NCBI GenBank assembly: GCA_028554795.2
Contig: CM068842.1
Span: 51,639,574 to 51,703,573 of the forward strand
Origin: Sinohyriopsis cumingii
Lineage: Eukaryota; Mollusca; Bivalvia; Unionida; Unionidae
Reading direction: 5' to 3'
Length of the DNA stretch: 64,000 nucleotides
A model generated the notes under the pieces. It was not told where the DNA came from and ran no database searches. It saw nothing but the letters and a program-made list of their open reading frames with translations. Within the stretch, counting starts at the first letter, position 1; the number at the start of each line of letters is the position of its first letter. Of the stretch, positions 1 to 64,000 are shown in pieces. The position numbers and the translations under genes were made by a program.

Positions 1-1618
1 GTATTTCCATTTGAATATCATGCTCAATAATAAGGTCATTTTCTAAGAAGAAGCATCTATCATATTAAGGTCAAATTCACTTGCAAATGTTAATACAATA
101 AACTGCTGAATATGCTTATTTAGGATTTTGTATCCTGTTTGATGATTGAGAAAAGTCTTTAGATCTTTCACTGAAAGTATGAATAGTTTTAAAAATCCTA
201 AAAAACTGTTTAATTAGATTCTGTTAATGAGTCTTTCAAAGGGGCTGATGCTATACTGGCTAAAAAAAAAATGTATAGAATTCCATGCAAAGACCATTTC
301 TGTTATCATGGACAGATAATTTCTGGGTTTGTGTCAAATAATGCCAACAAGCAGCCATATAAAAAGCTATTTTAATCCATAATTAAAACATTTTTTTAAA
401 TAGGCCCCAACTGACTGAACTGGCACTGTTCCGGATTCATACCATTTTCGTGTTATCATTCTCATCAGCCATCACATTATCGTCTTTATTCAGGACCAAT
501 CACATATTGCAAGAGATATTTTAGTGAAGACCCCGTGTTAATGTCAACCTTCATTAAAGAGAAGTGAAAAGAATTTTTTGCCATGTTGGAGATCAGATAA
601 ATACCTTTTCATTCTGGACTTGATGCATATATCATAGTGTTATAGTGAAAAGCAAATTTGTCTAGAAAATTATGCTTCTTTGAGATCAGATCAGAATAAC
701 ATAAGAGATATAAGCCTGCTACCTCCTTAATCTAGCCCTACTTAAAAGACGACAATTTGTCTTTTCTGTTTAAATTACATAGGCAAAGGGTAATAACTCT
801 TGTCCATTACCTGCACTTGCTGCCACCAAGTATTGCTTATTTTTGAGCTCAGCAATATACCAACAAGGATGCTCACATAGCGGGGGTGGGGGTGGCTAGG
901 AGGGTTTTAAGTATTGTGATCGGGTAAGTATTCTCAGACAGACAATCATTATTTACTGGAAAAATTTGCCTTTTCCTTCAAATATGTTTCCGGATCACAT
1001 AAACATTAGGATAATACGCAATAGGAAGAGGGAATGCTGAGCATTCTACTTTTACCTCGGGTATACTTCTTGGGAAGAAAGATTGGATTCCATATGTGAA
1101 TAATAACCTGCTCTCCTACTCAGTGCAACACAGCCTATGGTCACTTGATCAGTGACTGCTAAATCAGGCTAAGGAGATGCTTACTGAAATCTTCTTACCA
1201 TCAAAATTTCTCTGGCAAATCCAGTAAAGCTAAGAGTCTGTGTTGGTTTTAATTGGATCTAGTGGCCATGGGCCCAGCACCTACCAGATTCAGGTTTTGT
1301 CCTGGCAATGCTAAATTCCTGAGAAAAAAACCTGGAGAGGGTTGACTCTGGATGTTAGCCAACACCTATGATGTCTTGGATTGAATGTTGCATTCGAATG
1401 CAATGCTTGCAGAGATTGCTCTGATATTTTAAGGGAAAATCCTGATGATGTGACTATGATCTGATTGTATCAAAGGTCACGACAAGTAGGTTCAAACTAC
1501 CCTGGCATATTATTTTTTTCTAAAACTGGCATCCACAAGTCCCACGTATATTTCATTGGAGCAACCCTAAGAATGAAACCAACTATGGGGGGGGGGGGGG
1601 GGGGGGGGGGGGCGGGAT

Positions 1619-1649
<31 letters not shown>

Positions 1650-2510
1650 CAGAGAGAGAAGAGTTTCTATTAAATTATATGCATGACTGAAAGATAGGTG
1701 ATTGCAATTTCAGGTTGAGTTTAGATGTAGGTGATCTATCAAGACAATAATTCTGCTTTTGACTCACTGGTCCAGGACACTGCCCAAGTCCGTATAAGCC
1801 AAGGACTGGTCCAACAGCAAAGTCTGACAAACAAATATTCATTCGAGTGCATTATAAAAACATTTGCTACAATGTATTAATATTAATAAAAGACAGGAAA
1901 CAATAACAAAATGAATGAAACATTAAAATTCAGACAACTACTCTATACTGCAGATCTGCCAACCCTGACGAATCCGTCTCAGTAAGGCAGTTGATTTTTT
2001 TCCGTAAGCAAATATTTTTATAATATGAAGTAACCATAAAAAAGATTTCAAATATGGTTGTCAAAGGTGATATTCTGTTGATTAGATCAGCAAGGTTTCA
2101 ATACGTAGGACCAACTACATACCGCATGTGACCATCCCTTCAAAAGAAGCAGCTCTAAATGGAATTTCACTACTGCACTGAGGAAACAATTTTGGAAGAT
2201 CAAATTGGAACCATTTTCATTAGGACCAACTAGATATTGCAAGCAAGCCATAAAATACAGGTCACACAGATCTAGTTTTCAGATACAGTTGTAGTACTAA
2301 TCAAGAAATGGTTACAAACAAAGCTGTGTGATTCTACAAGCAATAGTATTTGAGAAATGATCTAAATGTAAATCTTAACCTTACTGTGTGACATCATACA
2401 GATGGCAAAACAAACATCAACCCATAATCCTTTGCAATCTGACCCCAAAATTATAATTGGGAATGAAAACTATGTATATTCTATGCTTAATAATGTAAAT
2501 AAAAACTTAC
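1..2510. other. Region left of host exon 5; no gene recognised
   Basis: No open frame here looks like a protein. It probably holds an intron or 3' part of the minus-strand membrane-protein gene whose last visible exon is at 2511-2645. A poly-G run followed by a GA microsatellite lies at about 1587-1657. The stretch at 712-900 resembles 5880-6220, so it is a copy of a dispersed repeat. Confidence 0.5.
1587..1657. repeat. Poly-G tract plus (GA)n microsatellite
   Basis: A run of about 25 G is followed after a few bases by an interrupted GA repeat. Such tracts are error-prone in sequencing. Confidence 0.85.
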
Positions 2511-2645
2511 AAGGATCTGTGAGATAAAAAATGCATTTTTGTTCTCATCACTTCGCCAACTTGGTGCATACCATGCCTGGATGGAATTGCCAAATAATAC
2601 AGCTCCAATACTCCGCATGATCACCATATCCAGCCTCTCCAAGGA
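2511..2645 (-). CDS. Host membrane-protein gene, coding exon 5 (last visible)
   Basis: This is a 135-nt exon (45 codons, phase 0) bounded on the minus strand by a TTTAG acceptor and a GTAAGT donor. It starts SLERLDMVIM, runs through the segment RSIGAVLFGNSIQAW and ends ISQIL. Its pattern (Leu-Glu near the start, then Met, then an Arg and a hydrophobic GA-x(3)-G segment) resembles exon 2, which suggests an internal duplication of a transmembrane module. The donor after it implies more exons to the left, outside the window. I do not recognise the family; function is unknown. Confidence 0.65.
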
Positions 2646-5495
2646 CTAAATACAAGAAAAATAAGAATTATTATATTCATGTGCTGAAAAACTACTCAAA
2701 TCTCGTTAGGTTTGTAACCTGTTTGTTCAAGGAATAAAGGAAATTTTTTATTTTGAAGAATTCAACATTTATAGATTTTATCCAAATCCTTCATCTTCAA
2801 TGAATGTTTGATGCCAAGATGATGAATACTGTGAAAACAATCAGCAAATGCACAACCTCAATTTAAGGAACAAATCATGAAGTAGAGTGAAGGGACCCTT
2901 GTTCCACACGCTATGTTGTTTATTGTTCACCACTGTGCATATCCGTTTTACAAGAATGTGAGCAAATGAAACTGAATATTCAGATTGCTACTCTGATATG
3001 GTCGAATTCAGTATAAATCGTTACTGTCACAGGCAGGATTGGTGTCTGTCAAATGTGTGTGTGTGGGGGGACCACACCAAAAAATGTCAGGGTCGGAGAC
3101 TGACCACTTGGGTCGGTCGGTGAACCTGATCCAACCATATATTTTGGAAAGTGGGCCTAAACAGCCTACACTACAATCTGATCAAGTGGCACACAATGTG
3201 TTATGCATATTTAATTCATATTGTTTGTTGGCTTTTCACCATGATTATATCTTACATATATCTTGTTCGAGTGACCTTGGTTATTAATCAAGTTAAGGGC
3301 CTACCTGTCTAGGGACATTTATTTTGTAAACAACAATAATATGTAGCTAATATTTCTCGATGATTAAAGATAAGATATTCTAATCATTATTAATGTGGGT
3401 AAACATGTTTAGATCGTTAGTTTTTCGCTTGGAAATTCCTGGTCTTGTTGACAACTTAGAAGGTTTTAGAATGGAAGTTAAACTCCATCCTGGATCTGTT
3501 ATTGTGTCATAGCTTTTTATGTTAATGTTGTTCCCTCCAAAATTATTAATTCCTACCTTAACATTCGAAGTGGAAGTCTTGTGTTCAGTTTTTAATTTGG
3601 GAGGATTTTTCTGTTTACATTATTCACTGGAATTATAAAGTGCTCATTAATGCTTCTCGGCCTAAATAATTATTTTGGAATTATTGTGAATTAATTATTT
3701 GAAGACATTTTGGATTTTATCATCACTGTGATACATCAAAAATGCTGGAATATCAGCATGTTCAATATTGGAATTTATTCAGACCACCACTGGAATTCAT
3801 TCAGACTCTATACATCTGGACTTGTGATAGAACTTTTATGACTATTTGGGATTTAATTCACAATAATGCAAGTTCTTTTTATATTTTCACTTTGTATTCC
3901 TGCAAAATAAAAGACAAAGATTCCGTCACACTAGTACATGGCAATTTTTGAACGTAAAATTTGTTCTTGTACCGGAAAAAATTAAACTGTCAGCATTTGT
4001 GTACAAACTGTAAAATTTGTTTTAAGTCTTGAAATTGAACTGTCTCAACATCATAATCTGTCAAAAGATGATCTATTCAGCACATGATAGGCTATACATG
4101 GTGGCCATTAAAATTGGTGGAAGAAGAATCCGGAAAAACCTCCAGGAAGAACCAGCAACCCATGGGAAGCTACTGGCAAGGTTTCTCACATACCCACATT
4201 GGCAGAGCCCAAGACTTGAACCCATGCAGACAGGCGAGATGGCAGTGATCCATAACAGAGAGCACTTTAGACCATTCAGCTTCTCGGGGAACCAAAACTT
4301 AATATAGCTGCATATCTTGTGATGTCAGATCTGTGTCTATTCTGTTCTACATACCATTACAAACTTCACAGAACTCGATCTAGTGACACATTATCTGATG
4401 ACAGATCTAGGTCTACACTGTATATGTGACTTCACGCAAACAACTTAGAGCCTGATGTAGCAACACAGATGTGATGACAGATCTGGGTCTACACTGCTCA
4501 AACGTTTATGCATATTGTTACAGATATCTATATCATACATATATTATTTTTAAGTTATACGGTTAATGACATTTTTAAAAAGATTCGTCAACTCTGTGTC
4601 TGGCCTGTAATAAAAGATTACACGTACTTTCTCAATTCTAAAAAATGTTCCAAAAAAAAATTTAAAAGAAACGTTATTGCAAATTAAATCACAAATGATT
4701 GTAGAATTACAAAAACAAGTCCTAATGATTAAAGTTCTCAATAAACTTTAGTGGAAATCCAAATTAAATTCATCAGTGAAAGCGATGTGCCTGTGGTGGC
4801 CCATGTCATGGTGATGTACCAAGTCTTTTGTTGGATCACAATAATGCAACCCAAAAATTAAATCCTTATTTGAAATTCAACTATAAATTCATGTCTCTAT
4901 TTCCAGAGATGAATTACTTGAATTTAAAAAATTTAATAAATTCCCGCTCAAAAGAATTTCTGGACACAACAATAATACAATTGATTTGGCTAGTGAATTA
5001 AAGTACAAATTTATAATTTCATGAAAAACAAGATTATATAGTCCTCTACTTGACCTCCATTCACAATTAGCATTTTGTAAAAGAACAAAACTATTACCTA
5101 ATGGAAAATAACCTTCCATAAGGTTCATAATGTTTACAAAATAAAATCTTAGTTACAATTAGTACTCAATACAATGTCCTTGGCTCAGGCAAAATTAATA
5201 ATCCTAATAGTTAAACCATACCCATAGGAATACTATTTAGCTATGTTTTTGGTGTTTACAGAAAAAGAAAATAAATCAGTGATTCAGGTCAAGTAGAAAA
5301 TAAATTTAATTTTGAACAAGGCCAAGTCCAGCATATAATATTACATTATCAATAGCATACATCGAAAAAATACTTGAGCTAACTAACAAACAACGCAAAT
5401 TAAAAATACATAACAGCTTGTTGTGTTGTACCTTTTCTTGTTACATAGTTTAAGCCCCTAGGACATATCAATATCATCATTGCTTAATATGATAC
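2646..5495. other. Intron 4 of the host gene
   Basis: Non-coding, AT-rich. It contains a minus-strand SINE copy (4079-4290). The open frames in it (for example 3039-3287 and 3742-3951) have no family features and read like chance or repeat-derived frames. Confidence 0.5.
4079..4290 (-). repeat. tRNA-derived SINE, minus orientation, diverged
   Basis: It matches the SINEs at 20952-21185 and 27276-27521 in order: the central domain (ATGATAGGCTATACATGG), the segment around ACTGGCAAG..TTTCTCACATACCC, and a degraded tRNA-like head near 4220-4290. It is the most diverged copy in the window and has lost its terminal A/C-rich tail. Confidence 0.75.
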
Positions 5496-5690
5496 CTTAA
5501 ATGGTATCATCACTGCTGGGAAGGCCATGCAGCACAATCCTGAGAAGAACAGGATCAGGAAGTAGATTCGTAGAACAATGCTGACAGGTCCCTTCTGTTC
5601 CCGCCCTCCAACAGCATAACGGCCTCGCACCAGGTAACAAATGGTGTTGCCTAGCAGCAACAGAAATCCAAGCAGGTCAAACCACACATT
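5496..5690 (-). CDS. Host membrane-protein gene, coding exon 4
   Basis: This is a 195-nt, phase-0 exon (65 codons) with acceptor TTGCAG and donor GTATCA. It encodes two strongly hydrophobic segments: FDLLGFLLLLGNTICYLV (about residues 4-21) and IVLRIYFLILFFSGLCC (about 38-54). A short basic/Gly loop, GRYAVGGREQKG, separates them. This is typical of a multi-pass membrane protein. Together with the other four exons it continues one open reading frame. I do not recognise the family. Confidence 0.75.
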
Positions 5691-5959
5691 CTGCAATGCA
5701 GAAAAATTGAGGATTTACTGAATGTGAATCAAATGTAAACAAGACTTTATACTTCTGAAGACCATACAGAATATCAGAGGTTGTGTTGCTGGATGTGAGA
5801 TAAATCAATCTGGATGGAAAGCAAATTTTTAAATAATGAACGGTTCTTAGAGAATACCTACCCAATCACATTATGTTAGGAATATTAGATTGCTACCTCT
5901 CGAATCCAGCCTTAATAAAAGACGAAAATTATCTTATCTTGTCCATTTCAACAGATAAA

Positions 5960-6081
5960 GCTTCTCGAGGGTCGGTGGTTCTTTCTGGGGATTTCCCGGG
6001 TTCTTCCTCCACCATTAATACTGGCCGCCATGTATAGCCTATCGTGTGCTGAAAAATGGCGTTAAACCCTACAACAACAAC
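5960..6081 (+). repeat. 5'-truncated SINE with target-site duplication
   Basis: It starts inside the SINE body, includes the central domain (GGCCGCCATGTATAGCC) and ends in a (CAA)n tail. It is flanked by the 10-bp direct repeat AACAGATAAA (5950-5959 and 6082-6091). The truncated 5' end with a duplication marks it as a retrotransposition event. It lies inside an older dispersed repeat. Confidence 0.9.
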
Positions 6082-8742
6082 AACAGATAAAGGGCAGTAA
6101 CTCTTGTCCACAACCTCCTCTTGGCATCACTCGGTATTACTAGTTTTTAGCTAAGCATGATGCTAACGAGGATGCTTGCAGGGAAGGGTGGTTGGGAAGG
6201 TTTTTAAGTACTGTATATTCTCGTGTATAAGCCAAATAATTTAGCAAAAAATAAAGGCCTAAGAGAAAGGAGGGGGGGACTTGGCTTATCTGCGGGCCAA
6301 TGTGTAAATTGGAAAATTTTAAAGATTTTTGTTGACTACCATAATGGCTGTAAATCCTGGGACACGAAAACATTAACTTTTTTGTGGATTAATATGTATA
6401 TGTAAAACAAAAATACATTTTCAGTGTCCCAACACTTATAAACTACTATGACTGTTTTTGTTATTATTTTGCAGGTGCATATTTTCTGATTTCTCAAATA
6501 CAAAATTAAATAAGGTAAATAAAGACTTCATAATTCACAGGCTGGTTCAAGTCTATCCTGGAGACCAGGCTGTACTAATAATATACAGTACTTAAACACA
6601 GTGCAAAGCGTGCATAGTGTCACTTAAATCCTTACTTATTCTCAAACATATTAGATGCAGATTGTGCTTTATTCATTGTTTCAACCAAACTGCATTCTTC
6701 CAAATAAAATTTCAACTAGTAAGTAATAGCTGTATCATTTACATTGATCCCTGCGTTCACCTTTTTCAATGACAAAAGTGATTCTTTGTTTATAATTGGC
6801 AGATATGTCTGTTATTTTCCGACAGCAGATTAAGCTGGTTATTAAAACCGTGAAAATGGCTTGGGTAAAGAGGGAATTTTGACTGGCAACTATACCAGTA
6901 CTTTGATGTGTAATTGTCTTTCACTCCATAACATTAGCACAATTACTGTAGTATTGTAAAACTGGGTTTAAGGTCACTTACATCAAAGCAAACAGCTCAG
7001 TTTTTTTGGTATAAGCATAAATATTGAAGCATTATTTCTGAAACATCATTAATACATTTTAAAGTTATCATTAAAGCTGACAGTGGTGCCCATGATTTGA
7101 ATCAAAGGGATGTACTTTATTCAGCCTGTGTACAATGTACATGCGGGGGCACCATTATGTAAATATGTCCACTAGCCTATGTGCAAGTGTTGAATCAAAT
7201 CCTATTGTTGTTCATTACTGTCATACTGGGATCACATTTTTAACGAGTTAGGTATTTACAATTTCAAGGCACAAAAATACGTAATTACTAGTGCATTGAT
7301 ATAAAAAGTTTAATGCAGTAACACAAACAAACAATAACTGAGCACATAAACAAACAATAACTGAGTCAAAAGAGAGTGATAGTGTTACAAACACCTTTGA
7401 ATGCTCAATTCTTGTCATTGTCTGATCAAGTTATACACAAATCTGAATCAGGTTGAAACAATAAGAAAACAAAAAATTTAAATAAATTTCATGAATTTCA
7501 AACAAATTTGTACCATTTCTATTATACATGTCAACCCTGAGAGAGGTATATGTGTAATTTTTGCTAATATGTTTGCCTAAACAAATGCATTTGGAACTTA
7601 CCACACAGATCTTGTGATGTCTCCCACTTGTTGGTCAGTTTATATGTAGGTCATGCATGTTTTAGTGTTTATACCAGGGGTCATGCTACCAGGCGAAGCA
7701 GGAGATTAAGTCACATAAAAATTGTAAACTTCACCTTCTTCTGTTAGGAAAGCAAAAACAACTTTGCCCTGTGATTTTTTATGGAGCACTGCATCATTTT
7801 CCTTTTTGAGATGATCCCTCGACTTGGCCAGGTTAGTTCCAGTGTTATGTTATATATAGCTCAAGATGAAATGTAGACTTCCAGCTATCAAACAGTTGGT
7901 GTTGATATCAATTACGCCGACAAACTCATACACATTCACAGGCATGTGTTTTCATAGCTGATTGACCATTAACCATTTCCTGAGTAAGTTAGTAACTATT
8001 ACTCCTCGACTTCCAAAAGTTATCCTTTCATAATAAAAGATAAAAAAATACAAACTTGTGTTTCGAATCTTAAACTTAAGCAAATAGCAATTTAAGTTTT
8101 AGCAGAATCAGTAACATGCCTATTTTAACTGCCTCTTTTCAGACATAATTTTGGTATTCCACAAAAAAAAAGCAGAAAGCTTGAAAGGGGTTGGATGTTC
8201 TCTCCCAATGGAGTCTCAAGGGACAGTGCCCCCGATCCGGGGGTTCATGCATTTTACAATCATAAAACAATCATAAAACCTGCTCCTGGTGCAACTTATT
8301 ATCATAATATATAACAAAATAATCATTTGTAAAACTAACAAACTTATTGTCACATGAATTTGTTCTCCAATAATATTGGTGCTTAAGTTATTTCATGTGG
8401 ATGTCAGTGTTCAGATCGTAATTAAGTCATAACAATTTCTCAATGCTATAAATAGAAACCAAGGTCAAAAGTTTGAATGTAAAATCAGCATGTTTCTTGG
8501 AAATAGGTCAGCTGCTACAAATAGAACATAATACTGTTAGGAAAGTGCATGAAAGGATGGACAAGTGTACTCTTATGTTGTAGTTACGTAGAAGCCATCT
8601 TTTCTAGAATACAGTCTGAAAGAGTTTTTTGGGAGGCAGACATACCAAAAATGCGTAATCCAAATATGTTTACATGTAGGGCATAATTTAGTGCAAAAAG
8701 TGTAATGATTACACCAAAAGCATAATGGTTGGAATGTATGTG

Positions 8743-9036
8743 TTAAAGGACTTGAGCAATCCTGGCAGTCACATCCCAAGCATAGCTATCGATGGATTGT
8801 TTGGTGAGCCAGAAGATTGCCAATGAGGCCAAATCTAACATAGAGGATGTCGCCATGTTGTCTGGGTCAGCCTGTAGTTGTGCAGAAGTCATGCAGGATA
8901 GTATTGCTGACTCCGACTGGTTATATTTAGCAATGTCAATAACTCTCCCTTGAGGGTAGGCAGTGAGTAATTGAAAGTCCAACATAGGTGTCATTTCTTC
9001 TGGTGTGAACGGTGTGGTCTGCCTAGGTTCTGGCAA
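8743..9036 (-). other. Unassigned open frame, possibly an exon or repeat fragment
   Basis: A 97-codon frame on the minus strand with balanced composition (it begins MPEPRQTTPFTPEE and ends ARIAQVL). It has fewer low-complexity traits than neighbouring chance frames. No catalytic motif or membrane segment is evident, and no splice sites clearly delimit it. Further upstream on the same strand (9050-9450) is another open stretch in a different frame, so it may be a decayed transposon or processed pseudogene. Confidence 0.2.
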
Positions 9037-11091
9037 TATATAAAATGGTCTGGGAACCCCAGGTACTGGCTGCTAAGAAGGCCTGGCTGAACAGACACAT
9101 TTCTCATTACAACTCTCCAGTACGGTTGTGATAAGATGCAGACAATGCGGACAGATCTATCACTATGATCCCCATATCAACTATTCGGCTGAACCATTTC
9201 AACAAAAATGTCCCCATGCTGGAATAGCTTGACTGCCAGTGACAACTAGACAGCTGGTGATCTTGGGAAAGCCAGTGACAGCTGGTAACAATACAGCAGT
9301 ATTAAGAGTTGGATCTAATGGATCCGGCATGAACCCCATGCACCCTGACTTACAGGCACAAAGTCCATGCTCGGACATGCAGGGGGATTTAGGCCTACTG
9401 GGCTGCCTAAAATTGGGAAAAACTCCCCAATTAGTCTGAATCGCCAACAAGTAACCATAGGTGTTTTCCTTGATTTATTCAGTATTTCCTTTCCTTCAAT
9501 GCCGAATGGACTAATACTCCGAATGAGCATTTCAAGCATTTAGTAAACATTTCTCCTGAAATGACAAAAGAAGAGAAAGCAAAGCATAGATTAGCAAATC
9601 AGTGTGTGACTAAATAGCTAAAATATTAGCCAACACTTCCTCTAACCAAGTATTACAGACTCTGCACATCACAGATGGTGTATACTTAGTACAAACAAAA
9701 CAAGAGTCATGGCAGAGTTCCATGCTCTGAAGTTGCATATACAGCATTTAAATGACATTCTGCTGAAACAACACAAAAAAGACAAAAAAGGCTGGATTGT
9801 CAGAGGATGTCCTGTATGACATGTGCTCTCTACAGAAGCAGAGCTAAAAACTAGCGACACCTGGCAGTGCCAAGGAAAAAACTTATATTTGTCTATTTGA
9901 AATGGACAGGATAAGGCAGTTTTCATCTTTTAATAGGGCTGGATTTGCAAGATAGTAGGTTAATATTCCTAATGTAATGTGATTGGCAATGTGGAAACCA
10001 TGACTAACATGGATGAACTTTATCAGACCTATTCTCTCTCTCTCTTTCAACAATTTCATAGCCAACATTTAGATTTTGTGTTAAAGTTTGGTATTTAAGT
10101 TTCATTTGAAAGCCATTAAACGTAGACACAATTTACAGATGAGATACAGCAGAGTTTCATGAAATCCTTATTGGGCAAATTTTACAAGATCTTTCTTCAA
10201 TTGCAACAATGAACATATGTCCCTAAAAGTCGTGATCTCTACTGGCCACAGCCAAAAAGAATTTACAGGAATTTAAGATAAGAACATTTCTTACCAAGTG
10301 CTGAAAGTATCTCAGACCATCCATTCAAAAGCGAAAACAAGATCTTGAAGATGGCCACCATAATGGCCATAGCAAACTTCAATCAGAACCATTTTTATTT
10401 AGGACCAACTAGATATACGACTTTCTATTCATGAGGAGTAACAATAAAAAAAATAATCAAGATGGCTGCTGTGGTGGTTATACTGGACATCTTATCAACA
10501 ATATTTACACTAGACCATGGAATGAATATGTGTAGCATTGTAGAGCATTTCTTCAAGTAGTTTAGAAGTGGAGACAACAAACCTGTGCTAACAGATGGAA
10601 AACACACAAAAGGTCACCTCATAAGCTATCCTGGTTTATGTCCAGTGGAACCAGAAACTAATTTGTGGAGCAAAATGTTTCTATGATAATAGTTATCATT
10701 ATAATACATTCGGTGAGGTTTGCTGATATATCTATTTATATATTGTGAGTTGTTTACCATGATTTGTACAATATGTGGCAGAGGTGTACCGAATCACACC
10801 CTAGTGGATGACTCAATAGATAGAGATAAATATAGATACAGAATGAGTCCCACTGAGGTATCTGTTAATGTACATTTGAGCAAGGACCTTGACTTCAATT
10901 TGCTGTAATCAATAAGGCCTTAAATTGAAACCAGCATCTACCAGGAAGTTAACCTGTGATTCAATGATGTCTCATTCAGGAAGCATAAGGTACTCACAGT
11001 TGTGTCATGCTGTGGAAAGTGGTGGAAAAAATGCAACCTTAAGGGCAATCTGATATTTAGGAGGGCTTAACTAGTAAAGATAGCACAATAC

Positions 11092-11160
11092 CTTATTTGA
11101 TGGTGATTCCTTGGACTGCCAAAACCCTTGGAAAACCACAAGGAGGAGAACCAAAATTCC
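11092..11160 (-). CDS. Host membrane-protein gene, coding exon 3
   Basis: A short 69-nt, phase-0 exon (23 codons) with acceptor TTTTGCAG and donor GTATTG. It encodes a hydrophobic segment, GILVLLLVVFQGFW, followed by a polar tail ending SPSNK. It fits between exon 2 (ending SRLM) and exon 4 (starting NVWFD) without a frame change. Being so short, it rests on the splice sites, the frame and the hydrophobicity. Confidence 0.6.
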
Positions 11161-11519
11161 CTGCAAAATATAAAAAAATATACATCTGTACTCAATTTTT
11201 GATTGAGTCCAACTATATTTTTTATGCATGCATCTTGATGGCCAAATAAATTATTAATCATTCCTAGTGCATTATAAATAACATGAAAGTAAAATGTTAA
11301 CTTCAATAAATATTAGCCAAAGTACACATGTGCTTCCCTAGCTTTAAGGTAGTGTCCTACTGAACATGTCAAATGTTCAAAACATTGAAATAATATGCTG
11401 TTTTATTTGTGCTATTACTATAACATAATGGAACAATGTCCTTTTTAACACATAATAAATAGGTTATTAACTGAATGTTGAAATATTAAAAAGTTTTGGG
11501 GACTTGTTCATATGTTAGC

Positions 11520-11547
11520 AAGAGAGAGAGAGAGAGAGAGAGAGAGA
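11520..11547. repeat. (AG)n microsatellite
   Basis: An uninterrupted AG dinucleotide run. Confidence 0.9.
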
Positions 11548-11797
11548 CTCTAGCGCTCATGGTTTTGGCACCCAAGACCTTTGGTGCCTGGGACAACTGC
11601 CTGTCTGCTACCCCCACCCCCTGTTAGTACACTACTGAGAGGGAGAGAAAGAATTACAAAAAGAACAGAAAGTGTTATCATAAGATTCTAGAGAATGCTA
11701 GATAATACTAGGCAGAATTAATAATAATACAAATACAAATAATATTATGATGCAGGTTTGAGAATTTCTAATTAAAAATTCCCTAACCTGTATAATC

Positions 11798-13400
11798 CAG
11801 TGCGACCCTGCAATAATGCGCCCCGCACTAATGCAAATTCGGAATTTCATATATTCATTCACACATGAAAAAATATTTTTTTGTTCCAAGTACATGAAAT
11901 AGTGCATAAAAAATTTATTATCATTTTGGGGAAGATATTGCATATGAATTAAATATAATATGATCGTGGTGTGGTTCCTGAAATTTTAAATACATGTACA
12001 TGCATTTTTCTCGTACAGGGATTTTTTAAAAGTACAGTACATGAAATAGTGTGTAAAAGGTTTATTATCGTTTTGGGGAAGAGTTCACGTATGAATTTTA
12101 ACTTAATATGATCATGGCGTAGCTTCTGAAATTTAACAATTTCACAAGGTTCTTGAAGTGTTATGCCAAAATAAACATTATCGGAAATGTTACTTATTAC
12201 TGGTCCAAGAGGAAAATCAGTAAGTTGACTTTGTGGTTGTCTTCAATTAATTCTGTATACCATCCTTGCTCAAACAATATCCAACGTGTTTCTTCTTTAA
12301 CTGCATACACAACCAAGCAGCAGACAATGAGGTGGTTGATAAAAGATTTTCACAATTTAATAAACATCAAAAAACGAAAGCCACCAACAGTTATCGGACA
12401 CAATCAGTTGACCAGTAAATAATGTCCACTTTATTAGCTGGAAATTGAAAGAATATGAAATTGTACATGCATTCAGCTTAATTTTTTTTATCATATAAAA
12501 GCAACTCGTGACTATTGCAGGCCCACTCCACTTAGTTCTCTGGTTTTACATGTGTATGGCGTTTCACTGTTTGTTTACGAACTTGTTATTACTTTCCTAC
12601 TTTTTATAAAAATATTTTATGGAAAAGCAAGTTCACAAACACAAGTCGTTCTCCGCACTTTGCGCAACGATTAGTATAGTAGTTTTCACACATTTTTTTT
12701 CGATATTCACAAAATCTGAAGTAAAAGATATAGGCACGCTGAAAGCTTGTGTTGATTGTGAATTATTCTTGCTGTAGTCGTTCAAAAACTAGGCATAGAA
12801 GCATTAATTATTGGAAATTTGCAATGGATAAATGTACACGGAAATGCATGAGAAAATTTTAGCAGTATGAAATTTGTACAGACACCATTCATAGACCCTG
12901 AAACCTAATGAACCGTACTTGTTCTTCAGCTTTCTTAACCTAATTTTGCTGTTAATGCTTCCCATTGAATTCAGACACATAATGATCTGTGACAAAATTA
13001 TTGAATAGTTTATATATGCATACAATTTTTGTAATGGAATTACATTATGGAATAACTGCAAGCCTCGACGGCAAGTAAACGGTGTTACTCTGTTCATGCT
13101 GTATATTAGACGTTGAATTCAGACACAATGATCTGGGACAAAATTACTGAATATTGTAAATCTATGCAATTTTTCAATGGAATTACATGCATTATGGATG
13201 AACTGCATGCCACAACGGCACGATAGTAAACGGTGTTGATACCCTATTCATCATATACATTAGACATGAATACCTGTATATGTGCCAATGACTTGTTCTC
13301 TAAAAAAGTAAAATACTGTAAAACCCATCATTAATGCGACCCCGATATTAACGCGATCCAATTTTTTTTACCCCAATTATCGCGTTATAGCAGGGTTCCA

Positions 13401-13403
<3 letters not shown>
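11798..13403. mobile_element. pogo/Tigger-like DNA transposon, non-autonomous or decayed
   Basis: The left end reads CAGTGCGACCCTGCAATAA. The right end, on the other strand, reads CAGTGGAACCCTGCTATAA. These form imperfect terminal inverted repeats of the kind known for pogo/Tigger elements. A TA run follows the right end. Inside are two local tandem duplications of roughly 130-150 bp (about 11830-12130 and 12955-13265). No transposase catalytic motif was recognised; open frames at 12153-12422 and 12804-13097 are unassigned. The duplications may have arisen after insertion. Confidence 0.5.

Positions 13404-13431
<28 letters not shown>
13403..13431. repeat. (TA)n microsatellite
   Basis: A TA dinucleotide run directly beside the right end of the pogo-like element, which targets TA. 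Confidence 0.85.
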
Positions 13432-13435
<4 letters not shown>

Positions 13436-13767
13436 CCTGCTCAAAACTGAAATGTTAACCATTATAAATTAATGAATCACCAAACTCTATACCTAATAAT
13501 TGTTTTTTTTATATTATTATTCAAAATTCAGTGAAGCACTGACCACTGCCAAGCCAGGCTTTGTGTGATTTAATATGTAACGGAGTATCAGTGCATAGTT
13601 CATCTAAGAATAAGGCAGCATAGCTCAGTGATGGTCTGACACTTTGGTTGCTTTTGGTATACATAGAGTATAGGAAAGCTCGGGGATTTGAAGCTCGTGC
13701 GAGCTCGATAATTTTTTCGAGCTTTCGAGCTTGAGTAGTATGAAAAATAATTTTCTTTATAATTTAT

Positions 13768-15110
13768 TTAAATCTCATTCTTGTTAATATAATAGTATTT
13801 CAAAAAGACAAGAGCATGCAGAGATTTATCCGATAACTTTGATCGCAATTTTGTACAGAAATTAGTAGCAACTGAAAATGCTCTTTCTGAATCAACTGAA
13901 GTCGGTTTGATTGTACTGATGGCATCTGATAATCGCCTCAAATTTTCAGTCAGTTCACCATTACTTTTTGACAAGGAAAATTCTTGGCGTAATTTCTTAA
14001 ATCAATCGGTCTGAAGAGATCCCTGAGTGCTAGAAGCTTCCAATCGAAATCTAAGTTCATCTTCAAGTGAGAGCTCGTTATGGTTAATTGTTATTTTCTC
14101 ATCATGTGCTTCTTCATTTGCAGTATTTGCTGATGGAAATAGCTGCTTCATCAAATTTGTCGCTAATTCAATAGAAGTTTTGGATGGAACATTATCCAAA
14201 TGGTGCAGAGAAATCATAAGATCCATAAGTTGTTGATTAACTCTACCGTCGATGTAATGATCAATATTTTCTAAAAGAGTACGACTGATCTCTGTTCCTT
14301 GTGCAGACAATTTTTCCCTCATGAAGCTAACAGCAACATAAGCGGATCTCAGAGAAGCTTTTTTTTCGCACATAGCATTAAAAGTAGCCTCAACCGGTTT
14401 CAACGCCAAAACTATGGATTTCAATAATTTTATGTTCAAATTAGTTAAGAGATGCTCGGATCCTATTTCACTCAGCACTTCAATGGTGACATCGTATTAT
14501 TTAACAAAGATTTCTAGCATTTTTAGCATGGAATTCCATCTAGTTTTGCAGTCGAGGGACAGTTGCTGTTCTTTGTTAAATTTTTCTGAGCTTTTAACAA
14601 AGAACAACAACTATCCCTCAACTGCAAAAGTTCTGATACTTGTCCATTCGTCCTATGATATTGAAAATCTCTTTGATTCTGAGAGTTCTTTCTTAATGTC
14701 CTGTATGACTTGTTGCTTCACTTTTTCTCAAAATCGCGAATAAGGGCCATCACCGATCTTTCATCAGCAGGTAGCTTCATTCAACTTAATGACAGCGATT
14801 GACGAATAAATTCTGAGTGATTTTCCGAATCGAGAATCCATCGACTGCAGCGAGTTTCGAGACTTTCTTCCAGTGAAGTTTTGACAACAAAGTTATCCAT
14901 TGTTCTCATTTTCTTCAGCTCTATTTCAGACTCATCCTTGTTGACGTCAATATGATGAATGCTAAGCAGATGTCGATGCATTGTTGAAGTGTTTCCTTGT
15001 GGACATGAAATTGTCTGCTTACATTCATTGCAAGCTGCGAAATTATCCTTTTCGCGCTTGTTAAAATAAGTCCAAACAGCTGATTTCTTACTTTTTGACA
15101 TCGCTACTGC
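13768..15110 (-). pseudogene. hAT transposase, broken
   Basis: Read on the minus strand, the N-terminal part (about 15100-14790) has a BED-type zinc finger: MSKSKKSAVWTYFNK followed by C-x2-C and H-x4-H. The middle (14478-14002) is an open 158-codon stretch. The C-terminal part (13974-13768) carries the hAT dimerisation motif SVDSERAFSVATNF followed by RSKLSDKSLHALVFLKYY. The three parts lie in separate frames. The whole is shorter than the usual 600-residue transposase, so the catalytic centre is largely missing. This is a dead copy. Confidence 0.85.
14544..14629. repeat. 37-bp inverted repeat inside the hAT element
   Basis: The arms 14544-14580 and 14592-14629 are near-perfect reverse complements with an 11-bp loop. 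This is a local inverted duplication that interrupts the transposase frame. Confidence 0.8.
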
Positions 15111-18100
15111 TTTAGAAATAAAATATAAGTAAAAATTAACAAACAAAGCGCAGGTACAATATGAAAAATCGCTGATAACACGTTTATGTTGTTTGAACTG
15201 TTCAAAAATCAGTTTAAAAGAAATCCCTCGGGTGTCAGTTGTGCGCCTACTGCCTCTCCGGCACCACTCATTGTCAGGCCAAACGCTTAAGAAGTTCACC
15301 GGTTCTCTCGCTTGCAGAAGTTGAAAAACCCCTTCTCCCAGTCAGCCGCAATCATAATAGTCGGAATTATTATCTTAGGAGCCCCCAGCGATGACCGTTG
15401 CAAAGCAACGACTGCCCACTGGTCGACCAACACATGGGGAAGTGTAGGCCATGTGAATCTGTAAAGCCGCTCATTCCCACAGTCAACTAATTATTGCACG
15501 GGTTTATCCGGTCCGATAATATCAAAAAGCGGAGAACTTTTCTAGGCGTAAGCTCAAAGCTTGTCAAGCTTCGAGCCCCCGAAAATGCTCCAAAATTAAC
15601 GAGCGTTGAGCTCGAGCCTAGGCTCGTCCCAAACTCTAGGTATACATGTACTTTAATAACAGTACCTTCTTTTACTCAGTTTATGTGAAATTTATAACAA
15701 GAACCAATAAATATTCTCTAATGTTGAGGTAACAGTTTAATAAACTACATAACTTCAAAGAAAATGATATGTTAATTAACAGACCTGATTACCTCTTACT
15801 TAGTAGAATCATTAATTAGTGTCAAATTTGACAAAACATGAAAGGCATGTTCTCATTTGGTGTGTTTTGACTGAACACTAGTAAATACAAGGCCAGGGCA
15901 AGTATGATCCAACAAATAAAGCACTGCTGTAAGATGTGTGACCTTGACTCAAGGTCACAAGGTTGAACAAGCATGTCATAAAAGTAATTGTCTTAGCTAT
16001 ACAATGATTCATCCAATGTATAAGACCCATCAAAGGGCTGAGTAAATCTAAGCAAATAACAAAAAAAACTTACAAGAAACTAAATGCAAATTTTCTATAA
16101 ATCTGACCTTGTCCTGAATTGATGCGGCTAAAACTTTCATTACAGAACGAATTCCTATAGCTTCATAATGATTCATCCCAATTATTAAAAAATGGGGTTT
16201 AGGAAATATAAGCAAATCAAAAACATTCATCAAACTTTAATGTACTTATTCATCAAGCAGTGTAGGAGATATAAACTCAAACAAACCAAACATTTTACCA
16301 ACACCTTAATGCAAATTTTCTAAGACTGAGCAATAATGCATCACAGGGTACATACAGATCAGGAGAACTGAAATTCAAGGACTTTGCAAACAACAATTTC
16401 AGTTTTCAATGAATACTCGTAGTATCAAGTGCTCCAATTCAGTTTTTAACTTAAATACAAGAAACAAATTAAAAACAATACAGAAATAAATAAATGTAAT
16501 GAAATATGAAATGGAAATTATATTTATAATAAAGTCGCTGTAACTGGACCCAGATGTTAACTTCTCTTTAATTGCTGTGCTTTCTCCTCCTAGTGCAACT
16601 CAAATGCTTTCATTTGCTCTTCTTTTTCTTTTCCTATTCTTTGGAGACCACAGGACTTCGATATTAGCGTGAGCGTTCCTTTCTATTCTGTGCATCTGCC
16701 TGTTTGTCAGCTGCCTTTTCCAGGCAGCTGACATTTTCTTCAGTCTGCATTTCTAGTCATGTCAGAGTAGCTTCAGATGGGCAGTTCTTCTCACAAGATA
16801 ATTACAGTAGAGATTAGCTGTTAATTTGTCACATTAGTTTCACGGCTGTTTACTAGCCTTTAGCTGTTTCGCTGATTGGTCATGGGGAGAGCATCCCAGA
16901 TGAAAATGAGGTGTGTCACAGCTAAATCACTACCTTCAGCTATTTAATTATTTAAAATCAAAAGAATAAGATTATTCAGCTTAATGACACTTAAAATATT
17001 TCAGCCATTGGCACATCACTGCTATGTATACAACATGTCACCGAAACTGTACCCCTATTGTCAGTTGTTTAACTTGCAGAACCCACTGATCAAGTTGAAA
17101 CCAACTTTTCTGATGCAGACAACAGTAATAGCAAAGAATTAGATGTATTTTGTTCTGACCATATGAATGCTGACATCAAAACAGTGGGCTCATGTATTTT
17201 CATTACTTCCAATTGTTTGTTTCCTTTTCTGTGGCAACTTTAAGAGCCCACTCTTGCAATGTTTTTCTTGCACACTACACAAAGTGTTCAGTGCTGCGAG
17301 GTTGTATCTTTCCTCAGCTGCTTTATAAAGTCCCCTACATGTCGCCAACTATCGGTGAATGTTCATTTTCCAGGCTTTATGCAACGATTGCTCATTCAAA
17401 TGACTGTTGCAAATAAACCATCCTTGCCTGGCAGAAAATTTTAAACTTTGTGACATGAAAGGGTGCAGATGTGTTAATGATGTCATATGAAAGGGACATT
17501 ATGCATGATATTCAATTACTTCTTGTGGATTCTGATAATGAAGGAATGGCTAGCATATGATGGAATGTCAAATCCATACTTAAAATCCTCAAATAACGTA
17601 AAAGAAATGACTCATAAGTGAGATTTTCCATCATATTTTCTTTTAAAGCAAAATCTTTCAAATTGTCTTTCAATAACCTAGGTGAAAAATCAATGACTTT
17701 CAAGGTCTTGAAATCAGGTGCTCATTTCTCAACAACTTTCAATGACGTTCATTGAAAAGTATGAAAAAAAGATGGAAATAAAATCAAAATAAAAACCTTA
17801 ATAATAAAAAGCAAACGTACAATAACTGTGATCACAAGATAAAGGGATCATACTGAACAATGATTTGTCTTAACGAGTAGGTGTGTGCGATTTGGATTTT
17901 TAATGTAGCTTTAACAATTTTTCAGTCATATTGCTACGATGTCTGCAATGTGGCAAGTTATAGTGATGTCAAGCACTGGGGTATCATGCCGCAGATATGT
18001 AGCATGATGTCCCACCCAGTCACATTATCCTGACACCAGGCCGACCAACATTCATGGTATATCAAACTGTTTTATGCAATCCATTTAAAAGCCATGTTAT

Positions 18101-18146
18101 TTTTAGTGCCTGTGGGATGTATGTGCATACATGTATGTGTGTGTGC

Positions 18147-18149
<3 letters not shown>

Positions 18150-18178
<29 letters not shown>
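18150..18178. repeat. (TA)n microsatellite
   Basis: A TA run just upstream of the minisatellite at 18220. Confidence 0.9.
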
Positions 18179-18180
<2 letters not shown>

Positions 18181-18219
18181 GGAAAGCCAGAGCTGTCTTG
18201 AGATAATTTTTTATATAAT

Positions 18220-18790
18220 GTGCAAACCTCTTTATATGATGTCGAACTTCTTTATGTGCAGTGCCTTCGTCTCTATATGATGTGCAAACTTTTTTATTTA
18301 ATGTACTTTAGTCCTTATATGATATGCAAACTTCTTTATAGCAGTGCTTTCGTTATGTGCAAACTTCTTTATATGCAATGCTTTCGTATTTATATGATGT
18401 GTGAACTTCTTTGTATGATGGACTTGTGTCCTTATATGTGCGAACTTCTTTATATGATATACTTATGTCCTTCTACGTGCAAACTTCTTTATATGTGGTA
18501 CTTTTGTCTTTATATATGTGCAAACTTTATATGTGGTGCTTTCATCTTTATATATGTGGAAACTTCTTTATATGTGGTGTTTTGTCCTTATATGATGTGC
18601 AAACTTCTTTATATGCAGCACTTTTGTCCTTATATGATGTGCAAACTTCTTTATATGCAGTGCTTTTGTCCTTGTATGATGTGCAAACATCTGTATATGG
18701 AGTTGTTTCATCTTTATATGATGTGCAAACTTCTTTATATGTGGTGCTATTATCCTTATATCATGTAGTAAAACAGAAAAATCTTATATT
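18220..18790 (+). repeat. Minisatellite, roughly 42-45-bp unit
   Basis: A degenerate tandem array whose core is AAACTTCTTTATATG followed by a variable tail and CCTTATATGATGTGC. At least twelve units are visible. Because units are near multiples of three, it creates long repeat-translation frames (Tyr/Met/Cys/Leu-rich) that should not be taken as genes. Confidence 0.9.
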
Positions 18791-19303
18791 CGGTCAAAAT
18801 GTCCTTATATTCGATGTGAGCATCTTTATGATGATGAGCAGAGACTGAACTTTCACAGCCGTGCAAAGAGTCATAATGGGGATATAGTGTCTTACTACAC
18901 CGATTAACTTGTGTAGTGACTGCAGTAAAGTAAAATGGCAGACTCTTATGCCATATGTTCTCAAAGAAGTGAATTTAGATTCTTACATTGGAATATTTGA
19001 AGAACAGAAAGTCTTGTCCATTAATGTGTGAGATTTATAAGGATCTGACATGCTTCTGGTGCAAAAGAATGTTCACGATTTCAATATAACACTATTTGTT
19101 CATTTTAACTCCTGAGTGTTTAAACCATCTCTGATATTCTTCAGCAGTGACAAGATTTTCAAACCAGCTGCTCTTTGTCACATTGGCAACATGTTAATTT
19201 ATAAAAAACCAAGACATTATTGAGGAAGAAAGATATTTTAAGAAGTCTATTGTAAAAGCAAAATATCAGTATGAGTTATCTAGAAGTTGCTATAAGAAGA
19301 AAT

Positions 19304-19745
19304 TCAAGATGGCCATTACAGTGGCCATATTGTAAGTCTGGTCAGCACCATTTTCATTTTACAACCATCAACACATCAAAATAAATATTTCAGTAAAACA
19401 TCATGCTGGTATGACAGTTCCTTGAGAAGTAGTGATACAATTTTCAAGATGGTGAATGTGGTGACCATACTGTATGTCTGAGCAGCAATATATTTATTTA
19501 AAATCAACTAGAGACATCGTATGAAGTCCTTCATTGTAAACATCATGTTGACATGACAATGCATTAACTAGCAGCAATAAAAAGATTTCAAGATGACTGT
19601 TGTGGTAGCCATATTAAATGTTGGAGCGAAACCATTTTCATTTACGACCAAACAAGACCATAGAATAAATGTGTGTATAAAGTTGCATGACAAGTGTCCA
19701 AATTAGCTTACGATAAGTGGTGATAACAAATATACTAATGGACAG
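19304..19745. repeat. Cluster of related dispersed repeats
   Basis: Three successive segments share a GATGG...GTGG..CATA core followed by CATTTT and an ACCA-rich stretch. The same phrases occur near 2200-2260 and 10350-10440. This looks like an interspersed repeat family present as a local array; family not recognised. Confidence 0.45.
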
Positions 19746-20898
19746 ACATCATGCCATCCTAAAAGCCTCGAAATTAATGGTAGTCTGCTTGTCCAAGTAT
19801 ATTTTCTGTCTGACTAGCGATTTACATAATTTCAATAGTTCAATGGCTAGTTAATCTTCATAACTGTATGACTGTGTTGTTTGAAAGACCTGAAGGCTTA
19901 GCAGGACAAGGAAATTTCTCATTCTACTAGTCCTTATGGCTACAAAGAAACGTATTTTCATTTCTGAGCATGTAGGTTGCTCATTTCAAATGAACGTTAT
20001 GAATCAAATAATTTGAAACGATGAGACATTTTTATGCCAATTCTGAACTTTCTTTCCAAGTGAGCACAAAGTAACATTCTGTTTATCATATTTAAACAAC
20101 CATTGCTTTATTTCAAATAGAAGCTAACTTAACGCTGGTTAGTAACTGAATAGAAGAGAAAAGTAGACCCCTAGCAATGTTACCAGCCAAGTTCTCAGAA
20201 ATACCTAAGAAATGAGAACAGGTTGAAATGTAAAGTATAGCACTATACCAACCATATAATAAATATTTTGTGCTACTGCAACATATATGGGTGCATAATC
20301 ATAGCCTCTTTCACAGAATGTTTTTTTCTCCAATCATTATCAATTCTAATGTGCCATCTTTCACTGAAAATCTTCATTCTGTGTGTTTTTCTCACTGAAC
20401 TGTTTTCGTTCTAGCACATGAGTAATCCAGTGCAATTTTATTGTCTGGAAAAAGTGTGCAAAATAAATTGCCAGCAACACTAGTCATGGAAAGAGGAAGG
20501 TTCATTTCTAAAATACATTCAGTAAACTGAACTTAGATCAAATTACATCAAGGTTCTCTCTGGTATTGATAAGTTTGGGCTGAGTTGTTGACAACAATGC
20601 AGCAAGCTGATGTTTAATGGCTTTTTCATGCTGTTTTAATGTCATGGGCACCTCCATGCCCAATAGCAAAATCCCATTACACAATTTGCAAAACACATAG
20701 TTTTCTCCTTTACTATATAAATCTAACCATGACGGCATAATTTTCTTTTCAGTTGTGTTTTCTTTTCGTTGCTGCAGAAAATTCTGAATCTTCTGCTTTC
20801 CTTTTCAACATAAGTTGAATATTACAAAGATGAGATCCACTGATGGCAGCAATTGATTTGCGGAATCCAATATGGTGGTTAAAGACTGCCATGGTAGT

Positions 20899-20926
20899 CT
20901 TGATATATATATATATATATATATAT
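20899..20926. repeat. (AT)n microsatellite
   Basis: An AT run immediately upstream of the SINE at 20952. Confidence 0.9.
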
Positions 20927-20951
20927 CCCACTTACAATTCAGTCTAGATAC

Positions 20952-21185
20952 GGGGCCCCGAGTGGCCAAGTGGTCTAAAGCGCCCTCTCTCTTAAGGATC
21001 ACTGCCATCTCACCTCTGTCTGCGCTGGTTCGAGTCTCGGATTCAGCCTATGTGGGTATGTGAGAAAGCTTGCCAGTAGCTTCTCATGGGTCGATGGTTC
21101 TTTCTGGGTTCTTCTTCCACCATTAATACTGGCCGCCATGTATAGCCTATCGTGTGCTGAAAAATGGCGTTAAACCCCGCAACAA
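20952..21185 (+). repeat. Complete tRNA-derived SINE with target-site duplication
   Basis: The head has a polymerase III A box (TGGCCAAGTGG, 20963-20973) and B box (GGTTCGAGTCT, 21027-21037) like a class-II tRNA. It is followed by a central domain (GGCCGCCATGTATAGCC) and a CAACAA tail. The flanks are the 12-bp direct repeat CAGTCTAGATAC (20940-20951 and 21186-21197). This is the full-length reference copy in this window. The central domain resembles those shared by animal SINE superfamilies (family-level inference). Confidence 0.92.
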
Positions 21186-21269
21186 CAGTCTAGATACAAG
21201 AAACAGGTTGATACTACTTTATCTTTAACCTCTCCATCTTCACATATGTTTTTGAAAATTTTAAATTAC

Positions 21270-21410
21270 CATCAGTCTTGACCAGAGGATTGTCCCCACA
21301 ACAGCATCATCCACAGTTCTCCTGGTCAAATACCAGAGTAAGACCTGACCCAACATGAGGGCACCAAACAAACGGACAAGATAAGATTCCATCAACCCGC
21401 CAGATTCCAG
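21270..21410 (-). CDS. Host membrane-protein gene, coding exon 2
   Basis: A 141-nt, phase-0 exon (47 codons) with acceptor TCTTTTTCAG and donor GTAATT. It begins LESGGLMESYLVRLFG, has a hydrophobic stretch LMLGQVLLWYL (residues about 18-28), then a charged loop RRTVDDAVVG, and ends WSRLM. It joins exon 1 (ending FPGSL) and exon 3 in frame. It resembles exon 5 in layout, so the protein may be built from repeated modules. Family unknown. Confidence 0.7.
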
Positions 21411-24400
21411 CTGAAAAAGACCATAATTATAATGAAAGAAACAAATCTATTCACTCTAAATTTATTATTTTAACGCTGATTTCAATTAATATTGACTGAT
21501 CTTCCAGGTCCAGTAAAGGTGAAATTCTCAAAGGATGCGCCAGAGGCACCTGTAGAAACATTGGGGGGGGGGGGGGCAATGGGGGGACTGGTAGTGGTCA
21601 GCCATTAAATTTGATGGATGTAGGCAGAATATGTTTAAATGTGAAATTGGGGGAGGCGGATATTGCCCCCACCCTCTAGCCCCAATATGTGAGCACCCAC
21701 GGGACGTGCCAATTCTCCCTGTGAGATGCCTTATTTTCCCCCAGGCCAAGCCATTTTCATATTCTGATCAGCTGTGACTAAACTGCATAAATAGCTAACG
21801 GTTCGACTTAAGTATGCAAGCATAAGGCCAGTTGAACAGTTCAAATCTGCAGTCACAAGTTACTGTACATGTGGCAACTGTTTCATATTCCACCTTATTT
21901 CCTTAGCTTTCATTCTTCAGGCACATAACACTGTTTACTAAATAAAATATTGACTCTCAAGTATTTCTTTGGGGGCACATACTGAGTGGTATATTTTGAT
22001 TTATTCCTTCTTTTAATTTAATCATGGTAATTAAAGTTTACATATACAGCAATGGAATGCCAGGTGTTTATTGGCTGTGTTTCTTTGGCGGAAATGGGAG
22101 ATAGGATTTTATTTGCAGAAAAACTATTTTACAGCATTCATAGAGATCATTCATGAGATTAAAACTAATTGGTGACAATTTTTTTTGTTATAGTACTGTT
22201 ATCAGGGATTAACAAATCTGAAATTTACATGACTAATGTTGAATCTTAACATTCTGTTTACTAAATTAAAAAAAACTTTGAAGCATGATATCAAGTATTT
22301 TGTCACAACAGTATTCACAAGTGATAGAATATGGCATCTGTGGATTGCATACTATTTACACCACTTCAGCCAATTCTGCACTTCGGGTACTTCTGTGCAA
22401 CAATACATCATTTCTGTAAACATTGGATCATGTGTTGTTTTTGGTTGAATATACAGTTTGTATCAAGAAAGAACAATCATCATTTTATTCATAAAGTGTA
22501 CAAAACTATCCCACATTACTACCCTAACTGCATAAGAAAATGTGATTTCTAAATGTCGACATGAAGACCCACTCCATGGCCTTCTTGAACCTGTAATCCA
22601 GAAAATCATATTTACTATGTATCTTTTAGAATCATACAAATAAATATATTATTTAAAAGATGGAAATTTATACCTTAAAAAAATTCATCTTATTCCAAGT
22701 TTTGAAGTTTGCAAGAAGTTGTCCCACACATACAAAATTGTCTGCTACCCAACGTGTCAACTTGCCCCTACAACGAGATTCTCATGAAATTCCCTGGCGA
22801 ATAGTCTGTTTCTAAATTCATTAGTATTTTTTCCCCACAAACAAGACGTTGTAAACATATTACATCCTATTCCTTGTTTCTCTTCCACATAATAGCTTAT
22901 TTTTTAACTATAAAATGTTCAAGATGACCAATTTTTTTTTACAAGCTCAGTTTAGTTTGCATAATATCTCTAGCCATTTATTGCATTGTTACATTGAATT
23001 TTGTAAAACTAGCTATAAACCTGACCTAATTACTTGACTGAACTGCTGACAGAAAAAGTCCAAAGTAATGTATTTCATTTCTATAGCCCGATGGCTAAAC
23101 ATTACATCTTTGCAAAGATGTGCGCAGAATAGGCTGACATATCGCGAGTCATGAAAACATCAGGGTGGTAGGAAAACGGGGGGAGGGGGGGGGGGGGGGT
23201 GGAGGTGGGTGGTATCCCATGTGTCCAAAATTAACATTATTTTGAACAGAATATTCCGGTGGCCAAATGGTAAGCATTGCAATATTTTATTTTCATCAAT
23301 CGGTCAAATTCTGTATGTGTTTTGCTTCAGTATTGATGACGGAAACCACAGGTGTGCAGATATGCCCAACAGCATTGTATCTACATTTATTTATGTATGG
23401 TTGGGTTGGGTTTTTTGGGGGGAGAAATGAAATTTGACAGAACATAATAATAGGAAGTTCTCTGCAAAAAATCAGGATATGAGATCAAGAGGTAGGTGTG
23501 GAAATACCTCCAAAATCCAGAGGTTTTTCTCCCCACTTGAGAGTTGACATATGAACTGTCCAGGCTTGTAAATTTATTTAAGTCACAAACTCACGGCCTG
23601 TGTCTAAAAAAGTTTTTCTTTGAGAGCTGTAAATATATAAATTATTGATTAGCAATTCATTTTGTATTTAACAAGAATTTATATACATGTAATTAAATCT
23701 GCTACAAGTGCGCTTTCTTATTTTCTTATGATCTATTGTCAAATCTGGGCATAATTAACATGTACAAATTTAAAGCTCCAGAAATGTCATGGATTGAAAG
23801 CTGAATGGGTGAGCATTACAACAATAACCAATGTGACTACACTGACAACATTCACAATGACTAATTATAAATGGTCCAGGATAAACAAGAAATGACAACA
23901 GCTTTACAACCTTTGATGCCAAAACCTGATCCACACCAGGTTCTGAGACGTTAACAGTGATCTACCAGGGATATCTGTTTAAAGCCACCAAAAATAAGCC
24001 ACATAATAACAGCAGTCAGTGCAATTATAGATAGATTTTACAGCCCTGGCAAACACAATATTTTTTGGCATGTTTCTGGGCAGTCAAATGTCCCAGTTTC
24101 TCATTACTAACCATGGCAATCCCAGCCCCCGTTAAAAAAAACATTAAAAATCACATTAAATTTATATAATCATTATATATATTTAATGTGAATTTTGGTG
24201 ATTCTTTTAAATGTTTAAAAAAATGTCTAGCCTAAGTTAAAAACTGTTGCAATAGGAAACGGACCTTTTCTTGGACTTGGCCATTTTAGTGTCCTATTTG
24301 GCATTATTGATGGATGTATTGAGCTTGTGCCTAACACAGTACAAATTAAACAACAGAATGGAGGGGTTGGGTGGGAAGAAGTATGAACAAGAAGATAAAG

Positions 24401-26904
24401 CTCAGTGATTAATCTACCCATGCCAGACCTAACAACTGTAACAAGACCATGTCAGTAAGGCAGACATTTTCTTTCTGTAAGATGGGCAAGTTTTCAGTAA
24501 GGTGTAAAAAAAAAAAAAAAAATATAATGTACTGCTATTATCGAGCTGGAAAACATGCATTTAAAAGTCCAGAAGTGTGATTCAAGACTATGTACCGATG
24601 GTAACCTTCATGTTTAACTCAAACGTTTGTAACATTTACTTTAACTAAATTACCTCTAGTAGTTTGACAAACTGTAGCTCCAAACCCTACGGACCTCAAC
24701 GGCTTCTTGTTATCTCTCAAGTCTGAAGCAAAAAGCCGTGGCAACAGCAATCATATTTCCCACATTAAGGTACAGTCTTGTCTCCCAGGTAAACGTAAAC
24801 CAACCATTAATTATGATGTCTTTATTTACATTTATTAATTTCATGTTGGAGAATTCAGAAAATATGCACATGCAAAACAATGACAAAAACAATCACAATA
24901 GTTTTATAACAGTTTAGTAAGTGTTGGGACACCAAAAATGTATTTTTTTATATATATGTAAATAAGTCTTAGGGCACAGAAAATTCTTTTTTTGTATGTC
25001 CCAAGATTTACAGCCATTATGGTAGTCAACAAAAAAAAAAAAAACTTCAAATTTTCACGTTTAGACCTTGGCCCATGGATAATCCTCCCCTCCCCCTCTT
25101 CCAGACATCAAAGTAAAGTCCATTTAATGCAATATGACTTTAATTTGTAGAAAAGCATCAATATGGATTGACAAATGTGGGAATCCTGAACTTCTTGTTC
25201 TGATATTAGTCAACCTCAGAACACACTACACAGTGCTGGTACATGTATTTAGGTAGTAAGACAGCAACCTAAAACACATAAATATCAGGGGAGGTGTCTC
25301 ACATTGTAGTACTAAGCAACCAGTAACGTGAGGAGAAAAAAATGCAGTAAACTATGTGTTGGTCTAGGAGTATTGGCTGAAACTACAGTTGAAATTTAAT
25401 TTTAGCATCTTTTTGTCTTTTACGCCCCTTTTATAGGCTCCACTGCATGTTATAGGATCACTTTGCAGCCTGCTAAGGGCAGTGTATATATACTCATTCA
25501 TTTAGTCATACACTGTAAGACATATCACGTGCTATTTGTTATGGTACAATGTCTTACTGCCTAAATAATCTTCTAGTGTAGCGTGTTCCCGAGTTGACTG
25601 AATGTGGGCAAAATTTCAGGAATATCTCAATCACATTTGGCAGTCCATATTGGCACTCTTCCACAAATTAAAATCTAACTGTTTATACTTATTTGCTGTC
25701 TTTATCCAAATGGAATCAAATGGCTGACGGAACTTGAAAACATGTCAATTTACTTGAATGCGAATTTTAATTTATTAGAAAAAAATGTCATTGTAAAGTC
25801 GGACTAAAACATGACTTTAATTTGTAGAAAAGGAAAGTGTGAAATATTTCTGAAAATTCGACATATTGTTCTGATATTAATCAATATCAGAGCACCTACA
25901 CTGGCCGTTAACCAATTCAGCCCTGATCCCGTCTGTAGGCGTGATGAGGCTGTACCCTACTTCCAAGCTCTGCAGCATCAAGGTCATTTAAGATACACCA
26001 ACGTGGGTGGTATTAAAAAAAGTAGACAGATATTAATCTGGAAGTTCTAGTTGCACTACAAACTACAGAGAGAAAAACCTCATCTTTTGGACCCATTCTT
26101 TTTTAACCCAAAATTTGCTCGAGATCAGAATGTGATTTTGGGTCCGGATTTTAGACCTTTAGGCCTCAGATCTAAGGCATACCGGTCTGAACTGCACACA
26201 TGTGAACCTTTGCAAAAACTAGGTTAAGGCGGGCATTTGGAATAAATTGCGGTCTCCATACGAAAATGATGGGTCCATTAAGCAAAAAAATATAATAAAA
26301 AATCCAACTTTTACCTTTCTGCTCATGCGCAAGCGAAATAACCAATGGAAAATGATGTTTCTAATACAACAAGGCATTAGTCTCATGGAAAATCTGTTGA
26401 AAGCCGATGTATTACGATGTATTCAGAAATAGCCCCCCAATGTCTTTCCTATGCATATTTCAGGCAAAAAAGACAAAAACCTCTGGGGCCGAATGAGTTA
26501 AGACTTCAACACCCAAGACATAAATATCTAGGGACAACAGGCCAAATTTAAAATATAATCTCAGGTTAATAAATATGGTATTTTTGAGAAGGTCAAAGCA
26601 TCAGAAATAACAAATTAGCAAATAAAGTATATTCCTTTCATGGTTGTTTCTCTTAGCAAGTGCAAACAACTTATTTTATTGCAACAACAAAAAAAAAATC
26701 TCCAAAAGTGAGCATTTTTTTGGTACAGTGTATATACGGAAAACAAATCTAATAATGGAAAGTTTTTCTGGGTTAATTAATGAAGCAGTCACTAAAGAAT
26801 ATAACCAGACTGTTCTTGAGGTATAATTTACAAATGTGTGGTATATAAAAGGTAATTTTGGGGGAAATGTGCCTTGGCCAATGCAGAATTTGCAGCTTTA
26901 ATTA

Positions 26905-29735
26905 CTCAGATTAATTACAATTATGAGTGTATGTCTAATCCAAAAGCCATATTATGTGTAAAGCTTGTTTTTATACATGTTTTATTTGTGTGAAAGTGAA
27001 AAACAAGAGATTGCTAACATCTGCCTCCTTACTTTTCAAAAGAAATCTATAAAGACAATGTAATAAGACAATCCAGGTATTTATTCCTTTTAAATGCCTA
27101 CCTGATTTAGAATTTGTTTAGATGAATTCATCTAAAAATATTGTTTTCATGACTGAAAGTTTACAAAAAAAAAATTGATTTTTCTCTAACATTTCTGGTG
27201 AAAAGTTAAATACAGTACTGTACATACTTTTTATATTTATTTATTTATTTTGCAGTTGCTTTATTGCATAGTTGCTGTTGTTGTGGGGTTTTAACGCCAT
27301 TCTGCAGCACATGATAGGCTATACATGGCGGCCAGTATTAATGGTGGAGGAAGAACCAGAGAAAACCCCGGAAAGAACCACCGACCCACGAGAAGCTACT
27401 GGCAAGCTTTCTCACATACCCACATTGGCTGAATCTTAGACTCGAACCGCCGCAGACAGAGGTGAGATGGCAGTGATCCGTAACGAAGAGCGCTTTAGAC
27501 CACTCGGCCACTTGGGGCCCCTATTGCATAGTTGCAATGTGCTGGCCTTTTTTGTCCTAAATATATTAACTTATTTTTAAAAAGTGTAAAATAACAATAA
27601 AATCAGTAGCTAAAAATCAGACAAATGAAGATGCTTATGCATGGGTATGGATGCTACAATAGCATGAGCTGTGAGTAACCTAAAACAAATTTAAAAGTTT
27701 CTTTTAAATTATTATGGGGGGTGGGTGTCTTATTCTTCAAATAGAAAACCATCACATCTCATCTGTGAAGATGAGAGTATAAATTTGTATTAATCTTTTT
27801 TACTAATACATTAATTTCATACCCAAAGGTATCAAGCAGGTTTTATACTATTTCGTAGCAGTAATAAAAACTAACTGCTGGTTACAGTTACAGTAGCGGT
27901 AGCAACGATATTTATATTCATTGAGTATATAGTTGCTACCGAAAGAGTCTGACATTTTGTCAGTAAAGTATCTTACAATAAATCACCTTAATGTACTATA
28001 AATACATGTATATTTATTATATTTTTGTGGTTATTTGGTGTTGTCACAGATTTCGTTGTACTTTTTTGATAAAATGCCAGACTCTGTGGTTGCTACCTCT
28101 ACCTGGTGCTCAAGAGAGAACTGACACACATTTCCGGTTAAAGATATGGGTATGTTATAATAAAACCCTATTCCCATGAAACGAAGATAAGTACCACAAT
28201 ATTCTTGCCACATTCTGTATTTAGATACATAAATGAAACCTCTCCCCTTAAACACCCTCCATGATCCACACGTTTTGTGGATATTTCATGAAAATATTCG
28301 CTGAGCCATATCAAATTCTCACCAATAATGTATAGTTGGAAAGAAAAGCCAAACGGTTTCCTTTGTGCAGGTTATCAAGTAAAATGTTCCCGCTATTCAT
28401 GAAATTATCCAAAGTTAAAAGAATGTAGTGATAACAACGTAACTAGAGGGCGCTTCAGTCAGGCCAAATGCCACCATCTTACTATGTTTATGGGGCTCCC
28501 ATTCTTTTAATTTTGTTTGATAATTTCATGAATAGCTGGAAAATTTTACATGATAACCTGTGCAAAAAACATTTGGCTTTTCTTTTAAACAATACGTTAC
28601 TGGTAAGAAGTTGATACTGCTCAGAAAATATTTTCATGAAAAATCCACAAAATGTACGGATCATGGAGGGTTTCATGTTGTAGGTTTTATTTGTGTATCT
28701 AAATACAGAATGTGACAAGAATATTGTGGTACTTATCTTTTTTCGTGGGAATAGGGTTGTATTATAACATACCCTCTGTCTCATCTTTGTGTCAGTTCTC
28801 TCCCTTGAGCACCTGGTAGAGGTATCAACCACAGAGTCTGACGTTCTTAACAATAAAGTATAACAAAATCTGACAACACGAGATCACCTTATCAGTATAA
28901 TACATATACATATTTATAGTACATTCAGGTGATTTATTGTAAGGTACTTTACTGACAAAACGTCAGACTCCTTCATTAGCAGTTATATACTCAATGAATA
29001 TAAATATTGTTGCTACCAATACCTGTAACCAGTAGTTTGTTTTTATTATTACTGCTACAAAATAGCATAAAACCTGTTTGAAACCTTTGGATGACATTAT
29101 TGTAGTAGTAAAAAAAAATTAATACAGATTTATACTTGTATCTTTACAGATGGTTTTCTGTTTGAAGAATAAGACCCACCCACCCCACCCCAAATAATTT
29201 AAAAGAAACTTTTGAAGTTTTCAAGGTTACTCACAGTTCAAGCGGTTGAAGCATCCATACCCCCCTGCATAAACATCTTCATTTGTCTGTGATTTGATTG
29301 TAATTTTACAGTTTAAAAAATTATGTTATTATTATGACAAAAAAATGCCAGCACAATCCAACTATGCAATAAAGCAACTGCAAAATAAATAAATAAAACT
29401 AAAAAGTAAATACAGATTTGTATTTAACTTTTCACAGGAAATATTGGAGAAAAATAAACATTTTATTTAAACTTTCAGTCATAAAAACAATATTTTTAAA
29501 TGAATTTGTCTAAACAAATTCTAATACAGGTAGACATTTAAAAGGAATACATACCTGGATTGTCTTATTACATTGTCCTTGTACATTATTTTTTGAAAAG
29601 TAAGGAGGCAGAAGTTACCCATCATTTTTGTTTTTCACTTTCACATGAATAAACCATGAATAAAAACAAGCTTTACACATCATAAGGCTTTTGGATTGTA
29701 CATACACTCATACTTGTAAATTCACTATTTGCCTC
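26905..29735. repeat. 2.8-kb imperfect inverted repeat (palindrome)
   Basis: The left arm (about 26905-28450, less the inserted SINE) is the reverse complement of the right arm (about 28495-29735), with many substitutions and small indels. The spacer is about 50-80 bp near 28450-28495. Matching landmarks are the ATTCATTGAGTATATA stretch at about 27915 and its complement at about 28985, and CACCTGGTAGAGGTA at 28808 against its counterpart at 28098. It could be a foldback-type element or an old inverted duplication. No terminal duplication was established. Confidence 0.85.
27276..27521 (-). repeat. Complete SINE, inserted in the palindrome's left arm
   Basis: A full-length minus-strand SINE (tRNA-like head at the right end, CAACAACA tail at the left). 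It is flanked by the 14-bp direct repeat TATTGCATAGTTGC (27262-27275 and 27522-27535). The opposite arm at about 29355-29390 has the same target sequence once, with no SINE, so it preserves the pre-insertion state. Confidence 0.93.
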
Positions 29736-29868
29736 TCCATTTTAATATATCGTAATTGTCTATGCTGTCAATCTTTTTGTTTAAAGCTCGTATAGAGGTA
29801 GGGTTTTCGTGTTAGCAGACTACCGACATTAAAGTTAACGTATTGTATCTTAACTAAAATGAACTTAC

Positions 29869-30018
29869 AAGGCTTCCAGGAAAGAGCGAATACCCTAAAG
29901 CATAGCTGCCAACAAGCATCGAATCGGCCAGCATCCATGATTTTCTGTCTAAGCGGGCGTTAAACACAAATGCCCCAACTAGTACTACAGCTCGAATTAT
30001 GTCATATATATTTGGCAT
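29869..30018 (-). CDS. Host membrane-protein gene, first coding exon
   Basis: It opens with ATG at 30018 and runs 50 codons (MPNIYDIIRAVVLVGAFVFN ... LGYSLFPGSL) to a consensus donor GTAAGT. It contains a probable first membrane segment (about residues 8-20) and a second hydrophobic patch (about 34-46). The start is the first ATG after an upstream TATA-like element. With exons 2-5 it gives 230 residues of one continuous frame and no stop. The gene is spread over at least 27.5 kb. I do not recognise the family. Confidence 0.75.
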
Positions 30019-30100
30019 CGTTAATAATAGCTCGAACAGAATGTAAAAACAACAATGATTTAACTGAAAAGCCGCTCAAATCGCCGCGTTGACGGTTTAC

Positions 30101-30110
30101 CTTATATAAA
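30101..30110 (-). promoter_or_regulatory. Candidate TATA box of the host gene
   Basis: TTTATATAAG on the minus strand, about 83 bp upstream of the first coding ATG. The start site would fall about 55 bp before the ATG. Position and sequence only. Confidence 0.4.
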
Positions 30111-30384
30111 ACTCATTTTTTAAAAATCGGCTTTATATTCGAAAACCAGTCTAATGCTCATAGTCATATAAACGCTTATTGAATACTAATAAGTAAACAA
30201 TATATGTTGCTGCTTCGCAAAGCGGGATTCAAATTGTATTACCCGTGCCCTGTTATAGGTATCATGGTAACAATAGTTTATCCATATACCTCAGTGCTGA
30301 TGTTTTATTAAATAAATTTACTTTCTATCCTACCTCATCATCTGTGTCACACACTGCCGTAGAGAACAATGTTAGCTTGTCAAT

Positions 30385-32390
30385 TTGACAAGTACGGAAG
30401 CAGGTGCTAAGATAATGGAAAGTTCCAGCTGCAAAGAACTCATCGAGATTACTAACAAGCTAGTGTCAAGGAGCAAATCTACACCACTTCCAACTATCTT
30501 CTCTCCAGTCGACCTTCCGCACAAACCATCAGAGATAAACTTGACACCACAATTTCAATTGACTCTTCGTCACCATACAGTTGGGATACAGAATTTCAGT
30601 GGCAACCATTAGCACCATTTGAACCTGTTTATGGATTTCGTACGTACAATCCTGATGAAGAGCGCACCAAAGTCATGTGAACTTGATCCAATTCCAACAT
30701 CACTGCTGCTTGAGTGATTAGATCCAGTATGACCTTCACTAACTGGTGTTATTAATACCTCTCTCATCCTGGCAATTCCCGTCATTTTTCAAAACTGCCA
30801 TTGTAAAGCCTCTGCCGAAGAAACCAACACTAGACCATAACGATTTAAAGAACTACCGTCCAGTTTCTAATCTCCCATTCATGTAAAAAAAAAATCTTAG
30901 AAAAGGTTGTTTTATCTCAGCTTGTATCTCCTCTGAATTCAAACAGTCTCTTTAGCAGTGGACAATCTGCATATCGCCCTTGCCACAGTACTGAAACTAC
31001 TTTTCTAAAAATAGTTAATGACATTCTCTCTGCTTTGGATAGCGGAAAGATTACAGTCCTCACCCTCCTTGATTTGTATGCAGCATTCGACACAACAGAC
31101 CATGATGTATTCACCGTCTCTAGCATGTATTTGGCATTCATGATACAGCCTTTCTGTGGTTCAAGTCCTACTTGGTCAACAGGACACAAATTGTTTCTGC
31201 AAATGGAATACACTCCAGCCCATTTAATCTATGCTGTGATGTTCCACAGGGGTCTGTTGTTGGACCTGTTCTCTTCATTCTATACACTCGGCCACTCTCG
31301 AGTGTCATAGATCATCATCCAATGTATCACAAATTGTACGCTGATGACACCCAAATATACAAATCTAGCCACCCAACTGAAGTTGATGCTGCCATCCAAG
31401 GTGTAGAGAGGTGCATTTCTGATGTGAAATCATTGATGACATGTAACAAGCTGCAGATGAATGATGATAAAACTGAGGCCATTCAGATCACAACACAAAG
31501 ACTTTCTCATCCACATCCTTTACCTCAAACAATAAATATCAGCAACACCAACATTAAATTCACAGTCAGTACGAAACCTAGGTGTTACTCTGGACAGTAC
31601 TCTCACATAGCACCAGCATGTCATGAACATTTGCAAGGCTGCATATCTTGAGTGAAACGCATCAGCTCCATTCGCAAATATCTGTTAGTTGATGACACTA
31701 AAACACTTGTGTGTTCATTAGTACTTTCAAGACTGGACTATTGTAACTCAATTATGTCTGGTTCATCTCAATATTTACTCCAGAAACTTAAAAAAGTTCC
31801 AAGCACAGTTGCTCGGATCATACTTAGAGTGCCGCGATCAGAGCACACCTCCCCGCTGCTCTGTACCATACACTGGCTATCCATTCGTTCCAGAATCAAA
31901 CACAAAATTTGTTCTCTGCGCTACGTTTCACTGACGGACTCAAGTCTAACATACCTAACCGACATCACTTATGTGTATACACCAGCAAGATACTTACGCT
32001 CCTCTTCTGACAATCGTATACTCATTATTCCCACAATGAAAACGAAGTCACATGGACAACGTTCCTTTGAATAGCAGGGCCCAGTAACGTGGAATGAACT
32101 GCCCACTGAACTTGGACACAATGACACAGTGATCCCATTCAATAGTGCTCTTAAAATTCGCTTATTTCGACTGCAAGAACAAACTTAAAGACCTGTTAAT
32201 ATTTCCTACCGTAAATATTTCAGCATGTCTTTTTATGTTTCTAATTTCATGGTGTTTGTTATTTGTAATCATATCATTATATGTGTTTTTTTATATTATA
32301 GGTGTTGTCTAATGTTGTAAAACGCTTAGAGCTTCTCAAGATTAGGCGCTATACAAAGTCCTCATTATTATTATTATTACTACCTTGCAT
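30385..32390 (+). mobile_element. L2/CR1-type LINE, 5'-truncated and decayed
   Basis: Successive frames give an endonuclease-RT linker (CKELIEITNKLVSRSKSTPL), reverse-transcriptase fragments (YRPVSNLPF, LYAAFDTTDHD, PQGSVVGPVLF, KLYADDTQIY with the catalytic ADD) and the C-terminal block around SRLDYCNSIMSG and IHWLSIRSRI. The 3' end reads GGCGCTATACAAAGTCC followed by (ATT)n, typical of this group. Frameshifts and stops separate the pieces, so it is inactive. No target duplication was identified. Confidence 0.88.
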
Positions 32391-32944
32391 TTAAGAGAGA
32401 TAACTCTGCGGGAACTAGACAGGGGTAAGAGTTATCTAGTCACAACATACACGTTTTCAGTCATGTGTACCACATTAAAAAATATCATAGCAAATATAAA
32501 TTATGATCTAGATAGGAATATAATCTCACATGCTGTCAAGAGGCTCAACTTTTTTAAAGCCAAACAGAAAGACAACGCCTACACAATGCGCCAATTACAG
32601 TTATTTTTGTTGTTGATTTCTAAATACAATGTTCCTTACACATTAAGTAACGACCACCGGCGAATGTACAATTAGTACCATTATACCACGAGCAGCACAG
32701 TGGTTGAGCAAAGAAAATGGCGACCTGACATGAGTGAAAATGACGCAAAAAAAAAAAAAAAAAAATATCCGAGGCTCCATTTCAGTAACCAATAGTTGAA
32801 ACAAAAACTTCTTGTTCTCTCCGTTGTGCGATTTCGTTGCTTCGTTGTTGTTTTCTCATGAATCAAACAGGGTTGATATTTATGTCACCGGATGACCAAA
32901 TCATAGCTTGTATTGACAAAAGATCTTCAATTAATTTACTAATT
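32391..32944. other. Spacer between LINE and viral copy 2
   Basis: A poly-A run lies at about 32743-32765. A 96-codon frame at 32385-32675 has no recognisable feature. The true left border of viral copy 2 may fall here but I could not place it. Confidence 0.4.
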
Positions 32945-33459
32945 AAATATACTGAAAATTTATTTTTTGATTAAGCCTCTTCGATGTAGACGAATTGGTT
33001 ATAATTTCGGCTACATAATGTACCGAGTCAATATGAATATCAAAGTATTTTCTAGCAAAAATCAAATTCTATTATTTAGTTTGTTTTCAATATTAGATGA
33101 TTTAACAGGCTTTTGGTGTTTTAGAGTGTTTCCCAGCATTTCCACGTATTCTATTTTCTCTATTTGTTATCGCCTGTAGAATTTCCGGATTTTCTTTTTA
33201 TCAGAGTTGATATGATTAATAACAAAACGATCATGAATCAAGCCGTTAAAGCACTAGTAAATCAATATAAGTGCAAAATATTGTTTTAATTACCAGCAAT
33301 TATACTACCAATATGAGTATACCCTGTATTTACGACATTTCCAATTCCTTTTTTTTATAGACAATTTCGTATAACGCCAGCTCTGCTCGCTTCGTAATTA
33401 GTAAATATTGGGTGCTTCACAAACTCATCATAACTAATTTCAATCTTTGCTTGTTTCAT
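32945..33459 (-). pseudogene. Copy 2: HNH endonuclease, decayed
   Basis: It starts in the context TATATAATG at 33459. The N-terminal part (DEFVKHPIFTNYEASRAGV) parallels the intact protein at 42096. After frameshifts it continues with NHIN, then LQAITNRENRIRG, then a segment ending KRLNQKINF that matches the C-terminal end of the intact protein. So it was once a complete relative. It lies directly after the zinc-protein remnant, as in the intact element. Inactivated by several frame breaks. Confidence 0.75.
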
Positions 33460-33477
33460 TATATAATAGTTTTGTCT

Positions 33478-33660
33478 CTAGTATGACTTTTCTTAATGTA
33501 TCTCTCAACATGATCTCGAATTTCTTTTATTTTCACACAATCATCAGCGTTTGTAATCTTTAAATATTTCTTTAGCGCTCTGCAACGTCGTCCTCCACAA
33601 GCTACACATAACTGAGTTTTACCCTTGACATCCACCCCACAATTCAGATACGATAGACGT
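33478..33660 (-). pseudogene. Copy 2: zinc protein remnant
   Basis: The minus-strand frame reads CGVDVKGKTQLCVACGGRRC and then KKYLKITNADDC..KIKEI. This matches the second zinc ribbon and the charged tail of the intact gene at 41778. The first cysteine module is missing because the LINE fragment lies just upstream. Confidence 0.75.
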
Positions 33661-33689
33661 CATGTACTTCCACCTCGAATACTCTGTAA

Positions 33690-33956
33690 ATGAATAATAA
33701 TAATAATGAGGACTTTGTATAGCGCCCAATCTTTAGAAGCTCTAAGCGTTTTACAACATTAGACAACACCTATAAGATAAAAAAAAAAAACATATAATGA
33801 TATGATTACAAAAACAAACACCATGAAATTAGAAAACACTAAAAAAATATGCTGAGAATATTTAAGGGAGGAAACATTTTTAGGTCTTTAAGTTTGTTCT
33901 TGCAGTCGAAATAAGTGAGTTTTGAGAGCACTCTTGAATGGGACCACTGTGCGCGA
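33690..33956 (-). mobile_element. 5'-truncated LINE fragment inserted in copy 2
   Basis: The reverse complement of the 3' end of the LINE at 30385-32390 (ALKTHLFRLQEQT frame, then the non-coding tail and an (ATT)n end at 33692-33708). It cuts the PLA2 gene of copy 2, so it is younger than that copy. Confidence 0.88.
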
Positions 33957-34340
33957 TATGTCGTTGTTGTAGATCTGGATTTTTATACACGATATCATGA
34001 ATATGGCACGCTTGATCAATCGCATTTGCTGGACATTCAGCAGATTTTGGTTGATTGTTTCGTCAGTTCTAATATCAAGGCGAGTTCCAGGACCACAATA
34101 ATTATATTCTGAAAGATGCTTGTCAGCAGGATATTTAGCCCATGGCGTTCTATAAGTTTTCCCGAGTGCCTTAGCAATATCGCCGCCCGCTATTGCAACA
34201 GGAATACTCACAAACTTATATTTTTGTGTGCCGCAGTTTACACATTTACCTGTAAGTGCTGGCGTGTTATTTCTCAACGTGGCTGCTCTCAGAAATATTG
34301 TACCAGTGACTGTCTTGCATCCAACACAATATAAACCCAT
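33957..34340 (-). pseudogene. Copy 2: zinc-ribbon/PLA2 protein, interrupted
   Basis: Starting MGLYCVGCKTVTG, it has the C-x2-C ... C-x2-C ribbon (SGKCVNCG-like: GKCVNCGTQKYKF), then GGDIAKALG, the calcium-loop motif NYCGPGTRLD and, after one frameshift, the catalytic-helix motif ACHIHDIVYK. In this copy the ribbon and the PLA2 domain lie in one frame, unlike the intact element. It ends at the LINE insertion, so its C-terminus is lost. It is divergent from the ATPase pseudogene starting 29 bp away. Confidence 0.85.
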
Positions 34341-34369
34341 GATTATAAATAATATTATATTTGTACATT

Positions 34370-35019
34370 ATGAACGTGATTGAATTTTCAGCAACACGTG
34401 AGCAAGCGCAGGTCAGGAATCATTCAATGCTACCAGATTACATTCGAGCTATTATAATTGGTCCATCTATATCGGGTAAAACCCAGTTGTTGCTCAACCC
34501 GATCAAGAAATGGCTCAACTGGGACAAACTTGAGTTAGTAATGCCATAAGTTGATGACCAATGATGCTATAATGTTCTTAAAAAATTTAATAAATCGGCG
34601 GCGGCTGAAGACGATGTTATTGAATTAATCACAGACATCGATGAAGGGCCGTTCGATGAGGATCTTAACAGGGATATCAGTAATCAAGTGGTTTACGATG
34701 ATGTCATGCTTGACAAACAAGCAAATCCAGTCATAATATTTTTATGGGACAGACATAAAAAAAACCACAGATAACATTTACGTTACTCAGAGGTACATTT
34801 CAGATTCCCAAAGTGGTCAATGATAACGGTAATGTTTTGGCTATTTCTAACGGGGTTAATACACATGCGCTTCAAATATGGTATCCCGGTGACATGGACA
34901 TAAACGAGTTTAGGGATTTCTTCGCATATATTCAGAGAAACCCGCATAGATTCGTCACGATAAGTTTACACGATCCAGCAAGACAGCATCGAATTGGTCT
35001 CGATAAAATCTTTTTTTGA
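34370..35019 (+). pseudogene. Copy 2: packaging ATPase, decayed
   Basis: From MNVIEFSATREQ it tracks the intact ATPase at 35987-36658 along its whole length. The Walker A equivalent is altered (GPSISGKT), the Walker B equivalent reads VVYDDVML, and the end is NLHDP-like (SLHDPARQHRIGLDKIFF). A stop after about 59 codons and later frameshifts inactivate it. Confidence 0.88.
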
Positions 35020-35040
35020 AGAAATGCATTTGTTGTATAA

Positions 35041-35390
35041 TGAACCATGAAAACCTTAACGAGATTATCTCTACGATCGAACAATTGCAACAAGATGGTC
35101 TCGCGGTTCAGCTCAAAGTTGCAATAATCAACGATGATTTTAGATGTTACAGCAGTAACGTGAAGAGGGTAGATATACACTCGCGGTTGAGTACAGAGTT
35201 ATCAAATTACTGCAGGGTGAAATGAAATTGTCATTGGCGGATTTACACGAACAACATGATATAGCTAAATTTAGTGCTATTGAGAAAATACGACAAGATT
35301 TGATTCGACAATATGAAACTCGAGCGGTTGAAAGTGCACATCTGAGGGAACTATAAATACTTATATTGGAATATATTAAGATTCCCGAAT
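35041..35390 (+). pseudogene. Copy 2: small helical protein remnant
   Basis: It starts MNHENLNEIISTIEQLQQDG, clearly related to the intact protein at 43666 (MNHENINTILVEIKELQQRG). After a frameshift it continues with IEKIRQDLIRQYETR, matching the EKIRLGLSQEYETR block of the intact gene. In copy 2 it directly follows the ATPase. Confidence 0.8.
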
Positions 35391-35683
35391 CAGCCAAGGA
35401 GGCATAGCCCCTCCACAATTTTTTTTTAAAAAACGGCAGACAAAAAATTAGTGACAAAAATATTGAAAAAAAAATTGTTTTTTGTGTTATTGGTCGGTTA
35501 GACGAAAACGTATTTGTGACAGCGATGGATTATGACCTCGTAAATAAACATGATTAGTGGAGACCGATATAATCAAATGTCCCGGTTGGACATCCGGAGA
35601 AAAGCTGTAAAGAACATATCCCTGCTGAGACTGCCCTAATGCTTGCCCAGACGCGTTATAGCTAGGCCGACTGCGTCACAAAT
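35391..35683 (-). pseudogene. Copy 2: penton/spike-like gene, C-terminal part (left of the insertion)
   Basis: The coding remnant is about 35487-35683 on the minus strand; 35391-35486 is an A/T-rich convergent spacer. The frame includes QQGYVLYSFSPDVQPG and VYLRGHNPSLSQ, matching the end of the intact protein at 44686-46110. Its upstream part lies on the far side of the 16-kb element, starting at 51772; the frame continues exactly if the element and one copy of CAAAT are ignored. Confidence 0.88.
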
Positions 35684-35993
35684 AGCAGCAGAGGGGCTGT
35701 ACAGACCGAAACTTTTTGCACAATAAACCCCTCCAGGAAACTATTCCTCGATAGAGGGCTTATTTCGACGAAATAAACCCTTCTATTCAGAATACAGGAC
35801 AAAAAAAAATGTCCCCCGAAAACTCGAAGAGTTTCCAGGGACAAACTCGTTGAGTTTGCACTGACAACTTGGGTTACTTCAATAAATCTGAAACAGTTTC
35901 CGTGGCGGGGTCGTTATTGAAAAATCCATGGGTCGGGTCCATCCCCTCTGCTGCTCTGGGAAATGAGTTTCCAAGGAAAAACATTTTTATGTT
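35684..35993 (+). repeat. Left terminal inverted repeat, 310 bp
   Basis: It pairs with 51462-51771. It contains several short palindromes: TTATTTCGACGAAATAA (about 35760-35776), a hairpin with GAAAACTC GAA GAGTTTC (35810-35843) and CAAACTCGTTGAGTTTG (about 35843-35859). The outer motif GCAGCAGAGGGG recurs inverted near its inner end (about 35942-35955), so each TIR can fold on itself. The ATPase stop codon lies in its last bases. Confidence 0.95.
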
Positions 35994-36658
35994 GCAAATA
36001 GTGTATCAAGTCCAATACGGTATCTTGTTCTGGGATCGTGTAAATTTATTGTCACAAATCCGTGAGGTTTTCTTTGAGCATGACTGAAGAAATTTTTAAA
36101 TTTATTTAAATCCATATCGCCACCACACCAGGTTTGATGAATATTTCTCAGTGTATGTGTATCAACTCCATTGAATATCGCAAGAAGATTACAATTATCC
36201 CTGATTACTTTAGGAATTTGTGTATAACGCTGAGTAACATAAATCACATCAGTGTTTTTGTGACGTCCCCGGGAAAATATTCTTGCGGGATTTTTTTGCT
36301 TGTCCAACATAACATCATCATACACTACTAGGTTGTTAATTGATTCATCAAGATCCTCGACGCTGGGGGCTTCTTCGATATCAGTGATAAATTCAACAAC
36401 ATCCTCACCGTCTTTACTCAGCGCGCTTGCACTCTCATTAAAATCTTTTATAACGTTATAGCATCGTTGATCATCTACAGATGGAGCTATCAAATACAGT
36501 TTATCCCATTTCATCCACTTCATTATCAAGTTCAGCAACAGCTGTGTTTTACCTGAACCGGATGGCCCAATTATAATCGCGCGGATAGAGTTTGGTAGCA
36601 CTGAATTATGCTTAACTGGCTCTTTCTTTTTTGTCGCAGAAAAATCTGTAATTTCCAT
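35987..36658 (-). CDS. FtsK/A32-type genome-packaging ATPase
   Basis: Known role of the family: pumping viral DNA into capsids. The 223-residue protein has Walker A GPSGSGKT (31-38), a Walker B with two acidic residues VVYDD (111-115) and a following YVTQR stretch (140-144) with the conserved Gln. The start is the ATG at 36658 rather than upstream in-frame codons, because it aligns with the relative in copy 2 and the divergent neighbour begins only 22 bp away. Its stop lies inside the left TIR. Size and layout are typical of Polinton/adintovirus ATPases. It occurs in all three copies in this window. Confidence 0.93.
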   Translation of the reverse strand: MEITDFSATKKKEPVKHNSVLPNSIRAIIIGPSGSGKTQLLLNLIMKWMKWDKLYLIAPSVDDQRCYNVIKDFNESASALSKDGEDVVEFITDIEEAPSVEDLDESINNLVVYDDVMLDKQKNPARIFSRGRHKNTDVIYVTQRYTQIPKVIRDNCNLLAIFNGVDTHTLRNIHQTWCGGDMDLNKFKNFFSHAQRKPHGFVTINLHDPRTRYRIGLDTLFAT

Positions 36659-36680
36659 TTGTATATAAAGAATAATAATT
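36659..36680. promoter_or_regulatory. 22-bp divergent promoter region
   Basis: Only 22 bp separate the start codons of the ATPase (minus) and the zinc-ribbon/PLA2 gene (plus). They contain TATATAAAG (36662-36670) and AATAATAATT. The equivalent gap in copy 2 (34341-34369) is 29 bp and also AT-rich. This implies very short leaders or start-proximal promoters. Confidence 0.5.
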
Positions 36681-37186
36681 ATGGATCTATATTGTGTGAA
36701 GTGTAAGGCACGAACCCCTACGAATGATCTAACAACCATTACAACAAAAAATAACAGACAAGCACTTTCTGGTAAGTGTACGCGATGTGGCACAAAAAAA
36801 TTTAGATTTCAAAAAAAAAGCGAGAATTTAGCGGAGGTGACATTGCAGCCAAACTTGGAAAGCTCCCCGGAACTCCCTGGGCAAAGTATCCCGGAGAAAA
36901 ACATCTCCCAGGATACAATTACTGCGGTCCAGGGACCCGACTAGATATCAGACTTGATGAACAATCTAAACCAAAACCGGGAGAGTATCCGATAAACGCT
37001 ATCGACGCAGCGTGTCACATACATGATGTTGCTTATCGAAGTAAAGATCTACAAGACAGGCATATCGCGGATGTGAAATTAATTCATGCACTAAGCGCCA
37101 TAAAAAATAAATCATTTAAGGAGTCACTCGCTAATTGGTTAGTAAGATCAGCGATGAAATCTAAATTAGTATTAGGCGCTGGATAA
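36681..37186 (+). CDS. Zinc-ribbon / phospholipase A2 protein, with a -1 frame change
   Basis: The N-terminal 87-codon frame begins MDLYCVKCKART with a second C-x2-C in GKCTRCG, a zinc ribbon. The second frame, reached by a -1 shift near 36811-36819, encodes a parvovirus-type phospholipase A2: calcium loop YNYCGPGTRLD and catalytic ACHIHDVAY (His-Asp pair), ending LVLGAG with a stop at 37184-37186. The known role of such domains is membrane breach during entry. The shift sits on nine As (CAAAAAAAAAG), a possible slippery site. In copy 2 the two parts are in one frame. Programmed frameshifting, a recent mutation or a homopolymer sequencing error are all possible. Confidence 0.85.
36810..36820 (+). 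promoter_or_regulatory. A9 tract, candidate -1 slippage site
   Basis: In frame zero the codons read CAA AAA AAA AGC, which contains the heptamer A AAA AAA. A -1 shift here joins the zinc ribbon directly to the PLA2 frame. No downstream pseudoknot was assessed. Confidence 0.4.
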
Positions 37187-37196
37187 TTAAATAAAA

Positions 37197-38186
37197 ATGC
37201 AAGCGATTTATTATTCCCCAATCGGATACTGGAGAGGTAACTCAGCAATTAATAAACTCGCCAACGCGGCATCAGTAACACGCGAGGTTGCCAAAAATTG
37301 GCTATCAAAACAAGCAATATGGCAAATCTACTTACCACCACCTCGACAAATCAACTTTGCACATTTTGATGTTAGTGTGCCCAATGAAGTTCATCAGGCT
37401 GACATACTATTCCTGCCTCATGATACTGTCCGTAGAAAAATATACAAATACGCGCTAACAGTAGTTGATGTTGCCAGTAGATACAAAGAAGCAGAACCGT
37501 TAGCGACTAAAACAGCGTCCGAAGTCGCCTCTGCGTTTAAACGAATTTATCAACGAGGACCTCTAAACTGGCCACGATTATTACAAGTTGATCCTGGCAA
37601 GGAATTTCAGGGCGCGGTGTCATCACTGACAAAGCAGCATAACGTTACCATACGACGAGGACATACTGAAATTCATCGGGAGCAGGCAATTGTTGAGCGA
37701 TTTAATAGAACACTCGCTGAGAGATTATTCGGATACCAGTACGCGAGGGAATTCATTTACGATACGAGATCTCGTGAATGGGTTGCAAGACTGCCAAACG
37801 TGATAGCCGCACTGAATAATGAAATTACCAGAACAACAAACATGAGACCTGTAAATGCAATCACAAAAAAATATATACCCCGCGTCAGTGAACGCGGACA
37901 ACAGCAACAAAATGTTTCAACGCAGCCAGGGACGCTAGCGTCCCCACTGCTGGGTAATGTCACCGTTAGGTATTTATACGAACCAGGCGAACTAGAAGGA
38001 GGAAAAAAAAGAGCAACCGATCCCACATGGAGTGTTACTACACATAAGATATCCAGCATAACCAGATCAACTGGGAGAAACGCAATCTACAGATTAGATT
38101 CGACTGCTCCTCAACGCGGATTTAAACGCGAGCAACTTCAGGTGATTCCCGAGGATACACAATTACCACCCCGATCACTAAAGTGA
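37197..38186 (+). CDS. Polinton-type DDE integrase (retroviral-like)
   Basis: A 329-residue integrase of the rve superfamily, expected to cut and join element ends to host DNA with short target duplications. It has an N-terminal helical region (YWRGNSAINKLA), then the catalytic triad: Asp69 in HQADILFL, Asp132 in LLQVDPGKEF and Glu167 in AIVERFN, with the characteristic 35-residue D-E spacing. A basic C-terminal region (260-329) would bind DNA. The gene is intact, follows the PLA2 gene by 10 bp and converges on the polymerase gene. A decayed relative lies at 56560-57535. Confidence 0.95.
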   Translation: MQAIYYSPIGYWRGNSAINKLANAASVTREVAKNWLSKQAIWQIYLPPPRQINFAHFDVSVPNEVHQADILFLPHDTVRRKIYKYALTVVDVASRYKEAEPLATKTASEVASAFKRIYQRGPLNWPRLLQVDPGKEFQGAVSSLTKQHNVTIRRGHTEIHREQAIVERFNRTLAERLFGYQYAREFIYDTRSREWVARLPNVIAALNNEITRTTNMRPVNAITKKYIPRVSERGQQQQNVSTQPGTLASPLLGNVTVRYLYEPGELEGGKKRATDPTWSVTTHKISSITRSTGRNAIYRLDSTAPQRGFKREQLQVIPEDTQLPPRSLK

Positions 38187-38210
38187 TCCGCACTGAAGTG
38201 ATTCAATCAT

Positions 38211-41200
38211 TTAAATAACTGCAGCAACACCTCTGCGTCGGTTACACTCAAGACAGGTCAACATCACATTTTCACGTGTATGACCGCGACTGCTATCTAT
38301 TCTATCTACGGTGAATTGCCTTGGGTCGTTTTTCGAATACTGCCACAGCAATAAACAATTACAACTCGCACAGTGATTATTCTGCTGTTGTTGTAATTGT
38401 ATTACAAATTCAACATCCAAACTTTGTTTGGGATCAAACTCTCTACCATTTTTTTTGTCGCTCTGTTTGTAACCGGCTAATTTCTTTCTTATTGTGTCAT
38501 CAGCGATTGAGCTGTCGTTGACAACATCATCTAATACAATTCTTCGTAACTGACCTATCCTTCTTACTCTTGACACGGCTAAATAAACTAAATTTGACCA
38601 CTCGATGCGATCATCAACAATCCAAACTGTTGTATCTGAAATAGTTAGTCCCTGCGAACTGTGGATGGTCATAGCGTATCCTAGCGTCCACGGGGATTTG
38701 CTCATTTTCAGTGCCTGTTCAACAGCATCAACATCAACTGTGACAATATCATTTAATACTAAATTCTGTTTCTCCGGACCCGACGCAGTCAGGCGCCCTG
38801 GAATATCAACATCAATATTCTGCAATCGCGTATCAGCTGGTCTATAACACAACGGCACTGGCAACATGGGAAATTTCTTCTGATGTAACTGAAATAACCG
38901 CTGCTGAAGTGTGTCCCTGACTATCTTTCTACTTGCCACAATTAAATCACCTGGTTTCCACGTTTCCCAAAAGTCGCTCAGCGAAGTCTCTGGAATTATT
39001 TCACGCATTATCTCACACTGGACTTTATTGGTTTGTAGCCTGATCAGTGCCTTAAACTCTTTCAGCGTTTCATCGAGTGCTCTAACATCGTTAGTTATTT
39101 CCTCATAATAATCTACAAAAGTTTTCAGCCACTCGTGTGGAGATTCACCTGTAAATGGGGGTGGTTGACCATGATCGCCGCACATCACCACTGCGGTATT
39201 TTTCTTTAGCAGCCAATCCAGAAACTGTTTTAATGTATCCAACGGCACAGTGTCTATCTCATCCCAGATGATTTTCTCGGGAATATATTTCGTTCCCATT
39301 CGTTCAGGTGTCCACGTGCCGCCGCTGTATTTGAAAAAACTGTGATACGTGCACGCGTTAACATCCCGTTGTCTCATCTCCCTGGCAAGTCTGTGTGTGG
39401 GTGTTAGCACAATCATGTCAGAGTTTCTAAATAATTCAATCGCTCGAGTTGTTTTACCAGAACCACCAGGACCGTTCAGATAAACTGTTTTGTGTCTTGT
39501 AACAGGATCGTGCACCGGCGGCAACAACGAAGTTGCCCCCGACGAAACCATCGAAGATATTTCTGCGCTGCGATACTCATCCTCGATTTCAACATCAGCC
39601 GATTTACAATATCCGTGTAACATTTCATTCTTTATTCTCCACGAGCCCCACGATGGATCATCCGATATAACATTATCCAACAGCGCTGAGTGTTTTTTAT
39701 CAATATAAAATGAATCCGTTGCAACTCTCACTGCGGCAACAGGGAATCTATTGATCATCGACAACAAATTTATGGATACATAAGCCAGCATCGAAGATCT
39801 CAAATGTATGTACTGAGATGATTCTCCGTCAATATAACTAAAAACAGTCCCTAGTTTTTCCCCGTTTGACAGAAACACATCTTTGCGGTTACAGAACATG
39901 TTGTTCGTGGCTGCATCAGCGACAATAAGATCCAATTCAGTCTTGTCCATGATTAATCGACTGTGATGTTGTTTATGATCATACGCTCCACCTTGAGTGA
40001 ATTTCCCTATTATTCTTCGTCCTAGATCTTTTGCTGTGCTTTCATCATTTCTGAGTTTGCTTTTAAGTACTTCAGGAGCTTTCTTGATGATAGCGTCGAT
40101 AGAAGTTTCTGGATATTCTCGTGACCAATCTTCGATGACTTCTTCTAACGTAACCGGCGTTGGAGTTGGCAACCAAACTTCGGTTTGACGACAATAACAT
40201 ATAATCGCTTCGCTGACCGTCAGCGACAACAGTATTCGACTGTCAAGCATGTATCGCAATAACACTATCGGTGCCCATCGCTTCTCAACGAAATGTCTGC
40301 CAAACCAAACATAACACACAGGATGTAAATCCTTAGCGAATTTAAACGACGACACACAAGCAAATCCGGTCAAGTCAAAATCGGGTAAAACACCGTTGAC
40401 AGCTACTCTTGTCATGGTATTGCCAGCGTGGCCAAACCGTTTAAAATATTCGCTGCATTCTCCACGCCCAAGGAAACTTCCTGGATAACACGCCGTCATG
40501 TCCACGGATATCATACCGCGGTGATCATACTGAGTATTCCACAAACCGCCGTGTCCGTATTCGACACAGCTCTGCTGGATATCAGCAAGAAAACTTTTCG
40601 GAGTTGGTCTCCATGAATTTCGTTCCCGGGCTACATGCGCGACAACACCCGGGACAGTAAAACAGTGTGTCAGTAACGTATCAGTGTTGCCAGCATGATA
40701 TTTTTCTGCGAGTTTTTTCATTTCCTGCTGTAACGCCATTGTTCTGTATATTTCCCCGTTAGGTCTCACAAACTGATCATATTCTCCATCTTCGCTACTT
40801 CTGAATAACCACACAGACACTGGATCGGTTTTACTTATCTGATAAATAAAATCAAACATGCTCCCAGAATTGCTTTGCAATTCCGGATAATACTTCACAA
40901 CACGGTCTTGCGGAAATATCCTAACCGAGTCAGTCCAGGCGTGACTGTTATGATCGATAATAGTTATTGGTGTTCCACGGGAATTGTATTTACACTCATA
41001 CAATACCTCACCGGTTAACGATGAAACCGTTATAGGAAATTTTAGTAATCGCTCTAGCTCAGCAACATCATTTATTGACGCTCCTTTATCCGCTACTCGT
41101 GTCGCCCACGCTGTTATTTTAGTTTGTCTTAGCGGTGTTAGGCCGTTTCCTCGCATTGCATTTTTAAAATGTTCCATTACTCGCTCAGCTACACAATTCA

Positions 41201-41735
41201 ACACCGACACCTTCATCGGTTTGAGTTTATCAACGCGTGGTTTCTTCATCGGATAAATTCCATAAACAACTGCGGTCACAGGATACGCTCTGGCATAATA
41301 TGGTATATCAATCCCAACAAGTACTCCCGGTTTTGAGTCTTTACTTAACAGAACGGTTTTTCCACGAACGCCTCTGGCATCAAGAACAGGGTCTAGTTTG
41401 TCTCTGATAATCCACGTTCCCTCGCCGACTCCAACAATAAATTTTATCTGTACGAAATATCTTCTATCGTCGAGATACCCAATTATGTTACGCGCGATTG
41501 TATCGTTCATGGTAGCATCAATGATACGGTCACGAGAAATGCTCGCGTTTCCGAGGATAATTTTATACGAAGACCACGTGTGTGCGGCACCATCACGACG
41601 AAACTCTTCTTTGGCATTCTTGATAACACCAATTACCTCTGCTAACTCTCTTCGTCGTGGATCAGCGGTTAACCGGTCAAGATCGAATCTAGAACCTGAT
41701 ATGGGTTTTATTCTGGATAGTCTTTCAAAACCCAT
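38211..41735 (-). CDS. DNA polymerase B - SF1 helicase - HNH fusion protein
   Basis: A 1,174-residue protein, the only replication gene of the element. N-terminal region (1-400): no confident domain; a NCVAERVMEHF motif (180-190) and HNSHAW (262-267) are visible. Polymerase-like palm: motif A SVDMTACYPGSF (410-421), a KFTQGG region (578-583) and motif C VATDS (671-675), which keeps the essential second Asp but has Ala for the first. Helicase: Walker A GPGGSGKT (755-762), Walker B IIWDEID (822-828), GDHGQPP (853-859), TIHSSQG (1023-1029) and VYLAVSR (1050-1056), as in Pif1/RecD-type SF1 enzymes. C-terminal HNH nuclease with C-x2-C pairs (1122/1125, 1161/1164), His1152 and Asn1156. Classic Polintons carry a polymerase without helicase. 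Start in the context TAATAATG. Confidence 0.85.
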   Translation of the reverse strand: MGFERLSRIKPISGSRFDLDRLTADPRRRELAEVIGVIKNAKEEFRRDGAAHTWSSYKIILGNASISRDRIIDATMNDTIARNIIGYLDDRRYFVQIKFIVGVGEGTWIIRDKLDPVLDARGVRGKTVLLSKDSKPGVLVGIDIPYYARAYPVTAVVYGIYPMKKPRVDKLKPMKVSVLNCVAERVMEHFKNAMRGNGLTPLRQTKITAWATRVADKGASINDVAELERLLKFPITVSSLTGEVLYECKYNSRGTPITIIDHNSHAWTDSVRIFPQDRVVKYYPELQSNSGSMFDFIYQISKTDPVSVWLFRSSEDGEYDQFVRPNGEIYRTMALQQEMKKLAEKYHAGNTDTLLTHCFTVPGVVAHVARERNSWRPTPKSFLADIQQSCVEYGHGGLWNTQYDHRGMISVDMTACYPGSFLGRGECSEYFKRFGHAGNTMTRVAVNGVLPDFDLTGFACVSSFKFAKDLHPVCYVWFGRHFVEKRWAPIVLLRYMLDSRILLSLTVSEAIICYCRQTEVWLPTPTPVTLEEVIEDWSREYPETSIDAIIKKAPEVLKSKLRNDESTAKDLGRRIIGKFTQGGAYDHKQHHSRLIMDKTELDLIVADAATNNMFCNRKDVFLSNGEKLGTVFSYIDGESSQYIHLRSSMLAYVSINLLSMINRFPVAAVRVATDSFYIDKKHSALLDNVISDDPSWGSWRIKNEMLHGYCKSADVEIEDEYRSAEISSMVSSGATSLLPPVHDPVTRHKTVYLNGPGGSGKTTRAIELFRNSDMIVLTPTHRLAREMRQRDVNACTYHSFFKYSGGTWTPERMGTKYIPEKIIWDEIDTVPLDTLKQFLDWLLKKNTAVVMCGDHGQPPPFTGESPHEWLKTFVDYYEEITNDVRALDETLKEFKALIRLQTNKVQCEIMREIIPETSLSDFWETWKPGDLIVASRKIVRDTLQQRLFQLHQKKFPMLPVPLCYRPADTRLQNIDVDIPGRLTASGPEKQNLVLNDIVTVDVDAVEQALKMSKSPWTLGYAMTIHSSQGLTISDTTVWIVDDRIEWSNLVYLAVSRVRRIGQLRRIVLDDVVNDSSIADDTIRKKLAGYKQSDKKNGREFDPKQSLDVEFVIQLQQQQNNHCASCNCLLLWQYSKNDPRQFTVDRIDSSRGHTRENVMLTCLECNRRRGVAAVI

Positions 41736-41777
41736 TATTATAATTAAGACAAATATTTAAATAGACAAATATATTAT
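41736..41777. promoter_or_regulatory. 42-bp divergent AT-rich promoter region
   Basis: It lies between the polymerase-fusion start (minus) and the zinc-protein start (plus) and is almost pure A/T, with ATTATAATT and ATATATTATATG at the two starts. Confidence 0.5.
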
Positions 41778-42068
41778 ATGATGAACCAATGCAAGTGGAT
41801 CAAACTAAATTCATCAGCGCCGTGTAGCAAACCCTGCAGAGGCGAATACTGTGGACAACATGCTCAACAGGTCCGCGGTGGGAGTCTAGGACCGATACCG
41901 TGTATCAGATGCGGCATTGGAGTACGAGGAAAAACGCAATTATGTTCAGCGTGTGGTGGAAAACGCTATCGAGAACTAAAACGGTATTATGATAAAAAAA
42001 ATCCAGACTGTGATAACGCTCTCAAATGCGAGCGTGATTACATAAATAAGTTTTCAGACAAATTATGA
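41778..42068 (+). CDS. Small zinc protein
   Basis: 96 residues with two likely zinc sites: Cys16, Cys20, Cys25 and His28 in the first part, and a C-x2-C...C-x2-C ribbon (Cys42, 45, 56, 59; CIRCG and CSACGG) in the second. A basic/charged tail (RELKRYYDKK) follows. Two ATGs in tandem (41778, 41781) could serve as start. It may bind nucleic acid or modulate transcription (inference). It pairs with the downstream HNH gene in both the intact element and copy 2, suggesting a functional unit. Confidence 0.8.
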   Translation: MMNQCKWIKLNSSAPCSKPCRGEYCGQHAQQVRGGSLGPIPCIRCGIGVRGKTQLCSACGGKRYRELKRYYDKKNPDCDNALKCERDYINKFSDKL

Positions 42069-42095
42069 ATTAGACAATGATTTGCTTATAGTATA

Positions 42096-42632
42096 ATGAA
42101 TCAAGAATTCGTCCGACATCCAACTATTCCAAATTATGAGGCAAACCGAGATGGCATAGTGAGAAACTACAGGCTGAGGAAACAAGTTGGTACAGTTGAT
42201 AATGCTGGTTATTTAAGATTTACTGTTAGGAAAGGGAGGTATTTATGTCATCGTTTCGTCTATGAGGTTTTTAACGGAGAGATCCCTAAAGGCCTTGTCA
42301 TTGATCATATTAACGGGAACAGACTTGATAACAGTATTGAAAACCTTCAAGCGATCACTCAGAGCAAGAATACCATACGAGGAAGAGTTAAATGTAAAAC
42401 AGCTATAAGAAGAGCAGTGAAATCTGTGAATGTTGAGACTCGTGAAGAAATAATATTTCAATCAATGAGCGCAGCCGGTAGGTATTTCGGTATTTGTCCA
42501 CCTTCTGTACAGCATGTCGCAGATGGGATCTACAAAACAGCATTTTCAAAGAAGCTCAAACAGAAGATTTCATTCTGTTATATAACTCTTATCGTTGACA
42601 CAAACGACGATAACTCCTCCGAGAGTGTGTAA
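42096..42632 (+). CDS. Free-standing HNH endonuclease (NUMOD4-HNH-NUMOD1 type)
   Basis: 178 residues. The N-terminal NUMOD4-like segment (NYEANRDGIVRNYR, 13-26) precedes an HNH_3 core: CHRFVYEVFNG (51-61), then IDHINGNRLDNSIENL (69-84) with Asp70, His71 and the conserved Asn residues. A NUMOD1-like DNA-binding segment (FQSMSAAGRYFGI, 121-133) lies towards the C-terminus. Such proteins are homing endonucleases of phages and large viruses. Here it starts ATAATG, is intact, and its homologue sits in the same place in copy 2, so it is a stable resident rather than a fresh invader. Confidence 0.9.
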   Translation: MNQEFVRHPTIPNYEANRDGIVRNYRLRKQVGTVDNAGYLRFTVRKGRYLCHRFVYEVFNGEIPKGLVIDHINGNRLDNSIENLQAITQSKNTIRGRVKCKTAIRRAVKSVNVETREEIIFQSMSAAGRYFGICPPSVQHVADGIYKTAFSKKLKQKISFCYITLIVDTNDDNSSESV

Positions 42633-43665
42633 CGCTTTGCAGAGTTGTTGCTGGTCAGAGGATTTGCTCCCCCTAAGAAAGCCACCTTGATAAAATATTT
42701 TATCGAGTTCATAACATGTAATCATTTATTTACCGTAGAATATATATTTTTTTACAAACAATATCCTCGTTTTACTGAATATATCCGACTGTTTTGCTCT
42801 TCTGTGCTTGTTATATGACCGCGCTTAAGAAAACATACAATTAAAATATTTTAAACAAGTCCCGCCCACTGCTAGAGCGAATTTCCAACTCGCAAGTAAC
42901 AGTTGGGTTATATACGAAATCGCTCCCTAAGACCTTTGGGTCGATCGAAAGTCAGCACGCGCAAGCAAAACCATAAATTTAATCCGCCAATGGCGGGTGT
43001 CTTTTGTGCACCATCCAATGGTCGATTCAATGGATGGTTTTGCTCTGCTGCTGACCGTAGAAAATGACCCACCTGTGTATGTTTGTGTCGTCATAGGATA
43101 AGGTCTTAGGATAAGTTAGGATAAGATTACATGTTCATTGTGCCTTTACTTGCTGTCATACTCGAATCAGAGGTAAAGGTTGTCTGTTCTGTACCGTCTC
43201 TTAGGATAAGATTACATGTTCATTGTACCTTTGCTTGCTGTGATACTCGAATCAGAGGTAAAGGTTGTTTGTGTTGTCAAATAAATGTTTGCCGGGCCTG
43301 CTAGAGAACTCGATCCTAGAAGCCAGGGCTGTCTCGTCTTGTAAATAAATGTGCCTCTGAGTCACTTGGCAGTCAGAGGGGTCCGTCCTTAGGATAAGTT
43401 ACGTGTTATATGTTTGTCCTTGTCAATTCACTAAACACGTCCTCTTGAGCCTATAGATATCTAGAGGCTCTTGCAGGGGATAAAGTGTTTCGTGTTACAT
43501 GTTGTATTGTCATGTCGGAAGCAGTCCTCGTGGGGTTCTAGAACGTTATTTGACGATCTAGGCCCTTGCAGGGGATAAATGTTTCCGACTGTCTCGTTTT
43601 GTTTTGGAAAGCTAGCGTTTCTCATGCAAAGTGTTTCTATTAAAAATATAAAAATATATAATAAT
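42633..43665 (+). ncRNA. 1-kb non-coding region with a hairpin cluster
   Basis: No open frame, although the rest of the element is gene-dense. It contains imperfect direct repeats beginning TTAGGATAAGATTACATG (43116 and 43201), each enclosing an inverted pair: CCTTTAC/GTAAAGG (43143-43149, 43173-43179) and CCTTTGC/GTAAAGG (43228-43234, 43258-43264). The A-to-G change keeps pairing as G-U. Further hairpins: CCGCCAATGGCGG (42984-42996), CCATCCA/TGGATGG (43011-43037), CCTCTGA/TCAGAGG (about 43352-43378) and GAGCCT/AGGCTC (about 43448-43471). Candidates are small structured RNAs or a replication/regulatory region; function unknown. Confidence 0.5.
43116..43272 (+). repeat. Two 85-bp tandem direct repeats
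   Basis: Units starting at 43116 and 43201 share TTAGGATAAG, ACATGTTCATTGT, CTTGCTGT, ATACTCGAATCAGAGG and AAAGGTTGT with few changes. A partial third start (CTTAGGATAAG) is at about 43388. Confidence 0.85.
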
Positions 43666-44082
43666 ATGAATCACGAAAATATAAATACCATACTTGTTGA
43701 AATTAAAGAATTACAACAGCGAGGTTTTAATATTTTACTAGACACTGAAACAATTATGTCAGATTTTGAATCCTTGAATGAGCTATCACGCTTGGGGAAG
43801 AACAATCTCCCTGCTCGTTATAGGTTCATTAAGGGTTTGCAAGATCGTGTTTACAGATCACTTGCCGGGATAACTGAAAATCAGGTATCTGAATTTATTC
43901 CACTGTGCCGTGCAGTTGAGAAGATTCGTCTTGGATTGTCACAAGAGTATGAGACTCGAAAATTAATTAGCACCAGGGTGAGACGGTTAAAAGGTTATAT
44001 AAAGAATCTAGACACGGAAATGCCTTGCATTTCTGACAAAAATACTAGTGTTTCTGACTACGAGGCCGACAAGGAAGTATAA
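43666..44082 (+). CDS. Small helical protein, unknown function
   Basis: 138 residues from the ATG in ATAATAATATG; an upstream in-frame ATG at 43579 is less likely because the relative in copy 2 starts with the same MNHEN. The sequence is mostly helical and charged: IKELQQRG, then RYRFIKGLQDRVYR, and KIRLGLSQEYETRK. An acidic tail ends the protein. No enzyme motif. It is the last plus-strand gene before the convergent junction with the structural block. Preserved, though broken, in copy 2. Confidence 0.8.
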   Translation: MNHENINTILVEIKELQQRGFNILLDTETIMSDFESLNELSRLGKNNLPARYRFIKGLQDRVYRSLAGITENQVSEFIPLCRAVEKIRLGLSQEYETRKLISTRVRRLKGYIKNLDTEMPCISDKNTSVSDYEADKEV

Positions 44083-44252
44083 ACCGCATAGCGTGTGACT
44101 CACAGCACAAAGTGAAAGTAGAACCTGAGAACGCTAGCGCCCCCCCCCCCCCCCCGCTTGGAGTGTAAAGCACATTTCCACGGGTAAAAAAAAAAGTGTA
44201 TTATTTTTTTTGCCCTTGGAAACTCAAAGAGTTTCTCAAGTGAAGGGCGCTT
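44083..44252. terminator. Convergent junction with poly-C run and hairpin
   Basis: It separates the plus-strand left block from the minus-strand structural block. It has a run of about 16 C (near 44140-44155), an A10 and a T8 tract, and a hairpin GCCCTT...AAGGGC enclosing GAAACTC AAA GAGTTTC (44212-44248). A hairpin with the same inner palindrome is in both TIRs. A role in 3'-end formation or as a replication or transcription boundary is inferred. Confidence 0.45.
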
Positions 44253-44540
44253 TCAGATTTTCAGGATTTGCTTAAGCGTTTCAACATCAATACAGGAATG
44301 AGAATAGTTCATAATCTGTTCTCGTTGACACCAAACTATGATCATATGATTTTGCTGTAGCTCTGTTAATTGTGACGGAGTTAACAAGAAGTCTTCGTCA
44401 CCATACACGTCAATAACTATTTTAACGGGGAAATACTGTTCTGGGAATGTCTGTATTTGAAATGCGGTTTTTATTGCCTCGTAAAGAATTTGCTTATCAT
44501 GAATATGAACTCGTGCATGAATGTACTCGGGTTGATACAT
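44253..44540 (-). CDS. Small conserved-looking protein, unknown function
   Basis: 95 residues from an ATG in the context GTATAATG (44540): MYQPEYIHARVHIHD, then a mixed alpha/beta sequence including VKIVIDVYGDEDFLLT and MIIVWCQREQ. No recognised domain, signal or membrane segment. First gene (promoter-distal) of the minus-strand block. No counterpart was seen in copy 2 in the spacer beside the penton/spike-like remnant. Confidence 0.7.
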   Translation of the reverse strand: MYQPEYIHARVHIHDKQILYEAIKTAFQIQTFPEQYFPVKIVIDVYGDEDFLLTPSQLTELQQNHMIIVWCQREQIMNYSHSCIDVETLKQILKI

Positions 44541-44685
44541 TATACACAACCGTTTTTTTTTAAATGCGTGCTAGCACTTTCAACGATAACTTATGCTGGT
44601 TTTGATAGGGTATTTGCACGATAAAATGACGAAAATGGATCAGTGCAGAAAAAAAAACTATTATAAATATTATGGATCCCTTGAC

Positions 44686-46110
44686 TTAGGACTTCACCAG
44701 TAAGTTTATACTAACAGTCTCGTCACGCAGGTCCAACAAATTCCCCCTCTGGTCGGTGAGTTTGAAATTTATCGTTGACAACCACGGGTTATGACACCGT
44801 AGATAGACCGGATTGATTGGTTCTTGCACAATCAGAAAACCAGGGGGGTCTCTTGGTGTGAACGTATACAGGATAAACCCCTGTTGTGCCGTCGTAGTAT
44901 CTGATGCGCTGTAACTGCCATCGATGACGTCACATACAAGATTGACCGCAATAACATCTGTGATATTTACGATCCCGGGTGAGATGTGTCTGCCATCGGA
45001 TGCTGTACTGTTGTCGTGCTTGAGAATAACAGGTTGTGGTTTTATTCGTTCGTACGCGGCAAGAATATCTTCGAAAGATTGATCGATGAGATCAGAGACT
45101 GATTTTCTCAGCTCGGGCACGTTATATCCAGGAAATTTAAAATCTGAAATATCATTCACTTGAATACCATATTTAATTGCAAAATCTGCTCTGGCTATCT
45201 GTCTATAATTATCATCGATATAGTCTTTAAGATCCAGTAAAGCCTGAATTATTCTTAGATTTATAGTTTCCATGGCCGATGCGAGTTTGTTTAGTTTTTC
45301 TATGGTTGTGATAATATTATCACGCGGACTTGTTAAATCAGAAATATAATCTTGGAAATATACTCGCAGGAGTTGTAGCTGTTGTTTATGTACTAGATTG
45401 ATCGGAATAAATAATTCAGATTCTATATCATCTAGACGGTAAACACGGAGCTCCTGCCCCCCCTTAACACGTGGAGCTTCTATACTCCAAGTATCGGGCA
45501 TTAAAGTACTTTTTCTTGCTAGTAATTGATCTGCAAGGAGTAAATAATAATTGTACTCGAGGTCGTGTAGTGCTTCTTTATAGGTCATAAAATCCGATTT
45601 TTCAGGTTTTGGTGGACGAGGTTTAACCTCGGGGGCCTTTGGCCATCCTAATAATGTTCGGATTGAGCTGTTATAAATATCCACGGCGTATCCTGGCGTT
45701 GAGATTTCAATGACCGCAGACAGCGTTGGTTCATGAGCTGTTATAGATATTTTGGCTTCCTTGCCGGTGATTCGTTTTATTTGGCGTTGTATCTCATTAT
45801 TGATTTCTTCGATCTGATAACTCCCAGTGGGAAGTGTAATTGTATTCCAGTCAAGTTCACCCTGTTCGCCGGAGTCGGCTTTGCTTTTCCCGAACACGAA
45901 TGAATTATTTGGCTGCAGACCACCAAATGATGCCGACCTAACATTGGGCCAGCTGTGATACACACTGAGCTTTGCTAACGCGATTTCACTCACTGGAATT
46001 GGAGTTCGAAAATTAATACCGAATTCTGGTGTCGTCGAGGACACTGAGATCATTGTGGTCCTTACCGGTGTTGTGTTTGTGACTATTTGTTGAAGCAGTT
46101 CTATTGACAT
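44686..46110 (-). CDS. Penton/spike-like virion protein
   Basis: 474 residues. The N-terminal region (TTPEFGINFRTPIPVSEIAL ...) leads to NNSFVFGK and the segment TITLPTGSYQIEEINNEI (about 91-108), a phrase that I associate with structural proteins of animal Polinton-like elements. The middle is helical (about 170-340), and the C-terminal part is beta-rich (FILYTFTPRDPPGF, VYLRCHNPWLS). It may be the penton base or a vertex/spike component; a jelly-roll fold needs structural prediction. Starts ATAATG and overlaps the next gene's end by 98 bp. Copy 2's version of this gene is where the intact element inserted. Confidence 0.6.
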   Translation of the reverse strand: MSIELLQQIVTNTTPVRTTMISVSSTTPEFGINFRTPIPVSEIALAKLSVYHSWPNVRSASFGGLQPNNSFVFGKSKADSGEQGELDWNTITLPTGSYQIEEINNEIQRQIKRITGKEAKISITAHEPTLSAVIEISTPGYAVDIYNSSIRTLLGWPKAPEVKPRPPKPEKSDFMTYKEALHDLEYNYYLLLADQLLARKSTLMPDTWSIEAPRVKGGQELRVYRLDDIESELFIPINLVHKQQLQLLRVYFQDYISDLTSPRDNIITTIEKLNKLASAMETINLRIIQALLDLKDYIDDNYRQIARADFAIKYGIQVNDISDFKFPGYNVPELRKSVSDLIDQSFEDILAAYERIKPQPVILKHDNSTASDGRHISPGIVNITDVIAVNLVCDVIDGSYSASDTTTAQQGFILYTFTPRDPPGFLIVQEPINPVYLRCHNPWLSTINFKLTDQRGNLLDLRDETVSINLLVKS

Positions 46111-46585
46111 TATTTATTTGTTTAGTTTTCAAATAGTCATTGTACGCATCTGACATTAGTTTGAATTCAGAATCTGATATCGTAGCGTCGCTACTTTGCA
46201 CGTCTAACGATGATGATATCAGCGATGATAATTTCTGATATGCGGTCGTGGCTGTATTTAATTTTGTCGTGTAATCGTGTAATTTTGTGTTAGCACATGA
46301 TGATATTTTTTTTGCTATGATGCCGAAAACTTCAGCTGTTGTTGTGGCCGCGGAAACACAGATCGTGGCGGCGACTGCTGCAGTTACCGGAGTGACCGCT
46401 GATAGTATTGCTCCGGCAGATGCAACAACGGCAGATACTGAATAAACCATAATATCCAGCACTGTTATGCGGCGCTTGTATTTTTTTACTTTTTGACTAG
46501 TTACTTCGATGACAGTTTTTAACTCAGATTGCCACTCACGGACTTGATTGTATCGATATTGTTGAGCATCTGGCGTCGTTGACAT
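46013..46585 (-). CDS. Membrane protein with two hydrophobic helices
   Basis: 190 residues. A charged N-terminal helix (to residue 40, ending KKYKRRI) precedes two hydrophobic, Ala-rich segments (about 42-63 and 66-90), then a polar helical tail (TTAYQKLSSLISSS). The layout resembles SLATT-type two-helix membrane proteins, which form pores in other systems; that is only an analogy. The last 98 bp overlap the penton/spike-like gene in another frame. Copy 2 has no room for this gene between its penton-like and fibre remnants, so it may be a gain here. Confidence 0.6.
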   Translation of the reverse strand: MSTTPDAQQYRYNQVREWQSELKTVIEVTSQKVKKYKRRITVLDIMVYSVSAVVASAGAILSAVTPVTAAVAATICVSAATTTAEVFGIIAKKISSCANTKLHDYTTKLNTATTAYQKLSSLISSSLDVQSSDATISDSEFKLMSDAYNDYLKTKQINNVNRTASTNSHKHNTGKDHNDLSVLDDTRIRY

Positions 46586-46592
46586 TATTCAA

Positions 46593-47603
46593 TTACGCGG
46601 TAACCAATTGAGGCGTTGCAGCGACGAATTCCAAACAAAACCAGTAAGATGTTGCTGTTAAACTATCGTCCTCGGCTTCAAGCATAAATGTTTCCTCGGT
46701 TCCGCTGTTTAGTATTACAGTGCAAACCCCGGAATACTTATCGGTGGAATGTCTCCAAGGATATGTTGTGAAGATTTCAAATTTAGCGGCTGAAAACACA
46801 GACAACCTGTAAACACCGGTGGCTGTTGCTGTATATTTGATAGTGTTATTTTGTCGTGACCATGTTGCGAATCCCGATGATACCGTGAATACGATGTTGG
46901 TGATATGCCCCGGAGTAACTCCAGTGGGAACTTTAATCAAACTGGTTTTGTTAACGATATCAGGAATACCCGATACGATATCCTGCTGTGTTTGTTTGAT
47001 CGTGTTAATGTCGGTCTTTACATCAGCGAGTTTTACATCGACGACTGGAGGAGTCCCAAAGAACTTATCCACGACCTCATCAGTTTTTACGAAGTTTCTT
47101 CGAAATCTTGTAAACGCGCCCACGTGAACATCATGCTCTGCACGCAGCGTATTTAGTTTACCGTTGACGATGTCCACGTATTGTTTGTTTGACGCATCCT
47201 GGTCGGATTCGGGATTCGCTAACGCGGTTATTTTGTTGCCGCTCATGCTGAGTTCGCCTGTCATCGTGTCACCGGCTTTTTTCACACATTTATCAACACC
47301 TTTATCAATACTGTCTTTGATGCTTGCGATTGATATATTCGAGTCCTTGATCCGGCCGCCATCACTAAATGCAACGAAGTTATCCTTGGTAGCTCCAAGA
47401 ACTCTGCGAATTATATCATTCCACTTAATGTTGCTCGTTCTTAGTTTTCCTTGCCTGTCTTGGAAAATAGCAACTTCATCTGGGTCAACTCCAGCTATAT
47501 TCAAAAGATTATCGACTTCATCTTTGGTCGCATATTTTGAGAGATCAGCATCTGTGCTTGGTTTACCTCCTCGTGTGAAAGGTCTTCCGTAAATATCCAC
47601 CAT
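46593..47603 (-). CDS. Fibre/receptor-binding protein with phage-tail-fibre motif
   Basis: 336 residues. The N-terminal segment MVDIYGRPFTRGGK may anchor it to the capsid. Residues 108-144 hold the repeat KKAGDTMTGELSMSGNKI ... ASNKQYVD, a well-known trimeric-fibre motif of phage tail fibres. A helical shaft follows (KTDINTIKQTQQDI). The C-terminal 120 residues are beta-rich and resemble a compact head domain, the likely receptor contact. Starts AATAATG; 7 bp separate it from the membrane protein. A decayed relative with a second TMTGDL-like unit lies at 53055-53625. Confidence 0.8.
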   Translation of the reverse strand: MVDIYGRPFTRGGKPSTDADLSKYATKDEVDNLLNIAGVDPDEVAIFQDRQGKLRTSNIKWNDIIRRVLGATKDNFVAFSDGGRIKDSNISIASIKDSIDKGVDKCVKKAGDTMTGELSMSGNKITALANPESDQDASNKQYVDIVNGKLNTLRAEHDVHVGAFTRFRRNFVKTDEVVDKFFGTPPVVDVKLADVKTDINTIKQTQQDIVSGIPDIVNKTSLIKVPTGVTPGHITNIVFTVSSGFATWSRQNNTIKYTATATGVYRLSVFSAAKFEIFTTYPWRHSTDKYSGVCTVILNSGTEETFMLEAEDDSLTATSYWFCLEFVAATPQLVTA

Positions 47604-47621
47604 TATTCTTATTGCTGTTTT

Positions 47622-48062
47622 TCAAATGCTAGCATTTCTCGATGCGGTATATTCATACACTACTTTATGAGGAGGAGTTGCTGGATTTCTTGAGATTGCA
47701 TCAAGAACATTTAAAACCTCCCTCCCACAAATGGGCGGATCAATTAATGTTTGTGTTGGTAACGTCGACTGCCACACTGGAACATTAGAAAATCTGCTGA
47801 CATACTTGAGAAACTCAACTGGCGGTGCTAAACCGTACGAATCAAAATAGATAATTCCACGTGGATCGATCGCGTAAGCAACCCAGTGAGTTCCCGGACC
47901 ATCTTTGTTGTCGAGATTGATAATGCCAGTTTCTGGATTATTCGGTCGTTGCGGTAATTGATCTCGCATAAATACGCCTCTGAAATGTTTTACACGCAAT
48001 TTTTTAACAGCATCGAGTAAATCAAAATTGCTCAACGGCGTTAGAATTTTTTTGGATACCAT
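47622..48062 (-). CDS. Adenain-type maturation cysteine protease
   Basis: 146 residues, short but complete for the C5/Ulp1-like family that matures adenovirus and Polinton virions. Catalytic residues are visible in order: His59 in GTHWVAY, Asp74 in YFDSYG, Gln104 in LPTQTL and Cys112 in ICGREV. The likely substrates are the neighbouring pX-, pVI- and capsid proteins. Its start overlaps the end of the pX-like gene by 22 bp and, alone in this element, lacks the AATG-type upstream motif. It is therefore probably translated from a shared transcript. Confidence 0.95.
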   Translation of the reverse strand: MVSKKILTPLSNFDLLDAVKKLRVKHFRGVFMRDQLPQRPNNPETGIINLDNKDGPGTHWVAYAIDPRGIIYFDSYGLAPPVEFLKYVSRFSNVPVWQSTLPTQTLIDPPICGREVLNVLDAISRNPATPPHKVVYEYTASRNASI

Positions 48063-48484
48063 GATGGTGGAGTTCCTGGTAGTCTTAGACCGCGTCCCTT
48101 TTTTTTCTTGTATCCTTTTCCCGTTGCCTTTTTTAGTGCCATTCCAGCTGCAGTTCCAACTGCACCGAGTGCTGCGGCTTTTGCTACGGCTGGTGCTGCC
48201 GCGGCAATCAACGCCGGTATTGCTGCGAGAAGAGGAAATATTCCACCGGTTTTAGTCATGTCCTTGATAGCTGCAGCAGAGAAATCAAGTCGGACACCGG
48301 TTTTTGCTGTTAGTGCCTTATTAAAATGTTTAAGCTGAGTATTAGTCAACGACAATTTGTTTGGACCACCAGTAATCTGATCTCGTTTTAGTGTTATTGA
48401 TGTCCCGCACGTGCTTGCGTTCTTTGATTGCAATTTCTTCGTTTGACCGGAAGTCAAGGTGACATTAACATGACTGTATGACAT
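48041..48484 (-). CDS. pX-like core / pre-protein
   Basis: 147 residues. The N-terminal half is polar (TSGQTKKLQSKN, QITGGPNKLSLTNTQLKHF). Then comes KTGGIFPLLAAIPALIAAAAP, a hydrophobic Ala-rich helix, followed by GAVGTAAGMALKK and a strongly basic stretch GKGYKKKKGRG. This is the layout of adenovirus pX/core-type and adintovirus proteins that bind DNA and are cut by the viral protease. Starts ATATAATG. A decayed relative is at 54065-54513. Confidence 0.75.
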   Translation of the reverse strand: MSYSHVNVTLTSGQTKKLQSKNASTCGTSITLKRDQITGGPNKLSLTNTQLKHFNKALTAKTGVRLDFSAAAIKDMTKTGGIFPLLAAIPALIAAAAPAVAKAAALGAVGTAAGMALKKATGKGYKKKKGRGLRLPGTPPSWYPKKF

Positions 48485-48511
48485 TATATCCTAAGTTTGA
48501 TTTTAATTGCG

Positions 48512-49852
48512 TTACATATTCTCGATTGGAGCGTCGATGACCCTCATTCGTCCGCCAACACCTTCAAGCAGCATTGCTTTATCGGAGAGTATGACAGCAA
48601 TCGCTCTGTAACCACCAGCAGGAACACCTACACGAGCTCGGAAATGTAGGTCGACAACAGATTGTTTAACCAGATCAAGATGTTCCAGCGAAAAGTAATA
48701 AATCGGATATAAACTCATAAAGTCTCGCTGTGATATTTGCAGGCCAGTGTCTACATTAAGGTCGCGCCCCATAAATGACATCAGACGATGATACGCGCGT
48801 GCGACACGATGATGTTCGAAATCTATTAATATATCCTCAGATGGCTCCTGATGCCCATTTATTCTCAACGAAACTTCAGAAACTCCAAGTGTATCAAATA
48901 CCATTGGATTTCTTTCCTGGCTATCTGTTCTAGCACGGTATTGAAATGCAATGAAAATATGTCGTGGTGCTGATACTCCTTGTTGCGATGATATATGCCA
49001 TGTAAACAACCCACCATTATCACCCTGAATAACGTCTGTGGTTGTTGTTTTCCAGGATAGCAGTGATTTACCGCCCGTGTCCATGAAAGACAACAGTCGT
49101 TGTTCTTCGGTGATTGACGGAGACAACACTGGCATCCACAACCACAGTTTAGTTAGTATTACCTGACCAGGGGCAACAGCAGCATCTCGCCAGATAGCGT
49201 CATTATCATCAGGTTTTCGCACAAGTACAACTGTGTGTTTGGCACCGAATATGACCTTGTGGACATCTCTGCAGAATCCAAAGATGTGAGACAATGGAAT
49301 CACACCTGAGAACTCTTCATCTCCACTTAACATCGATCTACGTGTTGCAAAACCCAAATTAAAATTTTCGTTCATCGATGCAACTGCGTCACCGGCATTA
49401 TTCATTGTTACATTCCTGTTCTCGGGGCTGTCGGTTATATCCTTTGCAAACATCATTGATGGTCCGGCTGATCTGGTGTAATCATCCGAGTATCTCGCCA
49501 ACCCGAGAATTGTTGTGGCAACGTCGACGTTATCATGAATTGTTTCAATTTCTTTTCCATCTATCATGTAAATAGCGGATTTAAATAACGCCATGATGCC
49601 GTTGTTAACAAATCCAACTCGGTCGCCGATTCCGTAGTTAGTGTTATCATTCTTTAAAAGCCTACCTTCAACTTCGATGAAGGCCTCAGCGGGCAAGAAG
49701 TATCTACTTGTATCCTGGACCTGTAGTTCAATTCTTCCGCGTTGGTTAGGATCACGTGCTTCATAAGAATAATATTGAAAATCACGTACAGAATCATCTT
49801 TAAGTACTGGTTTGGACATATCAAACGCGTCATTGGATTTTCGTGCAAACAT
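48512..49852 (-). CDS. Major capsid protein (double jelly-roll type)
   Basis: 446 residues from the ATG in AATAATAATG (49852); an upstream start at 49903 is less likely given that motif. Features of Polinton/adintovirus capsid proteins: the early block VRDFQYYSYEARDPN and RIELQVQDTSRYFLP, the SHIFGFCRDVHKVIFGAKHTVVLVR segment (described, about residues 187-212) and the C-terminal block around SLYPIYYFSLEHLDL. Two eight-stranded jelly rolls would fit the length; the fold is inferred. It would form hexon-like trimers. Relatives are broken at 54640-55200 and 61160-61830. Confidence 0.88.
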   Translation of the reverse strand: MFARKSNDAFDMSKPVLKDDSVRDFQYYSYEARDPNQRGRIELQVQDTSRYFLPAEAFIEVEGRLLKNDNTNYGIGDRVGFVNNGIMALFKSAIYMIDGKEIETIHDNVDVATTILGLARYSDDYTRSAGPSMMFAKDITDSPENRNVTMNNAGDAVASMNENFNLGFATRRSMLSGDEEFSGVIPLSHIFGFCRDVHKVIFGAKHTVVLVRKPDDNDAIWRDAAVAPGQVILTKLWLWMPVLSPSITEEQRLLSFMDTGGKSLLSWKTTTTDVIQGDNGGLFTWHISSQQGVSAPRHIFIAFQYRARTDSQERNPMVFDTLGVSEVSLRINGHQEPSEDILIDFEHHRVARAYHRLMSFMGRDLNVDTGLQISQRDFMSLYPIYYFSLEHLDLVKQSVVDLHFRARVGVPAGGYRAIAVILSDKAMLLEGVGGRMRVIDAPIENM

Positions 49853-49889
49853 TATTATTATTTGTGATGATCTAATTAAAATGTTATCG

Positions 49890-50348
49890 TCACCGGAAAC
49901 CACTACCAGCTATCAAATTAGCAGTTACACTATCTTGCAACGCTTTGGAGGTAATTCCTGCTGTTGCGATCTCAGCTAATTTCTGATTTACGGCCTTATT
50001 TACTACGCTACTAACATTTGCCGGCATAGCTTCAGTGGATGGTAGTTTTACTGGCACCAACCTCTCGACTGGGTTTTTTTTTCGTATCAGCTGTGCTAGT
50101 CGATCCTTGATTGATTGAAATGCTTTCCCGGCAAGACTACCAACAGTGCCAATGGCTTTATCCTTGACAACATCAGCGGCTTTCATCGCGAATTGTTTTG
50201 CTAACGGTCCAGCTTTCGGAGCGATTCTTGTGACTAAATCCCTAACAACATCACCGACTCCATCTCCGTAAACAACCTCGTATACTGGTAATCGTGAGTT
50301 TACTACTCTGACACTTCTTGGTCTGCGAAAAGAATCGTGTAGTATCAT
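49890..50348 (-). CDS. pVI-like minor virion protein
   Basis: 152 residues. After a short basic lead (FRRPRSVRVVNSR) comes VYEVVYGDGVGDVVRDLV. VYGD-G resembles an adenain cleavage site ([MIL]-x-G-x-G) and would release an amphipathic helix, as in adenovirus pVI. A helical basic stretch follows (IKDRLAQLIRKK), and the C-terminus is NLIAGSGFR. Known role of the model protein: membrane lysis and protease cofactor. Starts AATAAAATG. Identification is by layout, not strong similarity. Confidence 0.6.
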   Translation of the reverse strand: MILHDSFRRPRSVRVVNSRLPVYEVVYGDGVGDVVRDLVTRIAPKAGPLAKQFAMKAADVVKDKAIGTVGSLAGKAFQSIKDRLAQLIRKKNPVERLVPVKLPSTEAMPANVSSVVNKAVNQKLAEIATAGITSKALQDSVTANLIAGSGFR

Positions 50349-50397
50349 TTTATTTAATTATTGTTTATCTAACTGAATTTGCTAGCAAATTTAATTA

Positions 50398-51432
50398 TTA
50401 GTCGCTGTGGTAACCGTCTGCGAGTTCATCAATGAGCCCCCGGTAGATGCTGATATCCATGATGCCACGCTGAAATAGTCTCTGACAGATATCTGCGGCT
50501 TCATTTATAATTTCCGGAGAATTGTTTCCGGCACGTCTTCCTCCGATGAGAACTTCCAACCGTGATACATCATCGATGATATTATTAGGGCAGGCAATAA
50601 AACCGGATCCTAAACCCTCCCCTGTTGATGGTACAATTCTTGGGGATAAAATGTCTTGAGGCAAACTTTCAGAAGATGTTGTTAAGCTAATTATCGGCGA
50701 CCTAGTTTGTTTGAATTTTTGGCCGCGCGGACTTCCTTCAGATGCAGCCTCGTATTCACTTAACGGAGTTAGGTCAGGATCTATTGCTCTTCGCCGTGAA
50801 GGATATTGTTGTCGTTCTGTGTGTTGCAACGGTGATTTTTCTTCTTGAGGTTGCGATGGTGGAATTTCAAGTTTACGTATAGCATCTACAAGTCTATCGT
50901 ATTTTGTATCGTCCCTGCTGATTTGTTTTTTATTTTCACGTATACGATACGAATATTTGATAAAATTATCATCTGTCATAGAACCGTGTTCTGGGTTTAA
51001 AGACACATCTCTTCTAATCAATCCTAACAGTATTGTCTCAGGTAATTTCTCTTCTGGTACATTTTTAAGAAGTTCAATATAATCCGGCGTAAATCTTTTG
51101 GCGGGGTCAGTAATTCTCCCTGTTACTCGCTTACCAGCAGGTACTGACACAACAACTTCATCGGGTGGAGGCGGGGGTTTAAGTCCAGCTGAAATATCCT
51201 GTAAAATTTTCCTTTGCTCTATTAAAGCCTCTTTGGTAACAGCTGCGGATTTTTCAGTAGCTTTGGTCACGGGTTTAAATAATTCCTCCGTAGTCTCTGC
51301 AAAGCCTTCCCGTGCTTGCTGTCTTAGTTGTAATTTTTGTCTGACACTATCACGGACAGGAAGAAATTTCTGAATTGCTTCGAGACGTTCTCGAGCTAAT
51401 CTAGTCGTATGTGCTTCTCCAATATCTGCCAT
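50398..51432 (-). CDS. Coiled-coil virion-associated protein, unknown
   Basis: 344 residues, first gene of the minus-strand block, starting AAATAATG 29 bp inside the right TIR. The N-terminal third is helical and charged (RLARERLEAIQKFL, EQRKILQDISAGL). A poly-proline LKPPPPPDE (about 84-92) and a Ser/Pro/Arg-rich linker (about 195-260) lead to a short C-terminal domain (LEVLIGGRRAG, AADICQRLFQRGI). No enzyme motif. Position suggests a minor capsid or cement protein like adenovirus IIIa; this is only an analogy. Confidence 0.6.
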   Translation of the reverse strand: MADIGEAHTTRLARERLEAIQKFLPVRDSVRQKLQLRQQAREGFAETTEELFKPVTKATEKSAAVTKEALIEQRKILQDISAGLKPPPPPDEVVVSVPAGKRVTGRITDPAKRFTPDYIELLKNVPEEKLPETILLGLIRRDVSLNPEHGSMTDDNFIKYSYRIRENKKQISRDDTKYDRLVDAIRKLEIPPSQPQEEKSPLQHTERQQYPSRRRAIDPDLTPLSEYEAASEGSPRGQKFKQTRSPIISLTTSSESLPQDILSPRIVPSTGEGLGSGFIACPNNIIDDVSRLEVLIGGRRAGNNSPEIINEAADICQRLFQRGIMDISIYRGLIDELADGYHSD

Positions 51433-51461
51433 TATTTATTTGTCAATGATTTAATTCCGCT

Positions 51462-51771
51462 AACATAAAAATGTTTTTCCTTGGAAACTCATTTCCCAGA
51501 GCAGCAGAGGGGATGGACCCGACCCATGGATTTTTCAATAACGACCCCGCCACGGAAACTGTTTCAGATTTATTGAAGTAACCCAAGTTGTCAGTGCAAA
51601 CTCAACGAGTTTGTCCCTGGAAACTCTTCGAGTTTTCGGGGGACATTTTTTTTTGTCCTGTATTCTGAATAGAAGGGTTTATTTCGTCGAAATAAGCCCT
51701 CTATCGAGGAATAGTTTCCTGGAGGGGTTTATTGTGCAAAAAGTTTCGGTCTGTACAGCCCCTCTGCTGCT
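51462..51771 (-). repeat. Right terminal inverted repeat, 310 bp
   Basis: The reverse complement of 35684-35993, with no mismatch found by eye. It ends CTGCTGCT, directly followed by the CAAAT target duplicate. Confidence 0.95.
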
Positions 51772-53050
51772 CAAATTAGATTTACAGAAATCGTCGACAT
51801 GACGTTGACAATACCCGGCGATACATGACGACACCACCATCCGGATCGTTATTATGTCGGAGAATTACCGGAAGACCCCACTTTTTTCCGTGTGGTGTAA
51901 ATTCTTAGAAAGTGTTCGTCAATTAAGTCATTGATTTTCTGTTGTAATTTATCGATTTGAACCCATTGTATTTTGAATTTGGGCAGTTTGTCTAAGGTGA
52001 TCTTGAAATAATCAAGAAAATGAGTTTTGTATGACACTCCTTTTATTTTCACATGTCTCCAGTTGTTAATCACTGACTCTACTAGAGGTTTTTTTAAAAC
52101 AAATTCTAATTCATATTCTATTGCCCATACTTTCTGCAGAAATAAAACAATTGTTTTTATTTGTTTATCAAAAATTCGAATATTAAATCTTCTAGGGTAC
52201 TGTTTTATATACTCAATAATTTCTCTTATCAGTTCATGTTGAGGAAATTCGCAGTGAATCTTCCATAAGATATATGTGATCTCTAAAATAATTCAATTCA
52301 CGCACAGGTAATTTCACCGGTTTCCTAATATCTTCAAGTCTGGAATCTGGTACATTTACCAGGGTACGACCATCGTGTAGGATAAGTACTTGATTTAAAT
52401 ATTATACGTGAGGGAACAAATCCTCTTTGAAACACGATAATACAAATAATGGTTAAAATAATCTTCGATGGCCTTTATTATTTTCTCTGGAAACAAATCA
52501 AATTTTTGTGGTTCTGATTTTTGTATAGCAACAACTGGTGCTACCAACGGTCATCCCAGCACTGTTCTGATGGCCGACTTATACATGTCAGCGGCATAAT
52601 TTGATTCCTCAGAATCCTCCACTGATCTCTTAATGGCGACGTTCAACGTTGGCTCGTGTACCTTGATAATGATCTTTGATTCTTTTCCTGTTATTGATTT
52701 AATTTTACGCTGAAGTTCGTCATTGATTTGTTCGATTTGAGATGATCATGCTGGTACGCTGACGACTCTCCGATCTGGGATTGGCTGCCCATTCTCATCA
52801 AGCTTGGTTTTATGCGATAATACCAGTGCATTGTTAGCGTCTAATCCATCAAAAGATTCTTCACTGATATTAGGCGAACTATAATAAAGTCGTAATTGTG
52901 CCAATGCAATTTCAAATGACCGACCATTATGATCCTTTATCGGAGTTGGAAATTAAATATCGAATTCTGGCTGTGTTCATGTTGCTGATGTCGTTGTGGT
53001 CGTCGGTGGTGTTGTGTTAGCGATGATCCGCTCAGCGAATTCAGCGAGCT
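51772..53050 (-). pseudogene. Copy 2: penton/spike-like gene, main part (right of the insertion)
   Basis: The minus-strand frames match the intact protein at 44686-46110 from near its start (TTPPTTTTTSAT..TQPEFDI; then EIALAQLRLYYSSPN; SKIIIKVHEPTLN; IQKINDL-like block IDKLQQKINDLIDEHF) to SPGIVNV, where the 16-kb element interrupts. Several stops and frameshifts predate or follow that insertion. The remaining C-terminal part is at 35487-35683. Confidence 0.85.
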
Positions 53051-53054
53051 TAAT

Positions 53055-53625
53055 GTTGAGGAACCATGGATTGCTTCTTTGCATCTTCATCGTTTGATTT
53101 TGGTTCTCTCACATTACCAATGCTATTTCCGCTCAAGTCGAGATCACCAGTCATTGTATCACTGGCTTTATCAACACATTTACTGATCTCAGTTTTGATT
53201 GTATAGCTGTTGTTGTCCACGTATTATTTTTGTTGCTATATCATCGTCTGATTTTGGTTTCCATACTGATAACTGCATTTCTGCTTATGTTGAGATCGCC
53301 ATACATTATTACTCCAATTTTTCTAATACGGTGAGCAAACTTTCCCATGATTGTTAAAAATTGATTCCTTCGAATTTTCAATTTTATCGGTTTTAGTAAA
53401 CATCGCTAAGTTATCTTCGGCCGCCTCCGTAATTCGCAGAATAATATCTTTCAACGAGATATTGCTCGTTTTTAACTGTCCTTGCTGTTCCTGAAAAACA
53501 ACAATTTCATTTGGGTCAACATCGGTGAGACGCATCTGCAAGTTCATCTCGTGTTGCATATTTGGATAAACCAATGTCACCCAGGGGCTTCCAGCCAGCA
53601 GCTCTTCCATAAATATCTACCATTA
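53055..53625 (-). pseudogene. Copy 2: fibre gene, decayed
   Basis: A start-like ATG in GTTTATAATGG (about 53622) and LTDVDPNEIVVFQEQQGQLK match the intact fibre's N-terminal region (GVDPDEVAIFQDRQGKLR). Farther on are DTMTGDLDLSGN and a second, poorer unit of the same motif. The head domain is missing. Confidence 0.82.
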
Positions 53626-53649
53626 TAAACAATTAGTCTTTTTAAAACG

Positions 53650-54064
53650 ACATTGGATGGCTTAGCCGTCTGGTGGTATATGCATATGCACAACTTTATG
53701 ATGAGGCGATGATGACCTTGACACAGCATTAAGTACAGCAAATCTTTCTAGAGCGCATATTGGTGGATCCGTTATTGTATGTGTTAGTAATGTGAAAACC
53801 AGATTGGTATGCCACCGTCAATGCCACAATAACGTAAAAATTCTTTTGGTGTCGACAATCCATACGAATCTTTTCTAACTAAGCAACACCACAACCGCGT
53901 ATGCAACCTAATGAGTACCTGGGCCAGAACATCCATCGAGATTAATGATACCAGTTTCAACATGGTTTTGGTTTTTTCCGGTAACTGTTCACGCATGAAA
54001 ACACCTCTGAAGTTTTGTATGTTTAATTGCCTTGCAGCATTAAGTAAGCCAAAATTGGACATGG
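53650..54064 (-). pseudogene. Copy 2: maturation protease, decayed
   Basis: MSNFGLLNAARQLNIQNFRG and FMREQLP match the intact protease. The DSYGLSTPKEFLRY segment keeps the catalytic Asp region. Frameshifts fall between the His and Asp motifs and before the Cys region (ICALERFAVLNAV-like near 53730). Confidence 0.82.
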
Positions 54065-54513
54065 GAAGCTTTAACGAAGATTCTTTGGCAATCTCATACC
54101 TTGACTACACCGCGTTTCTGGTAATCTTAGAATCCGTCCTTATTTTGAGGTGTGCTGTTGCTTTTTTCAGTTCCATACCGGCAGCGGTTCCAACGGCACC
54201 AAGTGCATCTGCTTTTACAATAGCTGGAACGTCTGCTGAAATTAGCGCTGGTAATACTGCTAGAAACGGAAATATACCGCTAGTTTTTCTTGTGTCGCTG
54301 ATCGCATTTGTAGAAAGATCAAGTGGAACGCCGGTTTTAATTTCTTGCCGTCATTGTATTGTTTGAGCTGACATTCAGTCAACTGTAGTTTATTTGGACC
54401 CTACAACGCCGCTGATTTCAGAGTTATTTTTGACCCAGAATTCTTCTTCGATGCGGATTACGGTTTTTTAATCTGTCCAGGTGTCAGAATAACATATACG
54501 TTATGATATGACA
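54065..54513 (-). pseudogene. Copy 2: pX-like gene, decayed
   Basis: It starts in TTATAATG. It retains a TSGIFPFLAVLPALISA-type hydrophobic helix and DALGAVGTAAGMELKKAT, nearly the same as the intact gene. The basic tail is damaged. Confidence 0.8.
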
Positions 54514-54561
54514 TTATAACATCATGAATGATCTAATTACAGATCTCTTGGGATCCAATTA

Positions 54562-54632
54562 CATGTTTGGAAAACACTTACATATTCGGAAAACATTTAC
54601 ATGTTCGGAAAACATTTACATGTCCGGATAAC
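54562..54632. repeat. 22-bp tandem repeat, about 3.5 units
   Basis: The unit is ACATGTTCGGAAAACATTT with small changes. It lies just downstream of the capsid remnant, where the intact element has no repeat. Confidence 0.85.
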
Positions 54633-54639
54633 ACAAATT

Positions 54640-55200
54640 TTCTACGGGTGCATCAATCACTCTCATTCGTCCGCCATCATCTTCAGGCAACATTGTTTTG
54701 TCTGACAGTATAACAGTGAATGCTCTGTAACCAACAGCTGGTAATCGTGTTATACGAGGTGTATGTCAACGACAGATAGTCTAAACAAATCCAAATATTC
54801 CAGTGACAAATAACAGATCAGATGCAGAGTCGAGAAATCACACTGAGATATCTGGAAACCAGAATCAACCTTCGGTTCACGCCCCATAAATGACATCAAC
54901 CGACGATACTAATTTGCAACATGATTGTTTTCAAAATTTAATAACACTGCTTTGGATGGTTCGTGATGTCCATTTACTTTCAGAGAGACTTCACTATAAA
55001 AAAAACATTGTTCTTCAACGAGTGATGGAATCATCGTTGACATCAACAATGAAAGTTGTGTCAATCTCACTTTACCGGCACCAACTGTATTAAGTCGCCA
55101 GATTGCATCGTTGTCGGTGGCTTTTCTGACAAGGACCTCTGCGTGTTTCGTATCAAAACGTTTCTAACATGTCTGCAGAATCCAGATATGGGTTGGGATA
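54640..55200 (-). pseudogene. Copy 2: capsid gene, 3' half only
   Basis: Minus-strand fragments match the C-terminal half of the intact capsid protein: GFCRHVRNVLI near the broken end, MSFMGREPKVDSGFQISQ and the terminal GRMRVIDAP. The match stops abruptly near 55200, where polymerase sequence of copy 3 begins on the other strand, marking a rearrangement junction. Confidence 0.8.
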
Positions 55201-55204
55201 CATT

Positions 55205-56535
55205 GTTGTCCAAAGGAAAAATTGAACCGGAATTGCTCACTGACATTGACAGCATCTGTTTATCTCGCGATCACTTTGTGGCAAAATATCAATGTCCTGT
55301 CACAGATACGAACTTGTCAACAACCCCGCTGACCCCAACAGTTATATTATATGTGAATAACCTTAAATGATGGGCAATGATGCAACCACTTCATGTGGGT
55401 GGATTTCAGTAGATCCAGCACATTTATCTAAACAACACTGGATGATTACAACATCAAACGTACAACGGATACGTCTCTGAAGTTAATCAGGAATATGTTG
55501 AGCATTTACATGACGTACACAACGATTATTCGCCGTCACCAGAAACGCCCTCTGTGCCCGGTACACTGCTGTCCCCTATATCAGTTCCTAATTGTCCATG
55601 AATCCGAATGCAAATACACTGAATGAACCAAACTGGTGCCAAGTCAAAGGACCGAATACAATTATTTATTACACGCAGAGGTACATGCGATTATGTATGC
55701 CTGTCAGCAAAATCCCTCGAATGATTTGATTTGGTCAGCAAGCTTAGATTTCCCCGTACAGTGAGAAGAATACAGATCTGAAAACAAAGGACACCAATGA
55801 CTTTGAGATGGACTTTTTCAAGCCCATGCACAACGCCGTGTTTGGGAAAACCATGGATAATATCCGCAAACGATCTCCCGTAGATCTTGTCCGAGGTAGT
55901 GAACAAGACAAACTTCGAAGGCTCGTCACCGACCCCGTCTTTGAATCCAGAAAATATTTTGATGGTGGACTTATGGTTGTTCACAATAAAAGAATAGAAA
56001 CTAACACTGTCTATGTTTGTTCTTCCGTGTTGGACTTGTCGAAGCTGCTTATGTATGAGTTCTACTATGATAAGATAAAGGATCATGATTGGGCCAAGAT
56101 GATGTACACTGACGCTGAGTCGTTGCTGAGACTTATCACCACAAATGATATGTACGCGGGCATGGCACTACAGAGATTGGTCAACGAATCTGAAACCAGC
56201 GAGTAGCCGAAGTAGCATCCATTGTTTAGTAAAGCCAATAAAAAGACGAATGCTTAGGTAAACAAATCGAAGATTACATGGTACTAGCTTGTGGCCGGTG
56301 GCTCCAGAAACATTAAAATGCTAACGGAGTTCCACAAGTGATTGTACAAAACAATATCAAACAACAACTATATGTGGAATGTCTTCGAGACCGACGTGAA
56401 TTAGCACACACGACAAATATGTTTGTGTCAGAAACGTCGCATGAGTGTATACAAATGCAACAAGGGGAGTTTGTCCCCGCTTAAAACCATGCGATGGATA
56501 CTCCTCTTTTGGTCATCTTGCTGTTGGGGAAAATA
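55205..56535 (+). pseudogene. Copy 3: classic protein-primed DNA polymerase B, decayed
   Basis: Plus-strand frames give, in order: ELLTDID, a degraded motif A region (ILYVNN followed by WAMMQPLHVGGF), YVEHLHDVHNDYS, NDFEMDFFKPMHNAVFGKTM (motif B region), the RKYFDGGLMVVHNKR stretch, motif C degraded to MMYTDAES (usual form has DTDS), and a C-terminal GYSSFGHLAVG piece. This is the standard Polinton/adintovirus polymerase, clearly different from the fusion protein of the intact element. The N-terminal part is missing and several stops are present. Confidence 0.9.
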
Positions 56536-56559
56536 AAAACGTACAATTGATGGTGTTTA

Positions 56560-57535
56560 ACGTTTCAACAAAAAAACCTGGTGGCAATTCCGAATTTGAG
56601 AGAGTGACTTCAGGTCCTCTCCCACAAATGCACGGCTAGGAGGCTTTATTCCACGGGGTGACGGTCCAAATCGGTAACGTGCTTGCTGTCCTGGAGTATC
56701 AACTACTTCCGAAATCATAAACATAGCAACCGAGTCATTAGCACGACTTCTATATCTTCAGGTGCATACAAATATAGAACAAACTTGTCTCCGAGTGGTT
56801 GTAACGGTGCTGGCCGTAAAATGATCTTTCTGAGTAAACGTGAGCCTTTTGTGAAATCACATCTGCTGTTTTTAATCCAATCGTGTGTGTGATTTCATAG
56901 TTCAACGCTGCTATGCATCCAATTCCTGCGACCTCAGAGAACCTCAACAATTCCCGCGCGTACTAATCACCGAAAACCTTATGGAAGAACGAGATTAAAT
57001 TGCTTCATAATAGCTTGGTCATAATGCACGTTAACATTTACGACAAGTATTCACAGATCGTGTTTTGGTCAACATAACATCAACAAAATCACGAAACTCT
57101 TTGCTCGTAACAATAGTGTCCATGTAAGCAGTCCGCGCGTATAAATACGCGTGAGTGCATCTGCGACACTTGCAGTATCTTTTGATGTCAACGGCTCATC
57201 TTCTATGCATCTGCTGGTCACAAATATAATGGTTAAGGCATACTTGTATATGCGTAATTCACCTTGTCTAACATGGACACGATCCATGGACATGGAAGAA
57301 ACAACAAATCATCCTGATAAACTTCATTCGGTGTTTGGTCAACAAACATACCACTTGAAATCTTTTTGGTACTGGTAGGTAAATTTGTCACGACACTTAT
57401 TTGGTCAACCATACACGAGCAATCCCATAAGTGAACTTGACTGCACAGGCTAACTGTTCCACGACGGCTTCACCTCTCCAGTACCAACGCGCACAGCAGA
57501 ATATTTGTATCTATTGCTTGTATTAATATTAATTT
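56560..57535 (-). pseudogene. Copy 3: DDE integrase, decayed
   Basis: Minus-strand pieces match the intact integrase in order: YWRGEAVVEQLA, QIYLPVPK, GELRIYKYALTI, SRCIEDEPLTSKDTASVADA, TRIYTRGLL and CIAALNYEITHT. Frameshifts separate all of them. It converges on the polymerase remnant, the same arrangement as in the intact element. Confidence 0.88.
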
Positions 57536-57549
57536 TAATGAGTGGGATT

Positions 57550-57955
57550 TTGTTTAACTCCAAGTGTAATCCTGGTTTCACACCTCCTTTAAAGATCCAT
57601 CTTGCAACTCGTTCTCCCAGTAATGGATTAATCGCATTTAAGCCATGGAAAAAAGCCACGTCAGATATCGTTGGATGCTATACACATTTTCATGTTGGTA
57701 ACAGTCAGCAAGAACGCGGTTGGTAGGTGCCTCACTAGGCTTTGGTTGTTTGTTACAATCATGTTGTATACCTAGCCATGTGCCACACCCACATTAATTG
57801 TATCCAGGAAGGTATTTCTAACCCGGATATTTACTCAATGGTGTCTTTGGCAAGTTTGTTACTGTAGTGTTTTTGTGCAACAACAGCACACAATAAGAGG
57901 AAAATATCGTATTACTAATTATTTTATTCAATGGCGTCACGATAAAGGAAATTCG
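57550..57955 (-). pseudogene. Copy 3: PLA2 protein, decayed
   Basis: The minus-strand frame has SKYPG, KYLPGYN-stop-CGCGTW (degraded calcium loop) and KQPKPSEAPTN, then a helical end LGERVARWIFKGGVKPG. It lies upstream of the integrase remnant as in the intact element. The catalytic His-Asp helix is not preserved. Confidence 0.65.
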
Positions 57956-57989
57956 CAGATGCTTTTAGTAACAAGAACGATTTCAGAAA

Positions 57990-58690
57990 AATTAACTAAT
58001 TTTCTATCATTGACTTTTCTGCACAAGCAGCAACTAAACCGTTAAAGCATTGCGCCCTGATCATTGGTCCTGCTGACTCAAGAAAAAAGACAATTGTTGC
58101 TGAAAATGGTTTTTACGATGGTTAACCTGCGATCGGTTGCAGGTGTTTGCGCCATCGCCTGATGATCAACGATGATATGAGATTTTAAAAGACTTTCAAA
58201 AAGAGCTGATTTGTAAAAGATCGTTGAGAAGCGGTGGTGTTACCACGCGAAGCGGAGCATAGATGACTTTGTCGTCAATCAATTTATTTTCCCCTATTGT
58301 CGCAGCAGCACCAACGATTGACAATTTGGATAAAAGCAAAAACAGTCTTACTGTGTACGACGCGATGATGCTTGAGAACTAAGTCAATCCCGCTCAATTA
58401 TTTTCACGAGGCAGGCACAAAAACACTGACGTCATCTATTTGACTCAGTGATACACACACATGCGTAAAGTAATCCGAGACGACTGTAACATGCTAATGA
58501 TATTTTGTGATATTGATGTGCTTGGTCTTTGAAACATTCATTGTCTTTGGTGTACCGATGATCACATATGGGATGAATTTCGTGAAATTATTGAGCCCAT
58601 CGCCTGGGATCAGTACAGTATTCTCACCATTTGTTTGACTGGAACTTGTCGGGGTAAATATCGTGCGGGTTTGAACGCATCAATTTAATA
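57990..58690 (+). pseudogene. Copy 3: packaging ATPase, decayed
   Basis: The segments LIIGPADSRKKTIV (damaged Walker A), SLTVYDAMMLENQ (damaged Walker B), LFSRGRHKNTDVIYLTQ and KVIRDDCNMLMIF follow the intact ATPase. Divergent from the PLA2 remnant. Many stops. Confidence 0.85.
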
Positions 58691-58720
58691 ATAAAAACAA
58701 TCATGATATCATAGAAGAGC

Positions 58721-59112
58721 ATGGAAAGTGACGCCGTAAAACCGATCAGAAACAGCAGGAATTGAATCAAAATGTTATAAAAGGTTATAAAAAGGTGAAA
58801 GATACGTTACAGACTGTGAGGGAAGACATTCCGGCGGGCTGTGAACAAATATTTATGCCGCTGATTTAACATAAAATGAAAATATCCGAATGTGCCAAGG
58901 ACATTACGAAGGCACCAAAGGCCACATTTGAACAAGTGTCAGCGCTAATGGGGACAGAAGAAGCACCTGATCTAGTTCGTAAAATAGCTAAATGCACCAA
59001 GGCTATCAGAAAAGCAATATATGCAACTGCAGAAGATGTTATATGGTTGCCGGAAGTGGTGGCTGAAATTAAAAAGAAACAGCAAAGAAAAGTAATACGT
59101 TGGAAAACCTAA
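58721..59112 (+). pseudogene. Copy 3: unassigned helical remnant
   Basis: It begins MESDAVKPIRNSRN and, after a stop, has a 78-codon open frame (MKISECAKDITKAPKATFEQ ... AEIKKKQQRK). It is helical and charged. It could be the counterpart of the coiled-coil protein at 50398-51432, but the similarity is weak. Confidence 0.3.
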
Positions 59113-61159
59113 AGAGTGAGCCATCAAAGAATCAATTGCTACACCACCCAGATACCGGGCTTTGATGTATGCATAAAAACAAAATTTTAATGAAGATGGT
59201 CGCCAGTGGATCTCTGGAACCTCTTTCTAGCTTAAAATATTCCCACCCCATTGGAGATATTTAGTGATCAAAGAACCATCAAATGACAAAAAATAAATGT
59301 TTGGATCATATGGGTGTACAGGGAATTTTTCTGGGTCTAAAAGCCTCTGGTAGTGTGTTTGATTCTTATAATAAAGTGTTTTGCGTTATGAAAGCTGGAA
59401 AAAGTAATAGAGTACCTCAAGCGACACCATATTTTATGGGACTCCTGCACAGTAACGAGGATATCAATAGTATATAAAACGGAGACAAAACATTTGTATC
59501 GGACAACACCTGAAACCTGTACCTCTTACATTGGAAAACAAATCAGAATAGATAGACAAGCAGGTACAAAGCAACCGTTACCAAGATGTACAACCACAAA
59601 TAAAGAGAAATTCTTAGCGGATTGTGTGACCCTAATGATCTTGCTGATCGATATTTGTCACGGAATTAAATTATTTTATTTATTGAACACATGTACTCAG
59701 ATTTCGTTTTTTTCTTTGTACAACCATGCCCGAGGGTGATTTATGTATATTGTGTCGTATTTCAAAATAATGAGTTCGGTTTATCCGATTCCGCACGTGC
59801 GAAGTGCTCTCGATGGGACGAATTGAATGCCTACAATCCACAGACTATGTCCGTGTATAAACACCTCTCCGTACGTAAATCTCTTTACAATACAGATAAG
59901 TCTTGTCAGCCAGCAGTCTGTTTCAAGGACTTGCCCATCTTCAGCTGTAGAGGTATGTAAGTTTATTAATTTATAATCTATAAGTTATAACTACTGTATT
60001 ACCAGGTTTATTTTTGTATGTTTGCTATGTAGCTTTGGTGTAAGCAGTATAATGCACATATTTCTATTCTTGTTTTCGACTTAGCAAGGGATATATATTA
60101 GTAATCTAAAGCTACATTTTTTAAAGAGCTGTTTAATATAGCAGGATTCTTATCAAGCAGGGTTAGGTTTATTTTTGAACTTGTCATTTTGAAATTATTG
60201 TGCTGATAATGTAATCTATATAACTTACCGTGTATAGTGACATTACGTTATTATGCCCGTGTCATGTAGTACACGGTATTGGATATATTTTCAGCTGTCT
60301 AATGTCTGGGGTGTCCGGAGAGTCTAATGTCCGGAATGTATATTGTCCGGGGTGTCCGGAGTGTCTAATGTCTCATGTCCGGAGTGTCCAATGTTCGGAG
60401 TGTTCGAAGTGTTTCGAGTGTCCGGAGTCTGTAGCAGCTGTGAAGCTGAACTGTAGCAGCCGTGGAGCTGAAACTGTGTACTGATGACGGAGTGTATCTC
60501 CTTACATTTAATTTGTTAGCCGTGGGCTAATTTTGGTGTTCGTAAAACCCAGTGTATCTTTCGGGACTGTAAAGATAAGTTGTATATCTGTCCCTTTTTT
60601 ATCACCATAATTTCACTGAGTGAATTCATTTTACTACACGAGTAAAATTCTACATCGTATACTACCTGAGTAAACTATATCCATCGTTTCATTGTCAAAT
60701 CGTTATGAATCATTCACCCGTTGTCTTTGTATCTGTTAAATTAATTTATTTGTATTTTTCATCATTAAGTCTGTGCGCTCTTATGTTAATTAAATACAAT
60801 ATTTGGATTATATATACACACACATATTCATAATTAATTGCTCATTCAAGTCATCCATTATTAAACATTGTATTTATATCATGGTCAAAAGTGTTCTCTT
60901 GTGAATCCGAAAATCCCACCCGGTTATCTTGTTACAATATTTGAGAGCGGCTACCACGATTTGTGACTCGAGCGTTATCAAAATCAATTTATTATCAGAA
61001 TCAATCATGCCTGCAGTTAAGTCATTAATGAAGCCCATAAACAACTATTATCAGATTCAGCGAATGCAAATCTAGCAAAGGGGACTGTATTTAAGCAACA
61101 AGCTGTCACGCAGTGGTATTAAAGAAAATAAATAATGTATACGTATAAACTAAAGTCAC
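59113..61159. other. Decayed region of copy 3, no intact gene
   Basis: Short frames (59283-59477, 59494-59739, 59691-59960) are unassigned. At 59160-59480 the frames SSLKYSHPIGDI and GVQGIFLGLKASGSVFDS vaguely recall an accessory protein found in other Polinton-like elements. A TGTCCGGAGTG minisatellite lies at about 60297-60430. Confidence 0.4.
60297..60432. repeat. Short-unit minisatellite (GTCCGGAGTGT)
   Basis: About ten degenerate units of 9-18 bp built from TGTCCGGAGTGTCTAA. Confidence 0.85.
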
Positions 61160-61830
61160 ATTATGGCTCAGTTAAGATATATATCTGATCTAGCATTTAA
61201 TATGGGTGCACCTGTGTTATTGGATCGAAGCAAAATATATTTTTTAGCATTTTGTTTTTGTCCAGCCAGGGATCCCAATATCAAAAATAAAAATTGCAAG
61301 TGCAGGACACGTCAGGGTTTTTCATGCCATGTCAGGTAAAACTGGTACAGAATGATGCTAATGGGACGTATTATCCTGCCAATACCAAAGCTAGTTTTGA
61401 TTTCAATGGCATCATAGCGTTGTTTAGCAGTGCACGTTATTGCATGGAAAGTAAATTGAATAAACTTTGGATAATGCTGATGTGGCCACAAATTTTTTTT
61501 TTTTTTTTGACTTGCCAGATACAGCGATGATTACATGAGAACATCTGGTCCAACAGTGAAGTTTATCAAGGATACATCTGCGGATTTTCAATCGTATCCA
61601 ATTAGGTGACCTAAACTACACAATAACGCTGCTAATGATGAAGATGCACAAGCTGTATTTGTAGGCATTAACGGCGTTTTTAATAGCGGATTTGCTCAGC
61701 AACACAAAAACAACTTTGTCAAGCCTCATTGCGATTTTCGTGCACACTTTTTGGTCACATATTTGGGTTTTGCAGAGATGTTTGCAAAGTTATTTTCGAA
61801 GCCTAACTTACCGTCACATTAGTAGTGAAT
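61160..61830 (+). pseudogene. Copy 3: capsid gene, 5' half
   Basis: Plus-strand fragments match the N-terminal half of the intact capsid protein: ARDPN, QVQDTSGFFMP, FDFNGIIALFSSARY, and finally FGFCRDVCKVIFEA. It stops where a tandem repeat begins. It is in the opposite orientation to the capsid 3' half at 54640-55200. Confidence 0.82.
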
Positions 61831-61834
61831 GGGG

Positions 61835-62010
61835 ATACCCTACGTACAATGGGAATTAGCATTACAAACCACCCGGGGACACTCTACGTACAATGGGAAT
61901 TTAACATGGCGAAAAATCGTGGGTCACTCTACGTACAAGGGGAATTTAACATGGCGAAAAATCGTGGGTCACTCTACGTACAAGGGGAATTTAACATGGG
62001 GGAATAGAGT
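61835..62010. repeat. 57-bp tandem repeat, about three units
   Basis: The unit contains CACTCTACGTACAAGGGG and AATTTAACATGGCGAAAAAT. It abuts the capsid remnant. Repeat translations here are not genes. Confidence 0.85.
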
Positions 62011-62044
62011 TTGGGTTTGTTTAGGGACAAGGGGAATTGAACAT

Positions 62045-62108
62045 GGGATTTTTTTTTAAAAAAAAATTTTTTTTTAAAATTTAAATTTAAATTTAAATTT
62101 AAAAAAAG
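62045..62108. repeat. Low-complexity A/T tract
   Basis: T, A and AAATTT-type runs; possibly an assembly or polymerase-slippage region. Confidence 0.8.
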
Positions 62109-62128
62109 GGTAGGCAATGGAAAGGTTA

Positions 62129-62166
62129 TCTCTTTTCGAGAAATATGGCTGGCCCTGAAAAGGGCC
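62129..62166 (-). terminator. Histone-type 3' stem-loop and downstream element (cassette 1)
   Basis: On the minus strand GGCCCTTTTCAGGGCC (62166-62151) has the canonical 6-bp stem and 4-nt TTTC loop of replication-dependent histone mRNAs. It is followed by AGCCA and then the purine-rich GAAAAGAGATAAC, resembling the U7-binding histone downstream element. It lies 24 nt after the stop codon of the ORF at 62191-62730. Confidence 0.8.
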
Positions 62167-62190
62167 TTTGGGTTTCTTCTTCTTCTTCTT

Positions 62191-62730
62191 CTAACTCCTT
62201 AACTTCTTCCACCAAGTCCTCACTTTTTCCATTATTCCTTTCTTCTTCTTTTTCTCCTCTGGCATCCAGTCTGGATGGCCCAAGGCTCTAAACTTGTCCT
62301 GGACTTTGATCCAATTCTTATTCATCCTCTCAAACTCTGTCTGTTTCGTTTTGCTTTCCACATCTTTTCTTTCTTCCCTCCATTTCACTTTAATCTTCTC
62401 TACTTCTTCCTCCATTACTTTTCTCATCAGATCTTCCCCTTTCTTCCCCTTTTCCAATCCCAATTTTACATTTCTCCACTCTGTCCAGTACAATATTTTT
62501 TCTAGGAAGCACCGGACTTGGATGACATGATCCAGTGCTTCCTTCAAACTTCCCACTCTGAAGTAAGGTGGGTTAATGAAGCCTCTTGACTTACTGACTT
62601 CTTCTTCAATCATCCCTGCTATGATATCTCTTGCTGTCTTTAGGCCTTGAACTTGACTCGTTACAAAGTCTTTCATATCTCCATGCCTCCATTCCTCTTC
62701 TATTCTTCCTAAAACATATTCTACATCCAT
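62191..62730 (-). CDS. Intronless charged helical protein, unknown (cassette 1)
   Basis: 179 residues starting MDVEYVLGRIEEEWRHGD in the context GATAATG. Largely helical and highly charged (WREERKDVESKTKQ, EEKKKKKGIMEKV), with a Trp/Lys-rich end. No recognised domain, signal peptide or membrane segment. It is intronless, sits under a shared promoter box and ends in a histone-type stem-loop, so its mRNA may be non-polyadenylated and S-phase-linked (inference). It is not a histone by sequence. Confidence 0.6.
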   Translation of the reverse strand: MDVEYVLGRIEEEWRHGDMKDFVTSQVQGLKTARDIIAGMIEEEVSKSRGFINPPYFRVGSLKEALDHVIQVRCFLEKILYWTEWRNVKLGLEKGKKGEDLMRKVMEEEVEKIKVKWREERKDVESKTKQTEFERMNKNWIKVQDKFRALGHPDWMPEEKKKKKGIMEKVRTWWKKLRS

Positions 62731-62832
62731 TATCAGAAATAGATGTCTCTCAATAAATTAAATAGAACTGATACTTGAGTCATTTTGTCTCAGTTATTCC
62801 TTAGAATGGTTCCAACATCAAACTTGTGGATT

Positions 62833-62873
62833 CTTATAGTGAAAGCGCGGACGTGATGGAAAACATCCCCTAA
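62833..62873 (-). promoter_or_regulatory. Shared promoter box of cassette 1
   Basis: Read on the minus strand: GGGGATGTTTTCCATCACG, then TCCGCGCTTTCACTATAAG. The TATA-like end is about 100 bp upstream of the ATG. A partial second copy of the upstream half lies at 62913-62940. The same box occurs at 63941-63980 upstream of cassette 2. Confidence 0.6.
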
Positions 62874-62963
62874 AAACGTAAAATTGATCTTACCTAGATC
62901 ATGACCAAGCAACGCGCGGACGTGAAGGAAAACATCCCCCACTTTTCTCATTTCATATAATCA

Positions 62964-63408
62964 AACCCAAACTATACTCTCCACATACGCTAAGAAACAA
63001 TAAACAAAATCCATAATCTACTATCCACACAATCGTACGTGAGCGGTTACAAAACCCAAACTATACTCTCCACATACGCTAAGAAACAATAAACAAAATC
63101 CATAATCTACTATCCACACAATCGTACGTGAGCGGTTACAAAACCCAAACTATACTCTCCACATACGCTAAGAAACAATAAACAAAATCCATAATCTACT
63201 ATCCACACAATCGTACGTGAGCGGTTACAAAACCCAAACTATACTCTCCACATACGCTAAGAAACAATAAACAAAATCCATAATCTACTATCCACACAAT
63301 CGTACGTGAGCGGTTACAAAACCCAAACTATACTCTCCACATACGCTAAGAAACAATAAACAAAATCCATAATCTACTATCCACACAATCGTACGTGAGC
63401 AGTTACAA
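62964..63408. repeat. 89-bp tandem repeat, five units
   Basis: Near-identical units starting at about 62964, 63053, 63142, 63231 and 63320. Each contains AAACCCAAACTATACTCTCC and ACAATCGTACGTGAGCGG. The last unit differs slightly (GAGCAG). Confidence 0.95.
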
Positions 63409-63512
63409 ACACAAACACACAAACACATACCCTCGCACTATGAAAAAAGAGTTAGTGTTTATAATCACACTACTCTACCTACACACACACACACACATTG
63501 GCAAATCGATAG

Positions 63513-63553
63513 TTATTTCTTTTCTAGAGTATTGGGTAGCCCTTAAAAGGGCT
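63513..63553 (-). terminator. Histone-type 3' stem-loop and downstream element (cassette 2)
   Basis: On the minus strand AGCCCTTTTAAGGGCT (63553-63538) is followed by ACCCA, exactly the post-stem sequence usual in histone genes, and then GAAAAGAAATAAC. The first base pair is A-T rather than G-C; the second, G-C, is kept. It lies about 27 nt after the stop codon at 63581. Confidence 0.75.
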
Positions 63554-63580
63554 GTTTTTTTGAACTCCAGATGCACCTAT

Positions 63581-63889
63581 CTAATGGTTGCACCTTCCTG
63601 GCCTGGCGCCACACACGCATCTTCTTCCCCAGTCTCCTTTCACCTTTTTTCTGGGGAGCGCAGAGGGAGGATGATTCGCTTCAACACCCCAATCCTCTGT
63701 CTCGGGAATATTGTACGACATCCTCTCTTCTAGTTTCTTTTCCTCCTCTTCCCTCTGTCTTCTCTCCTCCTCTTCGTTCTTCATTCTTTCCTCTTCTACT
63801 ATAGCCTCCGCGGCCAGTTCATTTAACAGGCGCCTGACATATTCCAGATGTATCTGGAGTTCAAGAAGTTTGCTTATTCTGCTATTCAT
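63581..63889 (-). CDS. Intronless charged helical protein, unknown (cassette 2)
   Basis: 102 residues from the ATG at 63889 (MNSRISKLLELQIHLEYVRR). The middle is a single charged helix rich in Glu/Arg/Lys (EEERRQREEEEKKLEERM). The C-terminal part is Pro/Arg/Cys-rich (ALPRKKVKGDWGRR, CVCGARPGRC). No known domain. It has the same promoter and 3'-end architecture as cassette 1 but no clear protein similarity to it. Confidence 0.55.
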   Translation of the reverse strand: MNSRISKLLELQIHLEYVRRLLNELAAEAIVEEERMKNEEEERRQREEEEKKLEERMSYNIPETEDWGVEANHPPSALPRKKVKGDWGRRCVCGARPGRCNH

Positions 63890-63940
63890 TCTTGTGTTGA
63901 TCAATCAACAAGGGTAGCTAGACTGCCCAGCGAGTTTCAA

Positions 63941-63982
63941 TTTATAGTGAAAGCGCGGACGTGATGGAAAACATCCCCCTAA
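63941..63982 (-). promoter_or_regulatory. Shared promoter box of cassette 2
   Basis: The same block as at 62833-62873, ending in CACTATAAATTG with a good TATA box, about 55 bp upstream of the ATG at 63889. Confidence 0.65.
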
Positions 63983-64000
63983 AAACATAAAATTGATCTT

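Follow-up and report, generated by a model that had tools for sequence, protein, structure and literature searches.

A 64,000-nucleotide window of the Sinohyriopsis cumingii genome contains a gene, P0001, in which a polymerase-like palm, a helicase and a nuclease share one reading frame, raising the question of what such a protein does and to what kind of element it belongs. We conclude that P0001 is very probably the replicase of an integrated Tlr1-type Polinton-like virus (PLV), a pPolB-S1H-HNH fusion that would work in the manner proposed below. We favor this reading because its domain order and ATDS motif C equal those of pPolB-S1H proteins described in the sections of PMC11071308 consulted here, and because an alignment of 60 proteins shows the catalytic residues of every domain to be conserved.

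A single frame joins a PolB-like palm, a helicase and a nuclease

P0001 starts with ATG and runs for 1174 codons without an internal stop (38211-41735, minus strand), so the PolB-like region, SF1 helicase and HNH domain reported in an earlier note on this DNA do belong to one protein. Motif A reads SVDMTACYPGS (D412) and motif C VRVATDSFY (T673, D674, S675), with Ala672 replacing the first Asp; the helicase carries Walker A GPGGSGKTT (K761), Walker B IIWDE (D825, E826) and motifs III (CGDHGQPPP), V (IHSSQG) and VI (AVSRVRR). The VATDS motif C lacking its first Asp is present as the earlier note claimed, and the motif strings, together with the Pfam and PHROG matches given below, bear out its complete SF1 set. 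The YP-type motif A that it called unusual is no oddity, as the canonical pPolBs compared have DVNSLYP or DVCSLYP.

The PolB-like palm, delimited by motifs and alignment, covers residues 385-745 (39501-40583, minus strand) and includes D412, a motif-B-like G577-K578-F579 and T673-D674-S675. C-terminal to it lies the SF1 helicase, which is Pif1/RecD/Dda-like (residues 746-1070; 38526-39500, minus strand) and matches Pfam AAA_19 (E = 2.4e-10) and AAA_30 (4.5e-8) and the PHROG Dda-like helicase (3.3e-16). Residues 1086-1172 (38220-38480, minus strand) form an HNH/endonuclease VII-like domain with the pattern Cx2C...D..H...N...Cx2C, identified by PHROG and by conserved residues; its best match is PHROG endonuclease VII (E = 2.4e-9), followed by six more PHROG endonuclease/HNH families (1e-7 to 0.03), and the Pfam HNH match (0.19) falls below the cut-off.

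Upstream of the palm, residues 1-164 (41244-41735, minus strand) match no Pfam family and constitute a candidate terminal-protein region by position only, as in the corresponding part of PMC11071308. Residues 165-300 (40836-41243, minus strand) contain conserved Cys and His residues and may be a vOTU protease, an identity suggested by the published domain order. The earlier note mentioned neither this candidate region nor the host nor the burst size given below. Pfam exonuclease families gave no match upstream of the palm; the palm itself is likewise unmatched.

The gene lies in a Polinton-like element

P0001 sits within an element of 16,088 bp with identical 310-bp terminal inverted repeats (TIRs) and a 5-bp target duplication. 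The left TIR (35684-35993, plus strand), which begins AGCAGCAGAGGGG, is 100% complementary to the right TIR (51462-51771, minus strand), and the duplicated CAAAT flanks them at 35679-35683 and 51772-51776. A DJR (double-jelly-roll) capsid protein, a packaging ATPase and a protease all lie between the TIRs, a Polinton-like virus feature; with the TIRs and the rve integrase, they uphold the description of the element as Polinton-like.

The left part encodes the A32-like ATPase (35987-36739, minus strand; Pfam Pox_A32, E = 6.3e-14) and the retrovirus-type (rve) integrase (37197-38186, plus strand; Pfam rve, E = 1.8e-8). Beyond P0001 follow a small Cys-rich ORF of 96 aa, by eye a probable zinc ribbon, with no Pfam match (41778-42068, plus strand), and a separate HNH_3 endonuclease gene (42096-42632, plus strand; Pfam HNH_3, E = 1.2e-17). 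The ORF list adds frames of 167 aa (43579-44082, plus strand; searched with Pfam and PHROG) and, searched with Pfam, of 95 aa (44253-44540, minus strand), 190 aa (46013-46585, minus strand), 152 aa (49890-50348, minus strand) and 344 aa (50398-51432, minus strand).

The DJR capsid protein (48512-49852, minus strand) matches Pfam DJR-like_dom (E = 3.5e-19); its alignment against solved structures returned nothing of note. Also on the minus strand are a 147-aa ORF with, by eye, a hydrophobic stretch and a basic tail (48041-48484; no convincing PHROG or Pfam match), a pS273R/adenain-like cysteine protease (47622-48062; PDB 6lj9, the cysteine protease S273R, E = 3.8e-5; adenain, 0.41; Pfam Peptidase_C5, 0.007, below the cut-off) and a fibre-like protein (46593-47603; Pfam Phage_T7_tail, E = 8.9e-6; PHROG tail fiber, 9e-7). 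A 474-aa ORF (44686-46110, minus strand) matches no Pfam or PHROG family; judged by its location among the capsid genes and partly by resemblance, it is a candidate minor capsid (penton) protein.

The same domain order recurs in relatives and in published systems

Relatives with the same three-domain order, for which the earlier note had proposed a search, do occur elsewhere, with family identities of 26-83%. A protein-database profile search using an alignment of 60 proteins (A2) returned 18 proteins, 7 of them new. IMG/VR scans with P0001, A1, canonical PolB, the capsid protein and A3 confirmed no relative, and of the 58 INPHARED records matched by P0001 in a tblastn search, the 20 listed all align to the helicase (E 0.3 to 0.9). 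An artefactual join of separate genes, which the earlier note had considered, is excluded because the fusion recurs both in many genomic copies (the whole protein is covered in 39/39 scored genomic places) and in relatives elsewhere with the same order. Counting for each column of A2 the rows that span it, with gaps as misses, helicase K761 is kept in 56/60 and D825 in 51/58, and the candidate vOTU residues Cys181, His262 and His265 are kept in 49/51, 51/53 and 48/53, respectively.

The architecture is not undescribed, contrary to the earlier suggestion of a new lineage. According to the same sections of PMC11071308, which cite Krupovic, Yutin and Koonin 2016, Tlr1-like helicases are pPolB-S1H fusions of PLVs and transpovirons, and in PLVs they carry a C-terminal HNH or GIY-YIG domain and lack the first motif C Asp. 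P0001 shares with them the order of PolB-like palm, SF1 helicase and C-terminal homing-type nuclease, the altered motif C, and an extended N-terminal region in which a Cys and a His upstream of the palm are conserved; the elements likewise share a DJR capsid protein and, as in Tlr1 of Tetrahymena itself, an rve integrase. Tlr1 ends in GIY-YIG (PMC12721341), whereas P0001 ends in the HNH domain listed for other PLVs. Unlike the Tlr1-like systems, to which we liken it by published description, the mussel element has an animal host.

Other known systems are similar in part. Transpovirons of mimivirids share the pPolB-S1H fusion but have lost their capsid genes (PMC11071308, in part), whereas the mussel element has a capsid block with a DJR protein. 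OmPLV of Oxyrrhis marina also fuses an SF1 helicase to pPolB in a PLV, but its helicase precedes a full pPolB that retains the exonuclease (PMC12721341, in part), while in P0001 the helicase comes after the palm and the search for an exonuclease gave nothing. Canonical Polintons/Mavericks (Polintoviricetes) share the TIRs, rve integrase, ATPase, protease and DJR capsid protein, but encode a stand-alone pPolB with an exonuclease and a DTD motif C; in the mussel element the fusion, with ATDS, is the only polymerase-like gene recognized. Such canonical stand-alone pPolB genes are also present elsewhere in the mussel genome. Within the window, a 132-aa frame (55808-56206) considered as a candidate Polinton PolB was supported as such neither by Pfam nor by BLASTP with one of the genome's own PolBs.

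The nuclease tail is steady across the family

The reading that competes best with ours concerns only the tail, which could be a homing endonuclease carried along as a passenger, or what is left of an intein, rather than part of the replication machinery. In PMC11071308, intein invasion is proposed as the source of C-terminal nucleases of this kind and PLV relatives bear either GIY-YIG or HNH, and the element also contains the free HNH_3 gene. One would expect a passenger to be present in some relatives and missing from others, however, so the steadiness of the tail counts against it: its HNH residues are kept at the same place in 42-43 of the 46-47 spanning rows of A2 (N1165 in 40/46), across a family of such divergent members. 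The endonuclease VII-like best match of the tail points the same way. We regard a passenger origin as possible but less likely than not.

The PolB-like palm keeps two acidic residues

An improbable alternative, the older "inactivated polymerase" view, is that the palm has no activity beyond binding DNA or primer, leaving P0001 mainly a helicase-nuclease and the copying of the element to a host polymerase. Consistent with this, the first motif C Asp is Ala in 58/60 rows of A2, motif B is strongly altered (RRIIGKFTQG, against, for example, NSSYG of PRD1), and the title of a 2016 paper cited in PMC11071308 (in part) speaks of an inactivated polymerase. Yet D412 is kept in 57/58 rows and D674 in 59/60, and these residues and their flanks are nearly invariant, as expected of a working site. 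The near-uniform Ala marks the absence of this Asp as characteristic of the family, not as decay. Active polymerases lacking the same Asp are, moreover, named in PMC11071308 (in part). Finally, neither Pfam nor PHROG recognized a stand-alone polymerase gene in the element, which counts against an inactive palm and agrees with the earlier view of the fusion as the sole replication gene.

How far the palm can be tied to known polymerases by profile is a separate matter. No Pfam polymerase family matched P0001 or 24 other A1 members (25/25) at E<=1, nor the distant relatives P0060, P0039, P0050, P0056, P0059, P0106, P0107 and P0052; because of this, the PolB reading draws on the motifs and on models published for proteins of this type. 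Against 15 pPolBs, the palm profile scored a non-significant 21.5 (E = 0.095), with one of 30 column-shuffled nulls at 23.99 and an unrelated capsid-protein profile at 21.2. Against Polinton PolBs alone (10 of the 12 loci in the mussel genome, the two below 700 aa being dropped) it scored 19.2, exceeded by at least 6 of 20 nulls and by the HNH profile at 21.9. One local alignment to the 15 diverse pPolBs, itself of non-significant score, places D412 opposite the motif A Asp of PRD1, G577 opposite its motif B YG and D674 opposite its motif C Asp. All three motifs pair under 2/4 alignment settings with the full set of 15, 1/4 with tectivirus-type and 0/4 with phi29-like sequences, and among single pPolBs motif A pairs in 3/15, motif C in 3/15 and YG in 1/15. 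We accordingly rejected the profile comparison as proof of a palm, its scores not standing out from those of the nulls or of an unrelated control and its pairings varying with settings.

That P0001 is an SF1 helicase-nuclease unrelated to PolB, with chance motif matches in residues 400-700, would fit these missing Pfam matches and null-range scores, but is very improbable given that one local alignment brings the three motifs into register, that they count among the best-conserved columns of A2, and that proteins of the same order are modelled as pPolB in PMC11071308 (in part).

The element family probably multiplied very recently in the mussel

The outer terminal 48-mer of the element occurs 600 times exactly in the genome and the motif-C 45-mer 297 times, with 0 occurrences for either reversed-pattern control. 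TIRs are identical in 40/40 scored places, and the 5-bp target duplications are perfect in 17/17 copies tested for which both ends were available, all 17 being different. On contig C1, 15/16 paired copies are full length (16.10-16.22 kb). When 21 gene copies are aligned over about 3.5 kb, any two of them are separated by 0-11 substitutions. The changes comprise 17 synonymous, 21 non-synonymous and 1 stop; the synonymous excess is borderline (P = 0.0498) and was given no weight. The element family has multiplied very recently in its mussel host. Old insertions homogenized by gene conversion could also yield identical TIRs, but this explanation is quite unlikely in view of the few substitutions between gene copies, the target duplication that each tested copy has of its own, and the full length of nearly all paired copies on C1.

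A proposed replication cycle

If P0001 is a Tlr1-type replicase, replication would begin by protein priming at the inverted repeats that end the 16-kb element, or at those of a linear copy, a Ser, Thr or Tyr of the N-terminal region serving as terminal protein. The candidate vOTU domain, with its conserved Cys181 and His262/His265, may then split the priming domain from the polymerase, as published models suggest. The palm would extend the strand through D412 and D674, and the fused helicase could open the duplex ahead of it, replacing the lost exonuclease domain. The conserved HNH/endonuclease VII-like tail may cut branched or joined DNA, or may spread the gene by homing. The ATPase would load linear copies into a double-jelly-roll capsid; in addition or instead, the rve integrase would insert them, giving the 5-bp duplications observed.

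As a tentative extension, the mussel element may belong to an unnamed mollusc clade of Tlr1-type PLVs (freshwater mussels and sea slugs, with glomeromycete fungal cousins) that has just entered the germ line at about 300 sites, still replicates and can form virions, and whose replicase is a machine made of one protein, with the HNH tail a permanent resolvase and not a passenger spread by homing.

An animal host for a known protein design

The design of the protein is known; what seems out of the ordinary is that the host is an animal and that the invasion is so fresh, and the recent burst in an animal is a more interesting result than the fusion architecture. The literature extracts considered contain no description of such an element from a mollusc. 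According to the survey of Bellas et al. (PMC10120064), cnidarian capsid genes are the only metazoan ones outside its main Maverick-Polinton cluster; the mussel element differs from canonical Polintons in its replicase. Should it prove to be a Tlr1-type virus, its hundreds of near-identical and mostly intact copies in a bilaterian would extend the range of known hosts and would offer a young system in which to test protein-primed replication by pPolB-S1H, the roles of the vOTU and HNH domains, and particle formation.

Domain architecture of the fusion protein

The window protein, P0001, is encoded by an uninterrupted 1174-codon frame on the minus strand (38211–41735). Its N-terminal part (residues ~1–164) is without any match and precedes a Cys/His region (165–300), in which Cys181 and His262/His265 are strongly conserved, and a PolB-like palm (385–745). 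The palm carries SVDMTACYPGS as motif A, RRIIGKFTQG as a motif-B-like stretch and VRVATDSFY as motif C. The following SF1 helicase (746–1070) matched Pfam (AAA_19, 2.4e-10; AAA_30, 4.5e-8), PHROG (Dda-like helicase, 3.3e-16) and solved helicases (5fhd, 7.9e-6; PIF1 helicases from 3.9e-4), and the C-terminal HNH domain (1086–1172) matched PHROG endonuclease VII (2.4e-9) along with further endonuclease and HNH families. The unbroken frame, the motifs and these family matches bear out the earlier note's description of a single protein combining PolB-like motifs, an SF1 helicase and an HNH nuclease. Its suggestion that the combination is undescribed does not stand, because the architecture is already published, as excerpts of PMC11071308 report.

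Identity of the palm region

Across the 25 members of A1, a protein alignment of the P0001 family, the palm drew no match to a Pfam polymerase family. We compared a palm profile, covering 58 of the 60 rows of a second family alignment (A2), with 15 protein-primed PolBs (pPolBs). Of these, 10 are annotated proteins of phages or archaeal viruses, 2 were taken from phage contigs that lack annotation, and the other 3 are canonical Polinton PolBs encoded in the mussel genome. The best local alignment spanned 222 columns and paired D412 with Asp220 of PRD1 motif A, G577 with the motif B YG and D674 with Asp430 of motif C. The score of 21.5 (E 0.095, probability 0.6%) was not significant, because one of 30 column-shuffled nulls scored higher (23.99) and an unrelated capsid-protein profile nearly equalled it (21.2). 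Against the Polinton PolBs alone the profile scored 19.2, exceeded by at least 6 of 20 nulls and by an HNH profile (21.9). All three motifs were paired under 2 of the 4 alignment settings when the full set of 15 pPolBs was used, under 1 of 4 for a tectivirus-type set and under 0 of 4 for a phi29-like set; when single pPolBs were aligned to the palm, motif A was paired in 3/15, motif C in 3/15 and YG in 1/15. This motif register hints, at the level of sequence, at a polymerase palm and falls short of proof.

Published models of Tlr1-like helicases, a family of pPolB–SF1 helicase fusions, make a stronger argument for palm identity than profile register. In the excerpted text of PMC11071308, these proteins are modelled as pPolB palms with TPR1 and TPR2, carry, N-terminal of the palm, a vOTU whose Cys and His are conserved, lack the first Asp of motif C and end in GIY-YIG or HNH. 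Judged by sequence only, P0001 resembles them in its helicase and HNH tail, in its Cys/His pair and in lacking the first Asp of motif C; motif B, conserved in the Tlr1-like helicases of those excerpts, is altered in P0001.

Conservation and relatives

Residue conservation was counted over A2, including all column-spanning rows and scoring gaps as misses. Within the palm, D412 of motif A was kept in 57/58 rows, and T673 and D674 of motif C in 59/60 each; Ala672 was present in 58/60, so loss of the first motif C Asp is a trait of the family. Helicase residues K761 (56/60) and D825 (51/58) were likewise retained, as were Cys181 (49/51), His262 (51/53) and His265 (48/53). HNH residues were kept in most rows spanning the tail (C1122, C1125, D1144, H1152 and N1156, 42–43/47; C1161 and C1164, 42/46; N1165, 40/46), so this tail is a fixed feature of the family.

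The first protein search returned 59 relatives at E≤0.001, with 26–83% identity. Those whose records name an organism are labelled as coming from the sea slug Elysia crispata (P0037, P0041, P0048), the glomeromycete fungi Diversispora epigaea (P0044) and Funneliformis geosporum (P0060), and a MAG of Thiodiazotropha, a clam symbiont (P0047). A relative from the mussel Sinanodonta woodiana, P0107, is 49% identical. Transfer between distant hosts is a possible reading of the sea slug, fungal and symbiont labels, and these six may also stem from mislabelled or contaminated assemblies. In a quick tree of the 57 of 60 proteins of at least 700 aa, P0001 grouped with P0002, P0003, P0004 and P0005 (support 100); long branches meet near this group, as the programme warned, leaving deeper joins unsure.

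The element in the window

The gene lies in a Polinton-like element of 16,088 bp between the outer ends of two perfectly matching 310-bp terminal inverted repeats (35684–35993 and 51462–51771), with CAAAT on either flank. This 5-bp duplication agrees with the 5–6 bp target duplications of Polinton-like viruses given in excerpts of PMC12220804. The element also encodes an A32-like ATPase, an rve integrase, a double-jelly-roll (DJR) capsid protein, a separate HNH_3 gene, a T7-fibre-like protein, a candidate minor capsid protein and a protease (cysteine protease S273R, 3.8e-5; adenain, weak, 0.41; Pfam Peptidase_C5, 0.007, below cut-off). By eye, the terminal motif AGCAGCAGAGGGG recurs inverted at 35943–35955, towards the inner end of the left repeat, which could let each terminal repeat self-fold. 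A decayed relative with many stops adjoins the element (52900–55700, minus strand), retaining protease (37% identity over 93 columns) and fibre (39% over 66 aa) remnants; remains of the capsid and candidate minor capsid genes can be made out by eye, in the element's order.

Copies in the mussel genome

Across the whole genome (2.90 Gb, 1138 contigs), the outermost 48 bp of the repeat occur as an exact match 600 times (305 forward and 295 reverse; 0 for the reversed control), and a 45-mer spanning motif C does so 297 times (138 + 159; control 0). These genome-wide totals, with ends paired on contig C1 alone, suggest ~300 elements, or ~4.8 Mb. On C1, 15 of 16 paired ends spanned 16,104–16,217 bp and one 36,729 bp; the exact 45-mer lay inside 13 of the 16 pairs, and 3 of the 16 C1 45-mers lay outside such pairs. 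In lists biased towards the best copies, 40 scored repeat places (of 1291 candidates) were each 310/310 identical, and 38 of 39 scored gene places (of 38,084) were without a stop.

A less biased set comprised the first 20 motif-C 45-mer places (16 on C1, 4 on C2) and the window. These 21 gene copies differed by 0–11 substitutions per pair over ~3.5 kb; 17 had open frames, one of which lacks 6 bases in frame, while frameshifts or stops broke the other 4. Compared with the window copy, eight (L074, L080–L082, L090–L093) carry the same in-frame insertion of 21 bases, indicating that at least two subtypes spread. All 17 copies with both ends (14 C1 pairs, 2 on C2 and the window) had perfect 5-bp duplications, every one different. 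The 36.7-kb C1 copy (45697343–45734071) retains its perfect duplication despite the long span and so probably contains a nested insertion of ~20 kb. Two C2 loci ~465 kb apart, L009 and L011, have an identical 12 bp of left flank, which points to duplication either of the locus itself or in the assembly.

Other elements and probable mitotypes of the host genome

Canonical Polinton-type PolB genes are present in the same genome (75 scored of 21,499 candidates, L050–L061 and 63 more; frames up to 1363 aa), with DTDS in 11 of the 12 fetched (L050–L061). All 126 scored DJR capsid places, of 15,190 candidates, matched the family, many in frames of 456–458 aa or of 512 aa. None of these 126 is the capsid gene of the window element, so the genome probably holds further capsid-bearing element families. 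For the capsid protein of the window element, the relatives with a named organism came from Sinanodonta woodiana (53%) and from Potamilus streckersoni (50%).

The genome assembly also holds two COX1 genes, 68% identical, on separate contigs. The second (L019, contig C1106) adjoins a COX2 (Pfam 5.7e-48) whose match ends at residue 217 in a frame extending to 410 aa. Freshwater mussels (Unionida) show doubly uniparental inheritance, with two divergent mitotypes and a lengthened male COX2; L019 and its neighbour are likely a mussel's male mitotype, and the host probably belongs to Unionida.

No description of a Tlr1-type element in a mollusc was found among the matches listed for Polinton-like-virus literature on mussels, molluscs, bivalves and Elysia or for the family by name, or in excerpts of PMC12721341, PMC12220804, PMC4642659, PMC10328495, PMC10120064, PMC12451622, PMC12048480, PMC10294476 and PMC11071308. 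The architecture is known; the host and the burst are what merit a second look.
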